Source: a virus. From it: a stretch of DNA of 37,273 bases. The stretch lies in the IMG/VR virus record IMGVR_UViG_3300025645_000190, positions 1-37,273 of that record; one strand, written 5' to 3'. Every line of letters begins with the position of its first letter. Positions within the stretch are counted from its first letter, which is position 1. This document shows, in pieces, positions 1-37,273 of the stretch. The notes under the pieces were generated by a model. It searched no databases and was not told where the DNA came from. It saw nothing but the letters and a program-made list of their open reading frames with translations. The position numbers and the translations under genes are program-made.

Positions 1-389
1 TCTCCTCCTACTTCTACGTCAGCTTGTAGCTCTATAGAAGATCCAAAGTTATTATTTAGAGCTGCTGAAGCTACTCCTGCGCTTAAACTGTCGCCTTGTA
101 GGTATACTTTAGCTAATACTACTTCATCTGTGCTGCCAGTAAAGCTCTTAGATGTTATATTTACTCCAGTTAGAAGTACATCAGAGCCCTCATTGTTTCT
201 AAAAAGTATTACTGCCGATTCACTTCCTGAAGTAAGATTTGCAACTCCTGTCCCTATTTGGAATGATTTTCCTTTAAGAGCTTGAGATTGCTGCTCTGTT
301 TCAAAAATACCTTTTGTTCTGAGGTTATTATCAGCATCAACTTTAACTTTATTTCCTTTACCTGTTCCGTCTTTTATAATAAATTCCAT
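1..389 (-). CDS. DGTG-signature structural protein, 3' end cut by window
   Basis: Open from an ATG at 389 to the window edge, so the C-terminus is missing (129 codons seen). Residues 6-20 carry the signature KDGTGKGNKVKVDAD, which recurs at the N-terminus of the next genes on its right. The following stretch (GKSFQIG, then SGSESAVILFRNNEG) aligns by eye with the gene at 399-983, so the two are paralogues. Composition is beta-rich, with many T, S, G and N and no membrane segment. It lies in the tail/fibre operon. I infer a virion decoration or adhesin subunit; the exact role is unknown. Confidence 0.8.
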   Translation of the reverse strand, partial: MEFIIKDGTGKGNKVKVDADNNLRTKGIFETEQQSQALKGKSFQIGTGVANLTSGSESAVILFRNNEGSDVLLTGVNITSKSFTGSTDEVVLAKVYLQGDSLSAGVASAALNNNFGSSIELQADVEVGG

Positions 390-398
390 AATATTCCC

Positions 399-983
399 TT
401 ATATTAAATATGCTGTTATAGCTATTTTTATTGTTTGACTCGCATTTGATGTTGGAGGTGTAAAGTTTACGGCAATAGAGTTACCTTTTGCTAGGACTAT
501 TGCACTTGCATCAAAAGTAATTACAGTGGGAAAAGATGATCTTGTAGTTGTAGCAAATGTGTCGCCATTTGTTACAGCAGCCCCTTCTATTCCCTTATAT
601 ACACTAGCTTCTAGCTCTCTACTAGAACTAAAGTTTCTATTTTCTACTATACTAGCATTTGTAGCGTTAGTTATTAAAGTCCCTGTGCTAGGATTTTTTA
701 CTATCTTAACTTCACCTTCTCCAGAACCTCCTGTAGATCCTCCTAGTATGACGATAATCTCTTTAATTACTAGATGCTTTTCCTCATTGTTTTTAAGATA
801 TATTACTCCACTTTCATTACCTGTAGTTAAAGTAATAGAGCCAGAGTTTATATTATACGATTCGCCATTAAGTGCCGCATTAATTGAAGTGTCTTTAGAT
901 ACAGCATCAACATGCGCTCGGTTCTCACTATCTACTTTTACTCCGTATTCTTTTCCTGTAGAATCTATTAACTTAAAATCCAT
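399..983 (-). CDS. DGTG-signature structural protein (paralogue)
   Basis: 194 aa with a GGGGAG ribosome site just before the ATG. Residues 6-20 are a diverged copy of the family signature (IDSTGKEYGVKVDSE). The segment around residues 38-70 (NGESYNI, GNESGVIYLKNNEE) matches the neighbour at 1-389, and the C-terminal part contains LAKGNSIAVNF, similar to LKKGDTMSIKV in the gene at 986. It is a predicted all-beta protein without signal or membrane segments. It forms a tight run with its neighbours in the late operon. Probably a particle-surface or fibre-associated protein; function not assigned. Confidence 0.85.
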   Translation of the reverse strand: MDFKLIDSTGKEYGVKVDSENRAHVDAVSKDTSINAALNGESYNINSGSITLTTGNESGVIYLKNNEEKHLVIKEIIVILGGSTGGSGEGEVKIVKNPSTGTLITNATNASIVENRNFSSSRELEASVYKGIEGAAVTNGDTFATTTRSSFPTVITFDASAIVLAKGNSIAVNFTPPTSNASQTIKIAITAYLI

Positions 984-985
984 AA

Positions 986-1564
986 TTACTCCCCACTCGT
1001 TTCATAAACAAAAAGTGCAATATGTCCAGTATCTCCAATGTTCTTAGATTTTACTTTTATTGACATTGTATCGCCTTTTTTTAGAATCATAGCATCTTTA
1101 AAATCATAATAAACAGATGTATCGCTGCATATTAAATCTAATAGTTTTTGCCTCCCACTTTCATCTATAGTCATTGTAGAGCTTGCATTATAGGCATCTA
1201 CTGATAAGCTATTATTAGATGCTGCATTAACAGGAAATGCTGTTTGTAAAGATCCTCCTGAAGTATACTCCGTTTTGAATGAAAATTCAAATAAAGCTTG
1301 TCCATTATTTGAAGTAAGAGCTACGTCTTCTTTTCCGCAAGAAACAGAATCTATAATTAGAATATCATCTCCTGTATAAGTTATATGAGCCATAACCTCG
1401 AAAGTAGTAGCCGATGTTAATACTCTTTTAAAGTGTAGCTGATATGCACTACCTTCTCTAGATATTTTTGAAAATTCTGTTGAATTTACTGAATTTACTA
1501 GTAATCTATTTTCAGAATTTACTTTAGCTTTATTGCCTTTACCTGTTCCGTCTTCTATTATCAT
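986..1564 (-). CDS. DGTG-signature structural protein (paralogue)
   Basis: 192 aa, preceded by AGGAGA. The N-terminus MIIEDGTGKGNKAKVNSENR is the clearest form of the shared signature. After it comes a variable beta-rich body (REGSAYQLHFKR onward) and a C-terminal LKKGDTMSIKVKS strand. It ends 3 bases before the gene at 983, so the two are surely co-translated. In phages such short N-terminal blocks often attach different variable domains to the same site on the particle; here that is an inference. Confidence 0.85.
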   Translation of the reverse strand: MIIEDGTGKGNKAKVNSENRLLVNSVNSTEFSKISREGSAYQLHFKRVLTSATTFEVMAHITYTGDDILIIDSVSCGKEDVALTSNNGQALFEFSFKTEYTSGGSLQTAFPVNAASNNSLSVDAYNASSTMTIDESGRQKLLDLICSDTSVYYDFKDAMILKKGDTMSIKVKSKNIGDTGHIALFVYETSGE

Positions 1565-1572
1565 GATATCTC

Positions 1573-2163
1573 CTATTCCTTTAATCTTTTTACTATGTTA
1601 ACACTTAATGATATTACTTCCCCATCAGTAGCAACTCCGCCACCTTCAGTTTTATACCCCCACATTATTGTCTTATTTTTAGATAGTATATTAGTACCGT
1701 TCATATTTCTCTGAGAAGACTTTCTACTATCTGCCGGAAAAGAGTGGTATTGTGTTCCGCCAGTATATGTTAAATCTGAACTAGAATCGCTTGCTTTTAC
1801 CGTTAAATTAAACTGAGAGTTATCTGATCTATTCTTTTGTACAACTGCGCTGCTAGATATATCTGTTCCATTAACTAAAGTAGGATCAAATACTTGAGTA
1901 ATGATCAAATCACTAGGAGTTAAAGTATGTGGATCGATATAAATTCTAGTTACTTCAAGATCATAGTTTTGATCGTTATTAGTAATAGACATTAATGCTC
2001 CAGAATTAGCTGCTGCTAAATGGCACTCAAAATGGACAATAAACGATTCCCCTCTCTGTGCTGCTGCGTTTTCTGAAACAAGAGATTCGCTTTTAACCTC
2101 TAGTTGGTTATTTTCATTTACTTTAGCGGAATTATTAGTACCAGTTCCATCTTCTAAAATCAT
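1573..2163 (-). CDS. DGTG-signature structural protein (paralogue)
   Basis: 196 aa with an AAGGTGAT ribosome site. N-terminus MILEDGTGTNNSAKVNENNQ is near-identical in pattern to the gene at 986. The body begins RGESFIVHFECHL, parallel to REGSAYQLHFKR in that neighbour, and then diverges. No catalytic motif is seen. It sits in the same tandem array, which indicates local gene duplication. Likely virion-associated; function unknown. Confidence 0.85.
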   Translation of the reverse strand: MILEDGTGTNNSAKVNENNQLEVKSESLVSENAAAQRGESFIVHFECHLAAANSGALMSITNNDQNYDLEVTRIYIDPHTLTPSDLIITQVFDPTLVNGTDISSSAVVQKNRSDNSQFNLTVKASDSSSDLTYTGGTQYHSFPADSRKSSQRNMNGTNILSKNKTIMWGYKTEGGGVATDGEVISLSVNIVKRLKE

Positions 2164-2164
2164 A

Positions 2165-3196
2165 TTATATCACCTTTTTGAAACCGAACGCTACTGCATC
2201 AAAAGCATCAACTCCGGTAGTATTATCTTGTATTCTAATAATTAATTGTTCTTTTGATCCTGCTCTTAATCTAACTCCCCAAGGAAGTCCAAACATTTCA
2301 GAAAAGTCTAAAACAGGTATATAACCTTCCGAGTTACCAGAAGCATTTGCAATTCTAAGGGCATCATTAGAATTACCAAAACTAGGCTTTCCTTGACATA
2401 ATCTTAAAAAATCAAAGTTAGTTTTTAAGGCATTTCCTATTATTATTTCTCCGTTATCTAAATCAGAGTATATAAGTTGACAGCCATTAGTAAGACTTGT
2501 TATATTCCCAAACTTATCTGCTGTTGCATTTACATCTGCAATTCTTATAGACAATGAATCTATGAACTTGTCCACAGTAGAATCAGCCTTTATAGTAAAA
2601 TCTACAAATCCTGCAGAAGCATTAACTTTCATATCAGTACTTCCTGTAGAATCTACAAAAAACTCTTGAATAGGTATTAATATCGTCTTATCTTCTGATG
2701 ATGGTATTCTTTGATCTATTACTTTTAATGCATTGAATTCATTAACTTTAGTTAAATTTCCTAGTCCTGTACCGTCAGCTATATTTACAGTATTGTTAGT
2801 TAGCATTACTAATAGTTCTTTTATTTGTCCGAATTCTTCTTTTATTTCGTTTATATCAGATCTTCTTAAAGTTACAGGTAAGTCGAAATTATCTGGTATA
2901 TTAGTTATGATAGGATTTTCTGCGCTACCTAGTCCAGTTGTTCCAGAAGTAATTTCTATTTGAGAAGGGAAAAATCCTTTTATTAAATCTGTACCATCAG
3001 ATATACCTAAATCTACACTTCCATCATTTACGACGACATTTCCTGATCCTATTTCAGTTACAATGTTATCTGAAGCTGCCCAAAGTAAATAGTCTGTAGT
3101 AGGTATCGTATATGTTACAGGACTTGCAGGTATAGTGGTACCTGTATCTGCTATTGCTATTGAACTTCCTGTAGTATTTTTTAGTATCTTGCTCAT
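2165..3196 (-). CDS. Two-part structural protein with internal DGTG signature
   Basis: 343 aa. The N-terminal part (about 1-90) contains TTIPASPVTYTIPTTDYLLW and then DLIKGFFPSQ, a pattern I associate with phage structural proteins but cannot name. A short helical linker (about 108-135) precedes VNIADGTGLGNLTKVNEFNA, the same signature that opens the neighbouring genes, followed by a beta-rich body to the C-terminus. So a family unit has been placed behind an extra N-terminal domain. The ATG directly follows the stop of the gene at 3197. Confidence 0.85.
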   Translation of the reverse strand: MSKILKNTTGSSIAIADTGTTIPASPVTYTIPTTDYLLWAASDNIVTEIGSGNVVVNDGSVDLGISDGTDLIKGFFPSQIEITSGTTGLGSAENPIITNIPDNFDLPVTLRRSDINEIKEEFGQIKELLVMLTNNTVNIADGTGLGNLTKVNEFNALKVIDQRIPSSEDKTILIPIQEFFVDSTGSTDMKVNASAGFVDFTIKADSTVDKFIDSLSIRIADVNATADKFGNITSLTNGCQLIYSDLDNGEIIIGNALKTNFDFLRLCQGKPSFGNSNDALRIANASGNSEGYIPVLDFSEMFGLPWGVRLRAGSKEQLIIRIQDNTTGVDAFDAVAFGFKKVI

Positions 3197-3676
3197 TTAG
3201 TCAGTTCCTTGTAACTCTAATCCGCCTACTGCATTCTTTGCAGAACCGTTTATTATTCTCATTGCTAATTGTTTTGCTGTTGCAACACTCCAATTAACTG
3301 TAAATTCACCACCTGTAGATGATATTATACTAACTACACCTAAAGATGTCAAGTTAATCCCGTTTCCATCGTGAGAAAGTACTTCTATATCAAATGTTGA
3401 TGCATTTTGAACCGAGATAAAAACTCTAGTTACTGTTGCATTATTTATATAAACATATCTTCCAGATATATTAGAAGGAACTCCTTCACATTCTAGATAT
3501 GCATTAGGGGCTACATTCCCCCCTTTACCATACCCAAATCCGGGAGCTGCTGACGTAGCTACTAATTGAACTATTTCATCAATAGCCTCTTTAGTATCTT
3601 CAGCTATAAGACCAGAATCTGTGTTATCATATGGTACTTGAGTAGCTACTGGTGTAAATTCATCCCTTTTACTCAT
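3197..3676 (-). CDS. Fibre-like protein with YDNTDSGL repeat
   Basis: 159 aa. Residues 16-38 hold YDNTDSGLIAEDTKEAIDEI, the repeat widely found in phage tail fibres and also present five times in the 1131-aa fibre at 13543-16938. The rest is a predicted beta-sandwich (GRYVYINNATVTRVFIS, then TFDIEVLSHDG). The start overlaps the stop of the upstream gene as TAATG, so translation is coupled. Probably a small fibre or baseplate-associated subunit. Confidence 0.82.
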   Translation of the reverse strand: MSKRDEFTPVATQVPYDNTDSGLIAEDTKEAIDEIVQLVATSAAPGFGYGKGGNVAPNAYLECEGVPSNISGRYVYINNATVTRVFISVQNASTFDIEVLSHDGNGINLTSLGVVSIISSTGGEFTVNWSVATAKQLAMRIINGSAKNAVGGLELQGTD

Positions 3677-3981
3677 TAGGCTCTCTCCGCTATTCTTACA
3701 ATAACCGAGCTACTTACAGATAATATAAAAACTTTCTGTGAAGATGCTGCTTCATATGATTCTTTAGCATTTTTATATTGTATAAAACCTTTTGTACTAA
3801 CGTCAGAACTACTAGGAGTTTCACCATCGTCTGCAAAATACACGTAAAATTTTCCGTCCCCTTGCATAGTGATAACTTTTCTCTCTTCTAAGGCTTCTGT
3901 AGAGCTTTTTACTTCAACAGGAGTAGAATTGTTTATAGTTACAACGAATGGCTTAGAAGGTCCGTCTAGAGCCTCTATCAT
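3676..3981 (-). CDS. Hypothetical small late protein
   Basis: 101 aa, GAGGAA ribosome site. Predicted beta-rich (FVVTINNSTPVEV, KFYVYFADDGE, VFILSVSSSVIVRI). No family recognised. It lies between a helical 69-aa protein and a fibre-like protein in one coupled run, so it is probably a virion or assembly component. Confidence 0.75.
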   Translation of the reverse strand: MIEALDGPSKPFVVTINNSTPVEVKSSTEALEERKVITMQGDGKFYVYFADDGETPSSSDVSTKGFIQYKNAKESYEAASSQKVFILSVSSSVIVRIAERA

Positions 3982-3982
3982 A

Positions 3983-4192
3983 TTATTCCTCGTCTTTTGG
4001 TTCTATAACTTCTTTTAATTCTAAAATATTACTATCTATTTTAGGTAATAGTTCTTGTTGCATATAAGATAATAATTTAAAATATCCTATAACTTCTTGA
4101 GTGTTTACTTTAAACTCAGCTTTGCTTGATACAAAGTTTAAAAACTCAACTACTTTTTTCTTGTCGTCTTCATTAAAATTGTTACTGTTCAT
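3983..4192 (-). CDS. Hypothetical 69-aa helical protein
   Basis: Mostly helical and charged (EDDKKKVVEFLNFVSSK, then YMQQELLPKI). Preceded by AAGGAA about 8 bases from the ATG. Upstream is a hairpin whose loop contains a possible -35 box, so this gene may open its own transcript inside the late operon. No family recognised; it could be an assembly helper or coiled-coil adaptor. Confidence 0.7.
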   Translation of the reverse strand: MNSNNFNEDDKKKVVEFLNFVSSKAEFKVNTQEVIGYFKLLSYMQQELLPKIDSNILELKEVIEPKDEE

Positions 4193-4214
4193 AATAAATT
4201 CCTTTTTATTTTAT

Positions 4215-4244
4215 ATAATAGCATGTTTATAAGAGGGGTGTCAA
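4215..4244 (-). promoter_or_regulatory. Possible sigma70 promoter inside a hairpin
   Basis: On the minus strand TTGACA (4244-4239) is followed after 18 bases by TATTAT (4220-4215), upstream of the 69-aa gene. The TTGACA is exactly the loop of the hairpin described at 4233-4250. Confidence 0.4.
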
Positions 4245-4250
4245 CCCCTC
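4233..4250. other. Hairpin GAGGGG/CCCCTC between two late genes
   Basis: Perfect 6-bp GC-rich stem with a 6-base loop, just after the stop of the gene at 4264-5202. The U-run after it on the minus strand is poor, so it is a weak terminator at best, or an mRNA processing/stability element. Confidence 0.45.
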
Positions 4251-4263
4251 CTTTTACTAAAAA

Positions 4264-5202
4264 TTAACTTAATTCTAATGTTCTAAGTTCAGGAAGTGCT
4301 CCTGTTGATCCTACAAATTCAATATCTACTGCTGCTCCAGCTCTTAACATAATAGAAGCTTTTGGAGAAAGAGGATATCCGTTAGAGGCTGTTACACCAG
4401 ATTGACCAACGTAAACTCTCTTATTATCCATGTTCATAATATGTAAGTACTTTCTAGAAGCTAGCGGAGAAGCTACAACATCTTGTGCTGTACCTGCTAC
4501 ACTTAAAACATTTGCTGCTGAAGCAATTGCTGCATTAGCAAGAGCTGCATCAGAAGTCTCAAGAGCATTTACAATATTAACGTCAAGTGCTTGTTTCCCA
4601 CCTTCTAAAGTAGAAGTAAGAGCTGTTCCTGCTCCGTCATACATGAAAGATTGGATTGAGTCAGAAGCTGCTGTAATGTCACGAATGTCTAAATCAACAG
4701 CGTCTACAGTAATCGAGTTACCGCCGTCAGCAATGTTAACGTCATTTGTGATACTTGTTACAGTTCCTATATCCCAAACACCACCTTGGTGAGAAGTCAC
4801 AGAATCACTTAAGTAATCCAAGTCTCTTATGTCAAGATTTGCTGCCGTTACTACAATAGAATCATTAATAAGGTTTACATCTAGACCAATATCAAGTCCA
4901 TTTGTAGTTGACGTAAAAAAGTCTGTTCCGTCTCCTAATCTAATTGAGTCATCAATATGAGATAAGTCTACAGCTATACTTATAGGACTCTTAAGGTTTA
5001 CATCTAATGCTCCTGATGTTGATGTGATAGCATCTCCGTTACCATCTCTAATAGCAGCATCTACAGCTAATCGATCTACTAAATTACCATCCACTACGGT
5101 ATCAATTACTTTTCCATCTGATCCTCGTACGTAAGCTCCTACACTGTCGCTATGTGAAATTGATTCAGCATCTGTAGTGTCAAAAACTAATTGTTCTTTC
5201 AT
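4264..5202 (-). CDS. Repeat-rich virion protein (LDIRDL repeats)
   Basis: 312 aa after a strong AGGAGG site. The centre contains degenerate repeats: DVNLxxDSI, AANLDIRDLDYLSDSV, AVDLDIRDITAASDSI, each roughly 20-40 residues, with DGTD/DGNG/DGAG turns at about 52, 91 and 188. This resembles repeat proteins seen in many phage tail regions. The C-terminal 70 residues (RKYLHIMNMDNKRVYVG onward) look like a separate beta domain. Probably a fibre or tail decoration protein; structural role inferred from repeats and neighbours. Confidence 0.82.
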   Translation of the reverse strand: MKEQLVFDTTDAESISHSDSVGAYVRGSDGKVIDTVVDGNLVDRLAVDAAIRDGNGDAITSTSGALDVNLKSPISIAVDLSHIDDSIRLGDGTDFFTSTTNGLDIGLDVNLINDSIVVTAANLDIRDLDYLSDSVTSHQGGVWDIGTVTSITNDVNIADGGNSITVDAVDLDIRDITAASDSIQSFMYDGAGTALTSTLEGGKQALDVNIVNALETSDAALANAAIASAANVLSVAGTAQDVVASPLASRKYLHIMNMDNKRVYVGQSGVTASNGYPLSPKASIMLRAGAAVDIEFVGSTGALPELRTLELS

Positions 5203-5221
5203 AAGTACCCTCCTAAAGGTT

Positions 5222-5240
5222 CATGCTACTTATTAGCATG
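5222..5240 (-). other. Hairpin after the 341-aa gene
   Basis: CATGCT and AGCATG form a 6-bp stem around a 7-base loop, immediately after the stop of the gene at 5241. No U-run follows, so it is not a convincing terminator; it may stabilise or slow the transcript between two genes. Confidence 0.35.
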
Positions 5241-6266
5241 TTATTTCCAAGTGACTATTTCCATAGTCATATTATTTTTTGTTGTTGTAAAATATATAGT
5301 ATTTGTGCCGCTTTCTAAAACTAAATTTTCTTCTTCATACACAACACCTCTATTTTTTGTTATGTAAGGACCGTTAGACACATATGATATTGTATATCTT
5401 GCTCCATGATCTCTTACATTTATTTGAAATCTTTTAGTGTCAATAGGGAGAGATATGCTATATTCTTCTCCTGCTACTGGCATAGCAACATTAATTATAC
5501 TAGGATCTTTCCCTATTAAGGAATCTAAATTTACAGATATGTTATCTGCATTAACAGTAACTTCATCTCTCTCTACATCAAAACTAGCCGTATATGGATT
5601 GTATAATAATCCTTTTAACTTATTTCCGTTATATATAGGACTTCCGTCAACGTCATACTGTAATTCTACTCCTCCTACATAAAAACTTTCACCTGCATTT
5701 TTAGCATCTGCTAGAAACCCAGTAGATCCTACGTTTACTAGTTCAGCTTCTCCAAATTGGTAATACTCTAAATCTACATAACTAGATAATAAATTATTAC
5801 CTATTACAGAAAATTCAGGTAAATTTCCAATTGCTTTCTTAGAAGCAAAAGATACTACAGAAGCAGCATCATTTAAAGAGAGATTGATACTGTATTCTAC
5901 GTCTCCAATTCCGGGAGCTGTTCCTATACCTTCTACGGTATAGTAAAATACATGTGTTTTTTTAGATATATATTCTTGTAAAGTAAAATATGTTCCAGCT
6001 AGGTCTCCATTATTATCAGCTCTAAAGTTTATTCTATGTCTTGCAGGGTAAGTCGCTTGGTAGTATTCTACTTTTGTAGGTCTATCTTCGCTATCTAGTT
6101 CTTGAACAAAATGTGTATAAGCGTCGGATAATATAGTAGTCGTAGCATATTGTCTATATGCCGATTTCAACTCTGAAAAAGCTGCTTTATCCGTTTGACT
6201 TCCATCAAGCTGAGTTTGCTTAACATTCCTAAAGTCTAATTTGTTATTTACTTTGTTAAAGCTCAT
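5241..6266 (-). CDS. Hypothetical tail-region protein, 341 aa
   Basis: No family recognised. The N-terminus is helical (TQLDGSQTDKAAFSELKSAY) and the rest is beta-rich, with aromatic repeats such as VEYYQATYPARHRINFRADN and VFYYTVEGIGTAPGIGDVEY. The C-terminus ends in alternating strands (ENLVLESGTNTIYFTTTKNN). It follows the 630-aa fibre gene by 10 bases in the same operon. A beta-sandwich tail or adhesin subunit is the likely class. Confidence 0.78.
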   Translation of the reverse strand: MSFNKVNNKLDFRNVKQTQLDGSQTDKAAFSELKSAYRQYATTTILSDAYTHFVQELDSEDRPTKVEYYQATYPARHRINFRADNNGDLAGTYFTLQEYISKKTHVFYYTVEGIGTAPGIGDVEYSINLSLNDAASVVSFASKKAIGNLPEFSVIGNNLLSSYVDLEYYQFGEAELVNVGSTGFLADAKNAGESFYVGGVELQYDVDGSPIYNGNKLKGLLYNPYTASFDVERDEVTVNADNISVNLDSLIGKDPSIINVAMPVAGEEYSISLPIDTKRFQINVRDHGARYTISYVSNGPYITKNRGVVYEEENLVLESGTNTIYFTTTKNNMTMEIVTWK

Positions 6267-6276
6267 TAAAATCCTT

Positions 6277-8169
6277 TTACACTATGCTAGTAGTAATAGC
6301 TCTGTATGATATGTTTCCTGATACGAAACCTGTATACGCTCCTGAGCTATATGTTATTTGTCCGTTATTGTCTATATTAAAATCTATAAATGAATCGTCT
6401 CCCACTGAAGATTGACTAATTTCCCAACTAGTACCTTTATTTATTCCTTCTATTCTAACTTGCTCAAATACATCTGTAGTAGCATCTATGTTGATTGATA
6501 TTAATGCACTAAAAGATCTAACTTCTAGGCTGTTAAAAGCTAATCCAGAAACGATTGTGTCTGTTTGCGATTCTAGTATTTGATCTGAAGATTCTGATAT
6601 GTCTCCATTACTTGATCCTAAACCTAATACATCACCTATTTTTATTTTTTTATGTTCATCTACACTTGCATCATACATAACCATAAAGTCTGAAAGGTTA
6701 TCTATTTCTGTTTGCTCATCTAGCTCTTGTACAGCTAATGATATTAGAAGATCGTTTTGTAAACTACCTCCTCCTTGTAAACCATCTGTAGTTATAATCG
6801 ACGACTTAGAGTTGTCAACATATGATTTAGTTGCTGCATCTTGATTATCTATAGGGTCTGCTAAAAAAGTTATTCTTTGATTATTCATGTTGATGTCATA
6901 ACGTAAATCTATTCCAAATTCACTCATTATAGCTATAGTATTATCGTTAGTATCATTTATAACTACATCATTTCCTGTTATAAAAACGTTACCTCTAGAT
7001 CCTCCATTTACAGTACTTCCTGAAAATACATAAACATCTCCACTTCTTCCACCTTGCACTCTACCTGAACTTAATGCTGCATATCCAGAATCTCCTGAAT
7101 TTAATGGATCTACTATTTGACCAGACCCTGACCAATAATTACCAGACGAGAATAATTGGTCTCCAAAAACATTACCAGATATTATACTAAGTCCTCCAGA
7201 ACTCTCATTTCTAGTTGAACCTGAAAATATTGTTAATGGACCAGAAGCTTCTCCAAATATAAGTTCTTTACCTCTTATTACTACAGGAGTTCCTACTCCT
7301 TTTGCAAAAGTTATATCAGAAGGGAAGTTGTACTGTCCTGTCGCTAGGTTTGGTTGTAAATTATCTAAGGTTATGTTAGCTTTATCATCACCTAAAGATA
7401 CTATAAAAGAATCTAATTGAGTGATAGCTCCTTGTACGTTGTCTTCTGATATGTTAGTTCCAGTTGGGTCATATTCTATTGTTTTGTTAAATAAGCTTTG
7501 TGTATGAGTTGATGTGATAATTTCACTTTCATCACCTATCTCACCTACTGACATCTTAGATGCTAGAGATGAGTCGTATCCTAAAATGACATCTGTTGCA
7601 TCAGTCATTTCAATTCTAATACCTGATTGTTGAGTATTAGCTGTGCTTTGTGTTCCATTCTTGTTAACTGTTATATTAGCATCTGCTACTTCTAGTATAT
7701 CTGTATCTATATATGTTAAAGTTCCTTGTACTGTTAAGTTTCCGGGAATTGTTATGTTATCTGAGTCATCAATTATAACCCCAGAGTTCTTTATTTGCCC
7801 TTCTGTGCCATCAAACCTAGTAACTGCGTTGTCTGTGCTAGATACTGCAGTAACCTTCAAATTCAGCTCTTCTTGAACCTTCTGTGAAGACCATAAAGAG
7901 TCATTAGCAGTAGCTAAATCGTTCACAGGTCTATGTTCATTTACATCATAATTTAATAATGAGTTATGGTCTATCTCAGTTTCATCTACATCTATTATTA
8001 ATCTTTCTATAAGTCCCGGATCTTCAACAGTAACTATTACTTTAGGAGAAGCCGCTCCAACTTTTTGTTCTAAAAACTCATGTTGTTTATCATCTATAGA
8101 CACTTTAAGTTTTTTATCGTCTACTCCGGCTCCTGCTGATAGGTTAACCGTTCTGTAAGTATTTGCCAT
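6277..8169 (-). CDS. Tail fibre protein
   Basis: 630 aa. Around residues 140-170 is NLTVQGTLTYIDTDILEVAD, a segment common to tail fibres of many phages. Fibre motifs TQSLFNKTIEY (about 224-234) and AATKSYVDNSK (about 443-453) follow. A glycine/serine-rich repeat region (about 300-400: SGNYWSGSG, GGRSGDVYVFSG) separates them. The C-terminal 90 residues (GTSWEISQSSVGDD, NNGQITYSSG) match the ends of the proteins at 13543 and 16991, so they share one module. Likely a trimeric receptor-binding fibre. Confidence 0.85.
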   Translation of the reverse strand: MANTYRTVNLSAGAGVDDKKLKVSIDDKQHEFLEQKVGAASPKVIVTVEDPGLIERLIIDVDETEIDHNSLLNYDVNEHRPVNDLATANDSLWSSQKVQEELNLKVTAVSSTDNAVTRFDGTEGQIKNSGVIIDDSDNITIPGNLTVQGTLTYIDTDILEVADANITVNKNGTQSTANTQQSGIRIEMTDATDVILGYDSSLASKMSVGEIGDESEIITSTHTQSLFNKTIEYDPTGTNISEDNVQGAITQLDSFIVSLGDDKANITLDNLQPNLATGQYNFPSDITFAKGVGTPVVIRGKELIFGEASGPLTIFSGSTRNESSGGLSIISGNVFGDQLFSSGNYWSGSGQIVDPLNSGDSGYAALSSGRVQGGRSGDVYVFSGSTVNGGSRGNVFITGNDVVINDTNDNTIAIMSEFGIDLRYDINMNNQRITFLADPIDNQDAATKSYVDNSKSSIITTDGLQGGGSLQNDLLISLAVQELDEQTEIDNLSDFMVMYDASVDEHKKIKIGDVLGLGSSNGDISESSDQILESQTDTIVSGLAFNSLEVRSFSALISINIDATTDVFEQVRIEGINKGTSWEISQSSVGDDSFIDFNIDNNGQITYSSGAYTGFVSGNISYRAITTSIV

Positions 8170-8181
8170 TTTGTTCCCCTA

Positions 8182-8538
8182 TTAGTGTCTACGTTTAGCT
8201 GTCCAAAGTATTCTTTGAACGTCTATGCTTCCTGAAACTACTTCAATCTTTATTCTTAAGTATCTTGTACCTGTTCCAAATATATCTACAATGTCTGAAC
8301 CTTCTGGATCAGTTATAGTCTGCTCTGAGTCTATCACAGTAGAATATGCTAGTCCATCGTTACTAACTTCTAGAAATATCTTCATTTCTACGTTAGATCC
8401 GTTATTATATATTGTTTGAATTGAACATTCTTCTTCTCGATTAGAGATATCAATAGCATCTGTAACAAATGTTGTGTTTATTGTAGTTGGAGTGTCTATT
8501 AACTCCTTTACAAGGATCGAATCTAATACATTACTCAT
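8182..8538 (-). CDS. Small beta-sandwich tail protein
   Basis: 118 aa. Pattern KIFLEVSNDGLAYSTVIDS followed by GTGTRYLRIKIEV and ending WTAKRRH resembles discoidin-like or jelly-roll modules used in phage tails, where a perturbed-strand and a RYLRIKI strand are typical; the assignment is by eye. The start overlaps the end of the holin-like gene, GGAG ribosome site. Role likely in tail or fibre assembly. Confidence 0.75.
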   Translation of the reverse strand: MSNVLDSILVKELIDTPTTINTTFVTDAIDISNREEECSIQTIYNNGSNVEMKIFLEVSNDGLAYSTVIDSEQTITDPEGSDIVDIFGTGTRYLRIKIEVVSGSIDVQRILWTAKRRH

Positions 8539-8732
8539 TTTTTAACTCCGTTTATTTTCTTCTTTATAGTATCTGTTATATGTTCTACTACATTAGATGC
8601 CATAAAAGCACTCACTGTAGCAGATATTAATTCTGTCATTTCTTTTCCATTTATCAATTCACATAACCTAAATGATATTGCTATTATTATAGTGATTATA
8701 ATTATTATAAATTTTCTTTTTCCTTTAAGCAT
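8535..8732 (-). CDS. Holin-like small membrane protein
   Basis: 65 aa. A basic start (MLKGKRK) is followed by a strong hydrophobic helix at about 8-23 (rich in I), then a loop with E/N/K and a second, weaker helix at about 35-50 (LISATVSAFMASNVVEHI), ending in a lysine-rich tail. Size, charge distribution and position in the late operon suit a holin that opens the cytoplasmic membrane at lysis. No endolysin is recognisable next to it, so other roles such as membrane anchoring remain possible. Confidence 0.6.
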   Translation of the reverse strand: MLKGKRKFIIIIITIIIAISFRLCELINGKEMTELISATVSAFMASNVVEHITDTIKKKINGVKK

Positions 8733-8733
8733 A

Positions 8734-9264
8734 TTAATCCAAGTATTTTGTAAATTTGTTTATTATCTTATCGCTTCTTCCACCATCCATAAATTCTTCT
8801 GGGTAGTTTCTTCTAAGCCAGTGTTCAAATTCTTCAAGCTTTATTATATCACTAGGTCCAAATGTTTTTTCTATTTCCCTAAGATAATCTCTATATTGTA
8901 AAAAGTATTTTCTATGTTTTTGATCTACTTTTACATCTGATACAAATAACCAGTTTGTTTTATTTAATATATCATCTCTTTCGTGTAAAATAGAAGCTAT
9001 TCTATTTTCTCTTGTTTCTTTATCAAATTTAGTTATCTCAACTGTATAATCCGCTTCTGATTTTTGCTTATATAATGTAACTCCCATAGGACCTTCTACT
9101 TTTTCTAATAAAGTATATCCTTTTATTATAGTAGGAGTGCTTATAATAAGTTCATCTTTTCCTTTTAACTTATGATCACTTACCCAATTTTCTGCAGATT
9201 CTAAATCTTTAAAAAACCCTTTTAGTATTGATTTGTCTTTTCTTGTTATTATTACAGTTATCAT
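8734..9264 (-). CDS. Tail fibre assembly chaperone-like protein
   Basis: 176 aa. The C-terminal half contains RIASILHERDDILNKTNWLF, then KYFLQYRDYLREI. This is the familiar pattern of fibre assembly chaperones: a helix with R..R..LL..TDW, then a basic YR..LR..  helix. The N-terminal 80 residues are a small alpha/beta part of unknown family. It overlaps the gene at 9261 by 4 bases (ATGA-type coupling). It probably helps one of the neighbouring fibres to fold or trimerise. Confidence 0.65.
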   Translation of the reverse strand: MITVIITRKDKSILKGFFKDLESAENWVSDHKLKGKDELIISTPTIIKGYTLLEKVEGPMGVTLYKQKSEADYTVEITKFDKETRENRIASILHERDDILNKTNWLFVSDVKVDQKHRKYFLQYRDYLREIEKTFGPSDIIKLEEFEHWLRRNYPEEFMDGGRSDKIINKFTKYLD

Positions 9265-9641
9265 ATTTTACTTATAGTTAAAGTGTTTTTACTACTGTCT
9301 GCACTTATATATCCTTCTCTTGTTGTTTTGCAATATAATTCTATTTTATCTCCGTATTTTAAAGGTAAAAAAGAAGTGATATTTCCCGGATACTCACTAA
9401 AATCTATAGATCCAGTTTTTATTTCTCTACTTTGTTCTATATTACCATTTACTATAATCTGTATTTCCACTCCATCACTTGTTTTTTCAGGTTTCATCCA
9501 TACTGAACACGATGCATTTATTATATGAGATCCAGTGTAATCTACTGTATATGTTCCGTTTTTATTATATAGTATACAATTACCTTCTTCGTATATTAAT
9601 TTATTATTTGATGAATATCCTCCTAAAGTCTTAAGTATCAT
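9261..9641 (-). CDS. Hypothetical beta-rich protein, 126 aa
   Basis: Predicted all-beta: YTVDYTGSHIINASCSVWMK, VEIQIIVNGNIEQSREI, and a C-terminal NTLTISKI strand. The layout recalls small jelly-roll domains of phage tail proteins such as those with an INASCSVWMKP-type strand, but I cannot name a family. It is coupled to the chaperone-like gene downstream, so it may be the substrate or a fibre tip. Confidence 0.72.
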   Translation of the reverse strand: MILKTLGGYSSNNKLIYEEGNCILYNKNGTYTVDYTGSHIINASCSVWMKPEKTSDGVEIQIIVNGNIEQSREIKTGSIDFSEYPGNITSFLPLKYGDKIELYCKTTREGYISADSSKNTLTISKI

Positions 9642-9665
9642 AATTTTTATAAATATCCTTTTAAA

Positions 9666-10811
9666 TTATGTTAATATAAAATATAAGTCGCTATTAGCGT
9701 CTACAGGGTTAGGAAAGCTAAACATTCTACCTGTTATTACGTTTGAGTTGTTATAAGCTGCTGTAATACTAATTAAGTTATCAGAAGGACCTCCATTTTC
9801 AAGCTCGAAATAGTATACCTTTAAAGGGTCTAACTCAATACTATTAAAAACGAAAGTTTCATCAAACGCTGTTGTCTGTAAAGTTGAAGAGTCTTTAGTA
9901 GCAATTCCTATTTGTGTTGCTAAAGATACACCATTTTGACTATCTAATGATACTGCTTCATAAAGTGACAAAGTTAATGTACTTGTAGGTATTCCTGATT
10001 TAGCTAGTTTTAAAGTTATATTATTTAGTATAGAAATTTCTGGTACTTCAAAAGTTTGAGCTACATAATTAGATTGTCCTTGTATTAAAGTAGCTGTACT
10101 ATTATGGATTAGCTGTGATAAAGATACATTAGGAATAGTTGAATTGTCAATAGTAACTGATGATCCATCTGTAGTTGCTGTTAGTGTTACACCTGAAACT
10201 GCTGATGCATTTTGATAGTCTATAGAAAAAGAGACTACTCCATCTGGTTCTGATCCTGTTACTACATAATTAGCTGACCAGTTTGTACCAGATCCTGCTG
10301 GAGTTGCAGACTGTCCTGCTATAGTTGCTGATATGTTTATTAAAGGTTCACTTCCTTGAAAACTGACTGTTATAGTATCTCCTGTCACGGCTATACTAGG
10401 GTCAACATTGGTAGAAGAAATAGAAGCAAAGGTTATAGTAGGAGCTATAACTACAGGTACTATAGTAATATCAAAATGACTAACGTCTAATTCATCTCTA
10501 CAATATAATACTTCTCCATTATCTAAATCTCTAATCATTACTGTTTGAACTTGCCAAACATCTCTAGCTGTGCTTGAAGGATTAAAACTAGCTATTGGAA
10601 ATGCTCCATCTCTAGGATCAAACTCTAAGTGATTTATTTGTTCACCTTCAGTTTTGTATGTTACAAGTACTTGTGTCCATCTACTTAATTGATGAAAGTA
10701 TGAATCTTTATTTGATATAACATCAGCCCATAATAAATCTCTATCTAAAGTGATAAAATTATCTTGACCTTTAGTTATATTTATAGGCTTGTTTAATATT
10801 CCTGTTAACAT
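9666..10811 (-). CDS. Adhesin-like protein: head domain plus Ig-like repeat
   Basis: 381 aa. Residues 1-115 (MLTGILNKPINITKGQ; NKDSYFHQLSRWTQVLVTYK; RDVWQVQTVMIRDLDNGEVLY; RDELD) match the start of the two genes on its right. Residues about 122-222 form an Ig-like unit (GDTITVSFQGSEPL, GTNWSANYVVTGSEPDGVVSF, TDGSSVTIDNS). Residues about 235-381 form another beta domain (LIQGQSNYVAQTFEV). I infer a virion-anchored adhesin in which the shared head attaches to the particle. Confidence 0.8.
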   Translation of the reverse strand: MLTGILNKPINITKGQDNFITLDRDLLWADVISNKDSYFHQLSRWTQVLVTYKTEGEQINHLEFDPRDGAFPIASFNPSSTARDVWQVQTVMIRDLDNGEVLYCRDELDVSHFDITIVPVVIAPTITFASISSTNVDPSIAVTGDTITVSFQGSEPLINISATIAGQSATPAGSGTNWSANYVVTGSEPDGVVSFSIDYQNASAVSGVTLTATTDGSSVTIDNSTIPNVSLSQLIHNSTATLIQGQSNYVAQTFEVPEISILNNITLKLAKSGIPTSTLTLSLYEAVSLDSQNGVSLATQIGIATKDSSTLQTTAFDETFVFNSIELDPLKVYYFELENGGPSDNLISITAAYNNSNVITGRMFSFPNPVDANSDLYFILT

Positions 10812-10826
10812 TATATATCCTTTTTA

Positions 10827-11183
10827 TTACGTTAAATCTAAATCAAAATATGCTGTATCCAGCTCGTCTCTATCATAAAAAATTGATCCACCATCTTTGT
10901 CTACTATTGTAACAGCTTGTGCTTGCCATATATTCCTAGCTTCTGAAGATACTGTAAAGTTAGCTTTTGGTTGTGCATTTGATGCAAAAAATTCCAATTG
11001 TTCTGACTGACCCCCTTGGTCTGTCTCGTACGTTACTATAATCTTATCCCATACATTAGTATTATGAAAGTAAGAATCTTTATTAGTAATTATATCTGCT
11101 TCTAAGACAGATAGGTTTAGCTCAAATTCATTTGCTACGCCTTTTATTACTGCTGGGAATGTTATAAATATGCCTGTTAACAT
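10827..11183 (-). CDS. Stand-alone head domain of the Ig-adhesin family
   Basis: 118 aa, essentially just the shared N-terminal domain of its two neighbours: NKDSYFHNTNVWDKIIVTYE, then EARNIWQAQAVTIVDKDGG and RDELDTAYFDL. It ends where the others continue into Ig-like repeats. It could be a minimal subunit of a mixed oligomer or the remnant of a longer paralogue; the clean ends and good ribosome site (AAGGAA) favour a functional gene. Confidence 0.8.
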   Translation of the reverse strand: MLTGIFITFPAVIKGVANEFELNLSVLEADIITNKDSYFHNTNVWDKIIVTYETDQGGQSEQLEFFASNAQPKANFTVSSEARNIWQAQAVTIVDKDGGSIFYDRDELDTAYFDLDLT

Positions 11184-11201
11184 TATTTTCCTTATAGGTT
11201 A

Positions 11202-13532
11202 TTAAATTTTTTCTATCTTATCATTACTCATATATGAAAAACCTGAAAAACTAATACTAGGAGTTTCTTTAACTCCTATTGTTATAGATCCTGTTGTATT
11301 TAATAAAGAATCTGAACCTACTGCAGAAAAATAAGTATTAAATACTAGCTGATTAAATGTAATTCCTCCTGTTCCAGATATAGGATCATTTCCTGTTCCG
11401 AAATTACCATTAATTCCTATCCAGTTTTTATTCACGTTAGCAAGATTATTATGTTCAAAAAGTAAGCTAATTACATCTCCAGCTTGTAATGGTGTTGCAA
11501 CTCCTGTATTGGACCGAATTTTTTCAACAACTGATAAATTTTCTGCATATCCATGATAGGATCCATCAGATAATAAACTAACAGACCGATCAAAACCTGA
11601 AAAAGGGTTTATAATATTAGGATCTCCTTCTGAAGAACTTGAGAAGACATTGAGAGGATCTGTGGAATTTAAATCTCGTAAGTAAGAAACACTTAATACT
11701 TCTTCACCCATTCCATTAGCTCCTGTTATAGATTCTATAGTAAATTCTATAAACCATTTTTCTGTACTACTATTTGCATCTACTAATCTTTTCACACCTA
11801 AATAAGACCTTTCTCTATCTGATCCAAAAACTTGAGAATTAAGACCGACATTAGAAATTACGGTTGAAGGGGATTTTTTATTTGTACTGAAAAAAACATT
11901 TAACTCATCTGTTAAAGAAACAATAGATGCATCTGTAGTACCACCTAGAGATATAGTAGGAGAAACTCCACTTTCTTCAATCACTCGTATGTCCAAAGGT
12001 ATTGGTCCTAAAGGAAAACTAGCAGCTTGAGTCGGATTTATAGTTGCACTTGCTGACCAGTGTCTACCTGCTCCAAACTCTCCTCCAATATCAACAGCCT
12101 GAAAAAAATTAAAACTAAAAAGTTTTATCTGAGCAAAATCTACTGGTTTAGTTGTAGTAAAATCTACTGTTATTGTATCAAGTGCTTTAACTATTTCTGA
12201 ATCATTGTTGTCTGAATATATTGTTGCATTTAATAATGCAGGAGCTAAATTTGGTTCTGAGTAAGTAACACTAGTTCCATCAGTAGTAGAGCTAACTTGT
12301 ACTCCAGAATTTAATGAACTATCTTGAAAATTTATAACAAAAGGTACAGATCCTACAGTATCTCCTAAAGATGTAGTATAAGAAAGTTCCCAATTGTTTC
12401 CACTGATATTACTAACGGTTGCTACATTTCCTAATATAGAACCTGTTACATTTTGTATTGTCTCGCTAGAAGTAAAAGATACTGTTATTATATCTCCTGC
12501 TTGAGCTGATGCTGGATCAAAATTATCACTTGCAATAGATACAGGAGATAATGTAGGTAAAATAGTATCTATCAATACTTGACTTCCGTCAGTAACACTT
12601 GTCACTTGTGTTTGAGATATACCAAATTGATCTTCATAGTTTATTGTAAAAGTAGCTGTGTTTTGTGCTTCTGTTGCTGTTAATGTATAAGATGCTGTCC
12701 AATTGTTTAAACTAACATTATTCACTGTAGCTGTTTTACCTATTATAGTAGATGTTACATTTTGTATTGTATCACTTGCTGTGAAAGATACTGTTATTGT
12801 ATCTCCTTCTACTGCTATAGTGCTATCTATGTTATTACTTGCAATTGATACTGGAGATAGAGATCCTTGGTTGTATTCTATGTTTGTAGAAGAACCATCT
12901 GTAGTGTTTGTTACTGTTACACCTTGTTGTCCTAGGATATCCTGAAAGTCTATTGTAAAGCTTACGTTTCCTGCTGGTTCTATTCCTGTTAACATATAGT
13001 CTGCTTGCCAACTAGTACCTGATCCAGTTACAACTGCTGTTTGTCCTGCTATAGTTGCTGATACATTTTGTAATGATTCTAAAGAAGTAAATAATAAAGT
13101 TATTACTTCGCTGTTATTCACGTTTGCTATAACAGGAGATATGTTTACTAAATTTAGAGTAGGAACTCCTTCTAATGGAGGAGGTAATGCTGTAAAGTCA
13201 AGACTAGCAAAATCTAAGTCTTCTCTTTCTAATCTTAAATAACCTCTATCGAAGTCTTGTATGAATAATGCTTGTATTTCCCAATCGCTTCTTGCTACGT
13301 CTGTTATTTCAAATAATCCTGTAGTCTGTGATTCTGCTATTTCAAACTCAACATTCTCTATTTGGTTTGATCCAACAGCTTTATAGACTATAAATACCGT
13401 TTGCCAATTTGATTGATCATTAAAGTAAGGATTTACACTTACTTTTGGATGTAATAACAACTCAGATACAGATACTGCGTATACGTTTTCAAAGTTCTTA
13501 TAAACATTTGTTGGTTTTGTTATTATAGCCAT
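11202..13532 (-). CDS. Large Ig-repeat adhesin with C-terminal SPRY-like domain
   Basis: 776 aa. Residues 1-117 are the shared head domain. Residues about 125-430 hold three Ig-like repeats of about 100 aa, each with the pattern SIASxN.D...A.xGDTITVSF, an NNW.xSYT strand and T.VTDGSxV at the end; a fourth, diverged unit runs to about 540. Residues about 545-776 contain KWFIEFTIESI, GDVISLLFEHNN and NWIGINGNFGTGNDPISGTG, which resembles SPRY-type domains found in phage tails. Probably a long surface adhesin that binds a host glycan or protein; target unknown. Confidence 0.82.
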   Translation of the reverse strand: MAIITKPTNVYKNFENVYAVSVSELLLHPKVSVNPYFNDQSNWQTVFIVYKAVGSNQIENVEFEIAESQTTGLFEITDVARSDWEIQALFIQDFDRGYLRLEREDLDFASLDFTALPPPLEGVPTLNLVNISPVIANVNNSEVITLLFTSLESLQNVSATIAGQTAVVTGSGTSWQADYMLTGIEPAGNVSFTIDFQDILGQQGVTVTNTTDGSSTNIEYNQGSLSPVSIASNNIDSTIAVEGDTITVSFTASDTIQNVTSTIIGKTATVNNVSLNNWTASYTLTATEAQNTATFTINYEDQFGISQTQVTSVTDGSQVLIDTILPTLSPVSIASDNFDPASAQAGDIITVSFTSSETIQNVTGSILGNVATVSNISGNNWELSYTTSLGDTVGSVPFVINFQDSSLNSGVQVSSTTDGTSVTYSEPNLAPALLNATIYSDNNDSEIVKALDTITVDFTTTKPVDFAQIKLFSFNFFQAVDIGGEFGAGRHWSASATINPTQAASFPLGPIPLDIRVIEESGVSPTISLGGTTDASIVSLTDELNVFFSTNKKSPSTVISNVGLNSQVFGSDRERSYLGVKRLVDANSSTEKWFIEFTIESITGANGMGEEVLSVSYLRDLNSTDPLNVFSSSSEGDPNIINPFSGFDRSVSLLSDGSYHGYAENLSVVEKIRSNTGVATPLQAGDVISLLFEHNNLANVNKNWIGINGNFGTGNDPISGTGGITFNQLVFNTYFSAVGSDSLLNTTGSITIGVKETPSISFSGFSYMSNDKIEKI

Positions 13533-13542
13533 TTATATCCTA

Positions 13543-16500
13543 TTATTTTGTAAATCTTTTTATATATGTTACTATATTTCCTTCATAGTTGGCTGTTGGT
13601 ACATCTGTTGATGTATACCTAACTTGACCAGTTGAAGAGTCTATAGAAAATACTACTCCTGAAGGATTTCCAATTAAATTGTCTTCTATATTAGATATAG
13701 ACCAAACAAGATTAGGTCTTCCTATAAAAAGTCTTCCCATTGCAATTGATTCAAAAGTTCCTGCAGCTTGATCTCTTCTATAAATAGAATAATCTATTAA
13801 TGCAGACCTAGTTATACTTGAGTCAAATATTATTCCGGGCAAATCTACTTCTACTGGTTCATTTTGTCCTATAGTGTTTTTTAATGAATCTAAAGATGCA
13901 ACTGATGAATCTAAAGATGTAACTGATGAATCTAATTCATCTAAAGCAGATTTAACATCATTTGAAGTTAGTGATGAATTAGAGTTATTATAATCTGTCT
14001 CTGTAGCCGAACTTGTTCTTTTAAATAAAAATCCTGTTAAAGTACTAGCATCTCTATCAAATGAACATCTATCCATAGTGTAAGCTGCATTCTCTATCCT
14101 AAATGTACCATAATTTACATTAGAAGGATCGAATGTAGTAATATTTTCTAAAGTTATTATTTCAAATTGACTTCCAGCAGCTTGACTTGAAAGACAATGT
14201 CCACTCCCATCTCTTGAAAAATCTGATATATTTCTAAGGTATACAGAACCTCCATTATGTTCTATAGATCCCATACCGTGACAATTTACCGCTCTAAATA
14301 TTTGAGATGATTTTACTGTTATAGTAGTTTCTTTTGCATTACATTCTTCTAAAAGAGTTATATTTCCTTGTACTCCTGTAAATCCAGCAGTAGTTGAGGA
14401 AATCTTTCCTCTTACAATACAGCCTTTAAATTTTACAGCTCCTCCTAGAGTTCCAGAAACTATACAATCTTGAGTTAGTATACTATTTTCTACAATACAA
14501 TCTTGTATAATATGTCCAGAACCATTAGTATTATTTGCTGATGTAGTACCTCTTGCAAAAAGTATAGTAGGACTTACAGTACTTTGAGATATCTTAAGAT
14601 TTTTTAATTTATTATCTTGTGATTCTGTAAAATCTACAGTTCCTAATATAGTAGTTTTTCTTTTATCTGATCCTATTATAATAGTATTAAAAACTCCTGT
14701 CAACACTAAGTTTTCAGAGTAAGTTCCGCTTTCTACATTTATACAATACTCGTCTGTAGTAGCTCCTTGAGCTGTATTTACTACGTCTATAGCATGTTGT
14801 ATAGTAAGGAAAGGGTTTATCATATCACCAGTAGTGCTTAAATCGTCTCCAGTTTGACTACTTACATAATAAGTTCTTTCTGCTGGAACATTTAAAGATT
14901 CTATTTTTATATCTAAAGAATCCACTGCTGCTTGTACGTCAGTATCACTTAAAGCTGAAGATGCTGGATCGTAAGAAGTAGCTAAGGCTGTAGATCCTAA
15001 TCCAGCTAATGTATTTAATTCGTCTATTGCAGACTTAACATCTAATGATGCTAATCCTGAATCTGTGTTATCATATGCTATGTCTTGAGATCTTTGACCT
15101 CTTGTTAATCTTAATCCTGTAATAGTGTCAACTAAAGGATCTCTTGAACATGCATTAAGTATGTATCCACAAGCTTGGATATTTATTTCACCGTAATTAT
15201 TTACAGATAAATCATATGTACTAACATCTTCTAAATATAGTAAATTTGTTGCTGAAAAAGGAGCAGTACTATCAATGCATGACGTTCCTGATCTTTGTAT
15301 TGCATGTATATCTTTTAATGCTATTATTCCTGAATTGTGAGTAATATGTCCTATTGAATAACAATCAACTGCTGTTAGTATAGCATTGCTTACTATTATA
15401 GGAGAGTTATCTGCTGTACATTCTATTAAAGTAACTGAAGTTGTTCCTAAGAAGTTAGTCTGTGTTATATCTAAAATTCCTGTAAATGTTGTTTCTCTAA
15501 ATATATTAAAGCTAGTAACACCGTCTCTTATCTCTAAAGCTTTTTGTCCGGCTGAATCGTTTTCAATTAGACAAGATTCAAAATAATGTCTACCTCCTGT
15601 AGTAACAAGACCATTAGAAGGGGTTGTGCGATCTATAATAACAGTAGGAGTTGTGCTAGATTGATTTATTCTAAAGTTTTTAAATTTTATATTTTCTGAA
15701 TTTGTTAAATCTACAGTTCCTTGTATCCAACAATTTTGAGAATCTGTAATACCTTTTCCTATAATCATAGCATTATAGGCTCCGTCAAGAACTAGATTTT
15801 CTGAATATATTCCAAAATCTACGTTTATAACATATGATGATCCACTTGGTTGAAGAAGTACTGCCTCATTTATTGCTTTTTGTATAGTAGCAAATGGTTT
15901 TAGTAAACTACCTTGATTTGCATCATCTCCCGAAGCTTGACACACATAGTAAGATCTTAGAGCTTGTACGTCTTTTTCAACTATATCTAAATTTAGTTGT
16001 TCTATTGCAGCTTGTACATTTGATGATCCTAATTGAGAAATTGTATCGTCGTATACAATATCTATAGCATCTCCAGACACTGCAGAAGATTTAATTTCAT
16101 CTAAAGCTGCTTGAACATTTGTAGATAATAGTCCTGAAGCTGTATTATCATATGATATTAATTCTGACTCATGTTTTACGTCACTTCCATATAAATGATC
16201 ATTAAAATCAGATTCAACACCTTTGGCTCTAGAAGCTAGTTCATCTAAACTAGGTGCTACATGTGTTTGAGGATTTTGCCAATCTGTTTGATCATTTTGT
16301 GTATATGTTACCGCTGAAGCATCTGAAACTATACCTCCTGTAGCATTGTCAACATAATCCTTTACAGCTTTTTGTGAAGGTATTCTAGTGTCAGAGTCTG
16401 CTGATAATAAAACATCTGTATCTACTACATCTGCTTTAAAATTATCTACTTCTATGTTTGAAATATTTGCTGTGTCTGCGTCTACAACAATAGTGTTATC

Positions 16501-16938
16501 CGCAGAATTAATTGTTTTATTTTCTAATGTTTGGGTGTCAGTTGTCCCTACTATTTTTCCTGTAACTCCGTGAGTTTCTTTGTCTGACATATGAAAGATT
16601 AAATCAGAACTACTTGCTGATGAAGCTCCTCCTACATAATCTTTAATAGCTTGTGCTCCAGCTATTTGAGTATTATCTACAGTCTGTGTAAGATCTGTTA
16701 CAAGATCCCCTAAACTGCCAGCATCTATGTTTATTATATTATTTTTAAGTCCATCTATAGTTTTATTTTGTAGTTCTTGATCCTGTTCATTTGTAGTAAC
16801 TGTCTGTTCTACTCCCCCTAGGTTTACCTTCAGTTGTTCATCTTCTGATGCGTTACGCATCTCTCCATCTATGAGGGTAACTTCATCTGAAGCTTTTAAC
16901 CTAATACCTTTTACAAATTTTCTTCTTTTAACAGTCAT
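13543..16938 (-). CDS. Giant tail fibre with two beta-helix domains
   Basis: 1131 aa with AAGGAG before the start. Residues 1-260 contain fibre motifs (QELQNKTIDG at 54, TQTLENKTIN at 135, SQKAVKDYVDN at 188). YDNT-type repeats that end in AxDEL lie at about 263, 297, 622, 656 and 983. Between them are two domains that start SYYVCQASGDD (about 329) and TYYVSSQTGDD (about 689), each followed by PFxTIQxAI and a long right-handed beta-helix pattern typical of phage tailspikes. The C-terminal 75 residues share a module with the genes at 6277 and 16991. Likely the main host-binding fibre; enzymatic activity on polysaccharide is possible but no catalytic residues are evident. Confidence 0.85.
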   Translation of the reverse strand: MTVKRRKFVKGIRLKASDEVTLIDGEMRNASEDEQLKVNLGGVEQTVTTNEQDQELQNKTIDGLKNNIINIDAGSLGDLVTDLTQTVDNTQIAGAQAIKDYVGGASSASSSDLIFHMSDKETHGVTGKIVGTTDTQTLENKTINSADNTIVVDADTANISNIEVDNFKADVVDTDVLLSADSDTRIPSQKAVKDYVDNATGGIVSDASAVTYTQNDQTDWQNPQTHVAPSLDELASRAKGVESDFNDHLYGSDVKHESELISYDNTASGLLSTNVQAALDEIKSSAVSGDAIDIVYDDTISQLGSSNVQAAIEQLNLDIVEKDVQALRSYYVCQASGDDANQGSLLKPFATIQKAINEAVLLQPSGSSYVINVDFGIYSENLVLDGAYNAMIIGKGITDSQNCWIQGTVDLTNSENIKFKNFRINQSSTTPTVIIDRTTPSNGLVTTGGRHYFESCLIENDSAGQKALEIRDGVTSFNIFRETTFTGILDITQTNFLGTTSVTLIECTADNSPIIVSNAILTAVDCYSIGHITHNSGIIALKDIHAIQRSGTSCIDSTAPFSATNLLYLEDVSTYDLSVNNYGEINIQACGYILNACSRDPLVDTITGLRLTRGQRSQDIAYDNTDSGLASLDVKSAIDELNTLAGLGSTALATSYDPASSALSDTDVQAAVDSLDIKIESLNVPAERTYYVSSQTGDDLSTTGDMINPFLTIQHAIDVVNTAQGATTDEYCINVESGTYSENLVLTGVFNTIIIGSDKRKTTILGTVDFTESQDNKLKNLKISQSTVSPTILFARGTTSANNTNGSGHIIQDCIVENSILTQDCIVSGTLGGAVKFKGCIVRGKISSTTAGFTGVQGNITLLEECNAKETTITVKSSQIFRAVNCHGMGSIEHNGGSVYLRNISDFSRDGSGHCLSSQAAGSQFEIITLENITTFDPSNVNYGTFRIENAAYTMDRCSFDRDASTLTGFLFKRTSSATETDYNNSNSSLTSNDVKSALDELDSSVTSLDSSVASLDSLKNTIGQNEPVEVDLPGIIFDSSITRSALIDYSIYRRDQAAGTFESIAMGRLFIGRPNLVWSISNIEDNLIGNPSGVVFSIDSSTGQVRYTSTDVPTANYEGNIVTYIKRFTK

Positions 16939-16990
16939 TATAATTCTCCTTAAATCCCCTTTCGGTTCCTAGCATACGCCAGCTTCTAAG

Positions 16991-17506
16991 TTATAGTAAA
17001 TCTTCATCTATTAGTGCTTTTGCACTGTATTTAATTCTTAAGTCTATTGTGTTAGCTACATTTAGTGATCTAAATCTAAATTTACCTTGTTCTACTGAAA
17101 ACTCTACTTCTGTGTCATTTCCAACAAAGTCACTAGATATAGCAAAACTAGTACCATTATAAGCACCTTCTATAGTAAAAGACTCTACATCTCTTGGAAC
17201 TAGTGGATTTGAATTTGGATCGTATTCTCTAGTAATGATGCCAGATATAGTTACTTTTTGTACAAAAGTAAGATCAAACTGTAAGCCTGTAATAAAGCCT
17301 ACTGTATAGTTGGAAAAAGGATCTCCGTTTTCTGGAGTACCATCTAATTTAGTCTCTCTAGTTGATATATCTCCGGGACCAGAGATTTCTTTAAGGACAT
17401 CGGTTACGGCTTCAGCCCATCCTGTAGCCTCTTCTGCGTAGTTAGAACTACCATTTATAGGGTAGTCAAATTCTTCGTTAACTACTTGTAATTTTTTAGT
17501 TGCCAT
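16991..17506 (-). CDS. Hypothetical virion protein, first gene of the tail operon
   Basis: 171 aa. The N-terminus is helical (SSNYAEEATGWAEAVTDVLK). The C-terminal half (GTSFAISSDFVGNDTEVEFS, EQGKFRFRS) matches the C-terminal module of the fibres at 6277 and 13543. It stands directly after the late promoter at 17522 with GAGGGG as ribosome site, so the leader is only about 10-15 bases. Position next to the capsid would suit a neck, collar or fibre-anchor protein; this is inference. Confidence 0.78.
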   Translation of the reverse strand: MATKKLQVVNEEFDYPINGSSNYAEEATGWAEAVTDVLKEISGPGDISTRETKLDGTPENGDPFSNYTVGFITGLQFDLTFVQKVTISGIITREYDPNSNPLVPRDVESFTIEGAYNGTSFAISSDFVGNDTEVEFSVEQGKFRFRSLNVANTIDLRIKYSAKALIDEDLL

Positions 17507-17521
17507 TATAACCCCTCATAT

Positions 17522-17538
17522 ATATAGTTGTTAAATTT
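17522..17538 (-). promoter_or_regulatory. Late promoter element, copy 1
   Basis: Minus-strand AAATTTAACAACTATAT, identical in all five copies. It lies 15 bases from the ATG of the 171-aa gene and directly follows the capsid terminator, so it restarts transcription for the 17-kb tail block. Confidence 0.7.
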
Positions 17539-17637
17539 TAAGGTTATATATATATATATTTTTGATATTATAGTAATTTTAAGTACTTATTTTATTGGGA
17601 ATGGTGGATCTGGATTATACACTATTGCCTCCTAGAT

Positions 17638-17673
17638 AAAAAAAAACCCGGCATTGCACCGGGTTCTTTTTTT
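17638..17673. terminator. Intrinsic terminator after the capsid gene
   Basis: AACCCGG and CCGGGTT form a 7-bp GC-rich stem around a 7-base loop, flanked by nine A on the left and seven T on the right. It is a textbook terminator for the capsid transcript (minus strand), 18 bases beyond the stop, and could also act on plus-strand transcription. Confidence 0.9.
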
Positions 17674-17682
17674 GATTTGATT

Positions 17683-18939
17683 TTATGCTACTGTGATATT
17701 TTTAAGTACACAAAGAGAAGCTGGTCTAGCTGTAAATAAAGCTTGATCAGTATAACATCTCATTTCTATACCATGCTTGTTTTCAAGTAACTCTAGGTAT
17801 TCTTCACCGTCTGGTCTCTTGAAAGTAACTTCTTCAGATCCAATTCTCTTAAGATCTTTTTCACAAATTAAGTAAGAGAATCCTTCTTTTACAAAAGTTG
17901 ATGCGATTACTTTAATATTTCCGTTTTGTCCGTGGAATGTAATTTCTCTTGTACCAGCTTCTTGCTTAGCAGGAGAATAAGAGCTGTCATAGCTTCTTTT
18001 AGCGTCAATTTCAGTTAATAGTGAGTTCCATTGTTTAGGGTTAACATAACAAGAAACTTCTTCTTCCATTAGACCTTTTTCAACCATTGCAGCGATACCT
18101 TCTTCGATTTTAGCGAAAGATAAAACTACTGGAGTTGCGTCAGTACCAACTTCAACGATAGAACCTTGAAAAAGAGGCTCAGTTGCGTTACTAATACCAA
18201 AAAGGTTGCTAGTTTCAGTACTAATTCCGTGTACTCCTAAGAATTCATTCTTACCTGTATCTGTAGCTGCTCCTCTAAAGTAGATAACATCGTTTTCAGC
18301 GATTTCTGCAGCACCAAGTACTCCTGCCGCTTTTTTCAATGAAACACTTCTATCTTTTAGAGAGTATCCTTCTACTTCGTATGTAGCAACGATTGTCCCT
18401 GCTCTAAATACGTCTACTTCTGATCCAGTTGTACCGTTCCAGATTCCTGCTGCCCATTCTGATGCTTGGATTTTAACTGCTTCTGAAGCAGCTCCACCAA
18501 CAATGTCAGTAGAAACAATACCAATTCCAGATTGTCCGTAAAACATTTGAACTTCAAGTCTGTGGTAAACTGATTTAAGCATGTTTCCAACCATAAGGTC
18601 CATTGCTTTTTCGATTGCTTGTTTGTCAGAACCTGATCTAGATAAAGCACCGATAGAGATAGCAGATCTTAATACTAATTCTCTAGCTTTGATTGAAGCT
18701 TTTCTCATTTTAAATTCTTTAACATCATTAAGGTCAAAAAGAGATCCCTCTTCTCCACCGTATGTAAATCCTGATTCTAAAGATAGGATAACTGGTTCAT
18801 TGTAGCTATCTCCTACTTTCTTAGATGTGTCAAATTTTACTGCATTGTAAAGTTTAACATGATCAGGAACTAATTCCTTTACTGAATCTGCATATCTTTC
18901 TTTGAAAAGACCGTTCAGCGTTGATACTTCGTTTGCCAT
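17683..18939 (-). CDS. Major capsid protein
   Basis: 418 aa from the ATG at 18939, chosen because AAGGAG lies 7-8 bases upstream; an in-frame ATG at 18987 lacks a ribosome site. The sequence (STLNGLFKERYADSVKELVP, then QPVIL-like EPVILSLESGFTYGG, VLRSAISIGALSR, LKSVYHRLEVQMFYGQSGIG) fits a family of phage major capsid proteins of HK97-like fold by my recognition. It follows the scaffold gene, has its own late promoter, a roughly 200-base structured leader and a private terminator, as expected for the most abundant protein. Confidence 0.9.
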   Translation of the reverse strand: MANEVSTLNGLFKERYADSVKELVPDHVKLYNAVKFDTSKKVGDSYNEPVILSLESGFTYGGEEGSLFDLNDVKEFKMRKASIKARELVLRSAISIGALSRSGSDKQAIEKAMDLMVGNMLKSVYHRLEVQMFYGQSGIGIVSTDIVGGAASEAVKIQASEWAAGIWNGTTGSEVDVFRAGTIVATYEVEGYSLKDRSVSLKKAAGVLGAAEIAENDVIYFRGAATDTGKNEFLGVHGISTETSNLFGISNATEPLFQGSIVEVGTDATPVVLSFAKIEEGIAAMVEKGLMEEEVSCYVNPKQWNSLLTEIDAKRSYDSSYSPAKQEAGTREITFHGQNGNIKVIASTFVKEGFSYLICEKDLKRIGSEEVTFKRPDGEEYLELLENKHGIEMRCYTDQALFTARPASLCVLKNITVA

Positions 18940-19142
18940 TTTATAACTCCTTAAAATTACATAAATTGTGAGGATCTTATGATCCATGTGTTAAAATAAT
19001 ACGATTTTGTCACACTTTTCACTTGACAATCTTGGTCTTAATTGGTATTCTTTACTACAGAGCCTCAATCCTTTCGGGTATGAAGATGGTTCAAAAAGCC
19101 GACATAAGCCTACTATTGTAAGCTAGAGGGACTTCCTCATTA
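18940..19142 (-). promoter_or_regulatory. Long structured 5' leader of the capsid mRNA
   Basis: About 200 bases without a gene separate the late promoter from the capsid start. On the minus strand it can form GAGG-CCTC (19138-19126), AGCTTAC/GTAGGCT with an AATA loop (19124-19107, one G-U), TTGTCA/TGACAA (19029-19007) and GGATC/GATCC with a 4-base loop (18985-18972). Other capsid-region leaders in this phage are about 10-30 bases, so this length is deliberate-looking. It may protect the RNA or control translation. Confidence 0.55.
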
Positions 19143-19159
19143 ATATAGTTGTTAAATTT
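19143..19159 (-). promoter_or_regulatory. Late promoter element, copy 2 (capsid)
   Basis: Identical 17-bp element on the minus strand, upstream of the capsid leader, inside the gap after the scaffold gene. Confidence 0.7.
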
Positions 19160-19217
19160 AATAAACAACTTAATTATTTAATTTAAAAAAATACATTATT
19201 TCAAATAATACAAGTAC

Positions 19218-20192
19218 TTACATACCCATAAAATCTTTAATAGTTCTTCTTTTTAATTCTTTTTCTTCTTTCTTTTCAGGAACAGAGTTGTGCTTTATAT
19301 TACTAATGTTCTTTACTTGTTTACCTGCTTGTTCTATTCTCTCTTCTCTAAGTGAATTTAAAACATCATCTCCTAGTAAAGCCTTTAATGCAGATTTTGA
19401 TTTTAATGATCCTGCTATTGATCTAAACTTAGTTTGAAGTTCAGCTTTTACAGTAGGTATTACATCTTTTGCACTAACATCTTCCCATCCATTTTGCATA
19501 GCCCATAGCATATTATCTGCTACCATGGCAATTACTTCTGGATTTGCTGGAAGTTCTGTATCTCCTTCCAAAGCTGATAATATATCTGTCTCAAGTTCTT
19601 TTTCAACAGATGCCATTTCAGCTTCTCTAATTCTATCTTCATATTCTTTCTTTAATTGGTCTCTTTCTTCTTTCATTTTTTGATATTCAGAAGATCTTTT
19701 TTCTGATTCAATTTCTTCTGGAGACTTAGCATTTTGTGCTAAATGATTTTCAATAACTTTAGCGGCAAATTCAACAGGATCAATATCTAACTCTTGAAGT
19801 ACTGATGCTGTGTCATTTTTTAATCTATGAATATCATTTTTAAAAGCTTTTTCAAGTTCTGCACTACGTTGCATAGCCTGACGACCAGCTAATGCCATTT
19901 GGAATTCTTTTTGAAGACCTTCTTCATCATTAAGATCCACTTGTCTCTTATATTCTTTTCCATTAACCTTTAGAGTAAATTCTCTAACCATATTTAATAC
20001 TTCTTTTTCAGATGCACCTTCTTCTATGGCTTGTTCAATTTCTTCTTTAAGTTCTCCTTCAGTTTCTGCTTGAACGCCTTCTGAATCCGTAGACTCGCTT
20101 AGTTCTTGGGATTCTTCTGATTGATCTTCTTCAACAGATTCTACAGTAGTGTCTTCTTCAACAGTCTCAACTGCTTCAATTTCTTCGCTCAT
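19218..20192 (-). CDS. Capsid scaffolding protein
   Basis: 324 aa. Residues 1-60 are extremely acidic (E/D/S/T-rich). FTLKVNGKEYKRQVDLNDEE at about 73-92 and a long charged coiled coil at about 165-205 (rich in K, E, R) follow, with a basic C-terminus (KELKRRTIKDF). This acidic start, coiled-coil centre and basic tail are typical of scaffolds, whose basic end contacts the coat. It sits between portal and capsid, the classical position. No protease motif seen. Confidence 0.85.
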   Translation of the reverse strand: MSEEIEAVETVEEDTTVESVEEDQSEESQELSESTDSEGVQAETEGELKEEIEQAIEEGASEKEVLNMVREFTLKVNGKEYKRQVDLNDEEGLQKEFQMALAGRQAMQRSAELEKAFKNDIHRLKNDTASVLQELDIDPVEFAAKVIENHLAQNAKSPEEIESEKRSSEYQKMKEERDQLKKEYEDRIREAEMASVEKELETDILSALEGDTELPANPEVIAMVADNMLWAMQNGWEDVSAKDVIPTVKAELQTKFRSIAGSLKSKSALKALLGDDVLNSLREERIEQAGKQVKNISNIKHNSVPEKKEEKELKRRTIKDFMGM

Positions 20193-20249
20193 TTAATTCT
20201 CCTTTACTAATTTTTATATAGTAAAATACTCCGTCATTATGATAGGAGT

Positions 20250-20570
20250 TTATTTGTTTTCTTCTTTATGTTGATTATGTCCTTTATCACAAATACCAAA
20301 AGTTCTATCTCTTGATTCTCTAGATAAATCTATACCAAAAGATTCTAATTTTGATCTAGCTGTTCTTTTTAATACGTTTAAGTTTGTATATTTTTTGCTT
20401 TTAAAAGTAAATTCTTTATTTCTTTCGTTTCTTATTCCAAATTGCATATTTTCTAAGTCTAGAACTATTTTATATCTAGCTCCTGTTATTTTTGAAACAT
20501 ATGAATTTATAGATAATGAACAATTATCTTTAGTAGGATGTTTTTTATATCTGATTCTGTTCCCAGACAT
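20250..20570 (-). CDS. Hypothetical basic protein between portal and scaffold
   Basis: 106 aa, rich in K and R (RIRYKKHPTKDNC, KYTNLNVLKRTARSKLESFG, ESRDRTFGICDKGHNQHK). AGGAGG precedes it and its ATG overlaps the portal stop by one base (TAATG). Cys and His near the end (C15, C95, H98, H101) could bind metal, but this is not a clear motif. Perhaps a head-assembly accessory protein. Confidence 0.75.
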   Translation of the reverse strand: MSGNRIRYKKHPTKDNCSLSINSYVSKITGARYKIVLDLENMQFGIRNERNKEFTFKSKKYTNLNVLKRTARSKLESFGIDLSRESRDRTFGICDKGHNQHKEENK

Positions 20571-22672
20571 TAATTACCTCCTGAATTCTTTGCCATTAAA
20601 TCTGCTGGACTAGTAGGTTGAGGTGGTAATGTACCATCATTTACTCCTGCTGGTGTTGGAAGGTTTGGTTGGTTTTGTTGAGGATTATTTACACCCATAT
20701 TTTGAGATGGACCTCCATTTGGCATATTTACTCCTGCTGGTTGTTGAGGAGATGGTGCATTGCCCATAGGTCCTCCAGCTTGTTGAGGAGGTGGTGCTAA
20801 AGGTTGTTCTCCAATGATTGATAATATGTTTGGATCAGTTGTCTGTAACAAGTTTATATGTTCTTGAATATGATCTAAAACTGTTTGAACTAGTTCTGGA
20901 TCCTTTCTTAACATGTAATCAGATAATACAGATCTATGTTCTTTGATGTGAAGAGAATGATGATCAGAGAATATAGCAACAACTTCTTCTCCTCTGACTA
21001 TTGCTTCATTTTCACCTTTAATAGTCATCATTTCATCCATCTTACCTTCAGTAAAATAATCTAGATTACCAGTATTCATAACCATTAAATATTTTTCAGG
21101 ACTATCTATAAGTCCCATTTGTAATAAGTTTTCTGCTACTTGAGCACGACCAGCAGTAGTTTGCATTAAAGCGTTTCCTACGTCAACCACTACTCTATTA
21201 ATTGATTTAATATCATCTGATTTAAATTCTCTCATTTCTGTAGAGTTGTTTAGTCCAGATATAGCTGCAATTCTAGGAACGTTAGCAAAATCTTTTAATA
21301 AATTAAGAAGACCTGTACCTACGCTTTCTAAAAGCATAATATAAGATTGTTGAAGACCTGACACAAATTGTAAAGCTTGAGATTGTACTAATGCTAGTGC
21401 ATTTCCTGATCTTAAAGATTGTTCTGGATTACCACGAGCAACTGAATTTACACCCGAAAGTGTTTCCATAGTTTTTTCTATGATAGATATAAGTTGATAT
21501 ACTTCTGGAGATGTTTTTACTAAATCTAAAGGTTCTGGCTTTCCCATACCTTGTTCATATTCTATAAAGTTCATTCCTTCTGATACTTGTTCTACTGATA
21601 CTCCATTACCTCTTGGGTTTAGAATATTAATAACACCAAATGCATTAACATTTGTAGCTGCTGTAGAATAAAGACTATTTAACATGTCCTGTAAAGGGAG
21701 TAGGTCAAACATGTCTGAATATCCGTATGGAGTTCCCATTATCTCACTAGGAGTGATCCTGTGTACAGGTAAGTCTCTATAAGGCATTACTGTATCTTCC
21801 ATTATAGCTTCTGAATCAACATATAAAACATATCTACCTTCTGGCATTGATTCTGTTCTTTTATGAAAAAACTCATATACTGGAATGTCTTCAGTTTGTT
21901 CTATAGGACTAGATAACACTCTTCTAGCTCTTTTTTCTTGCTTATCTTTGGTAGCTTGTCCTAAGATTTCTTCTTCTAGTTCTGGATATTTTGATGCTAA
22001 ATCGAATTTGTTAATGAAAGTCCTACAAAGAACCCAATCATTCTTCATATAATCTTCTTTAGTTACATCAAATACAACATCAAATGGTGAAAGTAGTGAA
22101 AATTCAACATCACCTTCTCTAATAGGAAAAGGTTTTAATACTCTACCTTTCTCATTTACAGGTTCTCCATCTTCATTGTAGTCTGATATCTCATTTTCAT
22201 CAATATCAACATAATCATAAACTTTACCTTTGTTACTGTTCCATTCTAATTTAATGTATCCTGATCCCAGAACGATGGCGTACTCAACGGCTTTTTTTAT
22301 GACTATTTCTAACTTCATTTCACGCATATAATAATCTAGAAGTCCATTTCCTAAATCAGCTTGTAGTAATGATTTTCTATCTGTATTGATAGCTCTACAC
22401 TGAAAGCTCGGTCTTGTGCTTGTTACCATTACGTGTATATGTCTAGCTAGGTTTCTGTAGTGATTTACTGCTAAATTAACAAGTTCTCCTTGTTCTCCAC
22501 CAGTTGAAAGAAAATGTCCTTTGTCGTAATATTGACCATAATAAGCTTTCCAAGATCTTTTTATCTTATCGATATACTCAGTATCCATAACACCTTTAAA
22601 CCAGTGTTGAGATTTTCCTATTAAAGTATCTACACATTTTTCTGCGTTATCTGCAGCAAAGTATTTTTCCAT
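20570..22672 (-). CDS. Portal protein
   Basis: 700 aa, the length of large P22-type portals. Recognisable features are the N-terminal helical part (IKRSWKAYYGQYYD), NLAVNHYRNLARHIHVMVTS and TRPSFQCRA at about 66-93, and the ALVQSQALQFVSGLQQSY stem-like helix at about 424-443. The last 75 residues are a P/Q/N/G-rich, probably disordered tail. It forms the ring through which DNA enters and leaves the head. It is the first gene after a late promoter and stands between terminase and scaffold. Confidence 0.9.
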   Translation of the reverse strand: MEKYFAADNAEKCVDTLIGKSQHWFKGVMDTEYIDKIKRSWKAYYGQYYDKGHFLSTGGEQGELVNLAVNHYRNLARHIHVMVTSTRPSFQCRAINTDRKSLLQADLGNGLLDYYMREMKLEIVIKKAVEYAIVLGSGYIKLEWNSNKGKVYDYVDIDENEISDYNEDGEPVNEKGRVLKPFPIREGDVEFSLLSPFDVVFDVTKEDYMKNDWVLCRTFINKFDLASKYPELEEEILGQATKDKQEKRARRVLSSPIEQTEDIPVYEFFHKRTESMPEGRYVLYVDSEAIMEDTVMPYRDLPVHRITPSEIMGTPYGYSDMFDLLPLQDMLNSLYSTAATNVNAFGVINILNPRGNGVSVEQVSEGMNFIEYEQGMGKPEPLDLVKTSPEVYQLISIIEKTMETLSGVNSVARGNPEQSLRSGNALALVQSQALQFVSGLQQSYIMLLESVGTGLLNLLKDFANVPRIAAISGLNNSTEMREFKSDDIKSINRVVVDVGNALMQTTAGRAQVAENLLQMGLIDSPEKYLMVMNTGNLDYFTEGKMDEMMTIKGENEAIVRGEEVVAIFSDHHSLHIKEHRSVLSDYMLRKDPELVQTVLDHIQEHINLLQTTDPNILSIIGEQPLAPPPQQAGGPMGNAPSPQQPAGVNMPNGGPSQNMGVNNPQQNQPNLPTPAGVNDGTLPPQPTSPADLMAKNSGGN

Positions 22673-22708
22673 TATAATATTCCTTTTACTTTATTAACAT
22701 TTTATATA

Positions 22709-22725
22709 ATATAGTTGTTAAATTT
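22709..22725 (-). promoter_or_regulatory. Late promoter element, copy 3 (portal)
   Basis: Identical 17-bp element on the minus strand, 36 bases from the portal ATG. It sits in the 63-base gap after the terminase gene. Confidence 0.7.
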
Positions 22726-22735
22726 TATACACTTA

Positions 22736-24214
22736 TTATTTTTTTTTCTTAAGTTGTAACACTTTACTAATAAAATCAGCAGCTTGTGTTGTTTTTTTAT
22801 TTGAGAACTTAGGACTCATAAAGGTATTTTTGTTGATATTAAGACCAAATCCAAAAGGAAAAGGATTCTTAGACCTTTGTATATTTCTTATTAAATAATA
22901 CAATGCAGGTATACCATCAACATGTCCTCCTTTTATTAACTTATCAGGAGTATCTGGTAATCTTTTAAAATCAGTTCTTTTGTCATTCCACTGACCATAT
23001 TCTAAATGATATATCAAATGGGAACATCTTTCGTGAATCTTTACTTTTCCAGTTCCTACCCACATTCTCATTTCATTAATCTGACCTTCTTTATTATCTT
23101 TTTTTGTAGATATAAAGCTTATACCATGTAAGTGATTCAAATCTTGCTGCATACCTAGATTTATATCCATAACTCTTAGATAAGCTTTGTGCTGTTCTTT
23201 TGTTCTTGGATCATAAAATCTTATTTTTTCTTTAACTGTAATTTCATCAGCTAACTTTTTAGTTGTCATTGTAGGACCGTTCATTACTAACTCATCCATT
23301 ATTACTAAACAACTTTCTTTAAAATCATAGTAAGTAAATATAGCTAAAGTTAAATCTTTATGTCCAATATCCATTCCAACATAAAAATCTCTATGTTCTG
23401 GAAGTTCTGGAGCAGTTTCATCATTAAATACTACAACGTCTTTATTTGATGAGAATTCTGGACATATTGTTGTTTCTTCATCTACAAATACTTCACACAT
23501 ATATTCTCTTCTAAAGTCAGGATCATCTTTTCCTCTAGGATATTCCTGAATGATCTCTTTAATTATTTCTGGTGTAAAGTTAGGGTTTTGATAAATATCA
23601 TATATTTTACATCTACCAGATGCTCTGTATGGATTCATAAACTTTTGTACAAATTCATGTTGAGGATCTCTTGATGGGGTAGATGCTAATATCATCCTAC
23701 CTCTTGTTGTTCGTATTGTAGGAGATAAGATAGATGTGATAGTATACGATAAATCGTTAACAAATCCTGCTTCATCGATCAGAACAAGCTCAGCCCTAGT
23801 ACCTCTTAAAGATTCTGCTGAAAGATCAGACCCCCCTAAGTGTATCTCTGATCCATTATAAAATTTAAATATTTTATCTTGAGTACTATAGTCAGGAACT
23901 AGTCTCTGTGGACATGTCTCTGTTATTTCACGCATAAGAGGTTGTATAATAGTCTTTGCATCTTTTTGTTTAGGAAGTAAGAATTTCACTATAGAGTTTG
24001 GGGCTTTAAGACATTGTTCGAGTGCTAATGTAACAAGCATGAAAGTCTTACCGAGTCGTCTACTACAAACTACTACACTTGTCCTAGTACTGTCATTCAT
24101 GATATTCTTTTTCATGTCTTTTTGTACATCAGTTAAAAGCCAAGTCAATTCTCCCATTTCCCATAGCTTTTCGATAGCTTCTTCTTTAGATAATTTAGTC
24201 TTCTTTCTAACCAC
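22736..24214 (-). CDS. terL: Terminase large subunit
   Basis: 492 aa. The ATPase part has a Walker A-like CSRRLGKT at 50-57, Walker B LVLIDEA at 143-149 and the coupling motif ASTP at 177-180. The nuclease part shows the RNase H-like acidic residues in GMDIG (D282), RVMD (D350) and GGHVDG (D433). It packages DNA into the head and cuts it. Translation starts at a GTG that overlaps the stop of the preceding gene (TAGTG) with AAGGAG upstream. All key residues are present. Confidence 0.95.
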   Translation of the reverse strand: MVRKKTKLSKEEAIEKLWEMGELTWLLTDVQKDMKKNIMNDSTRTSVVVCSRRLGKTFMLVTLALEQCLKAPNSIVKFLLPKQKDAKTIIQPLMREITETCPQRLVPDYSTQDKIFKFYNGSEIHLGGSDLSAESLRGTRAELVLIDEAGFVNDLSYTITSILSPTIRTTRGRMILASTPSRDPQHEFVQKFMNPYRASGRCKIYDIYQNPNFTPEIIKEIIQEYPRGKDDPDFRREYMCEVFVDEETTICPEFSSNKDVVVFNDETAPELPEHRDFYVGMDIGHKDLTLAIFTYYDFKESCLVIMDELVMNGPTMTTKKLADEITVKEKIRFYDPRTKEQHKAYLRVMDINLGMQQDLNHLHGISFISTKKDNKEGQINEMRMWVGTGKVKIHERCSHLIYHLEYGQWNDKRTDFKRLPDTPDKLIKGGHVDGIPALYYLIRNIQRSKNPFPFGFGLNINKNTFMSPKFSNKKTTQAADFISKVLQLKKKK

Positions 24215-24567
24215 TACTTATCTCCTTGAACTATTTTTAACAATTCAGCCTTAGTAGTCTTCTTTTTTGTTGGTTTAGAAATATCTGCATGACCTCTTAT
24301 CATACGAAGGTTTTTATGTAGTATGTCATAATTAACTATATCATTTTTATCAGATACTTTTGATCTGACAGCTTCTAGTATCTGCTCTATCCCAAGTATA
24401 CATATCTCTTCTTCTGGCGATATTCTTCTTTTTTCACCAATCTCTTCACCAAGACCATTTTCATGAATAATATCCCTAAGATCTTTATTATCTTCTTTAA
24501 GTTTATCAACTTGTTTTTTTAGGGCCTTTAGTTCTAGTTCAGCTTCTAGCTTTAATAAATCATCCAT
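24214..24567 (-). CDS. Probable terminase small subunit
   Basis: 117 aa directly in front of and coupled to the large terminase. The N-terminal coiled coil (residues 5-38) is followed by an ISPEEEICILGIEQILEA helix and LHKNLRMIRGH, a pattern I associate with small terminases of several phages. It would recognise the packaging site and load the large subunit. Identification rests mainly on position, size and helical layout. Confidence 0.6.
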   Translation of the reverse strand: MDDLLKLEAELELKALKKQVDKLKEDNKDLRDIIHENGLGEEIGEKRRISPEEEICILGIEQILEAVRSKVSDKNDIVNYDILHKNLRMIRGHADISKPTKKKTTKAELLKIVQGDK

Positions 24568-24890
24568 TAGAAATAGAACTTGTTTTCTTCACGTTTTTTA
24601 TTAATATCATTAATAGTCAATTTACCATAACCTTCGTTAATTTTGACTAGTTCTTTTTGAATTCTAATAATTTCGTCATTGAATACTTTTGAGTAATTAG
24701 GTTGTTCTTTGTGCATTAGATAGTATCTATATCCACATAAACCAGAAACTGACAATACTATAATAGATTGTGCAATATTAGGCGAATTGTAATAGAAAAA
24801 TGGGACCAGTGCTAATAATAGCACGAATGGAATTGCTTCAGTTAGTTTATTCAAGAATGTCTCCTTTATAAAGAGAATTAAACAATCCAT
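24567..24890 (-). CDS. Two-helix membrane protein
   Basis: 107 aa. Two hydrophobic helices at about 19-35 (FVLLLALVPFF) and 39-57 (AQSIIVLSVSGLC), followed by a charged, soluble C-terminal tail of about 45 residues (KVFNDEIIRIQKELVKINEG). No ribosome site is obvious. It overlaps the small terminase start by one base (TAATG). Holin- or spanin-like function is possible, since this position next to terminase is used for lysis genes in some phages. Confidence 0.65.
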   Translation of the reverse strand: MDCLILFIKETFLNKLTEAIPFVLLLALVPFFYYNSPNIAQSIIVLSVSGLCGYRYYLMHKEQPNYSKVFNDEIIRIQKELVKINEGYGKLTINDINKKREENKFYF

Positions 24891-24903
24891 TATGGGTATG
24901 TTA

Positions 24904-25047
24904 TTATCTCTTGTTGTTTGGTTTTGCTTTTCTTTTTAGTGCTTCTCTAATTCTAGAGAACCTCTCCTTTTTTTGAGTTTTTGTTTGTGATCCATCTTGG
25001 ATCTTTTTTAGTATTGGGTTTATAGCGTTTACGTCTAATGCCGACAT
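24904..25047 (-). CDS. 47-aa basic microprotein
   Basis: Starts at an ATG that overlaps the stop of the 280-aa gene by one base (TAATG), so translation is coupled. It reads MSALDVNAINPILKKIQDGS and then a highly basic tail (KKERFSRIREALKRKAKP). No family recognised. The basic C-terminus might contact nucleic acid. It fills an otherwise unexplained gap. Confidence 0.6.
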   Translation of the reverse strand: MSALDVNAINPILKKIQDGSQTKTQKKERFSRIREALKRKAKPNNKR

Positions 25048-25889
25048 TATCTTAACTTCATTCCGCTAAGTATTTTTCTTTTTAATAAATTTCTTTCTGC
25101 TTCTTTTTCTCTATCTTCTAAAGATGTATCAGCTTCTGCCATATCCATAATAGCTTCTTTATCATCCAACATTGCTAACATATCAGCATCTCCTGCTTGA
25201 TTAGCTAAAGTTTCTTTTACTCTGTCATCTCTATTATTTCTCAGTCCTTCGTAGTATTTCTTGTCTGCTGCTAACTTATCCATCTTAGCTGGAGAATTTG
25301 CATAATCTTTTCTAGCTTGCATTTCACCCATCATGACATTTTCATCTTCAGAAGATTGTCCAGTTGGAGATGCTTCTGCTAACTGTGAAAATAATGCTAA
25401 GGGTCCACCTAATGCTAACCCTGCTGCTTTACCAGCTCCCATTTTTCCTACTTTAGATCCTAGTTTACCAAGTAGACTCTTTAAACCTTGTTTCTTGTTT
25501 ATAGGAGTTTTTTTAGATAATGCTTGATTATCCATAGCATTTTTCATACTACCTAAATCAAATTCTTTTACCTTATTACCAACATCACTAATTAACTCTG
25601 GAGATCTTTTTAAATCACTACCTCTACTGATAGCTTTATCCATGAGTTCTTTACCTCTCATGCTTTTATCCATTGCTACTTTCTTTTGAAAATCATCACC
25701 TGATATAGATTTACCAAGAGTCTTCTCAAGGTCTTTAATTCTATCAGCTTCAACATTCTTTGAAATATCATCAACATCTATATTATTCATAGAATCCATG
25801 ATAGCTGTTGCATCTGGATCTAATTGTCTAAGCTTAGGTTCTGTTGAACCCATTCTTTTTAATAGTTTACTAAAATCATTATCATCCAT
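25047..25889 (-). CDS. Hypothetical protein, first gene of the head operon
   Basis: 280 aa, GGAGGG ribosome site. Mostly helical and charged, with one glycine/alanine-rich hydrophobic stretch at about 148-172 (GKMGAGKAAGLALGGPLALF). Highly charged ends and a possible membrane-active segment recall internal virion or DNA-ejection proteins of short-tailed phages, but there is no sequence proof. It lies directly behind a late promoter. Confidence 0.75.
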   Translation of the reverse strand: MDDNDFSKLLKRMGSTEPKLRQLDPDATAIMDSMNNIDVDDISKNVEADRIKDLEKTLGKSISGDDFQKKVAMDKSMRGKELMDKAISRGSDLKRSPELISDVGNKVKEFDLGSMKNAMDNQALSKKTPINKKQGLKSLLGKLGSKVGKMGAGKAAGLALGGPLALFSQLAEASPTGQSSEDENVMMGEMQARKDYANSPAKMDKLAADKKYYEGLRNNRDDRVKETLANQAGDADMLAMLDDKEAIMDMAEADTSLEDREKEAERNLLKRKILSGMKLR

Positions 25890-25919
25890 TATCCCTCCAG
25901 ATATATAAAGATGTACAAT

Positions 25920-25936
25920 ATATAGTTGTTAAATTT
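25920..25936 (-). promoter_or_regulatory. Late promoter element, copy 4
   Basis: Identical 17-bp element on the minus strand, 30 bases from the ATG of the 280-aa gene; it would start the terminase-side late operon. Confidence 0.7.
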
Positions 25937-26059
25937 ATGCGTTTTGTTTACAGAATAATCTTGTATTTGAATAATTTTAAGTAGTTGCGTTTTTGAATAG
26001 CTTTCCACTACCCTTATATACATAAAGATAATTGAAAAACCATTAATCTTATCTTAAGT

Positions 26060-26210
26060 TACCGATTAAAGGCGATAGGTTATTAACCCCAATATATCCT
26101 TGTAGTGTAGGCCTTCCGCTGGACTCTTCTGAGTGTCGAGTATCCAGTAAGCGACTTTCCTCACGCTTCCCTTCGGTCTTAACCTATTTCACGGTCCTAG
26201 ACTACAATTA
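26060..26210 (-). ncRNA. Structured noncoding RNA with own sigma70 promoter
   Basis: The region has no gene on either strand but is clearly structured. The start predicted from the promoter is near 26210. CCTAGACTACAA (26196-26207) and TTGTAGTGTAGG (26100-26111) form a 12-bp stem with one mismatch that closes the RNA. Inside lies CTGGA/TCCAG (26119-26147) with a nested ACTC/GAGT hairpin. TAACCTAT (26180-26187), inside the stem, is complementary to ATAGGTTA (26075-26082), outside it, giving a pseudoknot. The 3' end is not marked by a clean terminator. Alternatives: a long leader of the late operon. Confidence 0.6.
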
Positions 26211-26216
26211 GTATTA

Positions 26217-26244
26217 ATTATACAGAAATATAATAATATGTCAA
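26217..26244 (-). promoter_or_regulatory. Consensus sigma70 promoter of the structured RNA
   Basis: On the minus strand a perfect TTGACA (26244-26239) and a perfect TATAAT (26222-26217) are 16 bases apart. It is the only perfect sigma70 promoter seen on the minus strand and points into the structured region. Confidence 0.75.
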
Positions 26245-26258
26245 ATTAAATTAATTGT

Positions 26259-26287
26259 TTGACAAGAAGAAATAATACTGTTAATAT
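26259..26287 (+). promoter_or_regulatory. Rightward early promoter
   Basis: TTGACA, 17 bases, TAATAT, upstream of the first rightward gene. It is back-to-back with the RNA promoter at 26217-26244. The expected start falls at or next to the ATG at 26293, so the transcript may be leaderless. Confidence 0.65.
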
Positions 26288-26292
26288 TTATT

Positions 26293-26496
26293 ATGGGCAA
26301 AAGAGACGGTAAGAAAATTATAGAAACTATGGGCTACGTTATAGTAGCTCAGGTTCCTATGATTATGACATTTGAAGAAGATAAAGCTGCTTTCATAATA
26401 GAACATCTTGGTAACTCTATTGAAAGAGCTTATGATGTTATAGATATGTTTGGAGATAGAGGTGGAGATTTTGATCCCTTTGGAGATGAGGGGTGA
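26293..26496 (+). CDS. First rightward gene, hypothetical
   Basis: 67 aa. Basic start (MGKRDGKK), a hydrophobic centre (GYVIVAQVPMIMTF), and an acidic, glycine-rich tail (FGDRGGDFDPFGDEG). No ribosome site lies before the ATG, which is about 6 bases after the -10 box; leaderless translation or a later start (M13) are the alternatives. No family recognised. Confidence 0.55.
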   Translation: MGKRDGKKIIETMGYVIVAQVPMIMTFEEDKAAFIIEHLGNSIERAYDVIDMFGDRGGDFDPFGDEG

Positions 26497-26530
26497 TAAA
26501 CTTTATCTTATATTACAATTTAACATTCTT

Positions 26531-26559
26531 TCAAATGTATGCTAATGTGGGAGTATAAT
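26531..26559 (+). promoter_or_regulatory. Possible weak promoter
   Basis: A perfect TATAAT at 26554-26559 with only a poor -35 (TCAAAT at 17 bases). The GTG start of the next gene is 6 bases downstream. Confidence 0.35.
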
Positions 26560-26564
26560 TAAGG

Positions 26565-27011
26565 GTGACGGATATCAAAAACTCCCAGATTTTTAATGTT
26601 GATAACATACGCAAAGTGACAGATGTCCGTAACCTTAACTCTGTAGACCTAACAATCACTTTAATATGGTATCCCGGCTATTCTATATTTAGAGAACAAT
26701 ACTCGACAGGAAATTATGAATTGATAGGAAATATACTAAGAGATTTAGCAATTTCTTATGAAACTATGTCATTATGGCTACTTAGAGGTACATATGAGAG
26801 GTATCTATCCTCAATATTAGATGAAGACTACGCAGATATGATGTTAGATAATACTATTTACGATAAACACTTTACTATATTACGAGGATGTAAGTTATCA
26901 TATAAACTATTTTATAAAGACATTTTATATGTGTATAAAGACGGTAGAGTGTTAGTTTCTAATAGTTTAGAAGCAAAAAAAGCATTTAGAGACATAAGGG
27001 GTATAAAATGA
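26565..27011 (+). CDS. Hypothetical protein, GTG start
   Basis: 148 aa. An in-frame stop at 26556 excludes a longer form, so the start is the GTG at 26565 or later. No ribosome site precedes it, and it is 6 bases after TATAAT. The beginning has two similar units, TDIKNS and TDVRNL. The body is helical and aromatic (RDLAISYETMSLWLLRGTYE, DKHFTILRGCKLSYKLFYKD). No family recognised. It overlaps the next gene by ATGA. Confidence 0.65.
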   Translation: MTDIKNSQIFNVDNIRKVTDVRNLNSVDLTITLIWYPGYSIFREQYSTGNYELIGNILRDLAISYETMSLWLLRGTYERYLSSILDEDYADMMLDNTIYDKHFTILRGCKLSYKLFYKDILYVYKDGRVLVSNSLEAKKAFRDIRGIK

Positions 27012-27298
27012 AAGCAATAAAGGAGCTAATGTTAATATGCGATATAGAATCTGACGAAAACAAAGTAGGTTGGAGAAAACGTAGAGATGCTATGCAAGAT
27101 TGGGTAGACAAGTATATTCAAACAGTTAATACTCAACAAAGTGTATTAAATCCTAAGGTTTTTGACTCTGATTTTATGGATTTTATAAAAGAATCTTTAG
27201 CAAAAAACTTAGCAGAAGAGTTGACAACTACAACTAAATATGAGATAACTGATAATAACATAAAGGCTAAGTTAGTGGTATTAAATGGAAATAAATAA
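27008..27298 (+). CDS. Hypothetical helical protein, 96 aa
   Basis: Overlaps the previous stop (ATGA). Charged and helical (ENKVGWRKRRDAMQDWVDKY, DFMDFIKESLAKNLAEELTT). No family recognised; it belongs to a coupled run of five small genes. Confidence 0.65.
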   Translation: MKAIKELMLICDIESDENKVGWRKRRDAMQDWVDKYIQTVNTQQSVLNPKVFDSDFMDFIKESLAKNLAEELTTTTKYEITDNNIKAKLVVLNGNK

Positions 27299-27572
27299 TA
27301 ATAGATATTCAGTAAGAAGAGCAGAAGACTCAGAAGGTCTAGTAGTATCTATTCCAAAAGGTGAAATTATGATAGATTTTTTAGATTTTGAAGAAACAAA
27401 AAGAGGAGTGGTGTATAAAGACGCTTCTGGGTATGGAGTACCAATAACTGCTATTATAATTAACTCAGAAGAAGGGTCTTTTTCAATACAAGCTGTCAAA
27501 AAAACAAAATTAGCGAATAAATTGTTGAAAATATTAGCAGAAACTGATAATTATTACTTGGTGAGAGTATGA
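27285..27572 (+). CDS. Hypothetical protein, 95 aa
   Basis: Overlaps the previous gene by 14 bases and the next by 4. Beta-rich start (RYSVRRAEDSEGLVVSIPKG), acidic middle, and a helical end (KLANKLLKILAETDNYYLVR). No recognised motif. Confidence 0.6.
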   Translation: MEINNNRYSVRRAEDSEGLVVSIPKGEIMIDFLDFEETKRGVVYKDASGYGVPITAIIINSEEGSFSIQAVKKTKLANKLLKILAETDNYYLVRV

Positions 27573-27838
27573 GTGAATACTTTACTTCATATTCAACAAT
27601 AGAAAATGGAGTGACAATTAACGTTTTAGAGATACATCCGGTATATAACGATTATATAAGTTTTATTTTGTATGATGATGTTTTTAACTATATACAGAGA
27701 GCAGCAGATTATGAAGCATCTCATTTTTTTAATTGGATGAAACTTGATGAGGTGTATATACATCCTGAATGTAAGAATAGGCTGGAACATATACAATTAG
27801 CAAGAGTTAAAGGTGTCAAATTAATAATAAAAATATAA
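27569..27838 (+). CDS. Hypothetical protein, 89 aa
   Basis: ATGA overlap with the gene before. Aromatic-rich (VYNDYISFILYDDVFNYIQR, ASHFFNWMKLDEVYIHPEC). No family recognised; last gene of the coupled run that begins at 26565. Confidence 0.6.
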   Translation: MSEYFTSYSTIENGVTINVLEIHPVYNDYISFILYDDVFNYIQRAADYEASHFFNWMKLDEVYIHPECKNRLEHIQLARVKGVKLIIKI

Positions 27839-27845
27839 GGAAATT

Positions 27846-27920
27846 ATGAAAATCATGTTACAACTTATTAGAATTGCTATATATACCTTTATTATTTACA
27901 AATTGGTACAATCATGTTAG
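27846..27920 (+). CDS. 24-aa hydrophobic microprotein (tentative)
   Basis: AAGGAAA lies just before the ATG. The peptide is one hydrophobic helix (MLQLIRIAIYTFIIYKLVQSC). Its start region is a near-duplicate of the next gene's start, and the two overlap. It may be a real single-span peptide or a leftover from that duplication. Confidence 0.35.
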   Translation: MKIMLQLIRIAIYTFIIYKLVQSC

Positions 27921-28084
27921 AACTTATTAAAGTAATAATACTTGCATGTCAAGTTACAAGTGCAAGAGAACATGTTAACTATGATATAGTGTATAAAAGG
28001 CAAATTCAATGTCAAAAAAGACTGTTAGGATGTACGAAAGGCTCAAGCTTTAAGTTATTTGAGTGCTTAAAGGAGAGAAAATGA
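27914..28084 (+). CDS. Small cysteine-containing, possibly exported protein
   Basis: 56 aa. The short hydrophobic start (LELIKVIILACQVTSA) could be a signal peptide, with ILAC as a marginal lipobox. The rest is basic with cysteines at 12, 33, 40 and 51. It overlaps the ATG at 28081 as ATGA. Function unknown. Confidence 0.5.
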   Translation: MLELIKVIILACQVTSAREHVNYDIVYKRQIQCQKRLLGCTKGSSFKLFECLKERK

Positions 28085-28317
28085 AAAAATATAGAATTAT
28101 AGAAGAAGCATCTAATGGTTATGTAAGGTTTTACATAGAAGAACGATATAAAAAATTTTTTATATTCACGAAATACAAAAGAGTAGGGTGGTCATGTGAC
28201 ACTGAACAAGGTGTAAGGTCGGAATTAGAGAGATTATTAGCATATGATGTTCTTGAAAAAAGAAAAGAAGAAGAAAGGAAATCTCATCCTAAATATAAAA
28301 AAGTAATAAAGATATAA
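28081..28317 (+). CDS. Hypothetical basic protein, 78 aa
   Basis: I chose the ATG at 28081 over an in-frame GTG at 28063, because AAAGGAGAG lies at the right distance and the ATG overlaps the upstream stop. The sequence is aromatic and basic (FYIEERYKKFFIFTKYKRVG) with a lysine/arginine-rich helix at the end. Unknown function. Confidence 0.65.
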   Translation: MKKYRIIEEASNGYVRFYIEERYKKFFIFTKYKRVGWSCDTEQGVRSELERLLAYDVLEKRKEEERKSHPKYKKVIKI

Positions 28318-28329
28318 AAAGGATGTAAA

Positions 28330-28506
28330 ATGATTTGTAAATATTGTAAGAAAAGTCACGGAAAGGAGTTAAAATGGCTCTATAAAGGTGGAGTTACTTA
28401 TGTAAATGATCCAGTGTTACAGACCTGTATAGTCCTTAGAAGGATGAATAGCACTACTGCAGGAGATTATTTGCGCAACATATTTAAAAAGATCATGAAG
28501 GGGTAA
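28330..28506 (+). CDS. 58-aa protein with CxxC
   Basis: Begins MICKYCKKSHGKELKWLYKG, with C3, C6 and H10 plus C33 as possible zinc ligands. It continues with a helical end (STTAGDYLRNIFKKIMKG). Too short for the usual gene finders, but it fills the gap between two genes with matching frame and spacing. Confidence 0.5.
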   Translation: MICKYCKKSHGKELKWLYKGGVTYVNDPVLQTCIVLRRMNSTTAGDYLRNIFKKIMKG

Positions 28507-28508
28507 TA

Positions 28509-28658
28509 ATGATAACTGTCCGAAATAGCATTATAGCAGTATCTATTCTTTCTATAGGGTGTATTATCCTATCAGAGCTAGGAGAAAATTTTTATTTTGT
28601 TATTTTACAAATATTATTATATACTATAATTGCACATTTAATTATAAAGGAAAATTAA
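28509..28658 (+). CDS. 49-aa membrane protein
   Basis: Two hydrophobic segments at about 7-22 (SIIAVSILSIGCIIL) and 28-46 (FYFVILQILLYTIIAHLII), ending KEN. It starts 3 bases after one stop and ends 1 base before the next ATG, as expected in a compact operon. Unknown function; possible holin or superinfection protein. Confidence 0.5.
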   Translation: MITVRNSIIAVSILSIGCIILSELGENFYFVILQILLYTIIAHLIIKEN

Positions 28659-28659
28659 G

Positions 28660-28908
28660 ATGTTTGATCCAATAATTTTAGGTAAAGGTGGCAGTATGTT
28701 TTTAGTTATAAGAGGTAATTATCATGAATTTTATGATACAAAAAAAGAAGCTGTAAAAGCTATAGAGGATTATTCTACTCATAGTATGAGCAGCTTTGTA
28801 TATAGATTGTTTGAAATAAGTAAAGAACACGAGTTCAACATTATAGATGTTGAAGAAAAACGAGAGGTTACAGAGACTGTAAGTAAAGTAGAGTTTACTG
28901 ATGTTTGA
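28660..28908 (+). CDS. Hypothetical protein, 82 aa
   Basis: AAGGAAAA ribosome site. Residues 14-33 (FLVIRGNYHEFYDTKKEAVK) resemble small phage proteins that fold as a beta strand plus helix, but no name can be given. An internal M14 start is possible. Overlaps the next gene by 8 bases. Confidence 0.6.
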   Translation: MFDPIILGKGGSMFLVIRGNYHEFYDTKKEAVKAIEDYSTHSMSSFVYRLFEISKEHEFNIIDVEEKREVTETVSKVEFTDV

Positions 28909-29119
28909 TATAATGATTAAGATATTACCAAATAACCGCTTAATAGTCCGAGATACTCGATTTGACACGTCCGTGAACATCAGAGCTAACCAACTATCAG
29001 AGTATATAGAAAGTATCTTAGACGTTCAATTTGACGCTCAGAAGGAATGGGACGACAAAGTAGAAGATCTTAGTAAAAATGATGTAAATAGATTTAATAT
29101 TAATTCCGGGGAGGATTAG
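28901..29119 (+). CDS. Hypothetical acidic protein, 72 aa
   Basis: N-terminal strand region (IKILPNNRLIVRDTRFDTSV) and an acidic helix (LSEYIESILDVQFDAQKEWD). GC-richer codon use than the adjacent genes in parts (GACACGTCC). No family recognised. Confidence 0.6.
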   Translation: MFDIMIKILPNNRLIVRDTRFDTSVNIRANQLSEYIESILDVQFDAQKEWDDKVEDLSKNDVNRFNINSGED

Positions 29120-29120
29120 A

Positions 29121-29492
29121 ATGAGTACTTATATAGATCCTGATTATATTCAGAAGATGTTAAAGCGTGTATTTGAGGACTTTGGCTTTGAAGTGACTCA
29201 TTGCGACAGAATGTGTATGAACGATTCTATAGAAATAATGACAGGCTTTGAAGTTCCTATGTTTAAAATGAGAATGGGGCAAGATGAAATGCATAAAGAG
29301 CTTCAGGATTTCTACGATAAATTCAAGAACAGTAGATATTCCAAGGATTTAGAGGCTACATATAAGAAAGAAGCTGATATGTTAAGGGAAGAGTTGGAAG
29401 AGCTTAAGGAACAAAATAACAAGCTGTTAGAGGCTTTGAGTGATGGTATGGAAGTATTAGATATCGAGGTTAAACCAAAAGGGGAAGAATGA
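29121..29492 (+). CDS. Coiled-coil protein, 123 aa
   Basis: Residues 1-50 are globular with C28 and C32 (HCDRMCMND). Residues 65-112 are a strong coiled coil (EADMLREELEELKEQNNKLL). Probably oligomeric. It overlaps the next ATG by 4 bases. Function unknown. Confidence 0.65.
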   Translation: MSTYIDPDYIQKMLKRVFEDFGFEVTHCDRMCMNDSIEIMTGFEVPMFKMRMGQDEMHKELQDFYDKFKNSRYSKDLEATYKKEADMLREELEELKEQNNKLLEALSDGMEVLDIEVKPKGEE

Positions 29493-29764
29493 AAATATAT
29501 GGAATTATAATTTTATTAGTATTAAATGTAGTGGGATGGTATAATTACTATAAAGAAGCAAACGATAAACATTCGGTAAGTGTAAATGATTTTTATTATA
29601 TTGCAGACAAAGACAAGTGTGTAAGAACGTGTGGAGTAATATTTTTTGATTATAGTGCAGTAAGATACACTGAAGGAAAACCATTTAACACTGTATCATG
29701 TGAATGTAAGAGAACATCTGGAGCAGCAACATATTTTAAACACTTAGAGCTTATAGAAGAATAA
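29489..29764 (+). CDS. Membrane-anchored cysteine protein, 91 aa
   Basis: One N-terminal membrane helix at about 4-18 (YGIIILLVLNVVGWY) followed by a soluble domain with four cysteines (C48, C52, C74, C76) that could form disulfides outside the cytoplasm. This suits an envelope protein, for example for superinfection exclusion; that role is a guess. It is the last gene before the iteron region. Confidence 0.65.
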   Translation: MKIYGIIILLVLNVVGWYNYYKEANDKHSVSVNDFYYIADKDKCVRTCGVIFFDYSAVRYTEGKPFNTVSCECKRTSGAATYFKHLELIEE

Positions 29765-29874
29765 TGTGTATTAAACCAAAATAGGTCCAGTGTGTGTTCT
29801 CAGCATAGAATGACCAATATCACTCGCTTAGAACCACATACCCCCCCTATGCCTAAATGAAATATGTTTATAAA

Positions 29875-29904
29875 GAATATACGCACCTATGAATATACGC
29901 ACCT
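29875..29904 (+). repeat. Iteron copies 1 and 2 (GAATATACGCACCTA)
   Basis: Two tandem copies, GAATATACGCACCTAT then GAATATACGCACCTAC, spaced by 16 bases (start to start). Confidence 0.8.
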
Positions 29905-29964
29905 ACTAAATAGATATTGTTTGTCAACTTAATTAATCTTAAGTATGTATCTATTACATGGTAA

Positions 29965-30001
29965 GGAATATACGCATCTATGTTGCCAACTATCTGTGGC
30001 T
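29965..30001 (+). repeat. Iteron copy 3 with dyad
   Basis: GGAATATACGCATCT (29965-29979) is followed at 29984-30001 by TGCCA-N8-TGGCT. Confidence 0.75.
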
Positions 30002-30023
30002 ATCATGTGACCCAACAGCATCA

Positions 30024-30055
30024 GGAATATACGCACCTGCCAACTATATGTGGCT
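30024..30055 (+). repeat. Iteron copy 4 with dyad
   Basis: GGAATATACGCACCT (30024-30038) runs straight into TGCCA-N8-TGGCT (30038-30055). Confidence 0.75.
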
Positions 30056-30256
30056 TACACAATGGTGGCTAGAATACATTTAAAATTATTATATGATACT
30101 AGGCAAGGGTAAAATCTAAATGGATTACAGACTAGGCTGAGAGTCTTAGAACATTGTCAAGAAAAAAATACAGAAATATACAGAAAAGAAAAAGCTTGAC
30201 TAAACAAATTCTATTGGTGTCAACTAAAGTTTCCTTAAGAAAATAATATTACATGA

Positions 30257-30272
30257 CTTAACAAATGTTAAG
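30257..30272. promoter_or_regulatory. Palindrome overlapping a promoter, possible operator
   Basis: CTTAACA-AA-TGTTAAG is a perfect dyad whose right arm overlaps the -35 region of the promoter at 30271. A longer pair, ACATGAC (30251-30257) and GTCATGT (30285-30291), brackets the same promoter. Confidence 0.45.
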
Positions 30273-30299
30273 GACACAATCAATGTCATGTGCTATAAT
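30271..30299 (+). promoter_or_regulatory. Promoter with extended -10
   Basis: AGGACA, 17 bases, TGC-TATAAT, about 38 bases before the ATG at 30337. Confidence 0.6.
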
Positions 30300-30336
30300 A
30301 AATATAGAGATTAACGCAACGCAATAAAGGGATAAC

Positions 30337-30552
30337 ATGAAAAACATTATTATGATTCAAAGTCCAATTAAATTCGAAAAGGGTTCAGCTTTTGAGGTTA
30401 AAGCCTCTTTAGTGATTAAAGTAAATGATACTTATAAGACTATTTACGGACTGGGCGATACTAAAGGAGACGCAAGTCTATGGTTGATGGATAATTTAAC
30501 GGAGCTTCACAAGTCTTTACAAACTGAAAACTTTTACACTGGAGTATGGTAA
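30337..30552 (+). CDS. Hypothetical protein, 71 aa
   Basis: AAAGGGATAAC precedes the ATG. A beta-alpha pattern (FEVKASLVIKVNDTYKTIYG, then DASLWLMDNLTELHKSL) and the end TENFYTGVW; the NFYTG word also occurs in the gene at 32630. No family recognised. Confidence 0.65.
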   Translation: MKNIIMIQSPIKFEKGSAFEVKASLVIKVNDTYKTIYGLGDTKGDASLWLMDNLTELHKSLQTENFYTGVW

Positions 30553-30553
30553 C

Positions 30554-30724
30554 ATGAAACACTTAGTAACTACTATCACAAGAAATAGCCCTAAACAACT
30601 TTTATTGGCTTTAAAGTATGACTTATATACTAAAACAAGTCCTCTTTATACTATAGAGTTTAAGACTTCTAAGAACGTTAGAAACAATATGCCTATTTAT
30701 ACGGCTGTAATAAGGTTAAAATGA
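30554..30724 (+). CDS. 56-aa basic protein
   Basis: Starts one base after the previous stop (TAACATG) and runs to TGA at 30724. Lysine- and threonine-rich (MKHLVTTITRNSPKQLLLAL onward). Its size and position fit the operon, but no family is recognised. Confidence 0.5.
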   Translation: MKHLVTTITRNSPKQLLLALKYDLYTKTSPLYTIEFKTSKNVRNNMPIYTAVIRLK

Positions 30725-30743
30725 AACAAGATAAAGGATCAAA

Positions 30744-31019
30744 ATGAAACAATTAGTAGTAAACAATCAAGGACTTAAGACAGAGAAAAGAAAACTTAAG
30801 CAAAGTGAAGAAAGTATCAAGTGGAAGGCAAATTTGCCCTACTTAGACCAAAACAGAGAGGAAAAAAGCTTTGTTGGTTACGGAGTTACTGAAAAGGAGG
30901 CAATTAGTTCAGCATATGGAAATGCTTTATATGAGCAAAGAAGATTATATAATTTTTATGTTACGTCGTCACAAATTGATAACCATACGTTGAAATTTGA
31001 TAATTCTAGTATCAGTTAA
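30744..31019 (+). CDS. Hypothetical protein, 91 aa
   Basis: AAAGGATC ribosome site. Begins with lysine-rich KRKLKQSEESIKWKA, continues with a GYGVTEKEAISSAYGNALYE helix, which resembles double-stranded-RNA-binding-like beta-alpha units found in small phage proteins; that is only a suggestion. It is the last gene before the bidirectional terminator. Confidence 0.6.
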   Translation: MKQLVVNNQGLKTEKRKLKQSEESIKWKANLPYLDQNREEKSFVGYGVTEKEAISSAYGNALYEQRRLYNFYVTSSQIDNHTLKFDNSSIS

Positions 31020-31077
31020 AAACAAGTTAATACATTATTTAAAGTCTCACTTCCGAGCGTTCTAAATTGTCCCATAC

Positions 31078-31110
31078 AAAAATGCCTCATATCTGAGGCG
31101 TTCTTTTTTA
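31078..31110. terminator. Bidirectional intrinsic terminator
   Basis: GCCTCA-TATC-TGAGGC stem with T-runs on both sides (TTCTTTTTT on plus; ATTTTTGT on minus). It ends the rightward operon from 30337 and, on the minus strand, the RNA from the late element at 31370. Confidence 0.88.
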
Positions 31111-31368
31111 TACACAAATTGGTTAGGATTTTGGCATAACTCTCTTTTACTAGTATAAGGTCACTAGCCGAAAGTCATGCTAAATAGATTATGTTTACTT
31201 TTTCTATTTGGCTTTTGCTGTTAAGCAATTTATCCAAGATCTTAAAGCGTTCCGCTCAAGTCTTTTGAAGGTCGTTTCTTGAGTACACAGCTTTTAAACT
31301 TCATGTGCCTAGTCGAAAAATCATGTTGCCAATCAGAATCATTTTTTAACGGTCTCTAAAATCTCTTA
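31085..31368 (-). ncRNA. Late-promoter-driven structured noncoding RNA
   Basis: No coding gene follows the leftward late element at 31370, yet about 280 bases later there is a terminator on the same strand. In between, the minus strand can form GCACA/TGTGT, CTCAAG/CTTGAG (31281-31253), AGCG/CGCT, GCTT/AAGC and CTTT-CGG-CTAGT/ACTAG-T-AAAG (about 31173-31144). Promoter, dense hairpins and terminator together define an RNA gene. Known families such as phi29 pRNA or tRNA are not recognised. Confidence 0.6.
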
Positions 31369-31369
31369 A

Positions 31370-31386
31370 ATATAGTTGTTAAATTT
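31370..31386 (-). promoter_or_regulatory. Late promoter element, copy 5 (noncoding RNA)
   Basis: Identical 17-bp element on the minus strand, embedded in the rightward gene half, with no protein gene downstream. Confidence 0.65.
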
Positions 31387-31458
31387 ATCTTACGTATGTT
31401 TTCCGTAACATATAATTATTTTCATTTTTTGTCTTATATCAATCATTTACATTTAAAA

Positions 31459-31524
31459 TGTATCTGTTTAAATTGTCGAGGCTCAAACAGATACAATTAA
31501 AAATGATGCAGTAGCGTTTGCATC
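31459..31524. other. Two tandem strong hairpins
   Basis: TGTATCTGTTT (31459-31469) pairs perfectly with AAACAGATACA (31485-31495), giving an 11-bp stem and a 15-base loop. GATGCA (31505-31510) pairs with TGCATC (31519-31524). Neither has a U-run on either strand, so they are not terminators. They may be protein sites or single-strand structures for replication start. Confidence 0.55.
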
Positions 31525-31636
31525 TAGTCCAATATTAGCTACTAAATAAATTATAGCACGATAAGAGTATGAAAGCAAGGAATATTTTAAGTAAAGTGTA
31601 AATTTTACAATGAGTAAAAAATATACAAAAAGATAA

Positions 31637-31668
31637 GGAATATACGCACTTGCCATAGATAGTTGGCA
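31637..31668 (+). repeat. Iteron copy 5 with dyad
   Basis: GGAATATACGCACTT (31637-31651) followed by TGCCA-N8-TGGCA (31651-31668), here a perfect dyad whose core is reversed relative to copies 3 and 4. Confidence 0.75.
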
Positions 31669-31789
31669 GTCCAGATTGCTCCAGAATAGCTTTAAAAGTT
31701 TTATGAGTAGTAAGTCATGGATAACATTTAAACAGATTTTAGACTATGTGCAGAGTCGATTAAGGTTATAAATAAAAGTTAGTTACACA

Positions 31790-31804
31790 GGAATATACGC
31801 AACT
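31790..31804 (+). repeat. Iteron copy 6
   Basis: GGAATATACGCAACT, about 78 bases upstream of the next -35 box and without a dyad. Confidence 0.75.
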
Positions 31805-31881
31805 AAAGAAGATTTAAGTTGACAGCGGAAAAGTTACGGATGTCAAGGAAAAAATAAAAAGAATATAAGTGATAATAAGTA

Positions 31882-31910
31882 TTGACACGCTGTGTTATAA
31901 CTGATATAAT
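31882..31910 (+). promoter_or_regulatory. Consensus early promoter
   Basis: Perfect TTGACA, 17 bases ending in TGA, perfect TATAAT. It is followed by the leader ATATGTAGGAAC that recurs at other early promoters. Confidence 0.85.
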
Positions 31911-31941
31911 ATATGTAGGAACTTAACGAGGAGTTAAAAAA

Positions 31942-32268
31942 ATGAATAAAGCACAAAAACTGCATAAAATAGCTAAAGAGGTAAAAGCATTTAAAACAGA
32001 GGACATTGAAAATAACAAAAAAGCGGTGGATTATTTTACTAAGGATTTAGAAAAGGTTGCTCGAAGTGGTAAATTCTCAAAACGTACAACTTGTCTAGTT
32101 AAAAAAGATGGATTATCAAACTCAAAATATCATTATCAAACAGAAAATGATGGCGGTGGTTTTGAAATAACTAATATTAATCATGTTATAAGAGATATAA
32201 AAGCAATGGGATTTAAAGTTGATTTTTTATTACAAGGTGGGTATTGCCCCTTGGTAATATCATGGTAG
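31942..32268 (+). CDS. Hypothetical protein, 108 aa
   Basis: GAGGAG ribosome site. Helical, basic N-terminus (AQKLHKIAKEVKAFKTED) and a C-terminal alpha/beta part (NHVIRDIKAMGFKVDFLLQG). It starts the first transcript after control region B. Its 3' end contains the promoter of the next gene. No family recognised. Confidence 0.7.
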   Translation: MNKAQKLHKIAKEVKAFKTEDIENNKKAVDYFTKDLEKVARSGKFSKRTTCLVKKDGLSNSKYHYQTENDGGGFEITNINHVIRDIKAMGFKVDFLLQGGYCPLVISW

Positions 32269-32279
32269 TATGTTATAAT
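32251..32279 (+). promoter_or_regulatory. Early promoter inside the upstream gene's end
   Basis: TTGGTA, 17 bases ending in TGT, TATAAT. It begins the 46-bp block (32267-32312) that is repeated at 32588-32633. Confidence 0.7.
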
Positions 32280-32308
32280 TAATTAAGAACTAAACAAGGA
32301 GTTAAACA

Positions 32309-32563
32309 ATGAAAAAATCACAATTTAAAAAATTCTATACAAGGTTGAGAATGATTCGCAATTCTAAAATGGTTGGAACTCATGGTAGTTATAGCGACTT
32401 AGTGAAGGAATTTAATGTCACTATGTGTTTTATCCGTAATTTGAATGATATGAGTAAAAAGTCACCTAGATTAGTGTACGGAAAATATACGGAAAAATAT
32501 CAAGTAAATGCTGAGTATGAAGCAAACGCAAATAGTTACTATGAAAAAATGATAGGAGCATAA
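32309..32563 (+). CDS. Hypothetical basic protein, 84 aa
   Basis: AAGGAG ribosome site. Very basic at the start (KKSQFKKFYTRLRMIRNSKM), with a possible helix-turn-helix-like stretch (SYSDLVKEFNVTMCFIRNLN, residues 28-47). A DNA-binding regulator is possible, not shown. Confidence 0.65.
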   Translation: MKKSQFKKFYTRLRMIRNSKMVGTHGSYSDLVKEFNVTMCFIRNLNDMSKKSPRLVYGKYTEKYQVNAEYEANANSYYEKMIGA

Positions 32564-32571
32564 AAAAGTCC

Positions 32572-32600
32572 TTGACACAATTAACGCAGTATGTTATAAT
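32572..32600 (+). promoter_or_regulatory. Consensus early promoter
   Basis: Perfect TTGACA, 17 bases ending in TGT, perfect TATAAT, followed by the repeated leader TAATTAAGAACTAAACAAGG. Confidence 0.85.
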
Positions 32601-32629
32601 TAATTAAGAACTAAACAAGGAGTTAAACA

Positions 32630-32935
32630 ATGAGTGACGTAACAAGAAAAATGATTAACTTATTAGATAAAGTAGTATCTATTGAACGTGTAACCACTAA
32701 TCACTATCATGCAAATTTAGATAATGGCTTCACGATAGACTTTAAACTAGTAATTAAAAATTATCGTGTTGAGCTTGATCTTCTAATGAACAATAGAAAT
32801 TTTTACACTGGCAATGCACTTACGGAAGATACTATTAAAGTATTTGAAAACGTGAGAAATTTACACTATCAATTGACTTGTAAAAAGCAAGATGAAACAA
32901 TGAATAAAAATTCTAATTTATGGAGCGAACTATGA
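32630..32935 (+). CDS. Hypothetical protein, 101 aa
   Basis: AAGGAG ribosome site in the repeated leader. Alternating strands (FTIDFKLVIKNYRVELDLLM) and an NFYTG turn that is shared with the gene at 30337. Unknown function. The end overlaps the next start as ATGA. Confidence 0.65.
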   Translation: MSDVTRKMINLLDKVVSIERVTTNHYHANLDNGFTIDFKLVIKNYRVELDLLMNNRNFYTGNALTEDTIKVFENVRNLHYQLTCKKQDETMNKNSNLWSEL

Positions 32936-33123
32936 AAGTAAAAGAAAAAAAGAAATTAGAACAATTAGCAAGTGACTTGAATAAATTAATTATAAAGTAT
33001 CATGGTTTTGTTGAGGTTGAAGAGGCAAGGGATGATCTATGCAATATTAGATGGATTTTAGAAAATAGATCAAGGGAAGCCTCTTATGACCCTATAACTA
33101 AAAAATTATCTTATGAGGATTAA
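32932..33123 (+). CDS. Hypothetical helical protein, 63 aa
   Basis: I chose ATG 32932 over the in-frame ATG 32920, because GGAG lies 6 bases before it and it forms the usual ATGA overlap. Charged helices (KEKKKLEQLASDLNKLIIKY, then CNIRWILENRSREA). Function unknown. Confidence 0.6.
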   Translation: MKVKEKKKLEQLASDLNKLIIKYHGFVEVEEARDDLCNIRWILENRSREASYDPITKKLSYED

Positions 33124-33128
33124 GATAG

Positions 33129-33143
33129 GTAAAAATTACACAG
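33129..33143. repeat. GTAAAAATTACACAG site, copy 1
   Basis: Contains the dyad GTAA-N3-TTAC, 16-30 bases upstream of the next promoter. Copies at 34113 and 35734 hold the same place. Confidence 0.5.
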
Positions 33144-33158
33144 GTAGTCAAATAATTG

Positions 33159-33186
33159 TTGATATATATTGAAAATGTGATATAAT
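33159..33186 (+). promoter_or_regulatory. Early promoter
   Basis: TTGATA, 16 bases ending in TGA, TATAAT, then the ATATGTAGGAACTAAACAAG leader. Confidence 0.7.
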
Positions 33187-33238
33187 ATATGTAGGAACTA
33201 AACAAGTCGATGGACTGACACAAAAAAAGGAATTAAAA

Positions 33239-33541
33239 ATGAGCGCTAAAGGATATTGTTTACAAGGAAAAAAAAGACAAGGCATAATTACAATTTTTAC
33301 GGATGATAACGGTTTAAAAACTGTAGATTATAGAGGAACAGACGTAGTTGAGGAAATTGGATATAACAGAGTGAGATTGAACACAAACGGATGGAAAACG
33401 GTGACAAGTAAAGTTGTAATGAATAGATACTTTTCTCAAAAAAACTTAGACGTTAGGGTTTTTCAAAAAGATTTTACTTGGTATGTTATTCAAGGAAATA
33501 ATACTTTTGAGTATGTTGATGGTAAAGTCATAGAATTGTAA
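33239..33541 (+). CDS. Hypothetical basic protein, 100 aa
   Basis: AAGGAATT before the ATG. Strand-rich (QGIITIFTDDNGLKTVDYRG, then KDFTWYVIQGNNTFEYVDGK). The repeated tryptophan and lysine content suggests a small beta-barrel-like fold. No family recognised. Confidence 0.65.
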   Translation: MSAKGYCLQGKKRQGIITIFTDDNGLKTVDYRGTDVVEEIGYNRVRLNTNGWKTVTSKVVMNRYFSQKNLDVRVFQKDFTWYVIQGNNTFEYVDGKVIEL

Positions 33542-33556
33542 AAAATATAATAAGGG

Positions 33557-33585
33557 TTGATTTATATAAAAAAATATGTAATAAT
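33557..33585 (+). promoter_or_regulatory. Early promoter
   Basis: TTGATT, 17 bases ending in TGT, AATAAT. The predicted start lies inside or next to the unusual AAAGGAGGTGATC. Confidence 0.55.
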
Positions 33586-33587
33586 TA

Positions 33588-33600
33588 AAAGGAGGTGATC
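33588..33600 (+). promoter_or_regulatory. Full-length anti-SD match without a start codon
   Basis: AAAGGAGGTGATC matches the 3' end of 16S rRNA over 13 bases, far longer than any other site here, yet no start codon lies within 5-12 bases. AAAAG and CTTTT around it could form a weak hairpin. Confidence 0.5.
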
Positions 33601-33631
33601 TTTTTATCTTACTAACAGTGGAGGAAAACTT

Positions 33632-33706
33632 ATGCAAGATTTAGCTTTAATAATATGTATAGGTTTTCTTATGGCTTGGTATAAACTTTTTAAAATGATG
33701 AGGTAA
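33632..33706 (+). CDS. 24-aa membrane microprotein
   Basis: GGAGGAAAAC precedes the ATG. One hydrophobic helix (LALIICIGFLMAWYKLF), ending in KMMR. It is followed one base later by the next ATG. Could be a small membrane regulator. Confidence 0.45.
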   Translation: MQDLALIICIGFLMAWYKLFKMMR

Positions 33707-33707
33707 C

Positions 33708-33881
33708 ATGAAAATTTGGCATGATCAAAAATTAGAAAAAGGTACTCGTGTAGAGTATTTTAAAACTAACAAAATTTATGTAGTAACAAAATGTGTATAT
33801 GAAGGGACTTTCGATAACAGAGAGCATTATACTCTAACTGTAAAGCTTGAGAAAAAAGACAAGAAAGAAACATTACAATGA
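33708..33881 (+). CDS. 57-aa basic protein
   Basis: Starts right after the microprotein and ends by an ATGA overlap. Strand-rich, SH3-like pattern (KGTRVEYFKTNKIYVVTKCV, HYTLTVKLEKKD). No family recognised. Confidence 0.55.
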   Translation: MKIWHDQKLEKGTRVEYFKTNKIYVVTKCVYEGTFDNREHYTLTVKLEKKDKKETLQ

Positions 33882-34099
33882 TATTGACAATCGTAACAAG
33901 TGTTTTTTTTAGTGTTGTAATTACTTTATTGATAGTATATCTATTTTATAGACAGATAGTTAAAAAAAATAATAAAGCTAAAATAGAAGCTGAAAAAGAA
34001 TATGTAAAAATAATGGAACAATTATACTCAGAAATTAATGAAAATGATTCAAGTAATGACATTCTAAGTACATTAGAAAAAGGGAAGTTACTACAATAA
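33878..34099 (+). CDS. Single-span membrane protein, 73 aa
   Basis: A long hydrophobic helix at 2-24 (LTIVTSVFFSVVITLLIVYL) followed by a basic stretch (RQIVKKNNKAK) and an acidic helix. The layout (helix out, charged tail in) resembles small i-spanin- or regulator-type membrane proteins. Function unknown. Confidence 0.6.
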   Translation: MILTIVTSVFFSVVITLLIVYLFYRQIVKKNNKAKIEAEKEYVKIMEQLYSEINENDSSNDILSTLEKGKLLQ

Positions 34100-34112
34100 A
34101 TTTTTAATGATT

Positions 34113-34127
34113 GTAAAAATTACATAG
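34113..34127. repeat. GTAAAAATTACATAG site, copy 2
   Basis: Same motif as 33129 with one change, about 35 bases before the -35 box at 34163. Confidence 0.5.
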
Positions 34128-34162
34128 TTTAAGTTAATTCTTAAGCTATGTTATAAAAGTCA

Positions 34163-34191
34163 TTGACACAATACATTAAAAATGTTATAAT
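34163..34191 (+). promoter_or_regulatory. Consensus early promoter
   Basis: Perfect TTGACA, 17 bases ending in TGT, perfect TATAAT, then ATATGTAGGAACTAAACGAG. Confidence 0.85.
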
Positions 34192-34220
34192 ATATGTAGG
34201 AACTAAACGAGGAGAAAAAA

Positions 34221-34568
34221 ATGAGTTGGAACGATAAAGCGTATGACAATTGGAAATTATCAAGTCCACCAGAATGGGAGAATGAAATTGAGGTATTTAA
34301 AGCCGAGAATTATCAAGCTTATAGTACTTGTGAAGATGATATTCAAAAGTTTGAAGATGCTATGGAGTCGGTGCAATATCATGTGATTCAACCCGAGTAT
34401 GATTCAAGAGAAGAATACCTTGAAGAGTGTGAAGATAATTTTGCAGGTGATTTTGACATGTATAGCGACGAGTACAGAGCTATAGAAGCCTTTCAAGAAA
34501 ATGAGTATGGTTTATATTTAGATGCAGTAGAAAACGGTTATAAAGGTAAATTTAAGAGGAGATTTTAA
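34221..34568 (+). CDS. Very acidic protein, 115 aa
   Basis: GAGGAG ribosome site. Almost every third residue is D or E (EWENEIEVFKAEN, EYDSREEYLEECEDNFAGDF, SDEYRAIEAFQENEYG), ending in a basic KGKFKRRF tail. Such charge is typical of DNA-mimic proteins that phages use against restriction or nucleases, but charge alone is not proof. C37 and C71 are the only cysteines. Confidence 0.65.
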   Translation: MSWNDKAYDNWKLSSPPEWENEIEVFKAENYQAYSTCEDDIQKFEDAMESVQYHVIQPEYDSREEYLEECEDNFAGDFDMYSDEYRAIEAFQENEYGLYLDAVENGYKGKFKRRF

Positions 34569-34569
34569 T

Positions 34570-34752
34570 ATGCAATATTTATGTCAAAATGGAGAGGATT
34601 ACGACGAGTGTAAAGAGACCGTAGAAATTAAAGGTAGCGTTTGCAATTATTGTGCCGAAAAAGCTTATGACTTATACTTAGAAGATTTTTACGGTGGATC
34701 AAGTCCAATTACTTTAGATGAACAAATGGTAGAAGCGAGAAAATTAAAATGA
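34570..34752 (+). CDS. 60-aa protein with four cysteines
   Basis: Starts one base after the acidic gene's stop. C5, C14, C25 and C28 could bind one zinc (CQNGEDYDEC, then VCNYCAEKAY). It overlaps the zinc-ribbon gene as ATGA. Unknown function. Confidence 0.6.
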   Translation: MQYLCQNGEDYDECKETVEIKGSVCNYCAEKAYDLYLEDFYGGSSPITLDEQMVEARKLK

Positions 34753-34874
34753 GTGATGAAAGAAAAATAGTTATAAAGTGTACTGAATGTCATGTAATTA
34801 TAGGTTTTGGTTTAGATCATTGTCCTCACTGTGGTAATGATGAAGATTATATGATTGAAGAAATTGTAAAATAA
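34749..34874 (+). CDS. 41-aa zinc ribbon
   Basis: CTEC and CPHC, 13-14 residues apart (KCTECHVIIGFGLDHCPHCG), are a classic zinc ribbon. Coupled to the previous cysteine protein by an ATGA overlap. Such tiny ribbons in phages may touch RNA polymerase or nucleic acid; target unknown. Confidence 0.65.
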   Translation: MSDERKIVIKCTECHVIIGFGLDHCPHCGNDEDYMIEEIVK

Positions 34875-34877
34875 AGC

Positions 34878-34906
34878 TTGACACGATTAACGCAGTATGT
34901 TATAAT
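34878..34906 (+). promoter_or_regulatory. Consensus early promoter
   Basis: Perfect TTGACA, 17 bases ending in TGT, perfect TATAAT, then ATTATAGGAGG. It shares the spacer ATTAACGCAGTATGT with the promoter at 32572. Confidence 0.85.
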
Positions 34907-34923
34907 AATTATAGGAGGTAAAC

Positions 34924-35070
34924 ATGGAAAAAGAAATTGAGAAATTAGAAGAGAGTATTAAATCAATGCAAGAAATGTATGATAATGATACTTATACAGG
35001 CAAAAGGTCAGATTTATTATGCGATATTACTATGAAAACAATTAGATTAAAAAAATTAAAAGGAGAGTAA
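34924..35070 (+). CDS. 48-aa coiled-coil protein
   Basis: AGGAGG ribosome site. Two charged helices (EKEIEKLEESIKSMQEMYDN, then LCDITMKTIRLKKLKGE). Its organisation resembles the small gene at 37023, which has the same leader. Unknown function. Confidence 0.55.
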   Translation: MEKEIEKLEESIKSMQEMYDNDTYTGKRSDLLCDITMKTIRLKKLKGE

Positions 35071-35071
35071 A

Positions 35072-35263
35072 ATGGAACAATTAGAAGAGTTACAAAAAAG
35101 ATCGGCGGAATTAAATAAGTATTTGAAGCATTTAATCGAGGATAAGTCTGACTTAAACGCTACAGAATGGGATAATATGTATCAGTTAACTTTTAAAGAA
35201 GAGGCGCATATTGCGTGGAGAATTAGAACGATTAAATATTTAAACAAGGTGAATTTTCAATGA
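35072..35263 (+). CDS. Helical protein, 63 aa
   Basis: AAGGAGAG lies in the end of the previous gene. Helical hairpin (EQLEELQKRSAELNKYLKHL, then FKEEAHIAWRIRTIKYLNKV). Overlaps the next start as ATGA. No family recognised. Confidence 0.6.
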   Translation: MEQLEELQKRSAELNKYLKHLIEDKSDLNATEWDNMYQLTFKEEAHIAWRIRTIKYLNKVNFQ

Positions 35264-35385
35264 TAGAAAGATTTATTATAGTAATGTCAGGTGTAGTAAT
35301 TACAGGATTATTAATGGGTATAGTTACGCTTTTTATTAATGATAAGATATTAAAAAGAAGAAAAAGGAAAAAAAATGATAGGTAA
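35260..35385 (+). CDS. 41-aa membrane protein with basic tail
   Basis: One hydrophobic helix at about 4-28 (FIIVMSGVVITGLLMGIVTL) and a strongly basic end (KILKRRKRKKND). Overlaps both neighbours. Typical small membrane protein; function unknown. Confidence 0.55.
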   Translation: MIERFIIVMSGVVITGLLMGIVTLFINDKILKRRKRKKNDR

Positions 35386-35737
35386 ACAAGTTCAAGTATA
35401 TTTTAACTTACATAAAAAATGCTATAGCGTTAGAGATAAAAAGACTCGACTCGTAATAGCTCATGTAAACAAAATTAGTTTAGGAGATGTTAGCTTCAAA
35501 GTTAGCGAAAAAGGTAGACAGCGAGTTTTAGAAGAGCAAAGAAAAAATGTTCATGCTATTGTTGAAGGTACAATTTTGAGCTATGACGCATTTAAAAGAG
35601 ATATGAAAGGAGTTACTTACAACCCTTATATGTATTCAACTTTTATAACAAGAGCTGATAAACAGCCTATAACAAGCTCTAATGAGGTTTACATGCTTGT
35701 TACTAATGAAAAGAGAGCTAGAATATTTGCTATGTAA
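35375..35737 (+). CDS. Conserved phage protein next to Gp88
   Basis: 120 aa, AAAAGGAAA before the ATG. The sequence QVYFNLHKKCYSVRDKKTRL followed by GRQRVLEEQRKNVHAIVEG looks like a small protein I have seen in phages and prophages of Proteobacteria, without a known function. It has one clear globular, basic domain. It precedes the Gp88-family gene. I cannot supply a family name. Confidence 0.65.
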   Translation: MIGKQVQVYFNLHKKCYSVRDKKTRLVIAHVNKISLGDVSFKVSEKGRQRVLEEQRKNVHAIVEGTILSYDAFKRDMKGVTYNPYMYSTFITRADKQPITSSNEVYMLVTNEKRARIFAM

Positions 35738-35748
35738 AAATTACACAG
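35734..35748. repeat. GTAAAAATTACACAG site, copy 3
   Basis: Identical to the site at 33129. It overlaps the stop of the gene at 35375 and lies 24 bases before the -35 box at 35773. Confidence 0.5.
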
Positions 35749-35772
35749 TATTAGATAAGAGTAAAAAAGTTA

Positions 35773-35801
35773 TTGACACGACGCATAAAGTTTGATATAC
35801 T
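35773..35801 (+). promoter_or_regulatory. Early promoter
   Basis: Perfect TTGACA, 17 bases ending in TGA, TATACT. The transcript would begin near 35808, which fixes the start of the next gene. Confidence 0.8.
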
Positions 35802-35835
35802 TAATAAGAGGAAACAAACTAACAGAAGGAATCAA

Positions 35836-36525
35836 ATGAGAAATCTATTAACAACGCAAAACAGTAAGACAAGTAAGGGTGAATCAAAAGGTTATCTGAC
35901 AGGAATTTTATACCTTGCACCATCGACAAGCGTGGAAGGAATAAATACTTGTAAATTTGCATCAAAAGGTTGTAAAGAAGCTTGTTTGTATACAGCAGGA
36001 CGTGGAAAATTTAGTAATGTAAAAAATGCAAGAATTAGCAAAACAGAATTATTTAGAGATGATAGAAATTATTTTATGCAATCACTTAAATGGTCAATCG
36101 AAAAAGTTTTAAGGAAAGCAAAAAGAGAAGAGTTGACTCCAGTGATTCGTTTAAACGGTACTTCAGATATTGAATGGCATAACATTTTAATCGATGGTAA
36201 GAATATATTTGATCATTTTTCAGATGTTCAATTCTATGACTACACTAAGAATCACTTAAGGTTTAAAGATAACCTTCCTAAAAACTATCACTTAACTTTT
36301 TCTATGTCGGAAAATAAAGCTAATAATATTCATGCAATTAACATTTTAGGAGAGAAGAAAGCCAATGTTGCAGTTGTATTTAAAGAGTTGCCTGAAACTT
36401 ATAGGGGTTTTAAAGTTGTAAATGGAGACCTAACAGACTTAAGATTTTTAGACGAGAAAAATGTTATTGTTGGATTATTAGCAAAAGGAGATGCAAAAAA
36501 AGATTTGTCAGGCTTTGTGAAATAA
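35836..36525 (+). CDS. Gp88-family (DUF7227-like) phage protein
   Basis: 229 aa from ATG 35836, which has AGAAGGA upstream; a longer frame from 35773 would start inside the promoter. Residues 39-50 (CKFASKGCKEAC) give C-x6-C-x3-C, followed by LYTAGRG. RLNGTSDIEW (about 105-114), FYDYTKN, LTFSMSEN and VVNGDLTD follow, the typical order of this family. The cysteines may hold an iron-sulfur cluster or zinc. The biochemical role of the family is not established to my knowledge. Confidence 0.8.
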   Translation: MRNLLTTQNSKTSKGESKGYLTGILYLAPSTSVEGINTCKFASKGCKEACLYTAGRGKFSNVKNARISKTELFRDDRNYFMQSLKWSIEKVLRKAKREELTPVIRLNGTSDIEWHNILIDGKNIFDHFSDVQFYDYTKNHLRFKDNLPKNYHLTFSMSENKANNIHAINILGEKKANVAVVFKELPETYRGFKVVNGDLTDLRFLDEKNVIVGLLAKGDAKKDLSGFVK

Positions 36526-36530
36526 AAATA

Positions 36531-36556
36531 TTGACAAAATTAAAATATTATATAAC
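36531..36556 (+). promoter_or_regulatory. Weak early promoter
   Basis: Perfect TTGACA but only 14 bases to TATAAC; the following ATTATAGGAG leader matches other copies. Probably weaker or activated. Confidence 0.4.
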
Positions 36557-36574
36557 AATTATAGGAGATAAAAA

Positions 36575-36829
36575 ATGACAAGTAATCAGATTAAAAAATT
36601 AGTAAAAGGTAGAATTTTTTCAGTGATATTCACAAAGAAAAATGGAGATGATAGAAAAATGTTATGTAGATTAGACGTTAAAAAGCATTTAAAGGGAGGC
36701 GAAAAAAAGTATGATACGGAGGCTTTAAACTATCTAACAGTATACAGTCTTGATTCTAAGGGTTATAGGACTATAAATTTGAATACTCTTAAGCAAATTA
36801 GAGCAAACGGAAAGGTTATACAATTATGA
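36575..36829 (+). CDS. Hypothetical SH3-like basic protein, 84 aa
   Basis: AGGAGATAA before the ATG. The pattern IFSVIFTKKNGDDRKMLCRL, then YLTVYSLDSKGYRTINLNTL resembles small phage proteins with a short beta-barrel that are frequent beside Gp88 genes (residues F15-R27 and Y70-L78 as core strands). Name unknown. Overlaps the next start as ATGA. Confidence 0.65.
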   Translation: MTSNQIKKLVKGRIFSVIFTKKNGDDRKMLCRLDVKKHLKGGEKKYDTEALNYLTVYSLDSKGYRTINLNTLKQIRANGKVIQL

Positions 36830-36990
36830 AATATGGAATTTTTATAGATGCTACAGGTAAAGGAGACTTTAAAAAATCTGAAAAGTTCCCTGTATTTCTT
36901 GACAAAAAAGTTGCAGAATTATATTTAGATAGGTATGTAAATATTACAGGTATTAAAGAGTATGTAGTTTTAAAGCTTGACTCGAAGTAA
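36826..36990 (+). CDS. 54-aa hypothetical protein
   Basis: Begins in the stop of the previous gene and reads MKYGIFIDATGKGDFKKSEK, ending GIKEYVVLKLDSK. Beta-alpha-beta pattern. Its last codons contain the -35 box of the next promoter. No family recognised. Confidence 0.55.
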   Translation: MKYGIFIDATGKGDFKKSEKFPVFLDKKVAELYLDRYVNITGIKEYVVLKLDSK

Positions 36991-37005
36991 CAAAACTGAT
37001 ATAAT
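36977..37005 (+). promoter_or_regulatory. Early promoter inside a gene end
   Basis: TTGACT, 17 bases ending in TGA, perfect TATAAT, then ATTATAGGAGG as at 34901. Confidence 0.75.
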
Positions 37006-37022
37006 AATTATAGGAGGTAAAC

Positions 37023-37103
37023 ATGGAAAAAATAGAATACAATAGAGATATAGCAGACTTAAATATAGAAAATGCAATGTTGAGAGAGGAGCAGAGATTA
37101 TGA
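37023..37103 (+). CDS. 26-aa microprotein (tentative)
   Basis: AGGAGGTAAAC directly before the ATG, the same leader as the 48-aa gene at 34924. The peptide is MEKIEYNRDIADLNIENAML and a short charged end. The next gene starts within its stop (ATGA), so it may serve mainly to couple translation. Confidence 0.45.
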   Translation: MEKIEYNRDIADLNIENAMLREEQRL

Positions 37104-37273
37104 CTAAGAGAGAATTTCAAAGAAGAGTTTCTAAATTAAAAGGTGAAAGGGGATATGTGTGCTTAAATCTTAGAAGAGAGTTTAGTGAATATGGTTTTGA
37201 TGATAAAAAGAACAAGGTTTGTATAGCTTATAAAAAGATCATGGGAGGACGAGAAAGTTATGGTACAGGTCTT
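37100..37273 (+). CDS. Hypothetical protein, 5' part only
   Basis: Open to the end of the window (58 codons). Basic start (MTKREFQRRVSKLKGERGYV) and FGFDDKKNK-like charged middle. The overlap with the preceding microprotein supports the start. Cannot be classified from this part. Confidence 0.6.
   Translation, partial: MTKREFQRRVSKLKGERGYVCLNLRREFSEYGFDDKKNKVCIAYKKIMGGRESYGTGL

Follow-up and report, generated by a model that had tools for sequence, protein, structure and literature searches.

The window analysed here takes in the whole of an IMG/VR record (37,273 bases; a linear fragment of an incomplete genome) and carries five identical copies of a 17-bp element that, judged from its sequence and setting, is very probably a phage-specific late promoter; the phages that use it probably redirect the host RNA polymerase (RNAP) with small phage proteins of unknown type. 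An exact search of the whole window located the five copies at the positions given in an earlier note on this DNA, every one of them on the minus strand; the plus strand has no copy. When up to three mismatches were allowed, six matches were obtained (five of the six exact) versus 1.47 expected, and the maximum in 100 shuffles was five. The open reading frame (ORF) list divides the window into a leftward late arm, at approximately 1–25.9 kb, and, from 26.3 kb onward, small genes that form a rightward arm. As the earlier note had also stated, four of the copies precede late operons; the distances to the next leftward start codon are 15, about 203, 36 and 30 nt.

Copy 1 (17522..17538, minus strand) precedes the gene at 17506-16991 by 15 nt and, with it, the long tail operon that extends down to position 1, and its slot is kept ahead of the homologous gene in G001 (2404-), L012, L040, L048, G005 and L066. 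Copy 2 (19143..19159, minus strand) stands ahead of the capsid leader and the major capsid protein gene (17683..18987, minus strand), about 203 nt from the ATG at 18939, and this slot is kept in G001 (4004-), L012, L040, G005 and L066. The capsid gene was assigned by homology within the family and by position, and its product is 67–89% identical to those of close relatives; the ATG at 18939 is conserved, and a longer ORF opens at 18987. Copy 3 (22709..22725, minus strand) is located 36 nt ahead of the portal protein gene (20570..22672, minus strand; phrog_156, E 3e-25), which is followed by 20250-20570 and the scaffold genes, and copy 4 (25920..25936, minus strand) is located 30 nt ahead of the gene at 25889, the first of the genes at 25889-22736, which include that for the terminase large subunit (22736..24214, minus strand; phrog_2, E 5e-33); the slots of both copies are kept in relatives. 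Upstream of copy 4, a perfect TTGACA-16-TATAAT sequence at 26217-26244 (minus strand) is directed leftward toward the late arm, part of which may also have a host-type promoter at this site. Copy 5 (31370..31386, minus strand) is positioned inside the rightward early arm, and no leftward gene is found downstream of it in the ORF list, as was implied by the count of four in the earlier note; it heads a noncoding RNA that is described below.

A profile of the capsid protein identified 135 relatives in IMG/VR, of which 79 loci were kept, and the window's phage is a member of a large, uncultured family represented in IMG/VR only. Eight further records and then twelve more of 76–96 kb were examined, and terminal repeats were found in G001, G007, G011, G013, G015 and G020. 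The nearest isolate is a Silvanigrella-associated phage (24–30% identity), which is without the motif. For host identification, the capsid and portal profiles were searched against genome contigs, and zero relatives matched.

In IMG/VR viral contigs, 81 stretches contain the exact 17-mer, many of them from relatives with two to seven co-oriented copies, and the multi-copy stretches encode relatives of the capsid, portal, scaffold and terminase proteins (35–92% identity). In these relatives, the element is again on the late strand and occupies the matching intergenic slots before the operons for terminase, portal, capsid and tail. The search for further copies and their orientation that the earlier note had called for gave, in 14 genomes, 82 occurrences of TTAACAACTAT on the late strand and one on the early strand, and a reversed (not complemented) control of the same sequence occurred three times. 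A logo of 186 non-identical sites revealed the conserved core TTTAACAACTATA, which forms a 13–14 bp block in the window's clade. With the start-site register assumed, the base after CTATA is T at 61%, G at 19% and A at 16% of these sites, and it is followed by a C-poor, purine-rich stretch in which no sequence is fixed relative to the element; upstream, the logo contains no -35 box at a fixed distance and shows weak enrichment of A-tracts only. The spacing between the element and the start codon ranges from 4 to over 200 nt and is often 4–40 nt.

The shortest of these spacings, 4–5 nt in G007 and G021, would suit an operator or an element of the mRNA 5′-end, such as a processing site or a translation signal, since the element could then sit in a leader. 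This explanation is very improbable: the element is also found at the head of a noncoding RNA and of a 200-nt leader, the variable start-codon spacing and the lack of anything fixed downstream do not fit it, and a separate upstream promoter at fixed spacing was not seen. We read the element as a promoter of the late strand because its position, its orientation, its conservation in divergent relatives, the lack of a -35 box and the short leaders all agree, and they bear out the late-promoter reading of the earlier note. A literature search on TTAACAACTATA returned papers on microalgae only and no phage work, and no paper naming the motif was found.

The sequence of the element drifts from clade to clade, and its place and orientation are kept. 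At least five versions of the motif exist, including ...CTATAGTA in G011, in whose clade G follows CTATA, TTGACAACTATA in G015, TTAACAAATATA in G020, TTAACAACTAAATA in G013, TTAGCAACTATATA in G027, AACACCCTTATA in G014 and G028, and TATCGCTATTATATAG in G012. A de novo motif search of upstream regions identified a late-strand motif in most of 12 genomes, including the changed motifs in G012, G014, G027 and G028, and the opposite strand had at most one site; no clear motif emerged from this search in G037 (which is without a capsid gene), G038 or G040. The drift bears on whether the host RNAP with an alternative sigma factor of the host might suffice, with no phage factor. That neither a phage sigma factor nor a phage polymerase was found (PF00940, sigma70 regions, family genomes) is in keeping with such a scheme, which is nevertheless improbable, as the motif changes strongly among related phages (from AACAACTA to AACACCCTTA), a change that a conserved host sigma factor would not readily permit.

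The earlier note had inferred that the phage encodes its own polymerase and had proposed a search for a single-subunit enzyme or a phage sigma factor. The PF00940 model found no single-subunit RNAP in 30 family genomes, six of them with terminal repeats, though it detected the positive controls T7 RNAP (E 1e-109), N4 RNAPII (1e-14) and, weakly, the N4 virion RNAP; a phmmer search with T7 RNAP likewise gave no match in the family. In the early arm, the only ORF families of 230 aa or more that all 16 near-complete genomes share are a PDDEXK/RecB-type nuclease (assigned from its own sequence), a primase-helicase and an exonuclease; every universal early-arm protein of suitable size has an assignment, and none could be a T7-like polymerase. 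A polymerase of the T7/N4 type as the reader of the elements is thus very doubtful, even though the element is, like T7-type promoters, compact, contiguous and placed before late genes on one strand, resembles the CACTATAG core of SP6, T7 and K11, has G after CTATA in the G011 clade, and drifts by clade as is seen in T7-like polymerase/promoter pairs. T7-type promoters have a +1 G, and a purine directly follows their TATA core; most sites of the present element have T, not G, after CTATA. The likeness to SP6, T7 and K11 to which the earlier note drew attention is therefore real as regards the core; the shared polymerase is not upheld, and the likeness appears to be convergence. A multisubunit RNAP of the phiKZ/AR9 type was also considered and rejected: the DxDGD signature occurs in a single genome, in a virion ORF of the late arm, and no universal large early protein lacks an assignment.

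Several other features of the gene content were observed. Six genomes encode a MoxR-type ATPase and a VWA/metallopeptidase that form a pair like N4 gp24/gp25, without the N4 RNA polymerases (G001, 25637-26818 and 27729-28976; homologues in G007, G012, G013, G014 and G020). Large families alternate in the early arm: a family A DNA polymerase is present in five genomes (G001, G008, G011, G013 and G020), and an alternative family of up to 838 aa is present in ten (G005, G007, G012, G014, G017-G019 and G021-G023). In G001 (L087-L089), a peptide module, [DN]TRLA[RK]KM(Y/F)P...DGxLxI, is contained in 14 early proteins (e.g., L089:3553-5955, plus strand), mostly at the C-terminus and once inside DNA polymerase A; a search with this pattern did not find it in the other genomes, and the module resembles a dispersed repeat or tag carried in frame.

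Sigma70 region 2 (PF04542) was likewise not found in 16 genomes in a search whose control was detected in 11/14 cases, and sigma70 region 4 gave only two sub-threshold matches (G008 and G011; 2/16 genomes); the phage sigma factor named in the earlier note as an alternative was thus not encountered. A phage sigma factor beyond the reach of the Pfam models, comparable to T4 gp55 or phiEco32 gp36, might nonetheless bind the host RNAP core and treat the element as an extended -10; such a factor could be the YDRNNARNR protein or the HNH/zinc protein described below rather than the winged-helix protein. The -10-like TATA without a -35, as at T4 late promoters, the failure to find a polymerase gene, and late-only use, which requires some factor, speak for such a protein. 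The region 2 and region 4 results speak against it, as does a structural model of the YDRNNARNR protein for which no informative resemblance to solved structures was obtained, and we regard this explanation as rather unlikely.

Consensus promoters of the host type are found at the early genes. A perfect sigma70 promoter of the form TTGACA-17-TGnTATAAT (31882..31910, plus strand) serves rightward early genes, and further perfect TG-extended sites are located at 32572-32600, 34163-34191 and 34878-34906 (plus strand); together with near-perfect TG-extended sites at 33159, 35773 and 36977 (plus strand), these amount to four perfect and three near-perfect sites on the plus strand in 11 kb of the window. 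Given the perfect sigma70 promoters at early genes, the host RNAP evidently starts the programme; in other genomes, strong sigma70 sites are less markedly concentrated on the early strand.

Three small nonstructural genes are universal in the family and encode an HNH/zinc protein, a winged-helix protein and a protein named here after its YDRNNARNR motif. The winged-helix and YDRNNARNR genes are adjacent in the loci examined, with a divergent winged-helix ORF in G020; both lie outside the window, and this phage is assumed to carry them because its relatives do. The winged-helix candidate is a small basic protein of about 110–240 aa of the RFX/D5 type, and a Pox_D5 Pfam match was obtained for 5/22 members. 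Its AlphaFold model (pLDDT 90.6) has the order H-E-H-H-E-E, and the nearest folds, with middling scores, are RFX5 (Z 7.6), AsfvPrimPol (Z 6.5), RFX1-DNA (Z 6.2) and the phage P4 origin-binding domain (Z 5.8). The YDRNNARNR model is helical and gave no informative match in the PDB or in viral fold libraries, and tblastn found neither protein encoded in an isolated phage of the collection. Among single-domain winged helices, the recognition helix carries FFR/FFK (FLR in G013) in genomes with AACAA(C/A)TA motifs, FFQ in G014 (AACACCCTTA) and FFT in G012 (TATCGCTATTA); a joint change of recognition helix and motif is suggestive, with two departing genomes that were noticed post hoc. Winged helices of the D5/P4 type mostly serve replication initiation, and for this reason the present one may act in replication, which is the main caveat to a role in transcription. 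That the winged-helix/YDRNNARNR pair is the late factor is a conjecture to which we give a little less than even weight.

Downstream of copy 5 lies a putative late transcript, a conserved, covarying and structured noncoding RNA of ~285 nt (31084..31369, minus strand) that ends in a terminator-like hairpin (stem 31099-31084). Homologues were identified with nhmmer in G001, G008, G011, L051 and L054, and the RNA was placed at L087:16471-16788 (minus strand), L106 about 4225-4560 (plus strand) and L197 about 16024-16359 (minus strand). The window RNA folds better than shuffled sequences (z -2.5), and among six sequences 33 cells changed on both sides; shuffles gave 10.5 such cells, and slid partners gave no more than 8. 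The major capsid gene has a 5′ leader RNA of about 200 nt (18940..19142, minus strand) with blocks conserved in G001, L012, L040, G005, L066 and L028. Rfam contained no credible family for either RNA. From its place behind copy 5, the noncoding RNA appears to be under the late promoter.

These observations can be combined in a model in which the host RNAP would read the early genes from consensus sigma70 promoters and, after the early phase, a phage-encoded factor would turn it to the late elements. The winged-helix protein would read the element, and the YDRNNARNR protein may join it to RNAP. Transcription would start about 3–12 nt downstream of the block, because start codons are often found at a distance of only 4–40 nt and because the bases after CTATA are poor in C and rich in purines. 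Through copy 5, the same switch would also make the structured noncoding RNA late in infection. It is likely that the host RNAP acts with a phage factor outside the detectable families. The best explanation as a whole, in which the element is the late promoter, a phage factor turns the host RNAP to it, and the winged-helix/YDRNNARNR pair is the best candidate for this factor, is one on which we are evenly divided; the fuller proposal, that a non-sigma winged-helix protein and its small partner retarget the host RNAP, co-diverge with the promoter across the family and also switch on the structured noncoding RNA, is put forward tentatively.

Sequence analysis alone has thus defined the late promoter of a widespread, never-cultured phage family; of the recognised solutions, three were tested (a T7-like polymerase, a Pfam-detectable sigma70-family factor and a phiKZ-like polymerase), and none was found with it. 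The two small universal proteins could represent a new kind of RNAP appropriator, the noncoding RNA under the late promoter would be a new one for phages, and the clade-specific motifs would constitute promoter/factor pairs open to laboratory comparison.

Among known systems, T4 late promoters (TATAAATA) are read by gp55, gp33 and the host RNAP (PMC7892883). Their activation involves the sliding clamp, acting via gp33. The present element shares with them a short -10-like block without a -35, use at late genes only, the proposed reliance on the host RNAP and early promoters of the sigma70 type; it differs in its 13–14 bp block with a TTTAACA half upstream of the TATA, in that no sigma region 2 was found, and in that the candidate factor is a winged helix. 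The promoters of T7, SP6 and K11 are similar in being compact late elements with an ...ACTATA... core that drifts between relatives; they differ in that no single-subunit RNAP gene was found in the family and that the base after CTATA is mostly T. The non-virion RNAP of AR9, a phiKZ-like phage, uses late promoters of the form AACA-(6N)-TA/G (PMC5312081), which the window element, containing AACA-ACTATA-TA, fits literally; however, TA/G is not kept in other clades (G011), and DxDGD is confined to the single virion ORF mentioned above. Finally, the predicted fold of the small protein resembles the winged helices of RFX, Pox D5 and phage P4 alpha, although it is a stand-alone small protein with no primase/helicase fusion and with a putative function as a transcription factor.

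Follow-up and report, generated by a model that had tools for sequence, protein, structure and literature searches.

A conserved structured RNA, probably trans-acting, at the transcription divide of a phage genome and in several phage lineages

Between the two oppositely transcribed gene blocks of IMG/VR virus record IMGVR_UViG_3300025645_000190 (positions 1 to 37,273, the whole stretch of 37,273 nucleotides analysed here and termed the window) lies a short region that an initial annotation, made from the letters alone, had read as a pseudoknotted RNA behind a minus-strand sigma70 promoter. Does this locus encode a genuine structured RNA and, if so, what could such a molecule do for the phage? 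Its position at the transcription divide is as claimed: minus-strand genes end at 25889-26023, plus-strand genes begin at 26293, and the GC skew turns at the locus. The minus-strand side carries the late genes, including those for terminase and portal. The absence of an open frame was likewise borne out, with no ORF of at least 40 aa within 26040-26280 and no coding frame kept in related phages. A coding role was also rejected for the 44-aa ORF at 25889-26023, whose frame is interrupted by a TAA in the related contig L005. Plus-strand frames at 35375-35737 and 35773-36525 of this low-GC phage encode proteins matching the Pfam families Phage_L5_gp82, which is named after a mycobacteriophage gene, and GP88.

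The annotated promoter proved to be a perfect match (Table 1). A host-type promoter stands in the same place, at a constant distance from the closing stem P1, in all seven early-type sequences of the RNA behind it (termed RNA1), and the promoter of the copy in contig L108 is also perfect. The window holds seven perfect sigma70 sites as compared to 0.08 expected by chance. The six others (TTGACA-N15..19-TATAAT) are found at 31882-31910, 32572-32600, 34163-34191 and 34878-34906 on the plus strand and at 3324-3352 and 14675-14703 on the minus strand; four of them are in the plus-strand early region, ahead of early genes, and two within late genes. Since all seven early-type sequences carry a host-type promoter and perfect sigma70 sites precede the plus-strand early genes, it is reasonable to suppose, with the annotation, that host RNA polymerase would make RNA1 from the first minutes of infection. 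The entire 320-nt leader holding RNA1 is conserved among relatives. No clear terminator was seen for RNA1, so that transcription may run on into the late operon.

Table 1. Features of the two RNA loci in the window (all coordinates refer to the window).
Feature	Position	Strand	Basis
Sigma70 promoter of RNA1, TTGACA-N16-TATAAT	26217..26244	(-)	12/12 consensus match
RNA1 with 3' extension	25999..26210	(-)	alignments and model; ends inferred, 5' end about 26210, 3' end approximate
P1, 5' arm	26196..26207	(-)	pairs with 26100-26111; two-sided changes in 10/11 pairs, 18 sequences
P1, 3' arm	26100..26111	(-)	same covariation analysis, 18 sequences
P1b, CCG with CGG	26192..26194 with 26116-26118	(-)	within conserved core GACCGUNAAA / GCGGAANGC
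Hairpin 1, loop UGAG 26160-26163	26149..26168	(-)	5/5 pairs with two-sided changes
Hairpin 2, loop CUCA 26130-26133	26119..26147	(-)	7/8 stem pairs with two-sided changes
P5 hairpin, 26069-26064 with 26048-26043	26043..26069	(-)	6/6 pairs with two-sided changes, 18 sequences
P6 stem, 26041-26034 with 26006-25999	25999..26041	(-)	read by eye
Late-promoter-like motif AATTTAACAACTATA between RNA1 and first late gene	25921..25935	(-)	exact copy
AATTTAACAACTATA directly ahead of RNA2	31371..31385	(-)	exact copy
RNA2, second family copy	31075..31370	(-)	model match 31180-31365, E=2.1e-9
Intrinsic terminator of RNA2, GCCTCA-gata-TGAGGC then T run	31077..31099	(-)	sequence and fold

The folding energy of RNA1 is no better than that of shuffled sequences (z=0.18), and the case for an RNA was therefore made by comparison rather than by energetics. 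In a plain MAFFT alignment of the seven early-type sequences, 93% of the cells pair, two-sided changes occur in 21 of 30 pairs, and the covariation of 0.703 compares with 0.192 in shuffled and at most 0.10 in slid controls. When 18 sequences were aligned by fitting to the model, a procedure that favours structure, two-sided changes were found in 29 of 33 pairs (169 cells versus 50 in shuffles; 0 of 500 shuffles reach this value). Complementary changes in the stem arms of related phages had been named in the initial annotation as a test, and the arms indeed change together. The claimed closing stem is present with eleven of twelve pairs and a C.C mismatch, and the claimed nested hairpins occur in the minimum-energy fold; across the family P1 consists of 7 bp, usually a mismatch, and then 4 bp. 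The limits given for the element (26060-26244) were too short at the 3' side, where conserved structure runs on to about 25999 (P5 and P6). One C-G pair of P1b becomes G-C in two diverged copies, L028 and L017 (GCG/CGC). P6, judged by eye, is complementary in the window, L002, L005, L028 and L020 despite different sequences; P4 was also read by eye, and loop limits and hairpin choices were set by hand. Around a compact junction, near-invariant unpaired core bases, GACCGUNAAA opposite GCGGAANGC, contrast with the rest of the molecule, which varies freely. We conclude that the RNA1 locus encodes a genuine structured noncoding RNA, whose helices and loop pairs vary in sequence while pairing persists.

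The annotated pseudoknot did not withstand the same comparison. Its 8 bp (26180-26187 with 26075-26082) are perfect in the window, yet only 75% of the cells pair in seven homologues, as compared to 71.6% in shuffles, and 77 of 500 shuffles reach the observed value. A local hairpin competes for these bases, and the equivalent region of RNA2, the second copy in the window, forms a local hairpin as well, UUGCU/AGCAA in the window and L005 and UAGCU/AGCUA in L003 and L104. A different tertiary contact is supported by complementarity between the loops of hairpins 1 and 2, which read UGAG/CUCA in the window RNA1. Other loop pairs are GGAGU/ACUCC (L020, L017), UGAAG/CUUCA (window RNA2, L104), UAGAG/CUCUA (L003 RNA2), AACA/UGUU (L005 RNA2), UAACUG/CAGUUA (L080), GGAA/UUCC (L122), UCCC/GGGA (L124), AAUC/GAUU (L125), UUGC/GCAA (L131) and CGUU/AACG (L154). 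At least four Watson-Crick loop-loop pairs can form in 13 of 19 representatives versus 16% of non-cognate pairings; with hand-set loop limits, the permutation P value was 5e-5 for the first nine bases of loop 1 and 0.002 without that restriction. L110, L126 and L132 lack the contact, and in L102, L111 and L112 it is limited to 3 bp.

Counting the window, the RNA family is carried by 27 IMG/VR contigs from several phage lineages, for a total of 33 copies; some of the contigs are near-identical, leaving perhaps 20 distinct phages. A search for relatives with the single terminase sequence of the window confirmed nothing, and a terminase alignment used as query returned 80 loci. Six IMG/VR contigs besides the window matched a 22-base pattern taken from the core, all with the window's neighbours, the terminase of one group among them being only 42% identical to that of the window. 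Profile searches yielded the diverged copies L028, L017 and L020, conserved-core pattern scans yielded L108-L112, L122-L128, L131 and L132, a motif search yielded L080, and model R1, built from RNA1-type sequences only, detected L154, which the pattern had missed. Model R2, built from 18 sequences, recovered members left out of it with E values of 2e-11 to 3e-3 in 763 kb, scores that are inflated because most of these members had been pre-picked by a pattern sharing both core motifs; the best E value of a chance pattern match was 0.06. The pattern hits L008, L009, L113, L119, L120, L121 and L130 were rejected as chance (R2 E=0.06 for L113 and 1.2 for L119, nothing for the others). Two copies per phage occur in the window, L003, L005, L107, G005 (the contig of L006) and G027 (the contig of L111, 79.6 kb); those of L003, L005, L107 and G005 form the RNA1-RNA2 pair known from the window. 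The RNA1 copies L017:3609-3809 and L003:9028-9194 are nearly identical in their 3' halves but differ in their 5' halves, a pattern resembling recombination within the RNA gene. Genes for a DnaB-like helicase and for DNA polymerase A are present on a relative's contig of 84.8 kb.

Scanning 84,980 bacterial and archaeal species genomes with a fixed DNA pattern, which would miss diverged copies, gave three hits, all chance-like, and at this stringency the family appears to be phage-only. The named isolates nearest to the carriers in terminase or ERF (Rhizobium, Methanoculleus, Synechococcus, Prochlorococcus, Edwardsiella and Stenotrophomonas phages) have no copy, nor do two further records or a Silvanigrella phage, and blastn against the phage collection gave no match.

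RNA2 was matched by model R1 at 31365-31180 on the minus strand (50.1 bits), and its energy fold gives the same stems (z=-2.2). The initial annotation had overlooked this copy, as it had the loop-loop contact and the wide phage family. It sits in a 900-base stretch without plus-strand genes, and no gene follows its terminator. An inverted repeat, TGTATCTGTTT / AAACAGATACA, is located at 31459-31496, between RNA2 and the next early gene. Five exact copies of the motif AATTTAACAACTATA are found in the window, each of them on the minus strand (17523-17537, 19144-19158 and 22710-22724 in addition to those of Table 1); the copies precede late genes and RNA2, and the motif recurs in relatives. We read AATTTAACAACTATA as a probable late promoter of the phage. 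Searches for a phage RNA polymerase, such as a T7-like enzyme suited to this motif, found none, one of the searches being weak in that the family matched nowhere. From these promoter types we infer that RNA1 is early and RNA2 late, and the presence of both in one genome suggests a need for the RNA throughout infection.

The genes next to the RNA differ between phages: the late operon in the window, queuosine genes and ERF in L110, RecT and DUF3799 in L112, and HNH and a distant terminase in L108. In L110, the plus-strand region 357-2609 upstream of the RNA carries the queuosine/7-deazaguanine synthesis genes QueC, QueD and QueE and GTP cyclohydrolase I. Downstream, different members have a late gene, ERF, HNH or no gene. 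Among distant members no gene family recurs beside the RNA, and terminase and portal genes do so only in phages related to that of the window, a 37 kb fragment encoding a large terminase and a portal. Because neighbours differ in this way, RNA2 has a terminator without a gene behind it, and RNA1 has its own promoter while the gene downstream has a separate late motif in front of it, the RNA is most likely trans-acting.

RNA1 would then be the early representative of a hitherto undescribed family of structured phage RNAs that act in trans, with host RNA polymerase making RNA1 early and RNA2 following late, so that one RNA function could be supplied at both stages. The two hairpins may be held together by their kissing loops, whether within one molecule in the manner of the purine riboswitch or from copy to copy like phi29 pRNA, and so joined they would present the near-invariant GACCGUNAAA/GCGGAANGC core to a conserved partner. 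Such a core in an otherwise freely varying molecule points to a conserved partner, and the constancy of the core while neighbouring genes and base composition differ argues for a protein. Most likely this partner would be a protein common to bacteria or to the carrier phages, and the RNA would be better described as an RNP scaffold than as a cis leader or antisense RNA. We regard a trans-acting RNA of the architecture described, preferably as an RNP scaffold, as the probable reading, held with some reserve, and place far less confidence in any one particular partner. More tentative is the wider proposal of a phage-wide RNA machine, RNP or multimeric and unlike known classes, with an early host-transcribed and a late gene and a partner shared by many hosts or phages, in host transcription or defence or in packaging.

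Among the alternatives, the RNA could be an analogue of packaging RNA, copies of which would associate through their kissing loops as a ring at the portal and aid the terminase, like phi29 pRNA. In pRNAs a closing helix is combined with two interlocking loops, which vary in sequence between phages while pairing is kept, with low sequence similarity overall (PMC5340915), and the loops are complementary here also; moreover, the RNA lies upstream of packaging genes on the same strand in the window group, L108, L109, L122 and L125 and adjoins the terminase in L126. However, Rfam pRNA models find no match, the carrier phages have ordinary large terminases, the RNA stands beside recombination genes in L110 and L112, and packaging would make an early promoter and a second copy unnecessary, so that we consider this role unlikely. 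The possibility that the RNA forms homo-oligomers through its loops without a protein partner draws on the observation that loop pairing is conserved and loop sequence is not, and on GOLLD and ROOL, which are phage- or prophage-coded structured RNAs of unknown function, multimeric and with conserved kissing loops (PMC12286853). This appears quite unlikely, given that RNA1 measures only about 210 nt, that adjacent hairpins can kiss within one molecule and that a partner better explains the near-invariant unpaired core bases. A cis-acting leader of the late operon, either a put-type antiterminator or a riboswitch, would suit the position of RNA1 between a promoter and the same-strand late operon and the conservation of the whole leader; the intervening late motif, the gene-less terminator of RNA2 and the varying downstream genes make it distinctly improbable. 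A ribozyme with the conserved core as catalytic centre would agree with near-invariant unpaired bases surrounding a compact junction and is very improbable, as known ribozyme families are unmatched and no cleavage product is known.

The conserved loop pairing makes direct, testable predictions, and a molecule of about 210 nt is small enough for quick probing, mutation and structure solution. Few phage RNAs with an elaborate conserved structure are known (pRNA, GOLLD, ROOL). The present family is missing from Rfam, and the pattern scan, at its stringency, did not find it in bacterial genomes; it spans phages that differ in terminases, gene neighbours and base composition.

How does the family compare with known RNA classes? 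The initial statement that no known class could be matched holds: an Rfam search of RNA1 gave no match even at E<=10 except for two short matches below threshold, which lie outside the core of the RNA and are put down to chance, and no description of the family was found in the literature within reach of the search, which excluded subscription journals and most preprints. ARAGORN detected neither tRNA nor tmRNA in the window. RNase P RNA, considered because GAGGAAAGUC resembles CR-I, was rejected with no hit at E<=10. An early trans-acting RNA could, like 6S RNA, act on host RNA polymerase; 6S RNA is one long hairpin with a large central bubble, whereas the structure here is branched, and Rfam gave no match to it. 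The purine riboswitch fold consists of P1 and two side-by-side hairpins with kissing loops. The family has a comparable closing stem and adjacent hairpins joined by loops, an analogy of shape only, and differs in its longer junction, its extra variable hairpin, the lack of an Rfam match and in not being the leader of a fixed gene; membership among cis-regulatory leaders or riboswitches was rejected since the downstream gene type is not constant. With phi29 pRNA (RF00044) it shares phage coding, a closing stem around two hairpins and complementary loop segments, the latter in 13 of 19 representatives. The pRNA model gave no match at E<=10 in 25880-26420, nor at E<=5 in five distant members, and, unlike pRNA, the family has the GACCGUNAAA/GCGGAANGC core, extra 3' stems P4-P6 and two copies in several genomes. 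Phi29-like carriers have small genomes and phi29-type packaging, whereas the window phage has a standard large terminase and portal and a relative's contig reaches 84.8 kb. The GOLLD and ROOL models also gave no match; these RNAs measure 600-800 nt and often lie near tRNA genes, whereas RNA1 (about 210 nt, RNA2 about 300 nt) is three to four times shorter and of different architecture. By these comparisons the family appears unrelated to every known RNA family tested and takes its place among structured phage RNAs, as a broad kind already known.

Follow-up and report, generated by a model that had tools for sequence, protein, structure and literature searches.

The window, the whole stretch of DNA analysed here (37,273 bases, the complete record G000), comes from a tailed phage, of whose genome it is a fragment. 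Its minus strand encodes a T4-type terminase and a P22-type portal at 20.6-24.2 kb, and the plus strand from 26.3 kb onward is filled with small ORFs. Among these small genes strong promoter-like sequences are frequent and terminators scarce; near-perfect promoter-like sequences of the form TTGACA-17-TGnTATAAT follow one another through 31882-36977, and a Gp88-type protein (PF17338) is encoded at 35773-36525. Searching IMG/VR with the portal gave 23 loci, and the terminase as query brought up no relatives. Of the relatives used, the most complete is G007, at 84,758 bp and with a terminal repeat of 123 bp; it has genes for a family A DNA polymerase, a DnaB-like primase-helicase, endonuclease VII and RIIA. 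No tRNA genes were found in the window or in G007. Another relative, G010, has a portal 70% identical to that of the window, and the G+C content of the window, G007 and G010 genomes is 32-34%. By terminase, the nearest named phage is a Silvanigrella phage, but at 30% identity this match is too distant to name a host. The G007 polymerase shares 45% identity with its counterpart in Flavobacterium phages, a match that points away from the Silvanigrella phage.

Two gene-free blocks among the small genes, at 29765-30336 (block 1) and 31020-31941 (block 2), carry six copies of a direct repeat, all on the plus strand, with the consensus (G)GAATATACGCA-NCT. Block 1 contains copies 1 to 4, at 29874-29888 (AGAATATACGCACCT), 29890-29904 (TGAATATACGCACCT), 29965-29979 (GGAATATACGCATCT) and 30024-30038 (GGAATATACGCACCT). 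Block 2 contains copy 5 at 31637-31651 (GGAATATACGCACTT), which is conserved in G007, G024 and G005, and copy 6 at 31790-31804 (GGAATATACGCAACT), which is conserved in G007. A scan of the window with GGAATATACGCACCT, allowing up to three mismatches, returned these six plus-strand matches, one exact and five with one mismatch, while 100 dinucleotide shuffles gave a mean of 0.60 GGAATATACGCACCT matches and reached six in 0/100. The core GAATATACGCA occurs six times on the plus strand and not at all on the minus strand, and the reversed-pattern control gave 0. All six copies lie outside ORFs, as defined with a filter on ribosome-binding site and length, and stand 141-452 nt before the next ORF, at irregular spacings of 16, 75, 59, 1613 and 153 bp. 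The preliminary description of this DNA had reported six iterons of one orientation confined to two gene-free blocks, and this is borne out: further copies running through coding regions, which it had named as counter-evidence, are absent, since the core is found nowhere else in the window. The variant characteristic of G010, GAATATCCGTA, has one isolated copy in the window, inside the portal gene at 21717. Block 1 itself begins with a conserved 5' part that ends in a C-run; this stretch, 29811-29890, ends in TAGAACCAC(A/C)TACCCCCC and is also present in G007, G024 and G005.

Three of the copies are accompanied by dyads on the plus strand. Those of the form TGCCA-N8-TGGC after copy 3 (29984-30000) and copy 4 (30038-30054) were read from the sequence, and the dyad after copy 5 (31651-31668), TGCCA-N8-TGGCA, forms a helix that we call P7 and that becomes CTGTC/GACAG in G005. 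Dyads were thus correctly noted at copies 3 to 5, but the full TGCCA-N8-TGGCA form is complete at copy 5 only, copies 3 and 4 having TGGCT. Copy 3 and its dyad are 4 nt apart, and at copies 4 and 5 repeat and dyad share one base; the copy 5 dyad is the inverse of the copy 3 and copy 4 dyads (94% and 89% complementary). Because of this inversion, dyad and repeat do not make one fixed unit. The TGCCA-N8-TGGC dyad is absent from copies 1, 2 and 6, and copy 6 is followed instead by a CAACT/AGTTG stem. In the window and its family, many copies have a hairpin directly after the core, with stems TGCCA/TGGCA, CAACT/AGTTG or CTGTC/GACAG. The mean folding energy at offset 9 in this family was -3.7 kcal/mol (p 0.0007; 11 independent copies, three orthologous copies having been dropped), and neither the 14 copies of the other lineages (p 0.85) nor the seven of G010 (p 0.43) showed enrichment at this offset. 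An earlier version of the test had given p 0.008 over 28 copies and p 0.0026 over the 17 copies of the window family plus G025, with no signal in G010 (p 0.28) or G026 (p 0.54). Against random placement, TGCCA/TGGCA near repeats was not significant in any of nine records (p 0.07-1.0). The dyads are therefore hairpins of the window family, one of them conserved beside the RNA described below, and lie outside the common site; since the hairpin signal is confined to this family, the common element is the core alone.

The repeats recur in other phages. Exact GAATATACGCA copies are present in G007 (3), G001 (3), G024 (3) and G005 (2), and those of G007, G024 and G005 occupy the same kind of gene-free stretch as in the window; G001, apparently another record of a phage like G007, was not taken as an independent case. 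The close relative G010 has seven same-strand copies of a variant, GAATATCCGNA, at 74623-76516, five in its two gene-free blocks and two inside a 95-aa ORF. These keep the layout of the window family, and on the other strand of G010, inside long genes, there is one GAATATACGAA and one GAATATCCGAA. Two pair scans of IMG/VR yielded nine distinct stretches, five of which were counted as arrays (L132, L125, L258, L266 and L267). The scans revealed arrays in G025 (3 copies), G028 (2), G026 (6, three with one mismatch) and G027 (3, one with a mismatch), of which G025 and G027 are related (portal E about 1e-171). Downstream of the array in L266, at 2851-3447, lies a gene for a Gp88-type protein 47% identical to one in G007. 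The copies of an array share one strand in each record, that of the next small gene where this is visible, and most are 114-520 nt upstream of the next gene. Copies inside ORFs are found in G010 (the two mentioned), G026 (one, in ORFs of 62-66 aa) and G025 (three, in a 43-aa ORF), and most others are outside. Copy number is 2-7 per record, and the spacing is irregular in relatives too. Among ORFs of at least 50 aa, no protein common to all array-bearing lineages was found in these incomplete records. The core is thus portable across phage lineages without a detected common protein.

Other candidate stretches were set aside. L257 lies inside a 697-aa ORF, and L255 and L256 are simple repeats of the TACGCATTGACGCATA type. 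From the genome scan, five of seven stretches (L260-L263 and L265) are in ORFs of at least 60 aa, L259 is a tandem array and L264 a 41-bp duplication. L254, another of the pair-scan stretches, has two GAATATACGCA copies 13 bp apart and outside ORFs (824-847) in a 40-kb contig and was also set aside; it is possibly real and may represent another array-bearing lineage. In L127 (CP017838.1), 10-mers recur 9,062 bases apart each time, a pattern suggestive of a duplication in that record. A single-match pattern scan gave at least 120 stretches, most of the matches listed holding one copy, and only clusters were pursued. GAATATMCGNA is present in 11 of 30 records, counting the single copy of G015, which stands beyond the portal gene and was treated as chance. 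Papers that matched GAATATACGC in a search of literature text were unrelated by title.

Block 2 also contains a conserved element that the preliminary description had missed, together with its second copy 5 kb upstream. Comparison of block 2 with G007, G024 and G005 identified conserved stretches at 31124-31430 (about 76%), within which there is no ORF of at least 60 aa; the next shared protein has 47-50% amino-acid identity, a different measure from the value for this region. The core of the structured-RNA candidate, RNA A, is at 31155-31430 on the plus strand. A terminator-like hairpin, readable on both strands (31081-31102), stands between RNA A and the upstream gene, and a promoter-like TTGGCA-17-TATAAG precedes RNA A on the plus strand (31131-31159). 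The latter was recognised by eye, was not reported by the promoter scan at its threshold, and is conserved in three relatives, with AAGGCA in G007. The 3' domain, also on the plus strand, comprises helix P5, TCTGTTT/AAACAGA (31463-31491), and helix P6 with a loop pseudoknot, GTAGC/GCTAC (31505-31542). In a hand-cut alignment, the helices of the core covary, from TTGCT/AGCAA to TAGCT/AGCTA in one case and from CTCAAG/CTTGAG to CTTGAG/CTCAAG to CTCGG/CCGAG in another. In the 3' domain of that alignment, TCTGTTT/AAACAGA changes to TCCCC/GGGGA, and the pseudoknot becomes GTAGGC/GCCTAC in relatives. RNAalifold on a longer alignment predicted 96 pairs; in 24, both partners have changed in one sequence or more. 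RNA A is represented by four independent sequences only. It is present at full length in 5 of 29 records, and nhmmer with four A copies found no further full copy among the matches listed. Block 2 thus looks to be largely an RNA gene.

RNA B lies at 26037-26201 on the plus strand, at the early/late divergence, preceded on the same strand by a promoter-like TTGAAT-16-TATATA (25993-26020, by eye; TTGACA-17-TATAGT in L133 and L135). We built a covariance model, R1, from the four A copies only, and it found B in the window (26014-26260, E 1.4e-7), G007 (4.4e-8) and G010 (1.2e-4), in L135, and more weakly in L140, L133 and G024. A 35-nt partial R1 match in G012 (E 4.9e-4) was not counted. A second model, R2, built from eight B copies, found A in return in the window, G005 and G024 (E 6.8e-11, 1.5e-9 and 6.2e-7) and in G007 (E 0.0045), and it also found a ninth B, in L136 (124 bits), that had not been used in model building. 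A and B are therefore homologous. RNA B, with 43-50% G+C against 32-34% in the three genomes named above, is present in 10 of 30 records; the absence of A or B from a record means little because short records are numerous and the G010 sequence is interrupted at block 2. A further 100 viral loci, 800 kb in all, gave no match at E up to 1, and G025-G028 none at E up to 0.001. The RNA B of G005 (L132, 6038-6235) is chimera-like, its 5' half resembling G024 and its 3' half L133 and L136, which suggests recombination inside the RNA gene.

Eight B copies aligned with plain MAFFT were examined at 29 hand-named pairs. In this set, 92.4% of cells were paired; shuffles gave 78.7%, none of the 500 reaching the observed value, and sliding the pairing gave 31.6-45.3%. 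Both sides had changed in 14 pairs, and the covariation score, 0.416, fell to 0.099 or less on sliding. Further pair types numbered 19 versus 15.7 in shuffles, a value reached by 42 of 500. The loop-loop helix was 83% paired, one of its six pairs being kept in only 2 of 8 copies. Over A and B together, helices P1, P3 and P4 occur in 9, 9 and 8 distinct versions (permutation p<=5e-5, on 11 of 13 copies, G024B and L136B being left out), the tested helices having been hand-picked from the same sequences as the test. The versions of the loop-loop contact, between the P3 and P4 loops, include UGAG/CUCA, GGAGU/ACUCC, UGGA/UCCA, GAUC/GAUC, UGAAG/CUUCA, UAGAG/CUCUA and UAAC/GUUA. A first test of this contact gave p 0.002 for Watson-Crick pairs and p 0.81 with G.U allowed, and a fixed-window test on nine versions gave p 2e-5, with the window set after the pairs had been seen. 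Paired positions in A and B thus covary, including those of the loop-loop contact. No long stop-free frame is common to the 13 copies. Folding energies were not lower than those of shuffles on the plus strand (z -0.53 for A, +0.29 for B) or the minus strand (z -0.79 and +0.69), and such ordinary energies would also fit conserved DNA elements, such as protein sites or cruciforms, in place of RNA. We consider that reading quite improbable: pairs change jointly over many stems, the loop-loop contact connects separate hairpins, and wobble counts favour the plus strand, G.T being tolerated (14) and A.C hardly (1).

A and B are apparently an undescribed structured RNA in two related versions. Rfam, including GOLLD, ROOL and OLE, gave only matches far below gathering score in window positions 29700-32000 and 25850-26600 at E up to 10, and no matches at gathering score in eight further loci, which supports the novelty of A and B and says nothing of their function. 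The RNA regions of the window and its relatives had no credible match among named phages, and three RNA B strings searched for in the literature were represented, among the matches listed, by a 10-base string only, in papers none of which was on phage by title. GOLLD, ROOL and OLE are large ornate RNAs of poorly known function with kissing loops, two of them phage- or prophage-borne (PMC12286853). A and B, as predicted, resemble them in being structured, phage-borne and equipped with a loop-loop contact. They differ in lacking an Rfam match, in a core of about 165-300 nt, in having two homologous copies per genome, and in an apparent lack of tRNA genes in the window and G007. Antiterminator leader RNAs such as HK022 put likewise come as a homologous pair of structured RNAs, one close to the beginning of each early block, as predicted for A and B; in contrast, the small genes of the window have many strong promoter-like sequences and few terminators.

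The preliminary description had regarded the iterated repeats as typical of a replication origin or a repressor switch. The more general view of a repeated cis-acting control-region site is supported because the copies share one strand, are gene-free, lie upstream of early-type genes, keep their layout and occur in unrelated phages. Iteron origins consist of direct repeats in gene-free, AT-rich DNA, and the repeats, copies of one asymmetric site in such DNA with a layout conserved in relatives, could be iterons for an initiator, with RNA A or AT-rich DNA opening the duplex or priming synthesis. The family A polymerase and primase-helicase of G007 do require an origin, and a diverged initiator would account for the G010 variant. 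However, the check for replication genes and an initiator, positive for these two G007 genes, disclosed no common initiator among ORFs of at least 50 aa in the incomplete records. The spacing is irregular, with 2-7 copies divided between blocks with intervening genes. The cumulative GC-skew minimum of G007, at 11,697, coincides with the transcription divergence and is 3.7-5.6 kb from its repeats (15.9-17.3 kb); since the skew tracks gene direction here, this argues only weakly one way or the other. An origin at the repeats is not supported, and we think it rather unlikely. The immunity switch fares worse. Stoperators of cluster A mycobacteriophages are asymmetric sites spread across the genome that serve the immunity repressor, and the window repeats, asymmetric, in one orientation and putatively bound by a regulatory protein, resemble them. 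Yet the window sites are limited to two blocks, the core is identical in unrelated phages, and no repressor was recognised among the proteins searched, which include a minority of the small ORFs; we hold operators or stoperators of a phage repressor to be very improbable.

The repeat might also work at the level of the transcript: a single-stranded box of 12 nt, in many cases with a hairpin after it, would be the target of an RNA-binding protein or a small RNA. Array copies read toward the next gene, most from 114-520 nt upstream, the 11 independent copies of the window family have their hairpin directly after the repeat, and in the RNAalifold prediction the core of copy 5 pairs with the conserved CGUA/UUCC stretch of RNA A. 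The letters of that pairing never vary, the hairpin enrichment does not extend to the other lineages or G010, and strong promoter-like sequences are often downstream of the repeats, so that we find a leader-RNA element unlikely. Promoters for a single-subunit or N4-type polymerase, a CRISPR-repeat mimic and ToxI-like antitoxin repeats were dropped, a supporting feature being absent in each case. The start-associated sequences (SAS/ESAS) of cluster K mycobacteriophages are a 13 bp asymmetric repeat of unknown function, in nearly all cases in one orientation and in the non-structural half, placed where the translation of many genes starts; imperfect inverted repeats, upstream and with a variable spacer, are attached to about half of the copies, and their consensus differs between subclusters (PMC3203893). 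The window repeats are similar in their single orientation and in that part of the copies have an inverted repeat. They differ from the SAS in that they occupy two leader blocks, away from translation starts and with over 100 nt to the next ORF, that their hairpin is downstream, and that their core is shared by unrelated phages.

We propose that the two blocks control the rightward half of a tailed phage, the early-type half with the small genes, and that this control region has two independent parts. The repeats would be asymmetric 11-15 nt recognition sites, oriented with the following genes, for a trans-acting factor that acts on early-gene expression. This putative factor is most likely host-encoded, or else exchanged among phages sharing hosts; a host factor is preferred because one core occurs in phages without a common protein, as far as the incomplete records extend, and is altered in a close relative. 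Block 2 would encode the structured non-coding RNA A, with its paralogue B at the early/late divergence. Each would have its own promoter-like sequence, three covarying hairpins and a loop-loop contact, and together they may constitute a new RNA family that acts either in trans or, as leaders, in cis. Computation establishes where the repeats lie and on which strand, that they recur, that A and B are homologous and that their pairs covary; that the RNAs are made, and that a host factor binds the repeats and serves early expression, is what the sequences suggest. On balance, we hold this two-part explanation, repeat sites for a trans-acting factor beside a structured RNA pair in an early control region, to be somewhat probable. 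That A and B are a new paired phage RNA family and the repeats conserved host-factor sites acquired separately by unrelated phages is a more tentative proposal, and by our estimate a somewhat unlikely one.

Since the repeats occur in unrelated viruses upstream of small genes, and beside a predicted structured-RNA gene, they mark an early-gene control region. If the proposal is true, lineages otherwise having little in common would share a handle on the host, and a repeat common to unrelated phages yet altered in a close relative would offer a direct route to the factor recognising it and to the host. Few structured phage RNAs are known, and a family with two paralogues in each genome and covariation in its loop-loop contact would extend them; its members are also short enough for structural study.

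Follow-up and report, generated by a model that had tools for sequence, protein, structure and literature searches.

Two related transcripts predicted from a virus record of 37,273 bases (the window, that is, the whole stretch of DNA analysed) very probably represent a new family of structured noncoding RNAs, which was seen in 10 distinct genomes of uncultured phages. RNA-1 (31078-31386, minus strand) lies inside the rightward early region, between iterons, and comprises a structured RNA of about 235 bases behind a late promoter element. Its paralogue RNA-2 is preceded by a sigma-70 promoter and, as judged from the two promoter types, a single RNA family would occur in an early and a late version within one phage. 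The best explanation of these data is probably a family of stand-alone structured RNAs, with a late RNA-1 and an early RNA-2, acting in trans. The main features of RNA-1 and the late promoter element are listed below.

31133..31367, minus strand: structured body of RNA-1, from the P1 5' arm to the P8 3' arm (homologues in G001/G007, G005, L212 and G024; covariation)
31240..31361, minus strand: P1-P2-P5 junction domain of RNA-1, common to RNA-2 (full-length match to covariance model R1, 45.1 bits)
31081..31102, both strands: bidirectional intrinsic terminator (terminator scan), ending RNA-1 leftward and the convergent early operon rightward
17522, 19143, 22709, 25920 and 31370, minus strand: exact copies of the late element AAATTTAACAACTATAT in the window
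31370..31386, minus strand: late promoter element of RNA-1, an exact match to AAATTTAACAACTATAT
31387..31410, minus strand: TTACGG...TACGTA box immediately preceding the late element of RNA-1, with a putative function

Genome Setting and Late Promoter Element

The closest long relative, G007 (84,758 bases with a 123-base terminal repeat), shows that the window is a portion of a larger genome, in which the virion genes run leftward and an early region runs rightward. The 17-base late element AAATTTAACAACTATAT occurs in five exact copies, every one on the minus strand, against about 1.5e-4 expected by chance in the window. With up to three mismatches, six matches were found against 1.5 expected, a number reached in none of 100 shuffles. 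Four of the five exact copies are located upstream of leftward late genes and the fifth, at RNA-1, has no gene behind it, as the sequence-only reading had described; the coordinates given there were also right. The TTACGG...TACGTA box adjoining this fifth copy is kept in G007, G005 and L212 and occurs in a variant form in G024; none of the window's four remaining late promoters has it.

Sigma-70 and T4 late promoters look different from the late element, whose occurrence was confined to phages with a portal protein at least about 62% identical. Neither the element nor the RNA was detected in the portal-related G016 and G018 or in five genome bins. A highly conserved leader of about 140 bases (18990-19143, minus strand) was also observed between a late promoter and a 434-aa gene, which, judged by its position, is probably the major capsid gene. 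The 5' hairpin of this leader, GAGGAAGTCCCTC, is swapped for other hairpins in L013 and L014, and its alifold z is only -2.1.

RNA-1 Fold and Covariation

Homologues of RNA-1 with the same promoter were identified in four other phage genomes, the late element lying directly upstream of the RNA in all five homologues. The copies of G001/G007 (mutually identical) and G005 show 71% identity, the fourth is that of L212, and the distant fifth, from G024, was assigned from a sequence profile and an alignment only. The 516-base gap of G010 contains no late element and shows no similarity to RNA-1. Terminator hairpins occur at the equivalent place in G007, G005 and L212, and the terminator of the window, predicted by the earlier reading on the RNA-1 strand, turned out to be bidirectional and to serve the early operon as well.

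The window RNA-1 alone returned a fold z of -2.6, with one of 200 shuffles as good, and the advantage of the sense over the antisense strand in folding is only slight. The five-homologue alignment gave a column-shuffle alifold z of -5.9, reached by none of 300 shuffles, thus bearing out the foldable RNA proposed for this interval; on this comparative evidence, the fold of RNA-1 is not due to chance. The homologues are strongly divergent, yet their helices are kept by two-sided changes. The stem CTCAAG/CTTGAG of the window reads CTTGAG/CTCAAG, CTCGG/CCGAG or CTACAA/TTGTAG in relatives, and the CTAGT/ACTAG stem, also singled out beforehand for a covariation check, likewise shows changes on both sides. 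Altogether, 12 pairs changed on both sides in this small set of five sequences (0 of 500 shuffles), and on four of five measures every one of the 500 shuffles fell short of the pair counts. With the helices of the family placed by hand, 312 of 326 and 185 of 191 cells were paired, and for P1, P2 and P5-P9 of RNA-1 the paired share was 97%, percentages that lean towards the model since the arms were placed manually; the alifold analysis, the pair-count shuffles and the R1 search described below are more independent tests.

The five hairpins anticipated by the sequence-only reading stood as a structured core but not as a string: a long-range P1/P2 stem closes a junction, which is followed by three or four hairpins, namely P6, P7 and P8 at the 3' side, plus P9. 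No reading frame was found to be conserved across the copies. A small protein in place of the RNA was therefore rejected, as frames are not conserved and indels break them. With promoter, helices and terminator all conserved in relatives, the earlier proposal of a stand-alone leftward structured RNA made from a late promoter is strongly supported.

RNA-2, a Paralogue behind an Early Promoter

Weak profile matches of RNA-1 at about 26.1 kb led to RNA-2, a paralogue missed by the earlier reading. The corresponding features are the following.

about 25999..26207, minus strand: RNA-2, in the intergenic region between the divergent early and late genes, adjoining the terminase operon on its upstream side
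26217..26244, minus strand: sigma-70 promoter of RNA-2, TTGACA-16-TATAAT, matching 12 of 12 consensus positions
25920..25936, minus strand: late promoter of the leftward operon containing terminase, an exact late element downstream of RNA-2

Sites with a 12/12 sigma-70 consensus number three in 7 kb, the remaining two being rightward early promoters. RNA-2 has nine distinct homologues, and its position is the same in every copy that could be seen; these other copies are preceded by TTGAC-type -35 and TA...T-type -10 hexamers, weak in G010. The RNA-2 alignment yielded an alifold z of -10.8 (0 of 300 column shuffles). Within the P1-P5 domain 96.6% of cells are paired, and two-sided changes affect 16 of 24 pairs, a result obtained in none of 500 shuffles. 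The terminator scan of the window revealed no obvious terminator for RNA-2.

Neither copy is universal, since no RNA-1 could be found in G010 and no RNA-2 in G024. Base pairing between RNA-1 and RNA-2 was no better than that of shuffled sequence. At the same early/late switch, a more distant relative (G016, 4600-5000, locus L188) carries a different intergenic sequence, its late strand bearing a sigma-70-like promoter (TTGACT..TATAAT); this is possibly another, unrelated RNA.

Shared Architecture and a Candidate Tertiary Contact

The covariance model R1, built solely from RNA-2, matched the window RNA-1 with 45.1 bits and an E-value of 6.6e-9, and the RNA-1 copies of L010, L212 and G007 were, like that of the window, matched over their full length, with E-values between 2e-9 and 2e-7; the RNA-1 of G024 was beyond its reach. 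Since a model of RNA-2 recognises RNA-1 full-length, the two RNAs share descent. Membership of the family is defined by P1, the A/AANG loop, P2 and the P5 junction, all of which RNA-1 possesses by this model. In the shared core, P1 (8-12 pairs) and a short P2 flank the conserved A/AANG internal loop and close the junction with its hairpins. P1 terminates in a constant G-C pair, followed by the internal loop and by P2, which is CCG/CGG in RNA-1 and CCG/CGG, GCG/CGC or ACG/CGU in RNA-2. A P5 hairpin with a GA..YYMAAAAG-like loop is common to both RNAs, and three 3' hairpins, P6, P7 and P8, come after the junction.

A GAAA-loop hairpin with a covarying stem is present in the RNA-2 of G005, G006, G009 and G010. 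The P1 base of the G005 and G006 copies reads C-UAUGR / UCUAAG-G, near the classical 11-nt GAAA tetraloop receptor, while in G009 and G010 UAA replaces UAU at the receptor-like site (CUAAG variants). Hairpin and receptor-like site are both missing in the window, G007, G026, L212 and G008. This joint distribution fits a real tetraloop-receptor contact in RNA-2, although it may reflect few independent events. Hairpin P3 is missing from some copies and P4 varies between a long and a short form; each of the four possible combinations was seen, which suggests exchange of modules among phages.

Searches for Known RNAs and Relatives

The comparison with Rfam suggested by the earlier reading was carried out with release 15, and no family matched at its gathering score or at a permissive E-value; only chance-level matches far below the cut-off were returned. 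RNase P RNA, tmRNA and 6S RNA were discarded as well, each in a search with working controls. For RNase P RNA (RF00010/RF00011) nothing was returned from eight phage records up to an E-value of 10, the controls having matched in 11 of 14 genomes. For tmRNA (RF00023) the covariance model had no match and ARAGORN found none, and for 6S RNA (RF00013) the model was again negative, the fold being a multi-branched junction and not a long hairpin with a central bubble. A search with the pRNA model (RF00044) was without match, with no control matched either, and the permissive library scan was also negative for this family.

The RNA family occurred in none of the cultured phage records searched, the bacterial genomes searched with the RNA-2 pattern contained no homologue, and R1 run against five genome bins gave one chance-level match only. 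Pattern matches at L177, L207, L210, L211 and loci outside the phage group were dismissed as chance, and the terminase protein used as bait returned no relatives. By portal protein, the nearest cultured relative is a Silvanigrella phage (28% identity), which does not have these RNAs. Portal relatives in genome bins span Bdellovibrionales, Bacteroidia and others and so point to no single host.

A scan of 20 G007 early proteins brought up neither an RNA-guided nuclease nor a known RNA-binding partner. A TnpB/IscB guide RNA was rejected, no such nuclease domain being present among the large and mid-size G007 early proteins scanned. The G007 early region contains consecutive genes for a HATPase, an AAA_5 (MoxR-like) protein and a VWA/metallopeptidase (DUF2201) protein (23657-28976, L180), and two Clp-protease genes are also present in this genome.

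Iterons and a Neighbouring Small RNA

The bracketing of RNA-1 by iterons, noted in the sequence-only reading, was confirmed in the window, G007 and L212, where the repeats occupy both sides in a single orientation relative to RNA-1.

29875..30040, plus strand: iterons GAATATACGCA(C) flanking RNA-1, with GGAATATACGCA(C) copies at about 29875-30027 (counterparts in G007 and L212)
31638..31805, plus strand: iterons flanking RNA-1 on the opposite side, with GGAATATACGCA(C) copies at about 31638-31791 (counterparts in G007, L010 and L212)

L010 reaches its contig end here, with iterons visible on one side. No iterons of this type were found in G024 or near RNA-2.

A second small leftward RNA (31505-31542, minus strand), just upstream of RNA-1 and with a TATAAT at about 31550, was predicted to form an H-type pseudoknot from the stems GTAGC/GCTAC and GATGCA/TGCATC, with a terminator-like hairpin after it. 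Its counterparts in G007, L212 and L010 have GTAGGC/GCCTAC with GATGCG/CGCATC or CGAGCG/CGCTCG, the second stem changing on both sides and the first gaining one pair.

Proposed Function and Alternatives

The likeliest reading, given the promoter pair, the fold and the lack of a coding frame, is a structured RNA that acts in trans during both phases of infection. Judging from promoter type, RNA-2 would be made early and RNA-1 together with the virion genes, and both transcripts would start at P1 or a few bases before it. It is probable that the two are separate trans-acting RNAs, which would work as compact folded molecules, presumably bound to protein. Their target might be a host or phage component of gene expression needing control in both phases, with modules re-tuned between phages; gene expression is our leading guess and a tentative one. 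It is conceivable, and we would not put it higher, that an early/late RNA control pair with host-type and phage-type promoters and a tetraloop-receptor fold steers infection in trans via a host machine.

Since RNA-2 has no obvious terminator, it might instead be a leader of the late operon, and RNA-1 would then be a cis-acting element by descent. The location of RNA-2 directly upstream of the late promoter and operon in all visible copies agrees with such control, but RNA-1 ends at a terminator with no gene behind it, and the late transcripts would not contain RNA-2, since the late promoter lies downstream of it; we regard a leader function as quite unlikely. An origin function, with RNA-1 as a regulator or primer precursor at an iteron-marked phage origin, appears unlikely too. 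It draws on the iterons set in one orientation around RNA-1 in the window, G007, L010 and L212, on the small pseudoknot RNA located between iterons and RNA-1, and on the upstream TTACGG..CGTA box that RNA-1 has for itself. The conserved iterons leave some probability to the replication role put forward in the earlier reading, but G024 has RNA-1 without them and RNA-2 lies far from any, and a primer needs no fold kept by two-sided changes in many helices. A regulator function, also among the proposals of that reading, is still a candidate.

A decoy or inhibitor capturing a host defence or RNA-processing factor would be in keeping with the strong sigma-70 promoter of RNA-2, which would act at the start of infection, and with the arms-race-like exchange of P3 and P4 among phages. 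No mimicry was apparent, however, as RNase P, tmRNA, 6S and every other Rfam family were unmatched, and a decoy would have no need of a late copy, which leaves this role with a low probability. Decidedly improbable is an RNA-only assembly of the ornate phage kind, like GOLLD, whose expression is reported to rise during phage lysis, or ROOL, which forms nanocages (PMC12286853). The RNAs are phage-encoded and elaborately folded, with a tetraloop and receptor, but their length is about 210-300 bases only, whereas many GOLLD RNAs exceed 800 bases (PMC12286853), the window has no tRNA, and sequence and structure do not match. A packaging RNA like phi29 pRNA, which the earlier reading had entertained and which a late promoter common to RNA-1 and the virion genes would suit, is strongly disfavoured: the large terminase and the portal of the phage are of the ordinary kind, the family includes a member behind an early sigma-70 promoter, and the Rfam library scan gave no match (in the separate pRNA search no control matched).

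It is uncommon for a new RNA family to show so much covariation together with a likely tertiary contact while lacking any relative in Rfam, and to our knowledge no phage RNA family kept in an early and a late version has been described. The family provides a defined molecule, with predicted promoter, fold and ends, for studying structured RNA across the phage infection cycle, and with the covariance model and the two promoter classes at hand it can be tested directly in any cultured relative.

Comparison with Known Systems

Among known RNAs, GOLLD and ROOL resemble RNA-1 and RNA-2 in being phage-encoded, stand-alone and elaborately structured, with no known protein partner. The present RNAs are much shorter and unrelated to them in sequence and structure, form two paralogues with early and late promoters, and are not accompanied by tRNA genes in the window. 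The likeness to phi29 pRNA consists in a structured RNA made by the phage itself, whereas the fold is another one, the phage has a conventional TerL and the family has an early-promoter paralogue. Motifs resembling RNase P RNA could be picked out by eye, GAGGAAAGUC in RNA-2 and GCAAAAGCCAAAUAG in RNA-1, but they are unconserved across the family and differ in order from those of RNase P, neither of whose two models gave a match. The OOP RNA of phage lambda is a short leftward transcript near the phage origin, antisense to a gene and ending at a terminator. RNA-1 shares with it the leftward direction, the nearness to a phage origin, which is putative here, and the terminator, but differs from this short antisense RNA in being structured, kept by covariation and accompanied by a distant paralogue.
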